Of a stretch of DNA of 64,000 nt, positions 1 to 64,000 are shown one piece after another. This DNA is from Agelas oroides (taxonomy: Eukaryota > Porifera > Demospongiae > Agelasida > Agelasidae). The notes under the pieces were generated by a model. That model made no database searches. It was given only the letters and a program-made list of their open reading frames with translations, and was not told where the DNA came from. Made by a program: the position numbers and the translations under genes. The stretch is taken from NCBI GenBank assembly GCA_949130485.1, contig OX422187.1:4550159-4614158 (forward strand), read 5' to 3'. The stretch's first letter is position 1; each line of letters starts with the position of its first letter.

Positions 1-30
1 TATCAACAACAACAACAACAACAACAACTA
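1..30. repeat. (AAC)n microsatellite at window edge
   Basis: A run of CAA/AAC trinucleotides opens the window, downstream of the last recognised TMTC exon. It is simple repeat sequence with no coding signal. Confidence 0.8.
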
Positions 31-168
31 TGACATGAAATGGTCTAGAAATGAGCTTAAGGTATAGGATTTTATAAAACCACAGTATTGCAGAACAGTT
101 ACGGCTACACACTATCATATTATCTAATGCAACTTTACAACTATATTATTGTATTGCTGAAAGTTAAC

Positions 169-2163
169 CTCTAGTCGCTGTAGTCTTCCTAGCATAACAC
201 CCAGGGTGTAGTAGAACTGAGGTTGATCAGGCATGATTCTGATAGCTTCCATCATTGCAGCCTCTGCTTCTTTGTACATTTCTGCAACGGCACGTAAAGC
301 AAATCATGTAATTTACGTAACTCTTGATAATATAATACAACCAGATTAACTGATTTGCATAGCACTTTTTTTTTTGATGATGGCCACCCCCACCCAGTAG
401 TATATATGTCACTAAGGTAATTCTTGAGTGGTAGTACCACCAGTTCTCATTGTGTTCATCCGTGTAGCCCTATTTGGAGTGTCTTGCCTATGTGGCTTCC
501 TTTGTTGGTTCATGTATGTGGGGAGAACCTGGGAATGAGCCCACGTTGTTTCCCAAATGTAGACATCTACATAGTAACTAGCCTCGTTCCCAGGCCTCCC
601 CTGTTTTCGTTCTTCGGTTTGAGTTCAGTATAATACACGGACTTCTGCTTCCGTGTATTATACTGAACGCAAACTGAAGAACGAAAACGGGGGAGGCCTG
701 GGAATGAGGCTACATATTAACGACATTCATTTCAGGCCTGAAAATGACATGGTTGTTCCCACTTGTACTCATACTAACCACTTGTACATGGCTCACTTAC
801 TCATGTCCTCATACAACAGCCCCAAGTTATTCCATGAGTTTATGTGATCCTTCTGAAGAGCAATGGCTGACTTAAAGGCTGCAATGGCATCATTATGGCG
901 GCCAGTCTCAAGATACTGTATCCATGAAGAGGAGAGACAGTATCAAGATAATGCGTCTTGACACTAGTGAAGATTCATAAAACAATTCACTATAGTTATC
1001 ATGATGTGTTGCATGTAGAAACATTCATACCAGGTTTCCTAGGTTGTAGTAAGCGTCCGGGTACTTCTTCCTGTGTTGAATAGCAGTCTTGTAACTCTGC
1101 TCAGCCTCCTACATTTAGTTCAGGTTAGCAGAATGAATTTGGCATTCTTGACTATATACTAAAGGCTAGCACTTTCTTGAGACTATACCCATCACACACA
1201 CACACACACACATGCACACACACACACACATGCACACACACACACGCACACACACACACATGCACACACACACACGCACACACACACATGCACACACGCA
1301 CACACACACGGTGCACACACACGTGCACACACAACCTTTGACTGGTTCAGTGCTGCCTGCACAATTCCAAGGTTCATCCACGCTGCTGCAAACTCAGGGC
1401 TACAAATGTGCAGAGAAATACATTCTACAACTCTGTGATACACACTGTAAAAAATTAAGACAGACTAGGAGATTATAGCAGAAGACAAGAAGAACTTACT
1501 TGGCTTTCAGAGCCCTATGAAACATCTCTTCTGCTTCATGGGACCTGCTTGTTTCCTGGATATAACACATGGGCATGTATACTACTGCTGCTCAACAGTA
1601 CATAGGGATTGACCACTGACTAGTACGGTCACCTTCAGCAGGTTTCCAAGGTTATTGAGTGCTTGATCATACTCTGGATGGAGTCTGTAAGTGGAAACAG
1701 TGAAGCAGAAGTAATAGCTGAGTAACTAGCAAAGACAGCAGCATGTATTCAATGGTACTGTAGTCTCACAAAAGAGCAGCCACGAGTGGTGCATTTTACC
1801 TATTTGTCGAAGATAGGGGATGGGTACCTATTTGTAGGTGGGTGTGATTTTGTGAGACTATAGGTATGGATGGACCTGGTCAGTCATACGTGTAGTGTTG
1901 CCACATACCTGATGGCTTCTCTGTAAGCTATTTCCCCCTTTTCAGTCTGCCCACTGTCTGCTCTCACTTTACCAATGTTGTAGAAAACCTTGAGAGGTAT
2001 GAGTTAGAAAGTAATAAGTAGGTGGAAATATGTCACATCATGTATGTTGACATTAAAATTTCATATATAAAGCATACCTTAGCATTGTGAGGACAGACTT
2101 TGGCTCCAGACGTAAATAGTGACTCTTCAGTCAGCCATTCTGAGCTCCGCTAATAACACCATA

Positions 2164-2227
<64 letters not shown>

Positions 2228-5200
2228 GTGTGTGTGTGTGTACACCTTGATGATAGGGTCGTCATGCATTAGTGGGTAGTACTTAGTGATAATATCCGAC
2301 ACACGCAACTTAGGCGCAGTCTACATCTACTACCCCACAGTGTGCTGCCACAGCAATCATTCGTCCTAGAGAGTATATTGGCAGATATCAGCAAACATAG
2401 TTTAAACTTGCAACCGTGCATGGGAGAGGAAGGAGTATGTGAGAACATATACAAACCTGCGCTGATCTTATGAAGAACAGGAGTACCAGTGTCACCATAC
2501 TTAGTAACAGCAGCTTCAGTAACAGAGCAAGAAAGATGCAATAATGAAGCAGATGGCTAAATGACTTTCCCCCACCCCCTGCTTTCAGTTACTTTACTTC
2601 GCAGAATTTAAGAGATGAAGTACGTGATTGGCTTTTCAGATGGTATGAGGATATTTACATAATTAGGAATCTCATGAGCAGAAGGTGTTTCAAAGCCAAC
2701 TGAGAATTATTCCTTGAAATGGGACACATTTGAAAGGGTGTTGCTGGAATTGCTGGATACGTGGACATTCAATACTGCACTACATACACTGTTTAAGAGA
2801 TGCAACTGCATGTTGTCCTTTCACTTCACCTTTCTCCAGCGATATCTTGCCAGAGTGGATGTTCCCAGAGCCACAAGAAGGCAGTACCCTGCACTGGGGA
2901 GGTAGAGTACTCTCTCAGCCACAACAAACCCCACACGGAAGAAGAGGTTGGAGGCAGGAATGAAGGGAACCACCAACAGGACAACTGACATTGCAACAGG
3001 TCTGGAGGGTACAGAACAAGAACACATTCATGACAAACTAACACTTCCTATGTGGCCTTGTTCCCAAGCCCCGCCCAGATTTACATCTCCTCCAGTTTTG
3101 AAGAAAAATGTTCGCATGTAGGGAGAGCCTGGGAACATACAATTCTTCAACTGGATTCATATAGCTTTGCTGTTTCGGAAACAAGTATGAGGGTCGGGCA
3201 GTGAATTGCTTCTGAAATATTCTGCGTGCACTATCCATTGTCTGCATGGGGTACACTACCTACCCCAGACCAGTTGCTAGAACAAGAATACACTGTGATT
3301 GTGCATATAGGGTAGCTCATAGGTGTTGCCTGTGTGCAGAACACTATTAATTAACCTCTTAAACTCAGTTGGTTTTCCCAGCAGTACATAAACGCCCAGT
3401 GCACCAAAGGTGACCCAGAAGGCCATCACAGACATAAGTCTAGGGTCAGCAAGAGACTCCACCAGCTGGACACAGCCCATGGACCAGTCAAAACACAACC
3501 ACCATGGGCTCAGCAGCAGCCATGCATTAAGAGCGTAGATATAGTTGTAGCTCAGCACCTAGAGGGTCACATAATGGTGTTCTGAATTGTATACTTTCAA
3601 CTTATGCAAATGAATAGCATTGAAGGCTGTCTTGAAATGATTGTGCTGGTGATGTAGAATTAACATAGACTAAGGAATGTTTAATGCTATTACTTCAGCA
3701 GCTCCTTGTGGTACAAGTCAGCAGAGACGTTTGTTACAGCCTTGCACTTACATGTAACTACGAAAAGCACATTTGTGTGCAAAGAGTAGCAGCATTTACT
3801 GTAATGATCACATATGCCACTACAAAATAAATCAAAGACGTACATGTGTATACTCAATACTGTATGTACTCACTCTGGCTAGAAGGGACTCTGCAAATGA
3901 TGCAGGGTTGTCTACAGCTTGGAATTGTGGGGGGCCAGTGTCCATGAGCTGGATCCTTGCCCATAGTAGGAGTACTGTGCTGAGAACTACCACAGATATC
4001 CTTACAAGAAAGCCTTGCCACCTAGACTGTGGATGAATATTTATGCAGGGGAGGTAATTATAATATCAGCCTAGTAAATTGCATGTCCGCATTAGCACAG
4101 ATGTATTGTGCTTACAGCAGTCCTTTTGTACAAGTCTATCTTCATATGAACGACCACATCATATGCAACACAAACCCCCTGCATAATGGTGAGAGACAAA
4201 TATTACTGACTGCATTAATTGCGCATGACATTGCATACATATAACAAAGTATTGCATGGTATATAACACGTACAGTATAAGTGCACTACATTGATGTAAA
4301 CACTTGTGCATACCTATAACTTACCATGACACTCAGTCCTTGCTCTTTAAAGAGCATGGCGGTACTCCCCAGTAACACAGTGAGCAAAAGCCATAGCAGA
4401 GATATGCAACTGTCTGTGACAGAGAAAAGACACAGTATATAGTGTGTTCAGTAGTACTATATCCTTCCCTGCATGGTTGGTTGTTTTCACATATTGGTGC
4501 CAGGTGGCTGTAGTCTGATACTAATTATGTAAGACCCCTTTCCCCAATAGAGTTATGTCTATAAATACTGAGACATAATACTGACTATATCTGTACCTGT
4601 TTTACAACACTGTGCATAGGTCAGGAATGCACCAAAGAAGCACAGTGCTGAAGTCAGTTCAGCCCTTCCAACTACACCAGCCACCTATAATAGCAAAAAG
4701 AAGGATGCATGAACAATCAACGAACCACTTTTCCTTTTGAACCTGATAGATCACATGATATCTAGTGTTGAACAACATACACCAACACAGCAAATATACA
4801 TGCTCCTAGCAAAGCTGGGGGTGTGGGGGGATATTTCACTATTCACCCCACCTGCTAGCTTTTATGCATGCAATGACTCAAAGCCTCTTTTGTCATGTGC
4901 CTGCTTATGTGCTGCATGCAGATGCCTATCTTCATATCAATTTTCCACCTCGTTCACGGTACAGCTTCTCCTGTCTAACATACATAACCACACGTAGATG
5001 CTTGCTTTCCTGTTTGACATGGGCCAATAAACGAAGTTAAGACCCATCGTATTTAAGAAGAGATTAATAACACACTTCATTCCACCTTAAATGTGGGTCA
5101 ATATATATCTATGCTGTTGATGCTTCATTAACTTACACTCTCACTGTGAATTGGGTGTAGTGCAAACAGCACTGAAGCAAACAAAGTGCATGGAGACACA

Positions 5201-5700
5201 TGTTTTGTTTCAGTTCTTCTCCTCCATGGCCAGTCTCCCAGCAGGCAGCAGCACACCTCAAGAAACATTACAGAGGTAATGGCATGCAGGAATACATTTG
5301 TGAAGTGAAAGCCAAAGGGGACTCGTCCTCCAGCTAACCAGTAATTCCACCTAAAGGTCAGGACTGTCAGGGGCCGGTAAGACTTGTGGCTAGTTTTGTC
5401 GGTGATCTTTTTGCCCCAAAAGTCATCTGTAAAGACTTCAGTAAGTGGTGTCACTGGATCAATATCCTTGTTCCCAATTATGGCCTCACTGTCATCAAAC
5501 ACAAAGTCTCCCCCGCTGCTGTTCATGTAACAGAGAAATGCTACTGTGCAAACCAGGATCCTACACAATAGCCAGTGATTGCCAATGAGTGGAATTCGGA
5601 ATGGTACTTGCAGGGAGAGCATTGAAGGTTTCAAGCTTGTGCGAGTTGCTGTTGGGTTTTTCCGATGTTGGAATGTGTTCTGATGTACTTTTGAGTTCAT
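169..5700 (-). CDS. TMTC4: TMTC4-like transmembrane and TPR protein O-mannosyltransferase, 3' end off window
   Basis: TMTC proteins are ER multi-pass membrane enzymes that O-mannosylate cadherin-type domains. Exons in transcript order: 5700-5137, 4684-4597, 4409-4325, 4021-3874, 3558-3356, 3001-2830, then TPR exons 2139-2078, 1988-1909, 1684-1633, 1544-1500, 1399-1336, 1108-1031, 915-801 and 281-169. The first exon starts at the ATG at 5700. It shows the family's DD luminal motif (FVFDDSEAI), then [14 protein letters not shown], and ends in LHPIHSES, joining in frame to [10 protein letters not shown]. Later exons give [34 protein letters not shown] with [12 protein letters not shown], and [15 protein letters not shown]. 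The TPR exons contain [28 protein letters not shown] and [12 protein letters not shown]. The stretch 2240-2440, beside a (GT)n repeat, should hold the link between the last membrane exon and the TPRs, but no convincing exon was found. The resemblance is closest to TMTC4 from memory; another TMTC paralogue is possible. No stop codon is in the window. Confidence 0.9.
579..712. mobile_element. MULE-like MITE, hairpin, in TMTC intron
   Basis: An almost perfect hairpin begins TAGCCTCGTTCCCAGGCC and ends with its reverse complement. The flanks catagtaac and catattaac match at 8 of 9 positions, fitting a 9-bp target duplication as in Mutator-like elements. The same termini recur at 13754-14192 and 53220-53309, with shorter traces at 10556, 42252 and 45593. 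Confidence 0.8.
1193..1335. repeat. (CA)n microsatellite
   Basis: An interrupted CA repeat with TG and CG variants lies immediately downstream of the TMTC TPR exon at 1336-1399. Long open frames across it on both strands are repeat artefacts. Confidence 0.95.
2167..2241. repeat. (GT)n microsatellite
   Basis: A nearly pure GT repeat in a TMTC intron, close to the segment where one TMTC exon could not be placed. Confidence 0.95.
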
Positions 5701-6312
5701 TGTGATCTGTATGAGGTGCAGAAGTCACTAATTATCCCCCAAACAGTTTACATACGGTACCAAAAATCGCACTGCTCTGGGGTGCGTTCAGCTCATTCTG
5801 TTGCAAGTATATAAATAGCAGCGAAACAAGAACTACACTCATTGCTTTTGCGTTGAACAAAATCCACGTTCTTGAATTCTATGTACAAGCAACACGCCCT
5901 CCGGCATACAGAGCCCCGCCCCTGAGAGTTTGAAGCATATTATAACACTATCAACTACTGTCACCTGTGTTCCAGCTCTTTAATGCAGTAGGAGAGTCTA
6001 CCTACATCTGCAGAACTGTCATGGGCGCAAACTATGCTCCATCATACGGTGGCTGCAAAATTAATGGTGAGCATTGTTTAGAACTGTTTGGTTAACAGGA
6101 AGTGGGTGGGGCTGTTGAGAACAAGTACTGGGGACCCAGTTTATTGTCCTGCACTTACTTTCTGTTGTGACACACTCGTTACATTGCTTACCATGCTCCA
6201 GCTAAATAGCATTACAAATGAATACAAAAATTAATGGAAAGTTTCACTACAAATGCAGTTTATAGCCGCAGTAAAGTGCATGCCGGCCCTGCATTCAAAG
6301 TTAACCAGCTAG
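5701..6312. other. Intergenic between TMTC4 and glycoamylase-like gene
   Basis: About 600 bp with no coding signal. It should hold the TMTC4 promoter and the 3' end of the glycoamylase-like gene; both genes are on the minus strand. No clear core-promoter element was recognised. Confidence 0.5.
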
Positions 6313-7656
6313 TTAAATAGCATTCTGAAGGAAGAAGTCTTGCCCCAACAGTTTCCATGCATAACCCAGCAGAAGTGTTGAGAAATCCACTGATTGAATT
6401 GCTTCTGCCCTCCATTGCTTCTCCTCAAGAGAGCGCCGCCACAGGATTGTCTTGCCATCCACTTCATACGTGCAAACCTTATTGGTATAGAGATGGTTTA
6501 AGGTGTCACTGATGGGAATGAAGGTCGACTCTCGAGAGCGAAGAAAGTCGTCTGCAGGGAAGAACCCTGCAATAATGGGTGCAGAGTATACCAGCTCGCT
6601 GTTGTCCTCAATAGCAGTGGCTTTGTACCCGTCTGCAGGTGGATATGCACCAGCGCCACATCCCCATTGGTATGGTGCTTCTGTAGTGACCACGTTTGCA
6701 TATTTACTGTTCTTAAACACATTCCGGAAGTACAGCCAGTCTGCTCCTGCTGACTGATTCATAAAATCGGAGTAGTAGGAGTTGCGTGGAAAGAAACTTG
6801 TCATATAGTAGCAAAACTGTACCTCAAAACTTGAGGCAAACTGCCCTTTTCCTCGATCAGACCACAGTGGACCATAACGCCAGTAAACATTGGAAGTGGC
6901 CGTAGCTGCCTCAAGCGATGCTGGTGGGTTGCTGTAGTACTTGTCGAAGTATGCTGTTGCATTACTGCTCTTGTTGGTTTCCTGTTCAACTACTTTACCC
7001 ACATATGCTAGGATGAAATACTCATTGAATGGTTTGGTCAGTGGTGTTGGTACACCTTGCCCAGAGTCGGGGTCTATTTTCATGTACAACCACTCATCTT
7101 TTGCTACAGCTGCTCTCCACTCAATCCCCTGCACGAGTTCATTGACCTTCTCTGTCACTGTCGGATCCTTGAGGTAATTGCGGGCAAACATGGCTCCAGC
7201 AGCCAACAGCGCTGTGTCAACGGTGGATATCTCAGAATTCTTTTCTGCTGTTCCGTTCTCTGGGTTTAGGAAGTGCGCAAAAAAACCGTTGGGACTACGA
7301 GTGGGGACGAAACCCTCGACTTTCCCCAGCAAGGCATCCAGGGTTTCTGATGTAAGGCTAACCGCTTCCTCGTTACTGATGAGACCTAGGGCGTTCCCGA
7401 TGCACACAGTGACCATACCAAATCCTGTAGAACCGATGGAGATTTCACCGTCATTCCCCTGGTTGTCCGGCAGAGAGTAATGGTCGTAGTAGAGGCCAAC
7501 GCCCCCATTGTCAACTCGACGCATTTTGTCGTGGAAAAACTGAAAGGCATCGAGAAACGGTTCAGGTAGAGCTACTCGCTTCTCTTCCCACCAGAGTGAT
7601 GCTCCACTCAGATAAACGAGAACAAGCGAGACGCAAAGAGTGAACAGGACCCCCAT
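6313..7656 (-). CDS. Intronless secreted glycoamylase-like (GH144-type) protein
   Basis: A single uninterrupted frame of 447 codons. The ATG at 7656 is chosen because the frame upstream begins only with GTG, and because this Met opens a signal peptide (MGVLFTLCVSLVLVYLSGAS). Features of the glycoamylase-like fold (PF10091, including GH144 endo-beta-1,2-glucanases) are an (alpha/alpha)6-type layout, STVDTALLAAGAMFAR near residue 145, FNEYFILAYVGK near 210, PLWSDRGKGQF near 265, and WGCGAGAYPPADGY near 330 followed by an acidic DNSELVYSAPIIAGF segment. Predicted role: extracellular or lysosomal hydrolysis of a beta-glucan; the substrate is inferred only. Most relatives I know are bacterial. Lack of introns beside intron-dense genes fits horizontal transfer or retrocopying. 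Potential N-glycosylation sites (NGT, NKSS, NQS) suit a secreted eukaryotic protein. It is head-to-head with the PDE gene. Confidence 0.8.
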   Translation of the reverse strand: MGVLFTLCVSLVLVYLSGASLWWEEKRVALPEPFLDAFQFFHDKMRRVDNGGVGLYYDHYSLPDNQGNDGEISIGSTGFGMVTVCIGNALGLISNEEAVSLTSETLDALLGKVEGFVPTRSPNGFFAHFLNPENGTAEKNSEISTVDTALLAAGAMFARNYLKDPTVTEKVNELVQGIEWRAAVAKDEWLYMKIDPDSGQGVPTPLTKPFNEYFILAYVGKVVEQETNKSSNATAYFDKYYSNPPASLEAATATSNVYWRYGPLWSDRGKGQFASSFEVQFCYYMTSFFPRNSYYSDFMNQSAGADWLYFRNVFKNSKYANVVTTEAPYQWGCGAGAYPPADGYKATAIEDNSELVYSAPIIAGFFPADDFLRSRESTFIPISDTLNHLYTNKVCTYEVDGKTILWRRSLEEKQWRAEAIQSVDFSTLLLGYAWKLLGQDFFLQNAI

Positions 7657-8135
7657 CCTGCTTTCCTGCGTGTTTGACACTCAAGCCCCTCCCACGCAAC
7701 TTGGAGCGGACATGGGTGGGGCTGAAGTTATTCATTGGTATTCGTGTGCACCAGCACCCCACTTGCTCCGCTTAGCAGTGAGTTTACTAGCTAGTACTGT
7801 TTCAGTGAAATACTCGGTTCACCGTGCACGGTGACTGGGAGCTCCACGAAAAGGAAAAGAGTGAGCAGTAGGTCGCACAGAAGGTAGACTGCTGGTACTG
7901 AAGTGACCAGCCAGGTGTTTCGCTTCGCCTCTGACATAATCAACACAAATTCCGCATTGTCATGCGCGATCGATCGCTTACAATTACCTATGGCTATGGT
8001 CACATGAGCCGAAGGGCCAATCAAATTATTAATTTCAGCGCAAGTTGGCGGCTGCCTAGGCAATGAACGATACTTGCAGCTGCCTCAGTGAAAATCGCAG
8101 ATATCAGAGCTGGTCTAAAACTAAATCATCAGTGG
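7657..8135. promoter_or_regulatory. Possible bidirectional promoter region
   Basis: The glycoamylase-like gene (-) and the PDE gene (+) start 480 bp apart, head to head. The gap contains a CCAAT pentamer near 8017 and no repeat. Shared promoter function is inferred from geometry only. Confidence 0.35.
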
Positions 8136-9331
8136 ATGGCATCGATCGACTCGGAAAAACGGTTTATAGAAAACTGGTTGGATGGCCACGAGGACTATGC
8201 ATATTCTTTCGTGGAACGATGGCTCCAAGCTCACTCTCACCAGGCGCGTGCTTTGTTGGAGAAACTCTGCAACCAAGGGAGTACGACCATCACTAAACCC
8301 TTAGGAGCAGCATTGGAAGAAGGGAAGCTTCTAAATCACTGCATTAGTACTCCTAACCTTCACAGCAATCGCAAGAAAAGGTCCTCTTCGGAGCTTCGGA
8401 AAATGGATCGCCATCAATTGTTCATGGAACTTTTACAAGATGTAGTCTCTCCTGACATGGATGTGAACAGTCTTAGCCACAAGATTCTTGTCAATGTTCT
8501 ATTACTTACTAATGCTGACAGGTCTTCACTGTTTCTCATGGATAGAGGAACCGAAGACAACAATCCAGTATTGGTCTCTCGGCTCTTTGATGTAATGGAG
8601 GGTACGACTGTAGAAGATGCCGTGCATGAGGAGGCTGATGCGATCAAGATACCAGTGGGAGTGGGAATTGCAGGACACGCTGCAAAAACAGGAGAAACGA
8701 TCAATCTGCAGAACGCATATGAGGTGAGCAACTGCATATTGGCTATGCTGTTACAGTAGCTACCTCAATTCCATGGTCTGTGCTCTGTTTGTCTTTCTAT
8801 AAAGGACCCTCGTTTCAATACATCTGTGGATCGGTACACTGGCTACAAGACGAAGAGCATACTGTGCATGCCAATCAAGGCCCCAGATGGACAGGTAATA
8901 TTCTCCACAAGATTTTGAGCTATCACCACTGTTCATCCACTCTAGCGTAGTGTAGTTAGCTACCAATTTGCTGAAATATATTGTTTTGTCAAAAAATTCC
9001 CCTAACTGTGCAGTAATGCATAACATTTTTGATGGGTACATATGTAGAAGGGCTCTACTGGGATGAGTTGTACCGCTTTAGCATTCCGATTTGTATGTGC
9101 ATTTGTCTGTTTGGAGCCAAGTGTTTTTTCTAGAAATGTTGTTAAGGGGGATGGAATTGCTTGTATATGGAGAGAAGTTGGAAAGAGTACCTGGCTGACA
9201 GTATGTATCAGCTATATAGAGGATTAAACTTTACGTGCTCTGTGATACATCTGAGACCCATACATAATGCATTTACCTTGTACCTTAACAGAAAGCTCTT
9301 TGAGTAAGTAACCTTTTGTTTCTGTTTTTGT

Positions 9332-9367
<36 letters not shown>

Positions 9368-12300
9368 GGGGGGGGAGATCAAAAAAGGACATGAAAAAAA
9401 AAAGCAAAAACTGTTTAGGTACGTATATGCCCTGGGTGGATGTGCTTTTCATTTTTCAGGTGATTGGAGTGGCACAAGTGATCAATAAGAGCAAGGGAGA
9501 TGAAGTATTCACAAGGAAGGATGAAGAGGTAAAATAGAACACAGCCATACAAGCCCAACCATTGGCTATAGTACAAGAGCTTAAAATGAAGCTACAAAGA
9601 AGGCACAGAAGTAAATTAAGAAAGGCTAGCTAGCTAGACTAGCTCTTGTTATGTAAGCCTTAAGACACAGCGTTAGCCATTACAACAGTTAGCATAAAAC
9701 ATATGGCCTTGATCAACCTTAAAAGTTTAACATCTGACTGTAATCTATCTGTATAGCCAGCAAGGCTCCCTCTACCGGAGCTGTACGAACTTCTAAATGT
9801 TATCTGTACATACTTGTTGTTACCGTATCTCTTGCCTTCCTTAATTAAATTTTTTTCTTTTCTTTGGCAGGATTTTCGGACTTACCTCAACTTCTGTGCT
9901 ATTGGACTCCTCAATGCCCAGCTGCTAGACCAGAGCTTTACACTGTCAAGACAACTGCAGGTAGGTACTTAGCTACTTCAGAATTACAGATCCTCTTTTG
10001 GCCCACACCGGTATGAAACAGCGGTGACAGTAATACAGTGTTCCAAATGAAGAGACCATGCACATTTTGCATCTTCAAAAGGAAACTGTAGATTCTCTCC
10101 AAACTATGACAAGTTAGTGCTCTGTTATTGTAAGTAAACTGTTTGGAGCATAGATATGGCTTCTCAAACTATGTTGTTTGTTGAAGGGATTGAAACTTTT
10201 TGAGGTGGTGATTCCATAGTCAAGTAGCTTGGTGAGGAGTGATTGTTCGTAAATTAGTAGATTGAGAAATTGTTGTTGTTAATATACAGTGGAACCCCGC
10301 CTTACGGACACCCCTGAAAAACTTGGTTTTGTCCCAAATGCATTTACAAAGACTTAAAAAAACATTAAAAATGTAAAAAGATGTAGGGATGGCATGCCAA
10401 AAAGCATGCAAACAAGGTAGGGATAATGCATGAAAGCAAAGGTCAACATCTTGGCAAAGTCCCATCCCTACACCTTTTTCACACTACAGTTAGACAGTGC
10501 ATGGGGGTCTTCCTAAAACATACCACAAGTTCACAACCTTTACTGGCAGTTCATGGCTGTAGCCTCATTCTCAGGCCACTTCTTCCTCCCATGTGGCCTG
10601 GGAATGAGGCTAGTATGACCCTCAGCTATAGTGTGAAAAAGATGTAGGGATGGGGCTTTGCCAATATGTTGACCTTTGCTTTCATGCATTATCCCTACCT
10701 TGTTTGCATGCTTTTTGGCATGCCATCCCTACATCTTTTTACATTTTTAATGTTTTTTTAAGTCTTGTTTCTGTACTTTTTTGATGCTAATCTCAGTTAC
10801 AGTTAGACGTAAGCCTAAGAATATTTCTTTCAAGTGTAACCACAACACCAGAACTTGAAACGGCATTGACAGTTTAGTAGTAGTTCCAGGCATGTAATAA
10901 TAATGTGTAATATAGCCAGCTAGAACCTGATGAAGGGCCAACCGCTCTCCCTACCAAACTTTGTGAAACCAATTTCATGATTCAGTTATCATGACGACTG
11001 ACCAGCTGCAGCACAGAAAACTATCGTACTGACAACTGACCTTCCTAGCTAAAGCTGTGAGTAGGCTATTTTTAGTGTAGCTACAAGTAGCTTTAGGTAG
11101 CGCCTTACCTACGTGGTGTTCATAAGCCTTGCTCAATACCGTGGGGGGAAAAGCCCGTGCCAGCCATGCGTACTGCCGGCTGGCCATTTCGACTGTGTAC
11201 TAGTCTCCAATCTAGTCTCGTGCCCAGACCCTCCCCCGCACGTGCGAGAAAGAGGGTCTGGTGTTCTGAGCGACTTTTCTTGTCACAGCTCCCCGATCTG
11301 AGAGCTCGAATCAGATTGCAGAACGCGTAATTATTGCGATGACGTAAATCAAGCACGAGATCTAGTATGCATGCCGTGGATGGGGAATGCAATAGTTACA
11401 TTCTTTACGCCGTTCGACTCCGCCCCATGTGACAAGAAGAGTCGTTCAGAACACCAGACCCTCTTCCCGCTTTTCGGGGGTGGGGTCTGGGCACGAGACT
11501 ATCTCCAATCACCGTGGTCTTTGGTCTGGGAACGAGACTTCGTGTGCGCATGCGTACAAAATTAGAAAATGGCATCCTAAGCAACGGACAGCAGCTTCAG
11601 AGTGTTGTGAATGGCTTTTATTGACCAGGGTGAACTTGAAGCTATGAAGACGATGAGTGGTTGGGAAGCTGCGGGCTGTGATGAGCATCAGTTTCGTGCT
11701 AAAATCAAAGTAAGTGCTTGAGCCGTTTTCGAGTTATCGTTGTTTGAACAAAAGTCGTAATGAAGAAAGAAAGAAGATGAAAAATGGCACTTTTGCTATC
11801 GCACACTTTTGCGTTTAGCTGTCTTCCGCGTGGCTTTTGGCCACTTATATGAGTCTTGCTGATCATAAAGGCACTCAAAGAGGATGCCTGGGCGCTTAAA
11901 TAAGCTTTTAGCGTATTTGTGGTGAAGTTATACGGCTTTTGCTTAAGTATTGCATATATTGCGCGTCGGCGCCATCCCTACATAGAGAGTCTACCGACTC
12001 TCTGATAATTATGTTTGTGTACAATTAAAACCCCTGAAATGCAGAAACCCCATTTTCCGTAAAGTGGACAGGTTCCCAAGTCCCAACAGTACCTGAACTG
12101 TACAAAATTTATTTGATAATCCGGACACTTGTTTACTGCTTTCGTAAAATTGTGCGCCACATTCGGTGGATTCAAAGGCCGAGCATTATATTAACATAGT
12201 CGCTTATCGTGCCAGCCTTTCTCAGCCTCATATGGTAACAGAAAGGTCCGAAAATGCGGCCTCGTTGTGCTCACCAGCCCAGGTACACATTACCACGCCC

Positions 12301-15300
12301 ACTGGAAGTTTACCGGAAGCCCCTGAAATACGGATACCTCCATAATACGGACACACAGTGGCAGTCCCAACGGTGTCTGCTTTAGAGGGGCTCCACTGTA
12401 TATCTGTAGTCGACCTCAGCTACAAATATTTAACTCATAAATTTTAATTTAGTTTGCTAGTGTACAATGCTTTTCTGCCAACCCTACACCCAGCGACGCC
12501 CACGCACACCCCTCGGGGTAAATTCCCAGTTACCTTTTTTGACAGGCAGTGGCAATGCCAGTGATGTCTATCTCACCGCACTCTCCCTCATAACAAGGAA
12601 AACATGTACCAAATGTGGCTATAAATATGGTGATCATTGTAACCACCAAATACAAATCTAACTTACTTCAGGGCTTAAGTTCATATTGTAACCTTTGACC
12701 TGTAAAAATTGTAGATGAACCTACTCACAAAAATGTTAAAAACTTTCATGCATGCAAAAATATTTTGAACATAAAATTTCCCAATCTATGTTATAGTTAT
12801 ATGTGCAGGATACATATCGGCAAAGTGTGATCTTAAGTTATTATGTACTTTGTGCAGTTTTCTGCTTTTAGTGGTGCTTGTGCAAACTTCAGCCAGTACA
12901 CATGATATTGTAGGTATGAAATGGCAAGCCATAGCAGACGCAACATTTCAGTGGCTTATCAGTTGATTGCTACATAAGCAAGGCTCTCTGTTACTAACTT
13001 GAAATCGGAAAACTTTTGCCATTGTTTTGACTGCTGACATCAAAACGTGTCCGGTGACTTTGCATAACATCTAGGCCTGCCTTTTTTTAGGGAGATGTGG
13101 TTCATTGATTAGATTCATAGTGGATGGCTGAAAGTATTGGTCTTGTTTTACACTTTCTTCCTTGATACTAGTAAGTCAGGACACATCACTGGTCATAGTG
13201 TTAATACAAAATTAGTGCATTGACTCCTGATATAAGTCTGTTCTTGCATCTTGGGAAGTGAAATGGACTTGGGGAGTAATTATAAATAGTCATGGCCTTA
13301 ACAGTATCAGCACAAAGTAGGCACACATCATTTCAGGCTCTCTTGTTGAATTCTACCATTCACACATGCACAATCCAAATCCTCCTCCCCAGGTCCTCCT
13401 GCAGCTGGCACGGGGACTATTTGAGGATACCACCTCACTGGAGGTGGTGATGAGGAAGATCATGATGGAATCCCAGGAGCTTGTCCCCTGTGAGCGCTGT
13501 ACTGTGATGCTCATTGACCAGGATAACAAGGAGGTGATGATATTAGCTATGGACAACTAGGCTGTAAAGTTGGGCTATCAGAGGGGCGCGTTAACTCCTT
13601 AAGGGTGGTCGGAACTAACAACCGTGCGGATCCAAAAGTATGCAAAAAGCTGTTGTCATAAAACAACCTGGGCAATTATTTTGATGACCCCAATCCACTT
13701 ACTGGAAGCCTCAGGTGCGTCTGCGTTTACATTGCAGCAAGGAGGCTGGATTATAGCCTCGTTCCCAGGCCCTCGCCCAGCTTCCCGTTGCTTGCAGTAC
13801 GGTTAAGCGGGAGAGGGCCTGGTACATTTTCTCACGTGAGTGACGTCACGGGTAGAAAGACTTCAATTGAACGTGGGCGAGCACGACTAAATTGCTCACT
13901 GATTGCTGGTGTGTGTCTTCACTGTTTTGGCTTGGTAAAACTCTCTGTCCTCCCGACTGTCTCGTAAATAGCGACATAAAAGCGCCTTCGTGCGCTGCTA
14001 TCTTTTGACTCGGAATAGTTGCGCTCCAGTGCGTGCGTGCGAGCGAAGTTTTTTGTGGTTTACATGACGCCCACGTTCGCATAATTTGCCCTGTCCGTGA
14101 CGTCACTCACGTGAGGAAATGTACCAGGCCCTCTCCCGCTTAACAGTACTGCAAGCGACGGGAAGCTGGGCACGGGCCTGGGAACGAGGCTAGCTGGATT
14201 ACTGTACACAAGAGGCGGTTCTTTCTCAGCTAGGTGCGGTTTACATAACTCTGTAAAACTCGGCCTGTGTTCACTGGAATTGAACTTCAGTTGGTTTTGC
14301 GACATCCTGAGGGAGTGGACTTGACCGTAACAGAACGCTTTTCTTGAAATACGCGCTGAAAAGCCAGGCATTATACGCTGCTAGCCCGTGAAAACGGTGA
14401 AGCGTGTGCTTCCGTTTGTCTAACGACGAAAAGCGTTCTGTTATTGGTTCCTCTTGTAATAAGAGCTCTGTAGACGATGTTCCAAGTCAGTAAGTTACTC
14501 CGTTCAAAAGTTTTATCAACAAGAATTTAGCCGTTCCACTGTTCGGCTTTTACAAGGTAGAATCATAAACTTGTACGTGCGTTTAGTAGTCCACACGGAC
14601 GCTAAGTTGCAGCAGGCTGTGCGTTTATGAGCCTTTTTATTGCCAAGATACAACCCCCTAGCAACCAGCCGTGTGCGCGCCCTCAATTAGTTCCGACCAC
14701 CCTTATGAAAAATAGCATACCTATAATTAAGAACAGAAATTGTGGCAAGGAACATGATTATTCCCCCATACTTGCAGTTACCAAGGTTTGGATTGCTGAA
14801 CAAAGTTTCAAGTAGTCATCAGCTAGCCAGCTGCACTATCTAATACAATGCTGAAAGATTTTACCACAATTGTGTATCTACAAATCACATGCACAGGAAA
14901 TAGTATTCAGCCAGGCTTTTCAAATGGACCAAGCTATGATGCACCAAGCAAGTCAAGCTAGCATCAGGTAGGCAGGTGGCTGGATATTAAATGTACCAGA
15001 GACACATATTGCATAGAGTCCCGTAACAAAATTTGGTGTGTGTCTGTGTATGTTTGTGCATATATATGTGTAAATTTGCAATTTGCATGTGTGTGTGCAT
15101 GCGGCAGATCTAAAGGAGAGGCATTGAAGGCCCATGCCCCCCCTTTCTGGCCTGAGCTAGCATGAAACACGGTGATTTCTTGGAGTGCTGTAAACTTAGT
15201 GCATGTAGCTACTCAAACACAGATGTCTGTCTGCATTAGCTGTCCTCCAAACATGAAATACTCAAAACTGTTGTGGCTATAGCACAGATATACAACAACA

Positions 15301-15808
15301 CTTTTAAGATCGAACTCTTTACAGTCACTGCAGTAATTTGGCACAGAAGTGTCACGTGATGTGGCTATCTGCTGGCATTAGAGTAGCTGCTTCTATGACT
15401 TATTTCTTTCATGTGCTGTTACTTGATATCAGTTATGGTTTTGGAGATATAAAGTGATAAATTTACTATGCCAGCAGCCTCCCAAGTTGTTTATCGTAAC
15501 CTCTAGCACAGAAGAAGCAGTACTGTGCAAGAGGAGGGACTATCAAATGAATGCAGACACCATTTGCAGTTATTGCATAAGCAAGTGCATGACAAGAGAG
15601 GCATTAACATCTATAGGGCTAGACTAACTGTATGTGAGGTGGTGTATTTCGAGAGAGAAATATCCTAACTCTCAAAAATACGCCTACCCCTTTCTTTGAG
15701 GAGCCACATAAGTTCATTACACATGGGCATATTTTTGGGAGATTGCAATATATGTGTTTGTGTGTGTGTATGTGTGTGTGTGTGTGTGTGTGTGTTTGTG
15801 CGTGTGTG

Positions 15809-15846
<38 letters not shown>

Positions 15847-18800
15847 TGTGTGAGTGTGTGTGTGTTTGTGCGTGTGTGCATGTGTGTGCGTTTGTGCATA
15901 TATGTGTTACGTAATTGTGTGTACAGAGGCTGGCTTCATTATCCTTAGATAAAGCTGGACAGACTATAAGAGGATATTGACTAGTTTTTGTGACGGTTAT
16001 TATTCTCAGATCTTTGGAAACAAAGACCATTTCAGACCTGGATCTGGCAAAGCAAGTTGCTTCCACTACACAGGTGCATATAAATTTGTGTTTGGTATTG
16101 ATCTAGCACACTACCTTAGAGAACACGTTTAATATGAAGTAGAGAACAGCCACTGTGTTGGAGGACAAGGAGAAGGTAGTCTTCTATGGCAAATGTATCA
16201 TAATTGATGGGTGATATATCACTAGCTGCTCAGTAGGTTAAACATATATTATAATTTGTTATCTGGGCACCACATAAGAATGTTATTCATACTTCAATTC
16301 TACAGTAGCGATTCCGGACGGTCAAAACTTCCATTAAAAACAGCAGGCACTAGCCGTTATCAAACTCCAAATATCTATACACCAGAAGAAAGCTCTCAGT
16401 GAGCTCTGTCGAACGATCACCGTTGGTCGTTGGGAACTCCCTTGATGCGGAAGTTACTTGCGTTTTTAATTTTTCCCATACAAATTTCAATTGAACGAAA
16501 ATTAAAAACAGCAGGTACTAGAGCCGATTAGTTTGCAACGATTCGCGATTTTTCGTAAGGAGCAACCATCGGGACATCGTTTGATGTGCGTTGGTCGCTC
16601 GTAGCACGAGCCATTCTGAGAACGAGCTGTTTCTTTCAAAAATGTCAATCTTCCGGAATCGCTATCTACAGAGGTAATGGGTTGAGCTACGACTGACAGT
16701 TATCTAATGACCACTCTCAGGGAGGGATATAGCTGTTACATAAATGCTTTTTTGTGTGGTTTATCAATTTTTTATTACATTTGATGGTGCATACACAAAT
16801 GTACTGCCAATGTACATATGCAAATACTGCTCCAAGATGATGACTCAACTGTTTTAGCTGATGATCATGATCTATATAGTGGATATATACACTCCAGTGC
16901 TACCAAGAACGGGCATGCAACTTTACATGTATGCATAATTATTGCTGTGTGAATTTATGTGGCTGTTATAAAAGCCGGTAGCTAGCACAACCTGACTTCA
17001 AAACCAGAAGACATGGTGCTGTAAAATGGTTATTCTTTCTGTAGGCAATGAGTGTCAACAACATTGATATGACTGAAGCCCAGCTCCCTGTAAGTCAGTG
17101 CTCTGTATATACAGTGGCTTAGTACAGTTGCAGTATTACCACAACCAGATAAAGCGATGATGTTCGATGTTTGGACACCACCCGTAGTTAAATTGATTAA
17201 GGGTGATCGGAACTAATTGGAGGCGTGCATGCAGCCAGTTGCTAGGGGGTTGCAATAAAATGGCTTATGAACACACAGCCTGCTGCTGCAACTTAGTGTC
17301 CGTACGGACTACTAAACACACATACAAGTTTATGAGTCTGCCTTGTCCACAAGCAGAACAGTAGAATGGCCAAGTCCAGACCTATTTGTATAAAACGTTT
17401 GCTTACTGACTTGGAACATTGTCTACAGAGCTGCTATTACGAGAGGAATTCAATAACAGAACACTTTTCATTGTAAGACAAACAGAAGCATGCGCTTCAC
17501 CATTTTCATGGGCTTGCAGCGTATAATGCCTGACTTTTCAGTGCATATTTCACGAAAAACATTCTGTTACGGTCAAGTCCACGTGCACTCCCCCAGGATA
17601 GTGATGTCAGAATTTCCAAAAGTATGTAAATTTTCTTCTACACAGGCTATTTCTCCACAATACCTTAATATGTGCACATCAAAGTTGGTACAGAGGTTCC
17701 TTAGAGGCTTGGGAATATTTGCTTGCACAGCTTTGTTAAAAATATCTGCTGCGATCAAAAATACACACAATTTTTCATCACATTTCATTACTTTTCTGCA
17801 AATTGTTGAAGTATTAAGACATTTTGTGATGCTACTCACAGTCACTTCAATATTCAACAAAGGTACAACTAGTTCTGTATACTAGGTTAGTTGCCCAATG
17901 GGAGGGTACAGGTTTTTGTCCTTACTCCAACTTCTCCGGAAATGCAACTGTTTATGGCCACTTTTTTAAAGCATTTATCAAGCCTAGTACAAGGATGATA
18001 TCTAAAAGGAACAACCTTCATTGGACTGAATTGGTATATATAAACTATCCTTCACAGCGAGTTTCATTCTGATCGGGCTTACAGTCGCTTGCGGAAAAGC
18101 AGTGACCACAATATTGCACTAAAATTAGATAGAAATTTTTTGGCAAACCAGTTACGTTTCGAAGACCATTCCGCTTGCTGATATGGCTACGATTGGAATT
18201 GTCGTTTCAAGCTCTTTTCAAAAATAAAGGTGGTTGTTGTGATAAAACAATTTTAATTTTCACATGACATCACTACCCAGGATGTCGCAAAACAAACTGA
18301 AGTCCAATTCCGGTGAACACAGGCCGAGTTTTACAGAGCTACATATGTAAACCTGAGAAAGAACCGCCTCTTGTGTACAGTAATCCAGCCTCCTTGGTGC
18401 AATGTAAACGCAGGTGCACCTGAGGCTTCCAGTAAGTTGTGTGGGGTCATCAAAATAATTGCCAAAGTATGACAACAGCTTTTTGCTTTGGATCCGCACG
18501 GTTGTTAGGTATTCACAAATACAACAGCCAGATAGAGTAAGCAATCAATGTTTGGGTACCACCAATAATTGGATGTTTATATGTGGAGATCAGGCCACAC
18601 ACATACTTGGTTTTACCAGGTGGAGTCCACTGTAGCTGACTGTTGAAAACAGTGCTCAAGTGTCAATAATAAATAGTATTAACTTGACAGCCCCAAACAA
18701 TCCATGTTTGGACAAAAGTATCTATTTCTGGATGCCACATCCCGCTCCTTTTGAAGCTGCTTTCAGAGAGACTTCTGAGCAGTTTGTAAGACCATTGCTG

Positions 18801-21521
18801 CTGCATGGAACAAGGTTGATTGGACAGTAACTTTCTGCTATGGACATACCCAGCTACTAACTAGGCTTATGATACAAGTATCAATGGAATGTACGTAGAG
18901 GTTCTTGCCAGCATACTGGTGCAGTTATGAAGTTTAATGGAATGTAGAGGTTCTTGCCAGCATACTAGTGCAGTTGTGAAGTTTAACCCTAACAGTTGTG
19001 TGTGTACAACAATATATGTATATGTATCTTATCAATCTGCCCACTCCCTCCTGTGTTGCAGGTTCACAGGGATACTCGGAGTGTGCTTTGTATGCCAATA
19101 TTTGACAAAGATGGCAACACAATTGGTACATATATATACATCTCAGTGTAGTTACATGGCTTGACCAAGGCTTAAATTACATGTGGCATGCGTTTTTTGT
19201 ATAAGAATGCAACCAGTAGTTTATGTTTGGATTATGGCTGTATGAATCTGTAACACGGCAAAATTATGGGGTGTGGTGACACATGATCAGGAAGATGACT
19301 GCATTGAGTGTGATGAATGGAAAAGTTGAGTTATTCAAAAACTTTATACTCATTACCTTACTCAAATGAGCAGGCATCAAAACATTTGTCTACCACGTAA
19401 GATATTGTTATAGGAGCCACCGTGACTAAAAGAATGGTTTCACTGGCCATCGCTTGAGGGACTGTTTGCCTTGTAGAGCATCTTCTCCGAGGAATTTGAA
19501 TATTCTACTCAGTGAGATTTTAGTTTGTTATGTGTACATTAGATTGATATAAGGTCACTTCATGAGCCTGTTTTTGTTATTCTGGTAATTGCAATCCCAC
19601 CTGTTTGCATCACGTGACAGATACGATGAAATCAAATGCATGAGGGTAAACACTCGCAGTTTCATACTGCATCATTGTATGTGAAGTAAAATGGCACATT
19701 ATTCAGTGGTGGATCTAGAAATTTAGAAAGGGGGGTTCAGTCACCGGCGCGCAAAGCGTGGCGGAAATTTTTGGGTTGCCACGCCCACTTTCGGTCACGT
19801 GAACACATTCATACAATAAAATAAAATATAGCTGGAAGGCCGAACCGAGGGGTCCGTCACAAAAGAAATCTTGTACACTGTCCGACAGTGTTGTTTTAGT
19901 TAACTATAACTTTAACTAAACATTTTAGTATGGCCTTTTTAAAATTTACTTAACCAAAACCACAACTAACTAAAATTTTTTGCTATTAAAGCTGGGAACT
20001 ATAACTAAAATATCCAAGAACATACAAGAAGAAACCTGTCGGCAGAAATCCAAACTGAAATCCAGAAATCCAAACTGAAATCCAGAAATCCAAACTGAAA
20101 TCCAGAAATCCACTGTGAATCCAGAAATCCACTCTGAAATCCGAAATCCACGTGAAATCCAGTGGATTTCGAAATCTCGTACGCCGAGGTGCGCCGTGGC
20201 GGACCCCTTGGACCGAACTGAATATCTCGAAGCAACTCTAGGCCTAGTCAAACGTCTGGAGATCAGTAAGGAACTGATACGTGAGTGTGTAACTGTGCCT
20301 GGTTGTTGTTGCTGCATGCCACTGCTGCATAATCATTTGATGGTTATGTACGCAAAATACATTACTAGCCGCGCATTTGCACCCCCCTTACCCCCCCTAA
20401 ATCCGCCACTGTTATTACTTGTCAAATTGCCAGACTCAGGACAGTGAGATTGGCTATATTGACATACATATGTATCACACAGACAATATAGGTCATTATC
20501 AGCCTACTGCACTGGCAACTATAACCTAGCTGGGCCTTTTTCTCCCTCAGGTGTGATCAAGCTAACCAACAAGTTGGACAGAAAACCCTTTAATAAGGCA
20601 GACCAGGAGCTGTTTGAGGTGCAGTTATGAACTATAAAGGTCAAAATATTATTATCTGTTGGCAAAACTTATAGAAATTTGTTCCACAATTCAGGTTTTC
20701 GCTACTTTCTGTGGTCTCGGCATCCACAGTGTGATGAGCTATGAGAAGATTCTAAAGGCCAATGCCAAGCAGTCGGTGGCACTGGAGGTCAGAGGAGCGT
20801 GTATGCATGAATATGCACTGTACTAGCTTCATACCCAGGCCATTTGTTTTGTTGGGGGAGGGGGGGTGGCATGCATGTCATTTATTAAGTTCAGATGGGG
20901 AACGGGGAAGGTGGGGATGCAACACTGCATGTTTCTAATCTCTGAGAGTAGATCATGCATACAAGGTCATTTCTTCTTCCAAAATGGTTAAGAACCTCAA
21001 ATCCTCCAAATGTGAATGATTTATGCCTCCACTTTAGATTAAATGTAACTGGTAGAGTATCTTAATCCCCAAAAATGAATGTCTTGTATGATCCAATTTT
21101 ACTCAGTAGTATAAGATGCATACTTGGATGATTTGTACATTGGTTAAAAAAGAAGTTAGTTAACTACACTTTAAATTCTTGTGTCCAACTTTGTGCCTGT
21201 AATTCAAGTGCAGTCTATATAAAGAGAAGATAAACTTTTCTCAGAACCCTGTCTCCTTCCCCCAAAGGTGCTCTCATACCATGCGTCTTCCTCCCTTGAA
21301 GAAGCACAAAGAGTAATGGTAAGATCTAGACATGTGTCTCTTTTATGGTAAGACATGCGCAGGTTATGTGTCTCACAGCACAGTTATGTGCCTCACAGCA
21401 CAGGTTATGTTGTTGTTTTTTATGTAAATGCAGTTGAAGGTGCATTTTAGTATACTAACTTGATCTGTGTTGCTATCTGCGTTTTTTCTCTGGCCTCACC
21501 AATCCATTCCATGCATTTCGT

Positions 21522-21589
<68 letters not shown>

Positions 21590-24500
21590 AGCAACTGCAA
21601 GTTCCAGAGACTACCTTCCAGCTCCTTTCCTCCTTCATTTTTGATGACATCTCCTTCTCTGAGGATGAAACCATACTCGCTTCTTTCAGGATGTTCACAC
21701 ACAGTGGATTGTTGGAAAGGTTCAGCATTGATAAAATGGTAAGAAGCAGATACTTGCTTGAAGTTGCAGATTCTATATTAATGTGCACAAGCTGCAAGAT
21801 TCTTTGGAGTGTATAAACTGCTCACTCCCACACTGATGAAGCCCTTGCTATGAGTACTACTGATGTATACTCATGTATGTGGCATGCAAGAGCTATATAG
21901 TTTGGAACTACAAGTCAACTATGTAGTAAGAATTCAACCATTGATAATTGTAATAGTTGCTCACATCAATGCAACAGAGGACTCATCTGCAGTTAATGCA
22001 TTGCCATGCAGTGTGTGTGCACCTGCATCAATTGTGTATAGTTGCTTAACTGTCTTAGTGCAATGAGGGCACATTTTCCCTCACCACATACAGGTGCTTT
22101 ACAGGTGGCTGTTGACAGTGAAGAAGAACTACCGTCCTGTGACCTACCACAACTGGAAGCATGCCTTCAACGTTGCACAGACAATGTTTGCCATGTTCAC
22201 AGTAAGCTATATCTGACATACATGTATCAGTGTCGGTAGCATGGAGTTAAAGGGCTGTGGGAAGAAACCTAGCTTGCATAATCTATCAGACTCCTGTTTA
22301 GTTAGAACATGATCTGGCAGCTACATGCATTTATGTGTTCACAGAGAAGACTCTCATTCTTTACTGTTGTAACATAATCTCTTTTCCATGTCATGCTGTC
22401 TTTGTTCTCTCTTCATAGAGTGGCAAGCTCTCCTCCAAACTGACCGACATGGAGCAATTGGCTCTACTCATTGGCTGCTTCTGCCATGACCTGGATCACA
22501 GAGGAACCAACAATGCCTTTCAGATGAAGTGGGAAAAAAGTCACTGAATATGTGATCGCCAGACCAGCTGTGTAATCCTCTTCTTTTTTTCCTCTCAGGA
22601 AAGGCAATGCCCTGGCTACTCTCTACTCTACCTCCACCATGGAGCATCACCACTTTGACCACTGCATCATGATCCTGAACAGCACAGTAATGCTAATGAT
22701 TAACAGCAGAATGAGTAGTCATGCAATGCTGTTGTGAGCTTGTAGGGACATATAAATTTTGTGTTTGTTGCTTTAGTGAGCTAGCTAGAATTTATGTTTA
22801 CTGTATACATTGTTAAACTATTGAGCTATACATGCCATACATGTATAGCTGTATGTATAGAGGTGGAAATGATAGCTTTTTAATAATTTTATCTTCTGGA
22901 CTGTGATAGTCCACTTCAAGAGCACATGATGACTACTGCAAAAGGTTATAGCGTTATCTTTGTCGTCTGTTCCCTTCACTGCAGGGTAATGAGGTGCTAA
23001 ATGGGCTCACTGCTAAGCAGTATGAGCTGGTCATCAAGCTACTGGAGAATGCCATTCTCTCCACAGACCTTGCTATCTACTTCAAGTATGTTGAAATGGT
23101 GTTTCCAACTTTGGAACTCACTTGTATTGCCTTACTGAATCTATCACCCAATTTACACTAGGCTTTTAGCCTGCATGGGTCCAAATCTGGATAACTAACC
23201 TGAGTTTGTTATATAACCCCATGATATCAGGATGTGGATTGAACCTGGAAATATTAAGACATACACATTGCACATTCTGTACATTTGTGTGCAGGAAGAA
23301 AAGTTCATTTCAGGAGCTGGTCAAACAATCGAGGTTCAACTGGTCAGATGAGTCCCACAGAGACTTGTTGAGGTGAGGAAGGTAGGGATCATGGGGCCGA
23401 GCCATATTATTTCTGAGCATACCTAGGAGTGAGTTGGTTGTTCAAGGTCAAGTTCAGCATGTTTTTGACTGGAGTTGATTGTTTCATTACACCCCAAGAT
23501 GCAACTTAAAGGACCCGCGTAAATAATAACTAACCCAATATAATACACAGGCCGGAGGAAGCGTTGAACATCCAATCTGAGTTGATATTCGTTAATGGCA
23601 TGGTGCACTTACCCCATGAATGAAACTTTGGTACACCAACATCTCTCCCTTCACCAGCTACACCACTGTCACCCCATCACAGCGACTCCCGAAGCGCTGA
23701 CGTGACGTCACACGTTCAATATACTACGTATAAAATCATTGCGTGTATTGAGCGTGCTACGGCGCTTCGGGCAGAATCGGGCTGTTATTACGCGGGTAAT
23801 GCGCGAGTATAAAGCAGGTGAAGGCATGCCTTTCTATTCACGATTGATAAACTGATGTCTGGCTCCTCCCTTGAGGGTAAAGCTTTTTTAAGAAACCACA
23901 AACTCTGAACTCTAAGGCTTTCTACTTCAGGTAAATTTGCAGCACAAAATCCTGATCTCTAAAATGTACTTCAGGTCTTGTAGCTAAGTAGCAGTGAACT
24001 TTATTTTCCTAAACCCTACCAACAAAGATTTTACCTATGTATAGCACTGAACTCTAAAGTGTTCGAGCCAAGGTAAACCTGCAGCATTAAGCTCCTATGA
24101 GCATCTTGGGGTGCGGTTACTTTGCTCGTAGTAAAACATATATTATAGTTTATAAGCTCAAAATAAAGCAGAGAAACTTTTGTGGTCCCCATTTGCTGTT
24201 GACTAAAGCTGGTCCCCATTGTGTATCATGTGCTGTTGACTAAAAGCAAAAATGATATGGCTGCATGACAGTATCTCTACTTACAGTGACAGGACATCCT
24301 TTTATCTTCCAACCCACCATGTGTATACAGAGGAATGTTGATGACAGCGTGTGACATTGCAGCAATCACCAAGCCTTGGGAGATCCAGCAGAGAGTGGCA
24401 TTGCTAGTGGCCAGCGAGTTCTTTGAGCAAGGAGACCAGGAAAGGAACGACCTCAAGGCGGAGCCAATTGTGAGCATTAACATATGGTCCAGCAATAGTT

Positions 24501-26955
24501 AACATGGTTCACAAGTAAATCATATGCAGCGCTCATGCAATGGCAGATACCAAGTATATGTACACATTAACAGTGCATTGAAAAAAATCCTCTACGTATG
24601 TTGTGGGGTATGATGAAAGCTGAGGGTATGGGAGGCTGGTAACAGCTAGGGCTAACTTTGAAATCCCTCGTCAAACAAAATAACACAAACAATAGAAAGC
24701 AATGTTGAGATTTAAATTGATTACATGAAGTCATTACTTTGTGTTGTGACTATTTTAAGGCTATGATGGACAGAAGAAAGAGACATGAGCTTCCCAAGAT
24801 GCAAGTGGGCTTCATTGATGCCATCTGCATGCCCCTTTATGAGGTAGGCTCAGTGTTACATGTTGATGATGTTTTGTATTTAAAATAAGCACAGTTTGCA
24901 GAATTGACAGGTAAGTTTTGTTACAACAACTTCATGTGTGAAAGCACTTTACAATTGTGACCTGTTACACCACTGATTTCACTATGGGCATATGGAACTC
25001 ATAACAGCTGGTACATAGTCATTGAAGACAGTTGTTTGAATAGTTTCAGTGACTGTATATGGCATGCTGTTTTTGCATGAGTCATGTTTGTATTCGTCCG
25101 ACTTAGCTCCTAGCTATGTGTAATGCTAGGTGGTAGTGTTACAGTATGGTACAGGAGGCATTCAAGCTAAGTGTTCAGAATCTTGTTGCTGGTTGATAAT
25201 TCGTGATAGGAAAATATATGGGCAGTCAATAAATGGTACCGGTGTTTGATAAGTGTCATGGTAATACACTAGGCTCACGTGCGCATGTGTGCTAGTTAGC
25301 TAAAAGAGGTTATTCTATTCGGCGAGAGCCTACTCTCTCGTTTGGTACAAGAACCAAGTTCCTATGTCGTTCCTGGACCGAGATATATCAAGTACAAGTT
25401 GTGTTCGATAATTGGCACTGCATATGCTATCCATAGCCTAAAAGACTTCTAGTGAATGGCCTACAGTGATTAAAGAGTTGATTCAAGGATCACGCTGAGT
25501 AATGCACTTATCAATGTTATGCCTCACTACCCTCCTACGAGGCCATAGTGAGGTAAGGTGGGAATTTGACTAATTGAAATGTCAATTGCCGCTATAGTGG
25601 GGCAGACCCTGCAGTCAAATCTCTTCCAAGAAGGTGGGAGATTACTGGAGATTTGTCCTCAGAGGTAATCAAATTCCCAACTATAGGGGCACCCTCTTCA
25701 GTCACACCCTCTGTCACATAGGAGACAGTGGGGCATAACATTGATAGGTGGATTACTTGTTAATTTTCCTGGGCAAGGACGATGCACTCTTCATGATAGC
25801 AATTAATTTTGCAGAAACTACAAAAACATGGCTACTGTGCAAGCATGCACTGGAGCACATGAACTACAAGTTTCTTTATCTTATTACCCTAGTCACCATC
25901 ACTCATGTGATAGTATTATACTGCAAGTGATGTAAAACTGGGCAGTGGCCTGGGAACAAGGCTGCCTACATGTAGCTATATTGTATATCACCATACAGAC
26001 TATAAATTGTGTTTACTATCAAGTATTTTGCTACTTGCAGATACTGGCGGAACTTCTTGAAGATCTCGATCCCTTATTTGAAGGGGTCAGAAATAACAGA
26101 AAGGAGTGGCAGGCACTGGCAGACAGACCCAGTATGTCAGTAGGACTGTGTATTCAGCAGGCCCACTGAGAGGGGGGGGGAGCAGGGAATACTTCCCCAG
26201 GGCCCCCGAACTTGTTTCGAGAAAAGGGGCCCCCATGAGGCTTTTAAATTAATTTTTATTTTTACTTTTCTGGGCTGCATCTTCACGCTATTTCATTTTC
26301 TTTCGCTTTCCATTGCATTGTCTGGACTCAATGGGTGAATGCTTGGGTAGAATAATCAGTAACGCTTTCAGTAAAGGATGGTTAGTGTAGGAAAATACTT
26401 TGAGCGTGTGTAAACACACCGTTAATTATTTGCCACACCTACTACGATTCATTAATTAGTTGCAAAATTGTGGCCGCGCTTCATGTGTGAAATCTTCCCC
26501 CAGCCCCCCCCTGCTCTCTCGGCGGCCCTGACCAACTGTGTAGGTTATGTTCGACCCAGGTGTTGTAAGTTGGCACCCCTGAAAAGATACCAGTACACCC
26601 AAAAAGATTGTATTTGTAGTACATGTCTGTAGCCATTTGCCACCGACAAGTATTGCACTTAGCTTGATGTGGATAGCAGTACTGTACTGGGAAGAACAGT
26701 GGTAGCACCACACTATGTGTTAATGGTATTCCCCTGCTTCACACAGGAACAAACCTATCTGACTCAGAAAACCAATCACGCACTTGCACAACTGTGGTAA
26801 GTGAGGAAGAAGGAAGGGAACAGAGGGACAACCTTAGCCAGTCCAGACCTGGGCCAGTCATTGCTTGGAGGAGTGACTCAGAGGGAGAAGGGTCACCACC
26901 AAGGGCACATCAGAGTATGCTCAAGTGCAGGAAGCTGAAATGTACACTCTTCTAG
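8136..26955 (+). CDS. PDE5/6/11-type cyclic nucleotide phosphodiesterase with C-terminal CaaX box
   Basis: Hydrolyses cAMP and/or cGMP. Recognised exons: 8136-8723, 8805-8894, 9460-9528, 9871-9960, 13393-13533, 16010-16073, 17045-17089, 19062-19125, 20551-20618, 20695-20787, 21268-21318, 21592-21738, 22094-22201, 22419-22528, 22599-22686, 22985-23085, 23295-23372, 24331-24469, 24760-24843, 26041-26131, 26747-26955. The first in-frame ATG after the stop at 8064 is 8136; the frame could be prolonged only from a GTG at 8088. GAF-A runs from LMDRG to [17 protein letters not shown] (NKXnF and DE motifs); GAF-B ends in [16 protein letters not shown]. The catalytic domain has [50 protein letters not shown] and the Gln-switch segment [15 protein letters not shown], so metal ligands are intact. 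Exon 13393-13533 ends in phase 0, but exon 16010-16073 needs two bases before it, so one GAF-B exon between them was not found. The tail is basic and ends KLKCTLF, a prenylation-type box. Closest in layout to PDE5, PDE6 and PDE11. Confidence 0.92.
9337..9374. repeat. (GT)n followed by poly-G
   Basis: A short GT run and G tract in PDE intron 2, just upstream of the GAF-A exon at 9460. Confidence 0.9.
10349..10766. mobile_element. Foldback MITE nested in the pogo-like element
   Basis: Arms of about 140 bp (10349-10490 and 10628-10766) are near-perfect reverse complements, starting AAGACTTAAAAAAACATT. The centre carries a second short hairpin with TAGCCTCATTCTCAGGCC-like arms (10556-10612). Confidence 0.85.
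11213..11501. mobile_element. MITE with perfect 9-bp target duplication
   Basis: Termini TAGTCTCGTGCCCAGACCCTC and its reverse complement are flanked by TCTCCAATC on both sides, a perfect 9-bp target duplication typical of MULEs. Inner arms contain AGGGTCTGGTGTTCTGA and its complement. Terminal pattern resembles the TAGCCTCGTTCCCAGGCC family. Confidence 0.85.
13602..14703. mobile_element. TA-flanked TIR element, copy 1, carrying a nested MITE
   Basis: Ends AGGGTGGTCGGAACTAA and TTAGTTCCGACCACCCT are flanked by TA. It lies in PDE intron 5. A second MITE (13754-14192) is inserted inside. Homologous in reverse orientation to 17200-18508: the segment GTGCGGATCCAAA and the following about 250 bp match. 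No transposase was recognised; it is non-autonomous. Confidence 0.85.
13754..14192. mobile_element. MULE-like MITE with 9-bp target duplication and two CRE palindromes
   Basis: Starts TAGCCTCGTTCCCAGGCCC and ends with the reverse complement. GCTGGATTA flanks both sides, giving a 9-bp target duplication that interrupts the host element cleanly. The inverted arms each contain TGACGTCA beside a CACGTGAG (13841-13848 and 14098-14105). Confidence 0.9.
15754..15900. repeat. (GT)n microsatellite
   Basis: A long, interrupted GT/TGCA tract in PDE intron 5. Open frames of 60 to 133 codons over it are artefacts. Confidence 0.95.
16306..16664. mobile_element. MITE with TAGCGATTCCGGA termini
   Basis: Inverted termini TAGCGATTCCGGA and TCCGGAATCGCTA; TCTACAG occurs at both flanks. 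It interrupts a diverged copy of the repeat seen at 43275-43855 (flanking motifs TTATCTGGGCACCACATAAGAATGTT-like on the left and AGGGAGGGATATAGCTGTTAC on the right). Confidence 0.75.
17200..18508. mobile_element. TIR element copy 2, opposite orientation, one end lost
   Basis: Starts after a TA with AGGGTGATCGGAACTAAT and is the reverse-orientation counterpart of 13602-14703; its other end stops at GGTTGTTAG, lacking the last about 15 bp. It holds an open frame at 17490-17885 (131 codons) with no recognisable transposase motif. It lies in PDE intron 7. Confidence 0.8.
18889..18990. repeat. Two-copy tandem repeat
   Basis: TGGAATGTA...GAGGTTCTTGCCAGCATACT and following bases are repeated in tandem with a unit of about 53 bp, 70 bp upstream of the PDE exon at 19062. 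Confidence 0.85.
19704..20411. mobile_element. hAT-like non-autonomous element
   Basis: Termini CAGTGGTGGATCTAGA and TAAATCCGCCACTG with adjacent G-rich and C-rich runs are typical of hAT-like elements. No exact 8-bp duplication was seen. An internal 20-bp tandem repeat (AAATCCAAACTGAAATCCAG, about three units from 20045) is included. Located in a PDE intron. Confidence 0.65.
21525..21587. repeat. (CA)n tract directly at a PDE 3' splice site
   Basis: A pure CA repeat of about 60 bp ends in CGTAG, the acceptor of the PDE exon at 21592. It replaces the usual pyrimidine tract. Confidence 0.95.
23488..24129. mobile_element. 640-bp MITE-like element, copy A, in PDE intron 17
   Basis: Subterminal inverted repeats ACCCCAAGATGC and GCATCTTGGGGT. 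Inside are TGACGTCA (23703-23710), AGCGCTTCGG motifs and GAGGGTAAAGCTTT. A second copy in opposite orientation lies at 36248-36878. No coding capacity is evident. Confidence 0.8.
25498..25760. mobile_element. Short TIR element in PDE intron 19
   Basis: Termini TGCACTTATCAATGTTATGCC and GGCATAACATTGATAGGTG are inverted copies. The same terminal motif (GGGGCATACCATTGATAGGTGCA) ends the repeats at 31272 and 34812. Confidence 0.7.
26158..26530. mobile_element. Inverted-repeat element, hAT-like ends, in last PDE intron
   Basis: Left end CAGGCCCACTGAGAGGGG and right end CTCTCGGCGGCCCTG form imperfect inverted repeats with G-rich and C-rich inner arms (GGGAATACTTCCCCAGGGC against TCTTCCCCCAGCCC). 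No coding capacity. Confidence 0.6.
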
Positions 26956-27857
26956 CTACAACTATATATTGTCCAGACACATGCTCTCTGTCTACCTGCC
27001 CATTTATCACAGGCTCTGTACTCTCTTCACTATGTAATTTATTAAGATGAGAATGTGGAGCAAGCATGGCAAGGGAAACCATTCAGCAGGGCATCTCTCC
27101 TCCTGATATAAAAGTGTTTCCAGTTGACCCCTGACAGACTTTTGGTGGCATATTTAGATTACCTGTGAGTCAGTAGCTACCACCTGTAAAGTCATGACAC
27201 TCAATAAGTAGAAGATTGTGGGGGCTGTTGGTTGCCTAGTGGTTGTGGCTCAGTAGTCAGAGCACTGCATGGCAGCTCACATCAGTCCAGTGGCTGATTG
27301 ATGGCTTTTCACCTTCCACTACTTTGCCTCATAACCTTCAATGTACCATTATTTCTAGATGTTTCTATAGCTACAAGCTATGTGATGAAAGTCAAAACAC
27401 TGTCTTGTATTCTTCAGTAGATTTGCACCCCAGCTTCGTGAGTAATGTATCATGTGTAAATAATAGCCTTGTTGCCTGGCTCCTGAGAAGCCCTATACGT
27501 TGATCCTTAAACTCAGGCACTATATATTAATGTAGTACAAGTAGCAAACCGATAGTGAAGGAAACTCAAACAAGAGTCCTCAAATCACCGAACTTTGCAT
27601 GGAAAGTTGGAACTATCTATAGGCGACTCAAGAATGCTAACAAGCTGTCAAAAGTGGAAAGACATAGCCAGCATGCAGACCATGATGCACTGCCCTTGCA
27701 TGCTCTTTTGAAGCCAATCGTAAGGCACAACGGGGTCCCTCAATAAAAGGCCTGGGAAGGAGGCTAGTCCGCGACCTCTTGTGCATGATCGTGACCTAGT
27801 AGTGGGCGGAGCAAATAAATCAATTAGAATTAGATCCGCCCACTTTTTCTAGCAGCG
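26956..27857. other. Intergenic between PDE and GNS
   Basis: About 900 bp with no recognised gene. A stretch near 27240-27300 (GTGGCTCAGTAGTCAGAGCA) looks like a tRNA A box, but no matching B box was found, so only a decayed tRNA-derived SINE is possible. It should contain the PDE 3' UTR and the GNS promoter, same strand. Confidence 0.5.
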
Positions 27858-29594
27858 ATGAAGACAGTTCTTGTCATTTACATCGCTGCCCTCGCCTGCT
27901 GTCTGGCCGGTGGAAAGGCGGCCACCCTTCCCAACATTGTGTTTCTGCTCACGGACGACCAGGATGTTACTGCAAATTCACTGGACTACATGCCAAATTT
28001 GAACAAGCTCTTGCGGCAAGAGGGCGTGGAGTTCCTGAACTATTTTGTCTCCACAGGGCTCTGCTGTCCGAGCCGCTCCACCATTATCCGCGGTCAGTAC
28101 TGTCACAACACGAAGATATGGGACAATGGCGACCTCAACAACAATACTTATCTTAGTGGTGGCTTCAAGAAAGCTGTTGCAGAGGGGCTTGAGAACGTGA
28201 CAATTGCTACACAGATGAAGGATGCTGGATATGAAACATTTCTCATTGGAAAGTATCTCAATGGATACAGTGACACTCATGCTTCCCATGTTCCGGTAGG
28301 CTGGGACCATTGGTATGGGATGACAGATACAAGCTACTTCGGACCACACTTCTCCGTCCAGGGCAAACTTCTCAAAACACCAAAAGAAACCTATCAAACC
28401 GACTTCATTAGTAATATGTCATTATCTCTTCTGAAGGAACGAGACAGAAGTAAACCATTCTTTATCTATATAGCTCCATTTGCTCCTCATGCACCCTCGC
28501 TCCCAGCTCCAAGACATGCACACTTGTTCAACAATGTCACTGCACCACGATACCCTTCCTATAACCCCGGTGATAAGTTACAGCAAATGAAACCATCTTG
28601 GATCAAACGTCTACCCCCACTTGATGATTCTCAAATTGCATCCATTGATGCATTCTACAGAAATCGTCTTCGTGCTCTGCAAGCTGTTGATGAAATGCTG
28701 CAGAATATCACTCTATTTCTTCAAGAAGAAGGCATTGATGACAACACATTTATTTTCTACATGGGTGACAATGGACAGCATCTTGGAGACTACCGTCTTC
28801 CCGCTGGAAAGAGACAAGCATATGATACAGACATTAGAGTTCCCTTTCTTGCTAAAGGACCTGGTTTAGTTGGAGGGACGAAAGTTACAGAAGTTGTGAT
28901 GAGCATTGATCTTCTTCCTACTTGGGTTGAGATGGCTCAAGGAAGCTTGCCCTCCACATATGAGGTGGATGGAAAGAGTTTGGTACCTCTTCTGTTCAAT
29001 CAAATACCACCTCACCCACAGGTAAACACTTTCCGCTCTATAGCACTTGCTGAAATGTTTGGTGGGTCTTCAAACATGGGCACAAGGTATCACGGAATGT
29101 ATGGTTTTGAGAAAAACAAATTCTGGAACAACACTTACCAAGCTATTCGTGTGATCAATGGAAGTGACTGGGCTGCAAATGCAAACTGGCTTTACGCAGA
29201 ATGGTGCACAGGAGAGAGAGAATTTTACAATGTTACAGCTGACCGCCATCAAGTGTACAACATTATTGATGAGGTCGATTCTTCCTTGCTAGAGAAACTC
29301 ACAGTTACAGTTGAACACCTGGGAAACTGTGTAGGCAAGTCTTGCAGCAACATAGACCTTGGTACAATAAACAAGAATGGTAGCAAAGCTCCTTTTTCTC
29401 ACTGCTATAATCCACCAGACATGCCTGGTAAGTCACTGGATGATAGCATTTGGGAGCAACTGGAAAAGGACTATTCCCTTTGTGAGGTCGTACTATTCAA
29501 CGGTTTTCCTTACTCTGACAGTGACATTGTTTCTGAGCAAGTGACAGATCTGTGGGAGCTGTGCTTCAAGTGGCAGAACCATGCTCAAGTTTGA
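27858..29594 (+). CDS. GNS: N-acetylglucosamine-6-sulfatase, intronless
   Basis: Lysosomal enzyme that removes 6-O-sulfate from GlcNAc-6-sulfate at chain ends during heparan/keratan sulfate breakdown. 578 residues, near the family's usual size (human about 550). Signal peptide MKTVLVIYIAALACCLAGGKA. The metal-binding DDQD segment follows at about residue 33. The sulfatase signature CCPSRSTIIRGQY at about 69 contains the CxPSR cysteine converted to formylglycine. Further marks are GKYLNGY, APFAPHAP, and FYMGDNGQHLGDYRLPAGK with the DNG metal ligands. Many N-glycosylation sequons (NNT, NVT, NMS, NGS) fit a lysosomal protein. The start ATG follows AGCAGCG. The gene has no introns, unlike its neighbours; GNS in vertebrates is multi-exon, so intron loss or retroposition is likely. 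All key residues are present. Confidence 0.95.
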   Translation: MKTVLVIYIAALACCLAGGKAATLPNIVFLLTDDQDVTANSLDYMPNLNKLLRQEGVEFLNYFVSTGLCCPSRSTIIRGQYCHNTKIWDNGDLNNNTYLSGGFKKAVAEGLENVTIATQMKDAGYETFLIGKYLNGYSDTHASHVPVGWDHWYGMTDTSYFGPHFSVQGKLLKTPKETYQTDFISNMSLSLLKERDRSKPFFIYIAPFAPHAPSLPAPRHAHLFNNVTAPRYPSYNPGDKLQQMKPSWIKRLPPLDDSQIASIDAFYRNRLRALQAVDEMLQNITLFLQEEGIDDNTFIFYMGDNGQHLGDYRLPAGKRQAYDTDIRVPFLAKGPGLVGGTKVTEVVMSIDLLPTWVEMAQGSLPSTYEVDGKSLVPLLFNQIPPHPQVNTFRSIALAEMFGGSSNMGTRYHGMYGFEKNKFWNNTYQAIRVINGSDWAANANWLYAEWCTGEREFYNVTADRHQVYNIIDEVDSSLLEKLTVTVEHLGNCVGKSCSNIDLGTINKNGSKAPFSHCYNPPDMPGKSLDDSIWEQLEKDYSLCEVVLFNGFPYSDSDIVSEQVTDLWELCFKWQNHAQV

Positions 29595-29668
29595 ACACCA
29601 GCTAGAACACAGTAGCCGACTGTTACACAGACACACATGTATTTACCTTGCTGAGCTAGCCCTAGTCT

Positions 29669-29734
29669 GGCGAAGCCAGACCCGAGCGTGAAGCGCTGCT
29701 TGGGTTTGGCTTCGCCAGACTCAAGCTTTTACTT
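29669..29734. repeat. Short hairpin
   Basis: TCTGGCGAAGCCAGAC and GGTTTGGCTTCGCCAGA form a stem with a short loop 75 bp after the GNS stop. Probably a MITE remnant; a similar GTAGCCAGACTC stem occurs at 58330. Confidence 0.7.
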
Positions 29735-30519
29735 CCTGTTTGCATTGCAGTCCCGGATCGGATGATCCTACATTCAGTAATAAACGGAAATGACGTAATA
29801 TATTTTGAGCGAGAGATCGAGACTGATGAAAGACGATGAGTCACTCTGGCTTGAAAAAGAAGGTATTGGGGTGGGTTAAATAGCTTGAGGACACGGTTAA
29901 AAGTTAGGTCATAGAGTGAGATTTATGTCCAGCGCAGCGATGAAAGTGCCGAAGGGGTGGGCAAATTACAAATCCAAGTATAGTTTGGCACTTCAGCCTG
30001 GGGCGTTTTACTTTCACAGTATATGCAGAGTAGTCTCGTAGAGCCAGAATCTCTATTCTGGCATAAATCCGAACCCAGACTGGGTGAGGAAGGGTCTGAG
30101 TACTACAAATTATGGTGGTGTCTGTATTGATGTGTGGTTCAATTTGAACATGTGGTATAACATGAAAGTGTTGAAATTTGGGAACATAGGGGCTCGATTT
30201 CTGGCACTGTAGCTGTCTTGGCTGGCTGTAGAAAGGCTTTGTCAGCACTGGCAGGGACATATCTATCCTTTTTAGCACAAACAGGCGTACAAACCGCTCC
30301 TCTGCCTTTGTAGGGGCTCCATTTCTGGCACTGTAAACAGTTTTCAGTCGGGAGAAGCAGTTGGTGGTTGAAGAGCCCTGACCATTGTAAGCTCACTAAT
30401 GAGTGGGTGTGGTAGAGGTCATGAACCCTATAAGAGAATTGATGGAAAACCCTTGGCTCAAGTTTCCAGTGGTATAGCTCGGTGCAGAAGTGGAATTCGG
30501 AATCAGATAAGACATCCAT

Positions 30520-31540
30520 AGCTTCAGAAAGGGGTGTCTCTAATCACTGGACTGGAATATTGAATGGGTGGTATAGAATGGAAAATGGAATGGAATGGTC
30601 ATTGTACACACTGACATTTAACTCATGTAGCTGGCGCTGCTCAATCCAGGTCCAGCCACATAATAGGGCTATAATCTCACCATAGAGGCTGTATGAACAA
30701 TTCCAGTATTGCTGGCATACTTTCTTGTCCGGTATCATGATGTCACTGTCAGCTTCCCTAAATCGGGATCCCCTGGACCAGTCCACTGCTACTATGCAGC
30801 TAATAACTAGCTACAGTATCATCAAGGAAGGCTGCTACTAAGGTTGAGAGACCTAGGAGTGACTGAGGATCAAGATGGATCAAAGTGAAGAGACTGATGA
30901 TTGAGCACTAATTTCTGCCTACAACAACTGGGGCTTGATGGCGGGTTGGAGGGGAATTGACATGTCGTAATGGAACAAGCCCCCATACCTGAGGTACAAA
31001 CCATGTACCATCCCTCTACATATCCCTTACAAATACCCCATATCTCCCTGTCATGCACAGTGTGTGACAGTGAGATATGGGTGTTTGTGAAATCCAGAGT
31101 TTTCTAAAGACATTTACCACAATGAAAGAGAATGTGTATGCCATTTGAGTGGATTGGGACACTCCCAACAAAGTACCAGCCCCTTGGAAGATCCCAATGG
31201 CAAATCCCCCTCCTTTCTCCAACATCTGCCCCAGGTATGCAAGGTGGGGCATACCATTGATAGGTGCATTATTGTTCATGAATAACTCTGGCTTTGCAAG
31301 ACTACCATAACTATTACTTGATAATGAGGTATCTATAGTACCATGCTTGGATATAGAAGCATGCATGTTGGCAATGCCAACTTGTTCACTCTGTGGTGAG
31401 ATAGCAGCCTTAGAGATACAGTACGTAGTTCAACCTACATGTAGATTGAACAGCGCCAGCTACACGAGTTAGATGTCACTGTGTACATTCACTGTCCATT
31501 CCATATTCCAGTCCAGCGATTAGAGACACCCCTTCAGAAA
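30520..31540. mobile_element. Foldback element with nested repeat
   Basis: Arms of about 100 bp (30528-30645 and 31445-31535), with motifs GAAAGGGGTGTCTCTAATC and GATTAGAGACACCCCTTC, are reverse complements. Between them lies the dispersed repeat 30930-31272. No gene was found in 29740-31780. Confidence 0.75.
30930..31272. repeat. Dispersed 340-bp repeat, copy 1
   Basis: Matches 34463-34812 in the same orientation (shared GGGGAATTGACATGTC, TACATATCCCTTACAAATACC, AATCCCCCTCCTTTCTCCAAC). It ends with the ATTGATAGGTGCATT terminus shared with 25498-25760. Confidence 0.85.
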
Positions 31541-31778
31541 GACTTCTAGAAATTGAAACTCAGTGTATAATGGGTTAAGTTTCTATTGTATCAAGGGAAG
31601 GTATAGATGCCTGGTATCAGCCTGTATAGATCAGGACTGTAGAAAGTATTTGATGCCTGTGACAGCCATATAGTCCAAGTTTTACCCCCACAAGACTACT
31701 TAAAGTGCACTATATTTGTTTCTGTCTGTAGTATTTGCAGAGGGCACATAACCTTATTTGGAAATCTGGACACAATCA

Positions 31779-32450
31779 GTAAGTTGTAAATGTGAATGTT
31801 TCTATGTCTTGGCAATGAAACTGAAAATTTAATACTTCACTCCGCTGTGAGAAGGTCATTCTATGCTTGAGCTCTGTGTTTTCCAAGAATTAATTCTTTA
31901 GAGCAGCCATAGAGGTGATCCTGCGTAAAACAATGACCACCATAGTGTAATTAATCCCTGGTCTTGCACTTAGCTGAAATGTACGTATAACATACCAGTA
32001 AGATGTAAATGTGAATGTTTTCATGTCTTGGCAATGAAACTGAAAATTTAATACTTCACTCCGCTGTGAGAAGGTCATTCTATGCTTGAGCTCTGTGTTT
32101 TCCAAGAGTTAATTCTTTAGAGCAGCCATAGAGGTGATCCTGCATAAAACAATGACCACCATAGTGTAATTAATCCCTGGTCTTGCACTTAGCTGAAATG
32201 TACGTATAACGTACCAGTAAGTTGTAAATGTGAATGTTTTCATATCTTGGCAATGAAACTGAAAATTTAATGCTTCGCTCTGATGTGAGGTCATTCTATG
32301 CTTGAGCTCTGTGTTTTCCTTGTTTTCCAAGGGTTAATTAACTGAGTAACTCTTTAGAGCAGCCATGGAGGTGTCCTACATAAAACAATGTCCACCACAG
32401 TCTGGTTCCTGCATGCACTTAGCTAAAATGTAAGTATAACATGCCGTACT
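31779..32450. repeat. 219-bp tandem repeat, about three copies
   Basis: Units start at 31779, 31998 and 32217 (GTAAG[T/A]TGTAAATGTGAATG). The first two are nearly identical and the third diverges towards its end. The array stops some 25 bp before the first recognised golgin-45 exon. Open frames in it repeat with the unit and are not genes. Confidence 0.95.
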
Positions 32451-32474
32451 AAAATGCTTAATCTTCTTCTATAG

Positions 32475-35400
32475 GAAACTTCAAGCCAGTGTGGAGCCAT
32501 TCATTCATCAGCCACCACACCAATCACAGCTGCAAACAGGTAGAGTATGATGTTACATAACACTATAGGTTGCTCTAATATACTTGTACTGCTCAGTGCA
32601 GTGAAAAGAAATATGCTATATATTCATGCTTCATGCAGTCTTGTGCATGTAAGCTGTTGTTCATGGTACTATATACACTCCATCTTCCAGCAGGACAAAA
32701 ATGTGCTCCCATACTGGAACGAAGCAATTCAGATCCAGCCTTCACTGGTTCCCCCCCAACACCCGGTACACTACGGGATGGAGACCAGAAGGTTGAACGG
32801 ATGGACTCATGCAGTGACTCAGATTCAATGTCACTTTACAGCTTCAGGAGTCTTCCAATATCAGACCTTCACCGGCTTGAGGGAACTACCACTGTTCCCC
32901 AACAAAAAGAGACGTTGGCTAGAGAGCAAGTTGGATCCCTTTATGTGTCTCCAAACAGCAGCCCTGTGGTTCAGAAATCACCATTAAGTCCTCATTTCTA
33001 TCCATTTTCATCTACCCCAGCTGCAAATACTGGCACATATGGTTGCCACTATGCCAACTACAGTGCAAGTGATCAAGGAGTGTCCAGTGGCATGAAGTCA
33101 GCTACAGAGGAAGGAAAACTTTCTGCACAGCTTAAGGTCCAGATGGAAGTCAACCGAGAGCTGAAGAGACTTTTAGTGGCCTCTATAGGTGGTGACATAC
33201 AGCTCCGTCTTGATCAGATTGTACAAGAAAAGGCTGAACTCTCAAGAAATTTGGATACCTCCCTGCAGCAGCTGGCTGAAAACAACGAGGACTTGGATCG
33301 TCTCTCAATAGAATGTGACATCTGGCGTAGCAAATTTCTGGCAAGTCGAATGATGATTGATGAACTAGCCAGCTGGAAAGCAGAGCTCTCGATGCAATTC
33401 AAAGATAGTCAAAAAGCTCTTCATTGCCTCATGAAAGAGAGGAACAAGCTCTGTCAAGAGCTTAGTGAATGCAACTCATATTTACAGAGAACTGTTGAGA
33501 GTCTGCAGCAGCTAGTCACTCAAAGGAGTGACACAGGTGTGCATGGTGAAGGTGGCAGTATTGCTCAGCAGGCGAGTGGTTACAGTGGGAGAGTTGCAAC
33601 TGTGTTGCCTGTGCAGTACCCAAAGAAAGGTATAACATAATTGTGAGTTGAGGTTCACTGCGGTCATGGGAAATGAGTCGAAAGGAACACATAACCTGAG
33701 CAAGCATGCCCCATACTGTAATGCAGTGGTGTACTCTGTCAATCTGTGGAAAACAAGTGTGTTGCACTATCAGGGTTTCATTTTGGGGTATATAGGGGCT
33801 ATAACAAGCTAATATAGAATGCATACAAGATAGCTACATAGTAAAATTCATTTTCAAGCCCATGTCAATTTTTAAACGAAACCCTGACTATCACTCCCAT
33901 GTTGGGAAGAAAGAGTTCAGGCGCATGCAAGGGGACAAGGAGTGCTAATATCTGCACATCAGGGTGATGAGCTAACATGTTTATCTCGTGATTGTGCTGG
34001 TTATACAGTACACAAATTTGAGGGAAGAAAATTGTGCAGTAAAGCATTTGCTTGTATGTGAAGTTATTTCAAGCAAGTAGACTTCCTTTGGACAATACTC
34101 TGTAGCTGCACAATCTATAATTAACCCTTGGCGCACATGCGCGAGGGGTACAGTAGTTGTCCTGTGTGTCTGTGTGTCCGTTTTCTCTATTCTACCTTCT
34201 CGCGCTTTTAGGCGTCCAACGAGAGGTATCAGCGGCTACAGCGCGGAAAATGCAGTAAAACTAAAAAGCCGTTTTCTCTAAAACTGCTTAGTTCTAAAGT
34301 TAGAAGCGTTATAAACTTACCGTGACTAAGTCAGCCATTTTCTTGACGTGCAATGTTTCCGTATACCTCTCCATAACATGTACGTAACGGTAATGTGTGA
34401 TCACGTACGCGGTATTGTGGTTTTTCAGTCGAACTTGTGCACCTATCAGTGGTATGCCCTACCTCCAATACCTGGGGCTCAGTGGGGGAAAAGAGGGGAA
34501 TTGACATGTCCTAATGGAACAAGCCCCCATACCAAGGGCACAATCCTGCGTACCATCCCCCTACATATCCCTTACAAATACCCCGGCTCCCTGTTGTGCA
34601 CAGTGTGTGACAGGGAGATATGGGTGTTTGTGAAATTCACAAAGAATTTCCAAAAACATTTTTAACACAATGAAAGAGAGCAATTTGAGTGGTTTGGAAC
34701 AATCCTGACTAAGTACCAACCCCTCAGGGAAGATTCTGAAGACAAATCCCCCTCCTTTCTCCAACATTTGCCCCAAGATATGCTAGGTGGGGCACACAAT
34801 TGATAGGCGCATTAGACATTTGTGACTGTCTTTTACGAGAGGTTCAGAAAGGTATGCCCACAGTGTAATACCGTAGTGCATGGAATGGAGCGCAATAGGT
34901 CTATGCATCTGAGAAAGGTATGCCCACAGTGTAATACTGTAGTGCATGGAATGGAGTGCAATAGGTCTATGCATCTGAGAAAGGTATGCCCACAGTGTAA
35001 TACTGTAGTGCATGGAATGGAGTGCAATAGGTCTATGCGTCTGAGAAAGGTATGCCCACAGTGTAATACTGTATAGTGCACGTGAAGAGGTCAGTTTGTG
35101 ACTGTGGCCATGCCTTTGCATCGAAGAAAAGGAACGCACGGTGTACTGCAGTTGGGGAGCCTGAGAATGCAATGAAACGTAGAAAGGCCTTACTGTCTAT
35201 AGTTATTAGTGAGGAAAGAGAGAGACAAAGTCCGCAAAGCGAGTAAGAGAGCTTCTGAAACATGTGAGCAGACTTTGCACAGGCAAGAACAGAACCGAAC
35301 ACATATAGCAAGCATGAGAGCTTCTGAAACATTTGAATAGACTTTGCACAGGCAAGAACAGAACCGAACACATATAGCAAGCATGAGAGCTTCTGAAACA

Positions 35401-36205
35401 TTTGAATAGACTGTACACAGGCAAGAACAGAACCGAACACATATGGCAAGCATGAGAGCTTCTGAAACATTTCAACAGGCTTTATAAATACCATACCTAC
35501 TTGTGCACCTCTATAACCTATCATCAACCAATTATGATAAGCACTTATCATTTAGCTTGCGCTGAGGGTTCTGCACTTCAGTGCTGTTCATTATGTACAG
35601 CACATAGTATTGATGATGTGTGCTTCTGTCAGTTCTGTGGTCACAGACATGTTGTATTGATGGTTCATTTCTTCTCAATTCAGCTCCTCTGCAATCCCAG
35701 CACTCAACTAGCCCAGCATCAGGTGTACATCAGTTGACAGTACTGGAGATGGCCTATACACTTAGATCCATGACTAAGACCCTGAACCAACTACTTTGTA
35801 CTGAGGGTATTATAGTAACCCCACCCCAAGAGCCTGGACTGATGGAATCTGCAGGACCTGGTGGCAGAGGGACTGATAATTACCAGCAACATTCCATGTT
35901 TCAACTATACCACCATGTCACACAGCCTACAGTGGGAGAGAAGCTGGCAAGACAGGTAGCTACATAGGAATTTATGCTGTTTGCACATTTGCAAAATCAT
36001 TTTGTGTCCTCCACTTTAGGTCTTGCGGAGCAGAGAACAACACTTTGAGAGGAGCCTTCCCCTTCCATTACGACTGAGTGATGAGGAGCTCATCACCTCC
36101 AGAATGGAAAACAGGACAATATCACCGCTAACTCAATGTGTTCTAGATGAAGATCTTAGCTTGTTTTACTGTAAAAAATGTAAAGGAAAGGTATTGAATG
36201 TGTAG
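32475..36205 (+). CDS. BLZF1: Golgin-45, start exon not identified
   Basis: Golgin-45 is a Golgi coiled-coil protein that binds GRASP55 through its C-terminus and Rab2, supporting stack structure and secretion. Exons: 32475-32539, 32694-33629, 35684-35955, 36020-36205, with phases matching at each join. The diagnostic block is in exon 2: VNRELKRLLVASIGGDIQ, then a coiled coil with LDRLSIECDIWRSKFLASR and MMIDELASWKAEL, continuing through KALHCLMKERNKL. The last exon ends CKKCKGKVLNV, a CxxC plus hydrophobic C-terminus like the vertebrate PDZ ligand that shares a zinc site with GRASP55. Ser/Pro-rich sequence precedes the coil. No Met precedes the first recognised exon, so at least one 5' exon lies upstream, perhaps beyond the 219-bp tandem array. 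Converges tail to tail with the receptor kinase gene. Confidence 0.88.
34463..34812. repeat. Dispersed 340-bp repeat, copy 2, in golgin-45 intron
   Basis: Second copy of 30930-31272, same orientation. It ends in ATTGATAGGCGCATTAG, abutting the 66-bp tandem array. Confidence 0.85.
34822..35480 (+). pseudogene. Broken mobile-element-associated repeat protein (CxxC repeats then RASET repeats)
   Basis: In golgin-45 intron 2. A 66-bp tandem unit (starts 34851, 34917, 34983, 35049) encodes in frame a 22-residue repeat KVCPQCNTVVHGMECNRSMHLR. It leads into CDCGHAFASKKRNARC and a lysine/arginine-rich stretch, then a second array of 69-bp units encoding RASETFEQTLHRQEQNRTH-type repeats (35240-35480). 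The frame is broken in several places. Such RASET/RQEQNR repeats following cysteine-rich modules are, to my memory, common in uncharacterised sponge and cnidarian proteins linked to transposons; that family link is an inference. No helicase or transposase was seen nearby. Confidence 0.6.
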
Positions 36206-36247
36206 TCCATCCTTTATATGATGACAATTACATTGTTACTATGTAAT

Positions 36248-36878
36248 CGAGCAAAGTAACCGCACCCCAAGATGCTCACGGAAGGTTAGTGCTGCAGGTT
36301 TACCTTGGCTCGAACACTTTAGAGTTCAGTGCTATACGTAGGTAAAATCTTTGTTAGTAGGTTTAGGAAAAAAAAGTTCACTGCTACTTAGCTACAAGGG
36401 ACAGAGGGACAGGGACAAGGACAGGTACAGGGACAGGGAGAGGGACTGCTGCAAATTTAGCTGAAGTAGGAAGCCTTAGAGTTCAGAGTTTTCTTAAGCT
36501 TGTAAAAAGCTTTACCCTCGAGGGAGGAGCCAGACATCAGTTTATCAATCGTGAATATAGCGAGGCACCCCTTCACCTGCTTTAATAATACTCACGCGTA
36601 ATATATATCAGCCCGAAGCACAGTAGCGCGCTCAATACACGCAATGATTTTATACGTAGGTATATTGAACGTGTGACGTCACGTAAGCGCTTCGGGAGTC
36701 GCTGTGGTGTAGCTGGTGAAGGGAGAGTTGTTGGTGTACCAAAGTTTCATTCCTGGGGTAAGTGCACCATGCCATTAACGAATATCAACTCAGATTGGAT
36801 GTCCAACGCTGCCTCTGGCCTGTGTATTATATTAGTTAATTAGTTATATTACGCGGGTCCTGCATCTTGGGGTGTAAC
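36248..36878. mobile_element. 640-bp MITE-like element, copy B
   Basis: Inverted copy of 23488-24129, with ACCCCAAGATGC and GCATCTTGGGGT near its ends, TGACGTCA at 36674-36681, and an internal (GGGACA)n expansion at 36400-36450 absent from copy A. It lies just after the golgin-45 stop. Confidence 0.8.
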
Positions 36879-37789
36879 TAATGGATAGTTAGTGTTGTGC
36901 CCAGACCCCACTTGACAAGAGGGTCTGGTGACATTTGGCCGATTCCTTGTGCTGCATTAATGTTGATTGCTTTCTGGCGAGAAATTTCTATACACCAATC
37001 ATGTTGTAGGAAATGCAATCAGTGGTTGCAACACTGAAAAGCAATGACTACTTCAGCACGATGACACAGCACTTTTGGGCACGTAAACAGTTTGCAACTA
37101 TGCATAGAGTAAACTATGAATTTTTAACGAAGACTTCATGAGGAATCAGCATGTAGTCATGTATTATGACTTATGATGACAATTATTATATAGTGTTTAT
37201 AGGTGATGGAATATACATGTATATGGCAGCTATATATGTAGTTGCATGACCTGAGGCTACAGATAGTATATTGATGTGTAAGCATGGTTACACTGAAGTG
37301 GTTGTCTGTTGACAGTTTCAAAACTGTTTATGAATAGTTATATGTTGATTAGTAAGATGAATTTCAAGTGTGTAATTATGTATATTCTCCCTTGGTATAT
37401 TCAGGTAATTATTAGAAGGTCAAAATTGCACAATCAAATCCTGCATGAAGTTTGTGTCAATGGTGCACAAAATTATGGAGGTTTATACCAACTACAACCA
37501 TTTGGTAATAGCCACAAAAAAATATTACAAAGCAGAAGTAAATCAATATGTCCTGTAAGAATGATACAGCTGCCTATAGTGTTTCAAAATGGCTTTTATT
37601 TAAAAGTTACATGACATGAGAGTGATTGGTATAACAATGTGCTACAGATGTTAACAGATCGTACTAGACTACACTACCATAATGCATTGCATGTTATCCA
37701 GTGAAAAGTAAAGGATTCACAAATCAAATGTCAGTGCTTTCCTTAGTTGCCCTTAAAATAATTCATTAGTACACTCCTCCGCTCCCTTC
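36879..37789. other. Convergent intergenic region
   Basis: About 900 bp between the golgin-45 element and the receptor kinase stop, AT-rich, with no recognised gene. A 101-codon open frame at 37309-37614 has no recognisable features. Confidence 0.5.
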
Positions 37790-40700
37790 CTACACCCCCT
37801 GCTCCTTCATGTGCCCACCTTGGGGATCTACGTTAGTTCCCTCTTGGCTGGCCTCTTGTTTATTCTCCACCAGCTGGGATTCCATGATGGCTTTTTCTGC
37901 CTCCTGCTCCTCTCCAGTGACAAAGGTGGTCACATCTAGGTAGTCTGCCAGGGGATCCAGGACTGATGTGATGGTAGTCACCAGCTGAGCAAAGGTTGGC
38001 CTCTGCTCTGGATCTGCATCCCAGCAGCTCAGCATTACCTGGTACCTGCATTTCAAGAGTAATAATGCTTATTGGTAGCTATATGTCCACTAGGTTATTG
38101 TCAGGTATTAAGCTATAGTCTGGCTCCATATGAGTACACCAACATTGCAACAACGTACATGCCCAGTTTATAGAAACTATTAGGTGCAACATATTTTTAA
38201 TACTCATAAGGACATTCTTATCATGTGATCAACCATTCTGGATTGACACACTACTCTTGTGTGATAACAATTGACTATAGATATAGTGGAACCCATCTAA
38301 TGCAGACACCAGGGACCATCGCTGTGTGTCTGGCATATAGAGGTGTCCGTATTTTGGAAGCTTCCGGTGTACTTCCGTGGTAATAAGTATGGAAGGCAAT
38401 CCGTACCTGTCTGCATTTAAGAGGTTCAGAATAGTGGGTGTATACTTATGTTAGTCTTGTGACTAAGGATAAAAGAGGTATACACTACTTCATCTTAGCC
38501 TTGCCCTTGTTCCCAGGCCTTCCCACTATCCAGTTCCTGATCACTTACAGTGTGGTGTTTGCTGAATGTTGTCACTGTACTTTAATGTACTGTGACTCAA
38601 ACAGAGACAAGACACTAAAATGAATAAATGACACCACATGAACATTTTATACACACAGAAAAAGAAAAAGAACCCTTCCTGGATCCGAAGAGACGCCAAG
38701 CGCCTTCAGGCATACCTTGAGAGGAAGAACGCCACAAAGCCTGTTGAAAGTCTTGTAATCACAGGAAGCACGGTCATCAGCCAGATAAATAGTTCGAAGG
38801 CTGGCCATAGGAATGAACGACCTCTAGTGGATGTCCAGCCAACTAGTGCTGATGAGCCTTTGCCACACTTAGCACCCAAGCCCATTTCCAAAACCTCTGC
38901 TAGGTCTGTCACAGCTGAACAAATGCCAACAAGCTCTCAGCATCCTACCCCAGTGACCCCAGAGCAGCAGCCTTCACATCTAGCAACTAAGAAGGTTGAT
39001 ATAACAGATTTTCAACAGGAACTGGATGGTGCAGATGTGTCCTACGAAATGAGAGATGGTGTACCTGGTCTCTTGTGTGTGAAGTGGGATAAGCATGATT
39101 GGATCCCCATTTGAGTGTTAAAATCGAAGTACTGGAAGAAGTTTGAGCAACCGGAGGAATGTCTGTCTGGTGATAGTGAGTATGACCCAGAAGAGGAGTA
39201 TACTTAAAGAACTGTAAGAGGCTACGCTACTTCAAAAGCAAGAATGGAAATCCTGCACTGAGTGTCGCAACAGGACATCTTATGTTTCCCACACCAATAG
39301 CCCAGAGGACAAGATCTAAGGTAACCTAGGACCAGATTAATTCATCATGTAACCATTTGATATTGTGTGTGTGGTCTCATGGGCCGAATTTGGCCTGCTG
39401 CTAATGTGGCGTGACCTAAAAACCAATTCATTCATTTATACACACAGGACACAAATAAATATAATGTTCCTGTTCATGCCATATTCAGTGTGCAAAAATC
39501 ACAAGGGAAGGCCTGGGAGCATTTATCATGTGAATGACATCAATATCTACCTAGGTAGACTGAGAGGGGCAGTGGGTCCTCAACAAGCAGCAACGTTTTT
39601 GTTTCATGAACGTTCAGGACTCCAGTGCTTGGATTGACACTGCAAGAGAACACTTCAAAGACTCCCCCCCCTCCCATGAGATCACTTGAAGTTCTCATTC
39701 CTGCCATGTTGAAGTCCTATAAACAACTACAGGTTTAAGGTCTGACTGTCAGGTCTGGAGCATGTTAACTACTGAGCCTGTACCTTGCGCTTTGTGCTCG
39801 TCGTACTCCCCCGCCCCATCGAAATGGCAGCTTGGTATCCACTTTGGCTGGATCCCTGGCAGCTCAGCCTTAAGTACTCAAACTCAGCCACTGAGTTGCC
39901 GAGTGACTCAGTAGCTCAGTTGGCTAGAGCATGGCAGGCCATTTGCCAGGTCGCGGGTTCGAGTCCCTCCCTGAGTCACTGTCTTTTTTCCCCCCTCTTT
40001 CTTTCTCGTCTACATTTCTCACCTTTCTCTCTCAATGACTTTGACTAGGTTTAAGGGTCTGGAGCATGTTTACAACTGAGCCTGCGCCTCGCACTCGCTG
40101 CACCCCCCCCTCCCCCGAGGCCCCATTGCCTTGAAGTTCTCATTCCTGCTCTGTTGAAATCCTATAAACAACTACAACTATCATACTTTTGTACACATTT
40201 TGTGTCATTTGTGCATACATCCAATATGATAACATACATTGAATCACAGCAAGCAGCATTGTATGGCTTTGGGAGCCTCTCTCCATTCTCCAGCTGAGTA
40301 ATCAGAGATGTTGGGTGGATGCCAGGATAGGGTGTCTTGGCAGTACTGAAGATCTCCCAGCACGTCACCCCAAATGACCACTGCACAAAATTCAGTTGAA
40401 ACCAACATCTCAGATGGTTAATCAACATCATGACATTAGTTATGTATCATCACTGAGAAAAACAACAACAACAACAACAACAAACAAGAAAAGCAAAACA
40501 AAACAAAACAAAAAACAACAACAACATTTTATAATTATCTCATTGAGGCAACTGTGAATACGGGTTTGGAATGATTTTGTCTCTAGATAAGGTGATTGCA
40601 GTTTAGCAAGATGTACCACTGATTTCCTATATGAGAGGAACTTCAAGTTTACCATGATGAACTCACCACATCTGTTTTCTCTGAGAATATTCCATCAGTC

Positions 40701-43700
40701 AGACTCTCATAAGCCATCCACTTTATAGGTAGCTTGACACCAGCAGTTGGCTCCTGTCGAAAGTAGCTCTTTGCATAGGTGTTCTCAGATAGACCAAAAT
40801 CAGCCACCTTGATGACATAGTTCTGATCCAGCCTACATAGTGGAGCCATTATACAAATGCACAGACTGTTTGCCTTGTGCACATGCTCAGATTAGTATGC
40901 ATGGTATTGTGTGAAAGTAGAAATTTGGGAACACGAAGCTGTGCGATACATTTGCTTGAAGTGTATGAAGACTACATTAGTGAGGAGGTGCATACTTCCC
41001 TCAATGTAAAGATCTGCACTGTATTTATTGGACCAACTGCGCATTGAATCACCAAAGCGATGCACCCTTGGTGGGCTATTGCAAGGGAAACTAAATGTTT
41101 TGCCTTATCTGGGCCAACTAGATTCTTGATGTGTGTTCTGAAGCAGTCACACTTTTTGCTTGCACTTTGACACTGTAGCGTTATCATGTTGAGACAGCTC
41201 CAGTTCCATTCACACAACTGCACACTCCTCACCAGCATTCACAAGTTTTGGCATAACCATGTGCATACATGCATGTGTATACATGCCAACTGTGACAGAT
41301 ATAGATACACACATACAGAGATACATGCATACATACATACATACATACCTACCTACCTACATACATACATACATATACATATATACATACAAACATGCAA
41401 CATACATATATACATACATACAGACAGACAGATGTGGACTGACTACACTTCACAATTATCAGCCTTGTACTAAGGAGCTCGGCAACAAATAATCATATCA
41501 CAGATGGCTTGCGGTTACATGCAATCAATGGGAAAATTTACATGAAAAGAGTAACGTACATGCAGTTTCTGGCTGCAAGATCTCTGTGTACCAACTTGTG
41601 TTCAGTGAGGTACTCCATTCCTTTGGCAATCTGAAGGCACATGTCAATCATCCTCTTTTGAGTTTTACAGACCTGTATGTATGCATTGGTCACATCAGAA
41701 GCTCATGAGCTTCATGAGCTTATGAGCATCGTTTGATAACTCAAAATCTGCATGAATCACATAATAGCATGAGGGTAAAATAAGCATGCTAGTCTAACTA
41801 GCCATACTACATCCAAGTTTTCTATCATTGCAGAAGGTTAAAGATCTGGAATAAAGGCTATGATAGATTATCAGCTGCATGTAATATGTCTTATGGTAAA
41901 GTCATTGTGAAATTCTATAGTGAAGTTATTTATGTGTATACCAGATCGATATCTTCATCTTCAGAAATCAGCAGCTCTGTCCTGCGTTTCCTGAGGTATG
42001 AGTGGAGACTGCCATTGGCCATGAAAGGCATCACTATGTAAGGAGCCTGTCCAGCAAGACAGATACCAAGGATACCCATCACATGGGGATGCACAAATGC
42101 CTTCATTTTCAGGCATTCCTTCAGAATATTTGCAACATCACTTGGATCGAGAAAACCTAAACATCGTCAGAAAGGGATTATCATTAAAACATGCATTGCA
42201 GCTTGCTATGTGCTCACTTAGCATAGCAACTGAGTCAGGCACACTTGAAATAGCCTCATACCTAGGCGTGGTCCTAACTGCACCTGGGTACGAGGCTAAA
42301 TGCATCTGATTCAGAACACAGGATGGCCTGGGATACTAGCCACATATATCACAGGTAGACACCTGTTATGGACATGCAGTGTACACCATGGCCTATCATA
42401 TTCTCACCTTTGATAGTTTTGACAGCCACCATTTCACTTTCTGTCTTCCTTAGGATGGATCTGGTTAGACGAGCTCTGTACACAATGCCAAACTCTCCTG
42501 CAATGAATGGATTGGCTTCTAAACCATCAGTGTGTATAGTATCTATTAGTTTTGGATTACTGGAAATGGCCAAGCACAGGTACAATCATGGGATAAACAG
42601 TAATGCGTAGAAGTACATAACAGACATACATTGAAGTGAAGGTTAGTAAATAGATGTGCAAATAGAAGATGAGCTGTGATAACTAAAAATCTAATATTAG
42701 GTGAATGTACAAAATAGTGGGGGTGAGCATGCACGAGAAAGCAGTACACTGAAGCATTGAGCCATAACTGTTACATAACTAAAGCTTTTGCCAGTGAAGT
42801 ATCAGATCACAGCACACAGGCTGTGCATGTAGCTAAACAAGGTTTGTCACTTCATTGTCAGTGCTTAATGTTTTAAAGAAAATTGTTATAGTTGTAGAGA
42901 AGAGTTTGTCAAGTTTGTCCTGCCTAGGCAACTACTCTGCCTGGCTTGTCATGCATATAGTCCTCAATTGAGGCATCATCTAACAAATAGCAGAGGAAGT
43001 CGGCACACACAGCCAAGAAGGACAGTCGGAGCATGCCTTCTGCATTCTGTAAGCAGCCATGCTGTCTGCACCGTTTAATAGCCCTCATATAATTATACAT
43101 ACAATACATACTTATGCTCAAGCTGCCTTTCCCGAATGTCGCATCCAACTGTTCTCCCTTGTTACACAGTAGTTGCGCATGCTCAGACTTGTCCTTCCTG
43201 GCTGTCTCTCATAACCTTTGTCATTCAGACTCACCTGCTCACTGGCTGTATTAAAGCCATGTATGTAAATAATTAATATAACCTGTTACCTAGGCAACAT
43301 ATAAGAATGTTGCTCATATCTCTCTTCTACAGTGATGTTGCCTAGGTAACAGGTATATAATAGTTATATCCCTCCCTGGGGTGTGGTCTTACACATTGGT
43401 GTCAGGCTACGCCCGACACCAATGTGTAAAAGACCACCCCCAGGGAGGGATATAACTATTACATATATATTTTATATTTATTTCCCGTTGCTAGGTAGCT
43501 GTCAAGATTATTGATACAAAATATATGAGCAACATAAATACCCTTTTAATCCCAGTGCAATAACTAGGTGTGAAGAGTGCAATGTCTAGGTGTGAAAATG
43601 CAATATGTAAGTGTGAAGATGCAATATGTAAACGTGAAGAGTGCAGTATCTGGCTCTGAAGTAATAGTTATATCCCTCCCTGGGGGGTGGTCGTTTTACA

Positions 43701-46700
43701 CATTGGTGTCGGGCGTAGCCCGACACCAATGTGCAAGACCACACCCCAGGGAGGGATATAACTATTATATAACCTGTTACCTAGGCAACATCACTGTACA
43801 AGAGAGATATGGGCAACATTCTTATATGTTGCCTGGGTAACGGGTTATATAATGATGTAATAGCAATGGCAACAAGCATGTACAACACATAACTGCCAAA
43901 TTAAATGAGGCATGCATGCATAACGCGGCATGAGGCATGTTGTCGATTTATAAGCATGAGGCCCAAGGCCGCAGCCTGAGTGGTTTTCTTTTGGGCTGGG
44001 AGAGTGGACAGACAGCAGTAGTAACAAGAAGGTCATGGAGCTGGAGTGGCCCACTTAGAGACTAAAGCTTAGTGTTTCGCATGCACAGGATCTCTGGCAC
44101 TTTGTATGCAAAGATCAGGAAGACTAGCATCAACAGACAGCAAAAAATCAGTGGATACTTGCTTCTCTGGATGATCAGCAAATCGCTCGCTTCTGGCCTT
44201 TTTACATGATGTGAAGTTAGCCTTAGCCCTTTTTGTAGAGGATACCATGGTTTTGGTACATATTTCTTGCTGAGTGTCCCTTCTTGATCTTTGCTTACGA
44301 AGTCTCAGCTATCCTGTGCATGCAAAACACTAAGCTTCAGTTTCTAAGTGGGCCGCTCTAGCTCCATGACTTCCTCGCCACTTCTGCTGTCTGTCCACTC
44401 TCCCAGCCTAGAAAAAACTGACAATGAGCGTCTTTGCTCTGAGGATTTGGAATTCTCTCAAGCAGACTTGCTCAGAAATGATGTCCTTCAAATTGAGATC
44501 TATCGCTACTAAATTATGTGATTGCTATCGCTTAGCAACTGAATGCTTTGCATCTAGCAACTACCTAGCAATGGGAAATATACCGTATAGCGCTAAATTT
44601 TCGTGGGTCTTTAATTTCGCGAATTTCGTGAATTTTCAACCGTTCACAAAAATATTTCAACGAAAATTCATGATGCGGCGTGCACTGTGCGCGTGCAGTG
44701 AATTCGCGAAATTATTTCAACGAAATCTTCAAAAATCGCTATTCGCGAAAATTTAGACCCTCGAAATTTAGCGCTATACGGTATTGCTTATAAAACGTGT
44801 ATTGGGATATAACAGCTTTATATGCTTATAAAATGGTTACATCGCTCGTGCCCGTGTGTGTGTACATATATGGTATGATTTACCAAGTAAAAACTAGATT
44901 GTTGTTGGGGCGAGACTAAAGCATTCATGCAGTACCACCTGTGAATTTGGCATTTGTAGCTCAGCATGGCAGCTCAAGCCAGGGTTGAATTTCAAATGAC
45001 CACCAGTTTTCTTGTCGGTCTTATTCTCTCATTTTCACCATATTTATTTCTTCCAGGCAGCCAAGTCTTGTGACCCTTGTTTCTACTCCATTCCTTCTCA
45101 GCATAGGTGAGACTTGAGAACAATAGTAATTGGACTTTTAACCAAACAAAGTTAACGAATAGAGGGACAGAGTCCAGGCCGGCTGGGTTGTGCAATGCGC
45201 GGTGTGTGCATTAATGAAGGAGAGCCAAACCTTAGGTGCATGCACATATTGGGTGAACTGCTGGCAGTGGCGCGACAGACGAAGCAGCGATGTGTGGCCT
45301 GTGGTGTGCTAGGCAGTCACAGTTTCTCTCTGTTGCCCACCCTATCCCTCCCCCCCCCCCAAAAAAATAAATAAAAAAATTAAGCCAAAGCCTCACTCCT
45401 TGATCGTGTTGTACGAACACATAGTGTCTCCACCTATTTTGGGATGTGATCGGTCCGGGCGGGGTGGAGCCCAAGACGAGCCCAGGCTCCACCCAGAGAG
45501 TTAGGTCCTCAAAAACACTCCTCTGGCTACACCTCCAGACTGTGCATACCTGCCAGTCCTGGTGAAGCATCAATGTGAGTATAGGCCTGGACCTAGCCTC
45601 ATACCCAGCGGCCTGGGTACGAGGCTAGCCTGGACCTCATTCCAACACCTCATGGACTGAGTATAACCAATAGAGCAGTGACTGGTGCGACATGTGCAAT
45701 TGTTTGAGTCAAACTTACTCACACATTTTCTTACCTTGTCCGACAGAGTCAAGCAGGTGAAGGTTACTCATGTGAAAAATCATTTCTTCAGGGAAGTCCT
45801 GTAGATACGCAGTAGCTTCTTTATTCAGCTCAACTTTAACCCTTCATAAAATAAAACAAAAACAAAAATCTTTAATTTCTTACGTGCAATTTAAGGTATC
45901 TACTGTATGTACAGTTGGTCAGAATGTGTTTCCTGTAAATGAACCTGATAAGCTGTGTATGGAACCATATTTGGTAGGATAGTCACTTTCTCCACATACA
46001 AGTTAGTAACATATTTCTTTGGTAAGACTACGTACTAGTGTGTTTAAACAACTGCCAAGCTGACAAGGATTAACTTGTGCACAATCATTGTTCATAAACA
46101 TTGTGCTTACATTAACTTATAATTTGGCAGTACTGGATAGAAAGAATATTTTGAGTGCATCAGTGCATTTGAAGCACAGTATCACTAAACTCCCATTAAG
46201 GATGGAGCTCATAGGCACTTTATAGACGCATCAGATATTAAAATGGGTTGTGCATCTATGAAGTGTGTATGAGTTACACCCTTAAGAGAAGCTAAGTGCC
46301 ATGGTACATCAAACCCAGTGATGTGCTCGAAATATTCAACAGAATAATATTTGACTTTTATCTGGGCTGCCACATATGCAACACGACAGATTTATAATTT
46401 ACAGAGTTAGTACCCGTGTTTGTCAAACTGCTGCATCTCCAGTTTTTCACCTCCTTCATATCTATGGCTTGATGGCTCATCAAGAATGCTGAAGGTAAAA
46501 TAATAGCATTTCTAGTTCTGCTTAATTGTACTTTTGCTGGTATTGACACATGCACGAACCTCCAACCAACTATAACTATTGCATGTTGAATCTATTTGTT
46601 TATCTTCACTTACCAGCCATGAAGAAAAACATGAATAGGTCAACCACTGAAACATCATTAGAAAATTTTTGAATATTCAAGCTTTGATGTGTGTAGCCTA

Positions 46701-49700
46701 AATGAGTATCCTATATAATGTAGGAACCACCATCAGGTCTCTAACTGGGTTAGAGACCTAACCACAGGTCTCTAACTGGTGACTTAGTGACCTCATGAAT
46801 ATGGTTATTAGTGTGAAGTCTAGTCTGCTAATTGACTTAAACTCTTTGAACTGAACCAGACAACTCAAATTGTTATTACAACTAGTGATAAGAGTGGTAA
46901 ACAGTACGTTGCAACACAGCAGGTTTACACTATACTGAAGAAGTTCAGTCAAGAAGAATTGGAATTAATGTTGATGGTGATGTTTGTGCCTCCTGTGATC
47001 TGGAAAGTAGGAACCATCGCATTTTCCTTTTCTTCATGACGAGGACGCTTTGGCTCTGGTGCTGGTTCAGGCTTTGCTTCTGTGATAGCAGGGGTCACAT
47101 TTTGTTTTCCACTGTTGAACACATCTGAAGTGAGTTGTCTGAGTTTGTCAGATGTCCTCTTGTATGCACGTACACCGTCAGTGCTGGAGTGGCCGGTTCT
47201 TGTCATTATCAGCTGTTCGTCTACCTCTGCATCAAACAGTCGGGTAGCGGAAGTCACATGTAGTGAATGATTGGTGTAGTGTCCCTCAAAACCAGCTTCT
47301 TTCATCATTTCACTGATTATTTTGCCAAGGGTGTTGTGTCCCATTGGAACTTTCGAGTACCAAACCTTCCCCTTTGGTTTTGACAATGGAGTGCGGTACA
47401 AAGCATGGGGAGGACGATCTTCAGGACACTTTGGTTTTGACAATGGAGTGAGGTACAAAGCATGGGGAGGACGATCTTCAGGACACTTAGAGTTTTGACA
47501 ATGGAGTGAGGTACAAAGCATGGGGAGGATGATCTTCAGGACACTTTGGTTTTGACAATGGAGTGAGGTACAAAGCATGGGGAGGACGATCTTCAGGACA
47601 CTTAGAGTTTTGACAATGGAGTGAGGTACAAAGCATGGGGAGGACGATCTTCAGGACACTTAGAGTTATAAAGCTTATAAAGCCGTACGAAACACCTCCT
47701 TGGGTCTTGCTCATTAGCATATTGATACACTTCCTTTGGTTTTTTCTTTTTGCTTGTAAGACCTCCCTGGTTAGTTTTTGAAATATCCTCACGATAAACT
47801 AAATAAGCACGATCACCAGGAGGCTCATGGAGCTGAATCTGAGAAGGAGAATGTCGTAAGCGTCTGTGTTCGTTACCGCTCCTCAGTGCAAAGAAATAGC
47901 CAACTTGATAGACAATTGTATTAAGAAGCACCTGAGCATTATCATCACCCAGTAAGCCAAGTTCCCAGAGGCGATTTTCCTGCTCTTGGGTTATAGGTTG
48001 TGCCTGCTTTTTGTTCAAATAATTACCAGTTGCATTTAAACGCTTCATCTCACCATCAAGTGTGGAGCGAAAACCATGGAGGGAGGGGTTGTCAAACAGC
48101 TTGATATCTGCACGTCCATGCTCACGTATGCTGACGCTGCAAACCACAAATGAGCTGGTAAAGTGTATTGGGGGGATATGGGTCACCATTCTTTTTGCGT
48201 ACTTCTAGGATAAACCTAGACAGCCAAAAATCCATTTCAGACACAGTCAACTCACAAAAAGCCGTACTGAAAGGCTCCTCGTCGGATAGGAGCCTAGTAT
48301 TCCTAGCAAGAGCTCACTGCTTCCACACTTTCACAGCCCACTCAGTTTGTTCTTTTGTCTTTGTTGGGATGCTTGCATCTCTAGCAGATTGTACAGCCGC
48401 CTTTCCCTTTGGGGATGCATACACACGATTAGCGCTAGTAGAGGTCACAGTAGTGGAGGCCACGGTGACTGACGCCGTACACATAGTACTAGCGGCAACA
48501 TACTGGCTTGTAGATGTCTCCACCTGCGTTAAAACCTGCTCAAATTCAGCATCGAAGTGAGGGAAGTAGTTTTCATCGTCGAAATTAGCCAAAAGGTCAG
48601 TGGTCTGTTGACTAGACAACTCACAGGATGGATCCAACATTTGTGAGCTGGTTAGGTCCATTCCGCAAAGTGTAGAACCAGTAGAGCAGGCTTCTTCAGG
48701 TTCAAGTAGTCTCTCCCATCCTAGCTCTATCGGATTTTCCCTCCTCCATGTGCAAAAAGTGCAGTTAGGTCCAGTATAGCTATGCATCAAACCGCTTAGA
48801 TCGTCAGGAACAGGAGGACCACATAGTCTAACTCCAGGAAAGGGCTCAAAAGTCATAGCGGTAGCTAGTACAATAGCAACTAGAGAAAGAACAAGGAACT
48901 GCAAGAACTAGCTAGACAGACAGCAGAGCGCGCTTAAATTTTCTAAATCAGCTAGAGTATGTAACTGAGATTTCTTAGCTGTATAGTAACCCTCGTGGCG
49001 CGTAGTGGCTTCAGCCATACCACTAAATGACCTCGGCTCCCCCTCGGTCATTTTGTGGTATGGCTTCAGCCACTACGCACCACTCGGGTTACTATACAGC
49101 TAAGAAACCTCGGTTACATACAGGGTTTTGCAGAATCTTTGCAACGCTGCTTAGAATGCGTAAAGCGAAAACCGTATTGCGTTCCTTATATGGAAGTCAA
49201 AGTTTGCACAGTGAGTCTATGGTTATGTAATATGACTCACACTTTATCTAATTATGTGCCTATGTAGGCTTGTTCACAGCCACTTAATTATCAACCAAAC
49301 ACAGCTGGGTACTTCAACGCCTTGCGCTTGCATGTTGCAAAGATTCTGCAAAACCCTGTACTCTAACTAATACGTAAAGCAATTTGAATGTTGACTAGCG
49401 TATGGCCACATGAGTGTGCAAGACTTTGATATGAAGCACTGTCATCAGATCTGGCTGATCAATTATTATCCTGACAAGTTGGTGTGTTTGAATGTTTTAC
49501 CTTTAAGGTCAGTGAAAGTGTTTGATATAGCATACTGCAATGGGTTGCTTCAACAATGATAGAAAGTGCCTTAGACTGAGCTATATCATAGGCAGTAAGA
49601 TAATATGACATCTACAAGTATACTGCAATGCACAGAATAAGATTGTAGTATATTTCCTGGGATAAAAGCTGTATTTATCTGCATGGGTGTGTTAAGTGTA

Positions 49701-52700
49701 CAGATCCCATTTGAGGGCAGAAACACTCAAGGACAGACAGATTATTTCATTGTTACTTGAAATGCCATAGAAGGTGAGCACACAGAATTTAATTACCTTT
49801 CATGTAGCCCTGAAAGTTTAATTTCCTTCCTTCTCTTGTTATAAATGAGGCAGCCAAGGAGGAGAATAACTAACATAATCAAGACTGTGACACCTGCAGT
49901 AGTCCCACCAATAACAGCTCCAGTATCAATGGAAGACGTGGCTTCAGAAGGAGTGGTTTCAGGAGTGGGTCCAGAAGGAGTGGTTCCAGAAGGAGTGGTT
50001 CCAGAAGGAGTGGTTCCAGAAGGAGTTGGTGCATCTGTCATGGTTAGAATATCCAGCATAAAATCTCCCTGAGTTTCAGGTGGTCATTGTTTTCACAATA
50101 TACATTTTGCATCTCGATGGACAATGTATGTAACCTGATAGCTAGGGACTATTGTGTTCAGTCAAGCCATACACTTTTTCTGCCGCTCTGAAGTTTCCTT
50201 CACTTTGTAGAAAATATGCATTCTTAGTCAAACTAGTAAAATAACAGTAGCTGATAAACACAATGCATGTTTCTACATATATAGTTGAAAGTGGCAGTCG
50301 TATTAGGCACTACTTTATACATGAACTCAACTAATCTCTACTAGACATTAAAGGTAGAACTGTGCCCAGAAAATGCCATAGTCATGCATTCATACAAACA
50401 AACTGCCCCAATAATGGCTCTCACCATCATCTTAAATGTAGACAATAGCTTCACTGAAATTGTTGCACAATTTGTGAGGTAGAACTTGTTATGTGCAGTG
50501 ATGTTAGATGGATGTTAGAGAGGACTGGTACATTTTTTAAAGTGTCTATTTGGTCTGTACTCAAGACCAGTAGCTGAGTGCCAAGCATATTAAACTTCAA
50601 GCAATTGCAACAGTGCTGTCAACATTTCAGGGGAAAAAAATGGATTGTTTAGTATTTGCCACACATCGTCATTTTGGCATGTTACTGCATGTGACAATTT
50701 TTAGCAAGCCATCCAATCTCTACCTACTCTCCACCACTGCATGCATATCTGCATGGTGGAGTACTGTGCCAACACTAAATTTCTGAAGTTGGGCACACAT
50801 GTAGCTCCCTCACCCACATCATTGGAAACCAATGGTTCTTACTATCATTTTCCTGAATGATGATGACAGCTTCATTTTGATTAATGGAGATGTTGACACC
50901 CTTTGGTTGCGTGCTGTTCACAACAAAGCTGATTGTAAAGTTTTCTGCTGGTTCAGGATCACTATCCTCGGTGATAATTATCCTGAAGCATCTGCCAGGA
51001 TTAGAAGCATTGTTGTTCACTGTAGCTAAGTCACGATGTAGTTGAAAATCGCTTGCTGTATACATGAAAAAAAAAAAAATTCTTTGAAAGATAGTAGGGT
51101 GCATAGGTAGTCTCATATGATTCAAGCAGTTGCAGAGCCTGGGTAATTAAGAGGCTGTGTACACTGAATGTTTGTTGGTTCAATATAGTTCAACTAACCA
51201 TCTGCAGTGCTAGAAGATGTAGACCCCATCAGTTCAGCAACAACATTTGGAGCAATGTGACTCAGATTTGTAGGCTGAAGAAATGCTGCACACACTTCCA
51301 CAGCACCATCATCTTCTCCAAATGTGTAGACAGTTTGTTCAAATCCAACAACAGCCACTAAACAATTAGAGACAGAGCCTGGTTTAAAATGGTAGAAATA
51401 ATCCAAATAGGCTTCTAAATTAAACATTTTTATTTGCAATGTATAAAGATAGTACAATAGTACAAATTTTGTTCTTTAAGTACCATGATTCACAAATAGT
51501 ATACGGCCTGTAGTCAATGGATCTCCCTGCAGATTGCCTTTCATAAGCCTGAATGCAAGTGCTAGAATTACAAATCAGCACGTGTTACACTCATAAAGAA
51601 TGCTGCATGTTTTCTGCTGCTGTGGTTTAGTTATGTATATATGTATATCACTTACCATCATTATCCAGGATGTCCAGTATGACTGTATCTCTGCCAGGTA
51701 CAAGTGAGGCTGGCGCTGTTACATTACTAGAAATAACAAAGTTCTCTGTCCCTTCCAGGACTTGGTCATCCCTAATAAAAACTTGGACATTGCTATCATT
51801 AGTGCTCTGGTCAAATGTCACATTTGTATCAAATGTTAGTGAGGAGTTCACCAGAGAAAAGTCTTCACCCTCTGCAAGGAGAAGAAGGGAGCAACAATAA
51901 AGAAGGAAATACTTAGAAAGTGACTGACGGCAATCGATTCATTCAACGTTACGATTCATGTAATAGCAATTGCAACCCAGGGTTGCAACCCACCAGTAGC
52001 ACTGCCATCAACAACTGCAACTGTGACTATAATTGGCTCCTGAAGAGTGACATTGGGAGGTTCAAGTAGAAACTGAATGCCCAGCCTTACGACACTACCT
52101 TCCCTGGCGGTAGTTGTATTCAGCAGGAACTGAACCTTGATTGCTGTATGAGTGCATGTGAAGGCCAATGATAGGTAACTTCATTCAAAAAGGTCTCACC
52201 TACAGTTATGTATAGAGCGGAGTGGAGGAACACTATATATCAAAGCTAGACCCAGAAAGTATATTGTATAATTAACAATATGATATATACTTTGCAAACA
52301 ATAATAATCAATGATACATAACAAGTATATTAAGTGTATTATATAGCTAGACTATAAGCTACAACATAAAATGTTGAGCAAGTCTGAGCTGTCTGCATCA
52401 GTGCACTTGTGTCGTTAAATTTTTGGCAAGTGTCATTGTGGTGAAGGCCTTCAAGATTACACACACCCACACTCACCATCATTATCCAGGATGGTAATAG
52501 TGACAGTATCTCCGCCAGGTACAAATGAGGCTGGTGCTGTTACACTGCCAGAAACAACAAAGCTCTCTGTCCCCTCCACTAAAGAATCATCAATGATATC
52601 AATTGAAGCACTTTGGTTACTGTCTGACGTAGCCTCTTGCAAAAATGTAACTTCTTGTCCAAGCAGATGAAAATCTTCACCTTCTACAAAGTGGTAGATG

Positions 52701-55700
52701 AGAAAAACGGTGAAAGTGGAAAGAAAATAATGAGCTTACTATGAAATTTCGTACAACAGATTTTGACTTCAACTGTGTGATAATTGTGGAGCAGATTTTC
52801 CTGCACTTTTACACTGAATCGTGCACACACTGTTCATTAAACTGAACAAGGAAGCATATGTATGACTGCAGTTTTGGTCTATGTGTATCAGGGCCTCATT
52901 AGTTCCTTGTTGTGTACTATGCATTGTGAAAACAAACAACAGATTTGGCATTTCTGTAGATTCTGCATTCTGCAGTGTTAGTCTCTGCTTTTGCTTCTTA
53001 TTGGGCGATATTGTGATGTGTCAAAATTCCCATGGTCGTTGTGAATAGAGGGTGCTACTGCACTCTACCAGCACACGGTTATAATGGCAAAGCAGCTTGG
53101 CTTCAAAGTGGTTGATAGTCCACTCACCATCAGTATGAGGCTAAGCATAAAAGAAGTCGTCACACACAGTGATTGTAACAAGTCCTGTTGACGTGTTAAT
53201 CGACATACTGATAACAAACTAGCCTTTTTCCCAGGCCACTCCCAGATTTTATCACACAGCTGTGGAGGGCTGCAAGATAAAATCAGGGAGAGGCCTAGGA
53301 ACGAGGCTAATAAAAAATGGCATATATCCATAAACTAAGTATAGCAGGCACAAATCTGCCTGATCTTTGAGTTGGAGTTATTGTAATGATCACTTGCCCA
53401 TGAACTGTACCTGTAGCACTACCAGAAGAAACTGAGAGTGTTATTGTGATATTGAATAGAAAAGTTGCATCAGCAGGTGTTAACTGAAGCTGAATGCTTA
53501 GACCTGCAACATCTGCCTCTGTAACAGTACTTGCATTCTGCAGAAATTGAACCTGAATTGCTGCATGTGTGAGAAAATGCTGACATAAATCAGAAAAATC
53601 AGCAATATCTGCTTCCTTATTTTGTGTGTGAACTGATCATGCAGTACAAAATATCTTTTAGGATGTGCATACAACTACCCACACTTACCATCATTATCCA
53701 GGATGTTAACAGTGACATTATCTCGATCAGGTTTAAATGAGGCTGGAGCTGTTGCATCACCAGAAATAACAAAGCTCTCTGTTCCCTCCACAAGGGTATC
53801 ATCAATTATATCAACTACAAGACTTTGAACATTGTTGTTACTTGTTCCTGGACATAGTGTCAACATTTGGAAAATCAGACTGAAATCTTTATCCACTGCA
53901 AGCAGGTGGGAAAATATAACAGTAAATGATACACAACCATTCATTGACATATATATTGGAATTTGTAACACACATAGCTTCCAGTTTTACCTGTAGCATT
54001 GCCATCCACAATTGAGAAGTTTAGAGTAACGTCTGTCCCAAGTATGGCAGTGGGAGGACAGAGAAGAACCTCAATACGCAAATATATTCTTGGATTATCT
54101 TCATGTTCAGGATTGGAATTGTTCTGCTGAAATTGAATCCAGATTTCTATACAATGAATGGCAGAGATGAAATCTTCATGGGACAATCAGCTAGCCCAAA
54201 AAACCTTAGTGGCCCAGTCAACTGGAGAAGACAGGGTCTAGGAAGTGTATATGTATGGCTTTTACTTCAGTAGTTCACTAAAGGGTTAAACCCAGCAAAG
54301 AATATGATTATGAGAAGACTCATGAAGTTTACTTTGGCAGGGAGGTGTTACTGTTCTACCAAAGGTGCATGAAATTGTCATGTAATTTTTACTAGCCAGT
54401 GAAACAGTGGATTACAAGCAGAACTTCACTACGCATGGAAGAGGATTTTGATTTTATCTGGTGGTTGGGCAGTGAATTTTCAAAGCTTCCAGTCAGCCTC
54501 ATATGTGATCAAGCTCTAATTTGTAGTGGGGTAAAAATATCATGAGTGTGAGAGAACAGATACTACACAGTCAGACCTCAATTGTCTTCCTTTCTGTATC
54601 CTGCATTACAGCCTGCACATTTATGGTGTTATCAAGGTCATTTTATGCAACTTTCTGATATTGTAATGATAGGTTATCAATAAGTAACTTGTGAGGCCAA
54701 ATTACAACCTCAAGGTGGCTTAGCTCCTTCTTGCCCTATTGCACAACAGGAACACTTACACACATAGCAGTAGTCTACCTAGCAAACTCTCATTGGATCT
54801 TTGGTGTTGAGGACTCATGCTAGTTGTGGGCCAAGGTATGCTGTCCTGTTACTGGAATTCTGCCTTTAGTGTAGTGAAACTCTAAATCTTAAAGATTGTC
54901 AAATTCTTGTAATTCCAAACTAATAAGACATAAACTAACTGCTATGGAATGAATGCCTCCAAACCTCATTCTGCCTGCCCCCTTCCACTCACACATACAC
55001 CTTTACATCGCAGAAATTGGGTTCATGCTCACAAAATACTGTTACCACTGGTATTGAACAATGGTAGCCTACACTTACGCTCATCATCAATAATAGTGAT
55101 AGTGTTCATGTTTCTACCAGGCAAAAACTTGGCTGGTGGTGTTACACTGCCAGAAATAACAAACGTCTCTGTCCCTTCCACCAAACTGTCATTAACAATA
55201 CTAATTCCAACAGTTTTGATAGAGTCATTGTACACATTAGTGCCATTAAGAAACATCAGCTCAGTCGTAAGTAGACGGAAGTCTCTCATATCTGGAGGGA
55301 GGTGAATGAGAGTGCATGTGATATTTAGTTCAGCCCATGTTAGGTTAATTAAACCATCTGTAACTACTGTATGTACCTGTAGCATTGTTATCAGGCATTA
55401 CTGAGAGAGTGACAGTAATATTTGACTGGAGGATGGCAAATGATGCTATCAGAAGCTGGATGTCAACAGAGACTGAAGTAGCACTCTCATTCACAATAGT
55501 TGAGTTGTGCAGAAACTGCACTTGGAACACTGAATAGATTTGTGTATGTTTATAGGAGTTATGGTGTCAAAAGAAAGAGGTAATATGATAAATCTGTACT
55601 TCCAAGTCTCACCATCTACAAATTTGCTTGTGCATGCAGTATAGAGTTTTAGAATGAATGAACATGCCACTAGCTTGTCATTTCAGTGCCCAACTGAGAT

Positions 55701-58700
55701 AAAACGTTTGTGTAATTTCTCAGTAAGAACACAAAGTTTCTTTCAAATTTCAACTTCACAATATGAAAAAGAAGTGAGGAGGATGTGTACATAGTGAGCC
55801 CAGAAAATGACTTGCTGATCAGTCTTGAGTTGAAGATGGCCATGCTGGGTGCTACATAGCTGCAATCTCACTGAGAGCTATGAGTTACCGTGTAGTGGGT
55901 TATTTTCATGGGTTGCTAATTTTCATTATTTTTGTGACTAGCCCAGGCATCATGAAATTTTGCACCCACAAAATTTTCTGTCTGCAATATCAACTGCATA
56001 TAATGCTACTACTGCCATGCCACAAATTTAAAACCACAAAATTTAATTCTGGGGCTTTTCATGAAAACTTCCACCCACAAAAATAACCTGCTACATGGTA
56101 GTTAGGCCAGCACGTATCCCGAAACCTGCTAAATCGTATGCTTGATAAAATTGTGAGCTTTTTACATTGAGAGTGGTATAGTATACAATTATACTCAATC
56201 CTACACCCAATTAATGGATGTGCGTGGGCATGTTAATCTCTGCTATGTGTATAGCATGTGATGCTCACAACACTAATTGATCCCCACCTACTCTACTGCC
56301 ATTCAATGGTACTGAATTGGATTCTTAGTGAAGTATAGGTTTCACTGTGCTAACAGAAACATTGGTACAAGCAATATTGGTACAGACAGCTACTTCATCC
56401 CTGATGAACACCAATGGCTCTTACGGTCATTTTCTTGAATGGTGATGACAGCTTCACTTTGATTAAGGGAGATGTTGACACCCTCTGGTTGCACCTTGTT
56501 CACAACAAAGCTGATAGTAAAGTTTTCTGCTTGCTCAGGATCACTGTCATCCATGATAACTATCCTGAAACAACCTGTATTATTCCTCAATAAAACAGTT
56601 GCATTAACAATCTCAAAGTCATTTTCAGCAGTTGTATCTGAAATAAAGAGAACAGAAGTTTGAAAGACATGAAGCTACATACTGCTATTACAAACATTAA
56701 CTACTTCAGTGGAACCTACCCTCTTAATTACTTGAATAGACACCTAAACTAAAGACCCTGTTTCTTTACTAAAGATATTGACCAAGTGTACATTATTCTC
56801 ACTTACAAACTTGAGTAAAGAAAACTTGCTACATATTTGTGGGAACAAAGTGTGTTCATGTTATCACTAGTTGTATAATATTATGAAGTTGTGCACTAAA
56901 CTAAATACTGTAGTCTCGCGAAAGAACGGCCACCCCCTACTTTTGGCCTACCTTACTGTATAGGGTCTCAAATGAGCACCCACCCCTGGAGCGAGCTTCA
57001 CTGACTAACAGAGCACACTTGTGGAGTTTCTGAGAAGCACAGCTTCAAGTGTTACCGTATAGCGGGTTATTTCCGTGGGGTGCTAATTTTCGTTATTTTC
57101 GTGGTCTGTCATGTAGTATTTGGACCCCCATAGTAATCGGACCCCCGGTCCAAATTTTACGGTAGTATTGGGACCCCCTTTCAAGTATTTGGACCCCCCT
57201 AACAAGCACGCACGCAACACATTGGTTGGTCAGTTCACTGTCTTTCTGGGACGACTGTGCTAGTCTGTCAATCTAAGACTAAGGTGAGAATACAAAGGTA
57301 GGTAGAGTCACAAAATGCGAAATGGAAGACCAAAGACAACGGAAAGAGAGAGATCGCTACCAGACTACCAAGGATCGAGACTACGAGACGAACACAGGAG
57401 GCTGAGAGTGTACTACCTGTATACCATGTCTACCTGTATGCCATGTCTTGTGTGAATGCATGTACTCAACTGTACTTGACTCTAATGCTTCTTGGTTTTG
57501 TAACAGTTGTTTATAGATTGTTAGATATTTTTGCGTGTGTGTGGATGATTACATTGCAGTGCCAAATTAATTGTAATTTGTAGTATCATTGTAGTTTCAT
57601 GCCCAAATTCATGCTTCATAACAACACTTCAAACTTCCAGCAGGTCCAAATATACCTACAGATTTCTGGAGTTACTGCTTAGAGCACTGGGGGTCCAAAT
57701 ACTTTGGTACTACTTTGAAGTATTTGGACCGGGAGTCCAAATATTCGTCGAAGTAGTTGGACCCCATGGGGGTCCAGTTATTTCAGAGGGGGTCCAAATA
57801 CTTCAGCTCTACTCTGAAGTAATTGAACCGGGGGGTCCAAATACTTCAGCTCTACTCTGAAGTAATTGGACCGGGGGGTCCAAATACTTCAGCTCTACTC
57901 TGAAGTAATTGGACCGGGGGGTCCAAATACTTCGAAGTAGTTGGACCGGGGGGAACTATTTCAGGGGGGTCCATTTTTTTTGTGACAGGTCAACTCTGGT
58001 GTCACGAAATTTTCCACCCACGAAATTTTCTACCCACACTGTAGCTCTGTCTACACGTGCTAACGTTCGGACCGGGCGACGTTCTTTTTCGCTACTTGTG
58101 CCCTGTTGACAGTGCCCTTGATCCGTAGGGTCCCCTTTCTCAAGCTGTCCCGCATGTGTTGATGGAGGAAGTGAACAGAGAAGTGAACAAGGCAGAAGCA
58201 CGACCAAAAAACGGGGCCAGTACCTCTCGTTCAGGTATGCGAGCACCAACGGACTTCGTGCTTTGTAGACGTGGTAGCCTACCATGCAAGACTTGATACT
58301 GAAGCGCTCCATCTTTCCTCTAGTCTCGTGTAGCCAGACTCTTTCCGGTGAGAGTCTGGCTACGCGTTCCTCGCCGAAACAGCATCGTGTGTACCGAGTT
58401 CAAAGTTCACATTACGTTATATGCGAGCCACGAAATTTAAAACCACGAAATTTAATTCTGAGGGCCTCTTCCAGCTTTTCACGAAAATTTTCACCCACGA
58501 AAATAACCCGCTAATCCTATATGGTATGTATCTCTAAAGTACGAAACTTCAAGTTATACTTCACTGAAGGTTATTACAATGTTGCTCTGCATAGATGGAC
58601 GTAGCTGAGGTAGTTGCGCTCTGCCAGCTACACCATGAAGCATTACTCACAATGATGCATTGCCATTCAGAGTGTTGTGTGCGGTCAGGACTTTACTGCT

Positions 58701-59982
58701 GGCACCTCTATGTGCATTATTGTTTGTTCAATTATTGCTTCAAGGACATTGAGTTGCTGTAAACATATGATATGGGCAATATTTTATGCGGAAACACTTG
58801 AAACAGTGACAACCCCCCTCTTTGGCAGACTTGTAAGGTGCTCTTGCTCTACCCACGGGTGCTGTTTTGCGAGACTACAGTATTACACATACAACACGCA
58901 GGGTATGTACTTGGAGATGTAGATCCCATCAGCTCAACAACAACACTTGGCGCAATTTGGTTAGGATCCAGAAATGTAGCACATACTTCCACAGTACCAT
59001 CACCTTCTTCAAATGTGTACGCAGTCTGATTAAATCCAATAATAGCAACTGCATGAAGGTGGGAAGAACCATTTAGAATGCTAGTATAACAGCCAGGTGT
59101 AAATTAAAGTAATTGGGTGTCTAATAGAAACATGTAGCTATTGTACAGCTATTGGATGCCCCATACAGATAGTTATTTTGCTCTGAATATGGTATTACTT
59201 GGTTCAGAATGCTCTATAAACCTGGGTATTCTGTTCAAAGAAATATAGCCTTGGTTCCACCGTTTGAGGAAGCATATTTATTTAACCTATGTAATATACA
59301 TGTCTGCACAGGCTTCTGATATTTTGTGTGCTACGCTGTATGAATAGGGCTCAGCTCAGATCAAGCAGTAACTGTGCTTCCAATTACTTCATTACCACCC
59401 CCACTTACGATCATTGTCCATGATGGTAACAACAGATGTGTCATTAACAATTAGATTTGGACAGAGTGCTGCTGAACCAGAGATGTTAAAGCTCTCTGTC
59501 CCCTCCACAACAGAATCATCAAGAATGTCAATAGTAATATTTCTGATGGTGCCATTCCCAGCACCAGCATCAAATGTCAGCTCAGCTGGTAGTAGAAAAT
59601 CTGAACCATCTGCAATCAAAAGAGATGAAATATAGTGAAATCATCAGCTGTATGTATGACAAATGCTGAAGCCTTCCAATGTGTTGTTTAAATGATGATG
59701 GGTATAACTATGTGTATATGTACTAATATCCTTACTTGTTGCAGTGCCACCATTGACTGAAAAGCTGACAACAACATCAAAGGGAAGAGAAGCATCAGAA
59801 GGTATGATATTCACCATAATGGGTAGAAATATTTCACCCTCATCCTCCTCCACAACATCTCCAGGAAATGGTTGTAAGAACATAAAGTCAACAGCTGCAA
59901 GTATTAACCATGGGTGAGTGGATGCAGAGAGCAGATATAATACTACACAAAGACCCAGTATATATGAAGTTGGAACTGCCAT
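37790..59982 (-). CDS. Receptor tyrosine kinase with seven extracellular Calx-beta domains
   Basis: Exons in transcript order: 59982-59736 (signal peptide [20 protein letters not shown] plus first half of Calx-beta 1), 59609-59409, 59048-58911, 56637-56425, 55529-55377, 55291-55079, 54146-53993, 53895-53689, 53560-53411, 52683-52477, 52143-51994, 51871-51656, 51357-51199, 51051-50843, 50064-49797 (stalk [16 protein letters not shown] helix [21 protein letters not shown] stop-transfer), 46488-46414, 45841-45735, 42497-42408, 42156-41942, 41672-41560, 40832-40667, 40380-40238, 38045-37790. Each Calx-beta domain is two exons with phase-1 introns; second halves carry DDS.VEGTESF and TILDND. The kinase has [11 protein letters not shown] (completed across an intron), [22 protein letters not shown], tandem loop tyrosines YAKSY, KWMAYES and [13 protein letters not shown], so it looks active. 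Phases match at every join, including 49797 to 46488 (2/2). About 1,300 residues. Calx-beta domains bind calcium in some proteins. An upstream exon with an alternative acceptor at 59894 is possible. Confidence 0.85.
38638..39114 (+). other. Uncharacterised ORF, probable mobile-element remnant
   Basis: An open frame of 158 codons in the last intron of the receptor kinase gene, on the opposite strand. It is lysine-rich at the start ([14 protein letters not shown]), then Pro/Ser/Thr-rich, ending [10 protein letters not shown]. Protein-like sequence appears to continue out of frame to about 39320. I do not recognise it; the basic opening resembles proteins of mobile elements. Confidence 0.35.
39640..40180. 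repeat. Direct repeat pair flanking a tRNA-like sequence
   Basis: Sequence at 39690-39810 (GAAGTTCTCATTCCTGC, CTATAAACAACTACA, TCTGGAGCATGTT) recurs at 40050-40180. Between them lies 39905-39977, which resembles a tRNA: A-box-like GTAGCTCAGTTGGCTAGAGC, B box GGGTTCGAGTCC, and paired ends GACTCAG and CTGAGTC, followed by a CT-rich tract. Probably a tRNA-derived SINE or tRNA pseudogene. Confidence 0.5.
40455..40530. repeat. (AAC)n and (AAAAC)n microsatellite
   Basis: Simple repeat in a kinase-gene intron between exons 40238-40380 and 40667-40832. Confidence 0.95.
41320..41430. repeat. (ACAT)n microsatellite
   Basis: Tetranucleotide ACAT/ACCT/ACAG repeat in a kinase-gene intron. Confidence 0.95.
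43270..43858. mobile_element. Large inverted-repeat pair, each arm itself a hairpin
   Basis: Two copies of one hairpin-bearing repeat in opposite orientation (43270-43470 and 43665-43858) around about 190 bp. Shared motifs: CCTGTTACCTAGGCAACAT, ATAGTTATATCCCTCCCTGG and ACACATTGGTGTCGGGC against GCCCGACACCAATGTG. It sits in the 3.2-kb intron that separates the glycine-loop halves of the kinase gene. Confidence 0.85.
43990..44412. mobile_element. Foldback element
   Basis: Arms of about 110 bp: TGGGAGAGTGGACAGACAGCAG, CATGGAGCTGGAG, CCCACTTAGA at the left, reverse complement at 44300-44410. No coding signal. Confidence 0.8.
44581..44783. mobile_element. MITE with TACCGTATAGCGCTAAATTT termini
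   Basis: Perfect terminal inverted repeats of about 20 bp around an inner CGCGAATT-rich palindromic body. It shares the first 12 bases with the element 57053-58526. Confidence 0.9.
46949..48904 (-). mobile_element. Crypton-type tyrosine recombinase element (DUF3504 class), broken
   Basis: Lies in the intron between the transmembrane and juxtamembrane exons of the receptor kinase, same strand. The N-terminal part (48904-48314) ends with [19 protein letters not shown], the Crypton/KIAA1958-type opening; then [38 protein letters not shown] and [13 protein letters not shown] (first catalytic Arg). The C-terminal part has [28 protein letters not shown] and GVRAYKR (catalytic Tyr). The HxxR motif reads HSLH, so the second catalytic Arg appears lost. 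A 57-58-bp segment coding [17 protein letters not shown] is amplified to about five tandem copies (47390-47680), which with a break near 48.2-48.3 kb disrupts the frame. Element ends were not found; Cryptons lack inverted repeats. Confidence 0.8.
48957..49120. mobile_element. Hairpin MITE just upstream of the Crypton gene
   Basis: Arms TAACTGAGATTTCTTAGCTG and the imperfect reverse complement close on a loop that is itself palindromic (GACCTCGGC..CTCGGTC). Confidence 0.85.
49119..49361. mobile_element. MITE with TACAGGGTTTTGCAGAATC termini
   Basis: Inverted ends of about 26 bp (ACAGGGTTTTGCAGAATCTT and complement at 49334-49360). It directly abuts the preceding hairpin. Confidence 0.85.
53220..53309. 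mobile_element. Short MULE-like MITE in Calx-beta RTK intron
   Basis: TAGCCTTTTTCCCAGGCC and GGCCTAGGAACGAGGCTA termini with a short AAAATC stem. Flanks ATAACAAAC and ATAAAAAAT match at 7 of 9. Confidence 0.7.
55886..56100. mobile_element. MITE with TACCGTGTAGTGGGTTATTTTC ends
   Basis: Compact (215 bp) diverged relative of the element at 57053-58526: same order of ATTTTCATT, CATGAAATTTT, CCACAAAATTTAATTCTG and AAAATAACC motifs, without its insertions. Confidence 0.85.
57053..58526. mobile_element. TACCGTATAGCGGG MITE expanded by nested insertions
   Basis: Outer ends TACCGTATAGCGGGTTATTT and AAAATAACCCGCTAA match 55886-56100. Insertions include the GGACCCCC element (57106-57988) and a GTAGCCAGACTC hairpin near 58330. 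Confidence 0.8.
57106..57988. mobile_element. GGACCCCC foldback element with 43-bp tandem repeats
   Basis: Ends CTGTCA..TGACAG. The left arm holds repeated GTATTTGGACCCCC; the right arm holds GGGGGTCCAAATAC in reverse, partly as 43-bp tandem units starting at 57791, 57834, 57877 and 57920, each an inner palindrome (CTTCAGCTC..GAAGT). The centre has no recognised gene. Confidence 0.75.
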
Positions 59983-59995
59983 CCCCCATGCCACC

Positions 59996-60939
59996 CTTCT
60001 CCTCCTTATTAGTGTCTTACCTTGGAGTTCATGTAGTATGCATCATGCAGTTTCTGATGATTTCTATAAGAAATTGTTGTGGCTCCCTGCAATCACAACT
60101 CTAGGGGTATTGTCCCTCCTTGTCCTTTTGTAAACAGTAACCCTTACTATAGCGAATATGTACATATCAGGAAGTCTGAGAAACTTTGCCTTTTTTCACC
60201 TATACTGAGAATTTCTTTCCATCTTTCACTTAGCTAAGCTACAGTTGAGAGGAAGCTTAAAACCGGAATATCTTTAGAGTGTTCCTGTACAGAATAAACA
60301 TGGGTCTACTATCACACAGTTCTCTGATAAGGGCACTGTACAAAGATGACTTTTTGGACCTTGTAGCTCACACCCATTTTGTACTAAGTTGGCTCCAGTC
60401 TAGGGGCAATTACAGGAACTAGGACAAAGCTCCCTAGCCTTAGAGATGAGTGGGAAAAAGTGTACAAAACCCACCAGAATATCTTTCTTTGCATTAGAAA
60501 AGGCTTGTTTTCCCCACACAGAGTAAGAAAGTACAACTAAGCAAAAAAAACGAGTCCTCAAATCAATTGGAATGATGGATAACTATGTTGTGATATTGTC
60601 ACTTTTTGCATTTACTTCACAAACATCATCATACTGGCCAATATTAGCATCATTTTCTAGTGAATATATATACAGCAGAATATAAAAGAAGAAAGGATGT
60701 CTTGGAAGTGCAGGGTGATTGTGTAACTCTTATAACTAGAAATATACAGGAGTGAGCCTGAGTGAACAATGCATGTGGACAAGCATACCTAAGGTTTCAG
60801 CAGTGCATCATCATATACAAACCATGCATGTAATGAGCAGGGAATGTCACTCTCTACTGTCTGTGAGCAATCCTTGCACAAGTCCTTAGTTAGCGATCTC
60901 CAACCCCTATGATTCTACCTTTTGTAATATAAAAATTTG
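59996..60939. other. Upstream of receptor kinase gene
   Basis: Likely promoter and 5' UTR of the minus-strand receptor kinase. AT-rich. No repeat or coding exon was recognised. Confidence 0.4.
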
Positions 60940-62601
60940 AACGCAAAAACTCATAATGAAGATGTCTTCATTCATTCACCACAAGAAAGCCCAGTCATTG
61001 CTCTTCCTAACAAAATTTGTTTCGCACAAATCAGGCGAGTACTTACAGAGTTATGCACCAATGATTTTTCTTACATAAATCTACAATGGTTAACTAATGC
61101 GGACTAAAAATTAATAATAAATTGTATTGCGTTTGTGGTACCGCCTTCTCTTCATTTTGGAATGTGATTCCGTAATTGGATAAGCTGCTTCTGAGTCGTT
61201 TGACTGCTCCAAGGCAAATTCAGGACGCTGATTTCAGATCTGGAAGTTTTTACATCAAAAAACATGGATCTGTTGGTGAGTTATCCAAAATTCAACAGAA
61301 AACAGTTAACGGTGGAGTACTGCCCATATTACAAGTAGATATAGGTTCGTTAGCATGAGCTTGATATGCTGAGGACGTTAATATAGGTAGGTATCTTGTT
61401 ACTCCAGATATTGTTATTTAGATCCTGCAGACACTGGGTTGCTGTGACAATCATGTGCAAGCAATAATTTGTGCATGCCTATTTTGTTCCTAGGCCCTAC
61501 CTACACAGCTGGGCACCATGCAGGTCCTTGAAATCCGTGTTGAGACGGTCGAGAAATTAGTACAGTATTGACTAGGGCAGATGCAAGACTATGGCAGATG
61601 TATGAAGATGTCAGAAATAAACAAAGGTCAAAGTCTGCAAGTATGAAGACTCTCAAGTCTCAGATAAAACCTTAGAAAGCAAGTACTAGGGCTAAATTAC
61701 CCTGACAAAGAAGTATCATAAGCAATGTTCAGTGGCTGAGCTACTCACTCATTTGGAGAAATTGCTTAAGAACGCAAAAACTCATAATGAAGATGTCTTC
61801 ATTCATTCACCACAAGAAAGCCCAGTCATTGCTCTTCCTAACAAAATTTGTTTCGCACAAATCAGGCGAGTACTTACAGAGTTATGCACCAATGATTTTT
61901 CTTACATAAATCTACAATGGTTAACTAATGCGGACTAAAAATTAATAATAAATTGTATTGCGTTTGTGGTACCGCCTTCTCTTCATTTTGGAATGTGATT
62001 CCGTAATTGGATAAGCTGCTTCTGAGTCGTTTGACTGCTCCAAGGCAAATTCAGGACGCTGATTTCAGATCTGGAAGTTTTTACATCAAAAAACATGGAT
62101 CTGTTGGTGAGTTATCCAAAATTCAACAGAAAACAGTTAACGGTGGAGTACTGCCCATATTACAAGTAGATATAGGTTCGTTAGCATGAGCTTGATATGC
62201 TGAGGACGTTAATATAGGTAGGTATCTTGTTACTCCAGATATTGTTATTTAGATCCTGCAGACACTGGGTTGCTGTGACAATCATGTGCAAGCAATAATT
62301 TGTGCATGCCTATTTTGTTCCTAGGCCCTACCTACACAGCTGGGCACCATGCAGGTCCTTGAAATCCGTGTTGAGACGGTCGAGAAATTAGTACAGTATT
62401 GACTAGGGCAGATGCAAGACTATGGCAGATGTATGAAGATGTCAGAAATAAACAAAGGTCAAAGTCTGCAAGTATGAAGACTCTCAAGTCTCAGATAAAA
62501 CCTTAGAAAGCAAGTACTAGGGCTAAATTACCCTGACAAAGAAGTATCATAAGCAATGTTCAGTGGCTGAGCTACTCACTCATTTGGAGAAATTGCTTAA
62601 G
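60940..62601. repeat. 831-bp tandem duplication, two near-identical copies
   Basis: Copy A 60940-61770, copy B 61771-62601, starting AACGCAAAAACTCATAATGAAG and ending GAGAAATTGCTTAAG. I saw no difference between copies in the stretches compared. Each includes a 60-codon open frame (61176-61358; 62007-62189) with protein-like sequence (FRSGSFYIKKHGSV) that I do not recognise, and AELLTHLEKLLK at its end, which in copy B continues to a stop at 62811. Confidence 0.9.
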
Positions 62602-62811
62602 ACATATATAGCTCCAGCTCCACTTGATGGTCATGCTGAATCCCAATTGGGAGGAAAATCTTGCACAAGTGGAGTAATAAAGGAGTATAATATTGGTATA
62701 CAGCTCATATGTAGAATGCAGCTTCAGGAAATGCAGAATGGTGTCAAAGGTGTTCTTACTCTAGGACTTTTATGGAGATATAATATAAAAATAGGGATTT
62801 GGATGCTTTAA

Positions 62812-64000
62812 TTTGAACTAATATTATTCCATTGTGTGGTGTAAATGTTAATACAAGAAATAAGTTTGTGACATTCAGTAAATCTTCCGTACTGCAAGTG
62901 AGATGTAGTGAGAGTTGGTGGATAATGCAAAAGTATTTAATTGAAGCCATACAACCTTACACACATTTCACATAAAAATCTGATCTTTTGTTGCCTGTTT
63001 GGTGTAAGGTTCATGTTGATAGCTTGTTCAGAAGTGAAAAAGGAAAAGAAGTACTATTTGCATTAGTTACAGTGCAATGATATCTATGGAAAATCTGGAA
63101 AACCAGACTTTCACTTCTAAAAATCATAACTTGGGCCACAAATGAGATACCAATTTCAAACTTGCACTAATATCAATCACTCTGGCTGCAAAAAATTTCT
63201 AAGTGCTTTTCTCGTATTTGTAAGGTTTCAAGTTTAGTTGGAGATCACTACATTAGTACATGAGATAGCTTAGAACAGTTGTCATGAACACATGCATAGA
63301 ATAACTAGCAATCATTGCCATTTATCCTGCCTATAAGCTACTGTTCACATATAAAGAAGTGGTGTGTCGAGTGGGGGAGCACAACACCGCTGGCACATCA
63401 ATGTTGATGATGTGAAAATTTCCACACATATATAAAGTGTGAAGTTAAAACATGATGGGATATGGGGATGAGGCATTTATGGCTTAAATGGGTGGGGAAT
63501 TTATGGCTCAGATGGGTGGGGCAGTTATGGCAAAGTGACTTACTGTTTTTTGGGAGATATGCTCAAAAAAAACACTGGTCTTCAGGGGAGTGACAGTGAT
63601 GTTCGATTTTAAGCGAGGCTAGTGGACCACTTACAAATGGTAGGGCTAGGCGGTGTATAAAATCTTTTGGAGGCCAAAAGGGGGTTCGAGCGAACCCCCT
63701 CGAACCCCCCCTGCCTACAGGCCTGTATAGATATATCCACACATAGAGAAACTCCACAATTCAACTCGATAGTGTGGGGCTTGTTGAAGCATTGTTCCTA
63801 CTCCCACTTACTCCTACTCCCACTTACTCGCTTGCTCAGCTTCAGCCAGTGAACTGCCAAGTCATCCAACTGAAGTACAGCTTAAAAGGTATGTAGATGT
63901 TAAAATTAATTTTAAAGCATTCTGCAAGCAATACAATGTAGGCATTGTGAGTTGGGCTTGAGCAAGCTGCAACATTGTTGCAAGGTAGATCTTACCTGAT
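62812..64000. other. No recognised gene
   Basis: AT-rich sequence. A short palindrome (GGGGGTTCGAGCGAACCCCC) at about 63679-63698 may be a repeat remnant. No exon could be assigned. Confidence 0.5.

What the first reader, a model, noticed from the sequence alone, without database searches (positions are those of the whole stretch)
37790..59982. A receptor tyrosine kinase whose ectodomain is seven Calx-beta domains
Seven Calx-beta domains, a stalk, a transmembrane helix and a complete tyrosine kinase lie in order on one strand. All intron phases match, including the critical 2/2 join from the TM exon (donor after 49797) to the juxtamembrane exon (acceptor 46488) and the split glycine loop GQ|GEFG. 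A signal peptide opens Calx-beta 1. I know Calx-beta arrays from sponge aggregation factors, FRAS/FREM and Na/Ca exchangers, but not as an RTK ectodomain. It would couple a possibly calcium-dependent adhesion module to tyrosine signalling.
Basis: partly seen in the sequence, partly recalled or inferred. Interest (0 to 1): 0.92.

Follow-up and report, generated by a model that had tools for sequence, protein, structure and literature searches.

The report
Sponge receptor kinases with Calx-beta arrays
The window holds most of a sponge cell-surface receptor that joins seven Calx-beta domains (a fold best known from calcium sensing and adhesion) to a tyrosine kinase, and the same genome carries six more loci with this pairing, so an unusual receptor front end is real there, though what it senses is unknown.

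Summary
On the minus strand 23 exons with GT-AG introns, matching phases and no stop give seven Calx-beta domains, stalk, one transmembrane helix, juxtamembrane region and complete tyrosine kinase. Paralogs support the join in doubt (TM to juxtamembrane). One, 0.2 Mb away, has all 23 exons in the same order with only 263 bp at that intron; the query's 3.3 kb there holds a DUF3504 recombinase element. All 64 ectodomain matches reported for the genome (49 of 421 candidates scored) fall in seven loci, each upstream, on the same strand, of a sister kinase: a gene family. Two corrections. The 'signal peptide' is probably intron read through: Calx-beta 1 starts at a shared acceptor, and two sister genes have a stop just before it. 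A nidogen-like (NIDO) domain lies upstream in four of seven loci, so the ectodomain is probably NIDO plus seven Calx-beta. Sister kinases have NIDO, Sushi or SRCR exons upstream instead. It is a new variant within the sponge RTK radiation. Expression, ligand and calcium dependence are untested.

The parts
59736..59894 (-).
59409..59609 (-). Exon E2: second half of Calx-beta 1
58911..59048 (-). Exon E3: first half of Calx-beta 2
56425..56637 (-). Exon E4: second half of Calx-beta 2
55079..55529 (-). Exons E5 (55529-55377) and E6 (55291-55079): Calx-beta 3
53689..54146 (-). Exons E7 (54146-53991) and E8 (53895-53689): Calx-beta 4
52477..53560 (-). Exons E9 (53560-53411) and E10 (52683-52477): Calx-beta 5
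51656..52143 (-). Exons E11 (52143-51994) and E12 (51871-51656): Calx-beta 6
50843..51357 (-). Exons E13 (51357-51199) and E14 (51055-50843): Calx-beta 7
49797..50034 (-). Exon E15: Thr/Ser/Pro stalk and transmembrane helix, donor phase 2
46952..48907 (-). DUF3504 / tyrosine-recombinase (Crypton-like, label recalled) transposon ORFs inside the TM-to-juxtamembrane intron; not part of the receptor
   Evidence: the corresponding intron of P3 is 263 bp
46414..46488 (-). Exon K0: juxtamembrane segment, phase 2/2
45735..45841 (-). Exon K1: juxtamembrane segment and start of the glycine loop
42408..42497 (-). Exon K2: rest of glycine loop, VAVK lysine
41942..42156 (-). Exon K3: kinase N-lobe to hinge region
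41560..41672 (-). Exon K4: HRDLAARN catalytic loop
40667..40832 (-). Exon K5: DFG, activation loop with two tyrosines
40238..40380 (-). Exon K6: (DV)WSFG stretch of the C-lobe
37790..38045 (-). Exon K7: end of the kinase, short C-terminal tail, stop codon; AATAAA or ATTAAA at 37600

Best explanation
One gene encodes a single-pass receptor tyrosine kinase: (upstream signal-peptide exon not found) - probable NIDO domain - seven Calx-beta domains - Thr/Ser/Pro stalk - TM helix - juxtamembrane region - kinase of a sponge radiation near MET/RON and AXL/MER - short tail. It is one of at least seven Calx-beta RTK loci on one chromosome, which share a kinase type with sister genes that have NIDO, Sushi or SRCR exons upstream instead. 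Shown by sequence: the architecture, the multiplicity, differing ectodomain exons before near-identical kinases, intact catalytic motifs. Inferred mechanism: exon pairs bounded by phase-1 introns let Calx-beta modules replace the membrane-proximal part of the ectodomain; the array forms a rod, perhaps stiffened by Ca2+, that binds matrix or neighbouring-cell ligands (a Calx-beta-rich matrix protein such as the aggregation factor is the most attractive candidate); multivalent binding clusters receptors, the kinases trans-phosphorylate their activation-loop tyrosines and recruit SH2 adaptors.
For: 23-exon model with all phases agreeing; Pfam domains; stalk-TM-JM-kinase of two SRCR-RTKs (Amphimedon P0005 and its unnamed 86%-identical relative P0007) aligns colinearly (46 of 150 and 47 of 147 columns identical before the kinase core); the JM alone reached 1 to 8 of 1000 shuffles for 3 of 10 RTKs; paralog P3 has all 23 exons in order, 76% identity, TM-JM intron 263 bp, NG86 dN/dS 0.51 (Calx array) and 0.19 (kinase) (the script required the query's phases); 64 of 64 reported ectodomain matches in seven loci, each with a sister kinase downstream; ordered exon chains in P4, P5, P6; NIDO exons upstream with compatible phase-1 donor; kinase split from MET/RON/TAM by a branch with support 100/99, in a set whose named members are all sponges; presumed Ca ligands kept: five positions 7 of 7, a sixth 5 of 7.
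Against: No transcript or protein was seen. The signal peptide exon was not found. NIDO was not found upstream of P3, P4 or P5, so it may be optional or belong to a separate gene at some loci. P4 has an incomplete array and no K0 found. JM similarity is not clearly above shuffles for 7 of 10 RTKs (86 to 531 of 1000). The C-terminal tail has dN/dS 1.02. Ligand, Ca2+ binding and adhesion are not tested at all.
Confidence: 0.82

Rival explanations
1. Two neighbouring genes: a Calx-beta transmembrane adhesion protein ending near 49.8 kb and a separate kinase starting near 46.5 kb.
For: A 3.3-kb intron with transposon ORFs separates the halves; Calx-beta exons are very common in this genome.
Against: The same junction is 263 bp in P3 and TM exon to K1 is 244 bp in P4; TM plus JM align with known sponge RTKs; the seven loci keep the linkage.
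Confidence: 0.04
2. A real gene family, but this copy (or many copies) is decaying or recombined, and the receptor is mostly not made as full length.
For: P4 has an incomplete array; the query carries a transposon insertion in an intron; Calx-beta 7 to TM is about 11 kb in P5 and P6.
Against: The query is open over 1341 codons with consensus splice sites; dN/dS against P3 is 0.19 in the kinase and 0.51 in the array.
Confidence: 0.1
3. The receptor is chiefly an immune or self/non-self recognition receptor (one of a diversifying repertoire) rather than an adhesion receptor.
For: Multigene family; different ectodomain exons before near-identical kinases; the array evolves faster than the kinase.
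Against: No polymorphism or ligand data; relaxed constraint explains the same ratios.
Confidence: 0.35
4. The NIDO exons upstream belong to a different gene and the query ectodomain is only Calx-beta with its own upstream signal-peptide exon.
For: No NIDO found upstream of P3, P4, P5; several further NIDO copies lie on the same chromosome.
Against: NIDO sits about 2 kb upstream in P7 and P8 and about 8.5 kb in the query, same strand, with a phase-1 donor matching the phase-1 acceptor; sister RTK loci P2, C9 and C13 have NIDO exons.
Confidence: 0.3

Closest known systems
Sponge SRCR / Sushi / NIDO / PSI-IPT receptor tyrosine kinases (e.g. Amphimedon queenslandica P0005 = LOC100636458, P0032; Halichondria panicea RTKs)
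   Same: Kinases of one tree set with the query, same stalk-TM-JM layout, NIDO plus Sushi in P0032
   Different: Ectodomain is SRCR, Sushi, NIDO or PSI/IPT; no Calx-beta array among those listed. Three H. panicea members show one weak Calx-beta-like domain
MET/RON and TAM (AXL, MER, TYRO3) receptor tyrosine kinases
   Same: Best solved-structure relatives of the kinase after one chain that holds two EGFR kinase copies
   Different: No Sema, PSI, IPT, Ig or FN3 domain in the modelled part; kinase lies outside both clades
Na+/Ca2+ exchanger (SLC8/NCX) Calx-beta domains
   Same: Same domain family; all 11 solved sequences matched by the array profile are exchangers
   Different: There the domains are cytoplasmic regulators of a transporter (recalled)
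Adhesion GPCR ADGRV1 (VLGR1)
   Same: Works alike in outline: Calx-beta array outside the cell coupled to a signalling domain (recalled)
   Different: Seven-helix GPCR, not a kinase (recalled)
Sponge aggregation factors (MAFp3/AF family) and the putative Geodia aggregation receptor
   Same: AF proteins carry Calx-beta arrays (recalled); the putative receptor has SRCR and SCR (Sushi) domains (PMC4557014, passages seen), domain types that sister RTK loci here show too
   Different: AF is secreted (recalled); the receptor is not described as a kinase in the passages seen

Membership tests
Receptor tyrosine kinase | Complete tyrosine kinase with catalytic motifs (GxGx[17 protein letters not shown]) | tested here: met
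Receptor tyrosine kinase | Single TM helix between ectodomain and kinase in one reading frame | tested here: met
   paralog
Receptor tyrosine kinase | Signal peptide | tested here: inconclusive
   Apparent one in E1 not supported; no upstream exon found in 12 kb
Receptor tyrosine kinase | Ligand-induced kinase activity | not testable with these tools
   sequence only
Calx-beta family PF03160 | Domain profile above curated cut-off | tested here: met
   187 bits against cut-off 27, seven stretches
Calx-beta family PF03160 | Ca2+ binding | tested here: inconclusive
   Presumed ligand positions conserved (ligand labels recalled); binding not measured
MET/RON or TAM subfamily | Kinase inside the subfamily clade | tested here: not met
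   branch 100/98 holds MET/RON and TAM without the query
MET/RON or TAM subfamily | Sema/PSI/IPT or Ig/FN3 ectodomain | tested here: not met
   for the part modelled in the window
Sponge aggregation factor | Secreted, without TM or kinase (recalled) | tested here: not met
   TM and kinase present
NIDO-bearing sponge RTK | NIDO domain joined to the same transcript | tested here: inconclusive
   NIDO exons upstream, same strand, matching phase; no transcript

The most novel reading that the evidence does not exclude
A lineage-specific, still diversifying family of sponge receptors in which NIDO plus Calx-beta arrays replaced SRCR/Sushi ectodomains on one kinase type, acting as signalling receptors for the Calx-beta-bearing aggregation factor, i.e. 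a tyrosine-kinase link between species-specific sponge cell aggregation and intracellular signalling.
Probability: 0.15. Interest if true: 0.9.

Novelty: new variant of a known kind. Interest (0 to 1): 0.64.

Why it matters
It adds a tandem Calx-beta array to the list of RTK ectodomains and shows the change in close relatives: kinases that agree in 247 to 254 of 274 aligned residues with the query (paralogs P1, P2, P4, P5, P6, exons K1-K6) have Calx-beta exons upstream in some genes and SRCR, NIDO and Sushi exons in P2, in modules bounded by phase-1 introns. If the array binds aggregation-factor or matrix partners, it would make the old question of how sponge cell aggregation reaches the inside of the cell directly testable.

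Tried and rejected
Considered and rejected: a two-gene reading; the signal peptide at 59982-59895; a signal-peptide exon shared by 12 kb upstream of the query and 14 kb upstream of P3 (none found). No further domain was recognised, by eye only, in the minus-strand frames between NIDO and Calx-beta 1 (they were not sent to Pfam).

Led nowhere or weak: the third protein search with the whole 1341 aa (49 hits) did not recover the sponge RTKs, so its lack of a Calx-beta plus kinase protein says little. One search listed 120 of 2695 hits and 120 of 121, each after scoring only the 7973 or 7987 candidates sharing most words. Of those 240 proteins, 0 had separate BLAST matches to both halves; but single alignments of P0013 and P0026 ran from the Calx-beta 6 region (residues 645 and 676) into the kinase, and a few others began at 823 to 860, which fits the weak Calx-beta domains found later. 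Of 43 RTKs scanned (hand-picked from the 120), 2 match PF03160 at E<=0.01, both under the curated cut-off; an own profile adds a third, P0026. The control genomes of the family searches are prokaryotes and were of no use. The first ligand mapping was one column off; the counts given are for the columns shown there as 17, 57, 84, 85, 89 and 92. No structure prediction was made: the domains are split across exons, and that tool's description does not admit spliced proteins.

Full report
Gene model. On the minus strand I placed every exon by hand and joined them: E1-E15 and K0-K7, 23 exons, 22 GT-AG introns, phase 1 at every intron between E1 and E15, 2/2 at TM to juxtamembrane, and no stop in 1341 codons. 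The sites were chosen to fit, so the proof lies in the comparisons below. Pfam finds Calx-beta in seven stretches (187 bits) and one tyrosine kinase (284 bits). The strongest hydropathy peak is the TM helix at about residue 920. Solved-structure relatives are exchangers for the array (11 of 11 distinct sequences) and, after one chain with two EGFR kinase copies, MET and TAM kinases for the kinase (best 60 of 2288 shown).

Is it one gene? Among known proteins the closest kinases are sponge RTKs with SRCR, Frizzled, Sushi, PSI/IPT, ADAM or Ig ectodomains (120 of 2695 listed). Amphimedon P0005 and its relative P0007 align without a break through stalk, TM, JM and kinase; JM alone does better than nearly all shuffles for three of ten RTKs tested, two of them close relatives, and not for the other seven. 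The decisive evidence is inside the same genome (G000, 259.3 Mb in 141 contigs). A kinase query (106 of 996 candidates scored) finds sister kinases on C5, C2, C9 and C13. An ectodomain query (49 of 421 candidates scored) reports 64 matches, all in seven loci of C5, each on the same strand upstream of such a kinase: the query, P3 (4799959-4806617), P4 (4832169-4833659), P5 (7707043-7717237), P6 (7755138-7765322), P7 (8052602-8062134) and P8 (8230706-8241511). Of nine C5 kinase loci of this close type, seven thus have the array; P1 and P2 do not. P3 can be modelled completely: 23 exons in the same order, 76% identity over 1313 codons, TM-JM intron 263 bp, JM intron 316 bp. That script accepted only exons with the query's phases, and P3's first exon was started at an ATG that is no more certain than the query's. 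In P4, P5 and P6 the chains hold 12, 17 and 17 of 23 exons; P4 lacks K0 and part of the array, in P5 and P6 the fetched stretch begins inside the array and the TM exon is seen only by tblastn. P7 and P8 were only partly fetched. Nei-Gojobori dN/dS between query and P3 is 0.51 for the array, 0.19 for the kinase, 0.49 overall and 1.02 for the 51-codon tail. The extra 3 kb in the query's intron hold DUF3504 / phage-integrase-type ORFs.

The N-terminus. P3, P7 and P8 have an AG at the same place; in P7 and P8 a stop lies just before it; in P3 and the query the frame stays open for 49 codons with different peptides, although DNA similarity of query and P3 runs 43 bp past the site. Upstream on the same strand are three exons of a NIDO domain (PF06119, 138 bits), ending in a phase-1 donor in the query, P7 and P8. 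NIDO lies about 2 kb upstream in P7 and P8, about 4.5 kb upstream of the outermost Calx-beta exon matched in P6 and about 8.5 kb upstream in the query. It was not found in 21 kb upstream of P3, nor beside P4 or P5. I therefore read the protein as NIDO - Calx-beta x7 - TM - kinase, with NIDO likely and not proven. Its exons lie outside the window, at window-equivalent positions of about 68375 to 70144.

Different ectodomains before one kinase type. P2, about 0.13 Mb from the query, has K0-K7 (249 of 274 residues of K1-K6 identical) but exons matching SRCR regions of sponge RTKs directly upstream of its TM, and NIDO and Sushi matches further up; no Calx-beta was found in 20 kb upstream. P1 has no Calx-beta in 26 kb upstream and no recognised ectodomain. 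The C9 sister has NIDO and Sushi matches, the C13 sister NIDO. One of four C2 kinase loci was looked at; nothing was recognised in the 10 kb read. A more distant kinase on C20 has NIDO, an SRCR-like match and one Calx-beta (67 bits, cut-off 27) immediately before a TM-like segment. Thus Calx-beta and kinase lie together at more than one place in this radiation. In Halichondria panicea P0013 and P0030 have one Calx-beta match under the Pfam cut-off in the ectodomain, and P0026 one by an own profile.

Calcium. Five presumed Ca2+-ligand positions (labels recalled from NCX1, alignment) are identical in 7 of 7 domains, and a sixth in 5 of 7. This allows Ca2+ binding but does not show it, since the same residues are part of the family signature.

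What is known. Paper searches for Calx-beta with receptor tyrosine kinase (4 papers hold both, 3 listed), with tyrosine kinase, sponge and choanoflagellate (131 hold at least three terms, 20 listed), with aggregation factor and sponge (2), with kinase domain and related terms (15) and with Porifera (7) listed no paper whose title, abstract start or inspected passage describes such a receptor. Passages were seen in PMC8242945, PMC8662651, PMC6374515, PMC12716839, PMC11229196, PMC6208332 and PMC4557014; the rest as listings only. Most subscription papers are not in that library. Shuffling of RTK ectodomains across holozoans has been proposed (PMC8662651, passages) and is evident in the sponge RTKs, which is why I call this a new variant and not a new kind. 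Several 'new domain combinations' in lancelets have been blamed on gene-prediction errors (PMC4967905, listing only), a caution that the seven-locus comparison answers in part.

Limits. No transcript, no protein, no second species with the array. Function is inference throughout.

Noticed in passing
window 46952-48907 (-): DUF3504 / tyrosine-recombinase ORFs with an internal repeat, sitting in the TM-to-juxtamembrane intron of the receptor gene.
   Followed up: partly
L030 (C20:6192273-6201725, +): Divergent RTK locus with NIDO, SRCR-like, one Calx-beta, a TM-like segment and kinase exons in order: a possible intermediate to the seven-domain array.
   Followed up: partly
G000 C6, C12, C13, C14, C18, C20: 172 Calx-beta exon matches reported in this genome (150 of 1086 candidates scored, so a lower bound), many split near profile position 52 as in the receptor; on C12 and C20 several lie near NIDO matches.
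   Followed up: no
L023 (C5:4618976-4619251) and C5:4635528-4635803, 4649917-4650192: The NIDO exon upstream of the query has copies further upstream on the same strand that match its peptide at 99% and 96%: recent duplications.
   Followed up: no
L005-L008 (C5:4716484-4742971, +): Sister RTK locus P2 with NIDO, Sushi and SRCR matches and a kinase 91% identical to the query kinase.
   Followed up: partly
window 6313-7680 (-): Single open frame of 455 aa without a Pfam match and with a hydrophobic start.
   Followed up: no
window 27834-29594 (+): Single open frame of 586 aa matching sulfatase PF00884, apparently intronless.
   Followed up: no
P0013, P0026, P0030 (Halichondria panicea): RTKs with IgGFc-binding and Sushi domains and one weak Calx-beta-like domain under the Pfam cut-off or seen only by an own profile.
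   Followed up: partly
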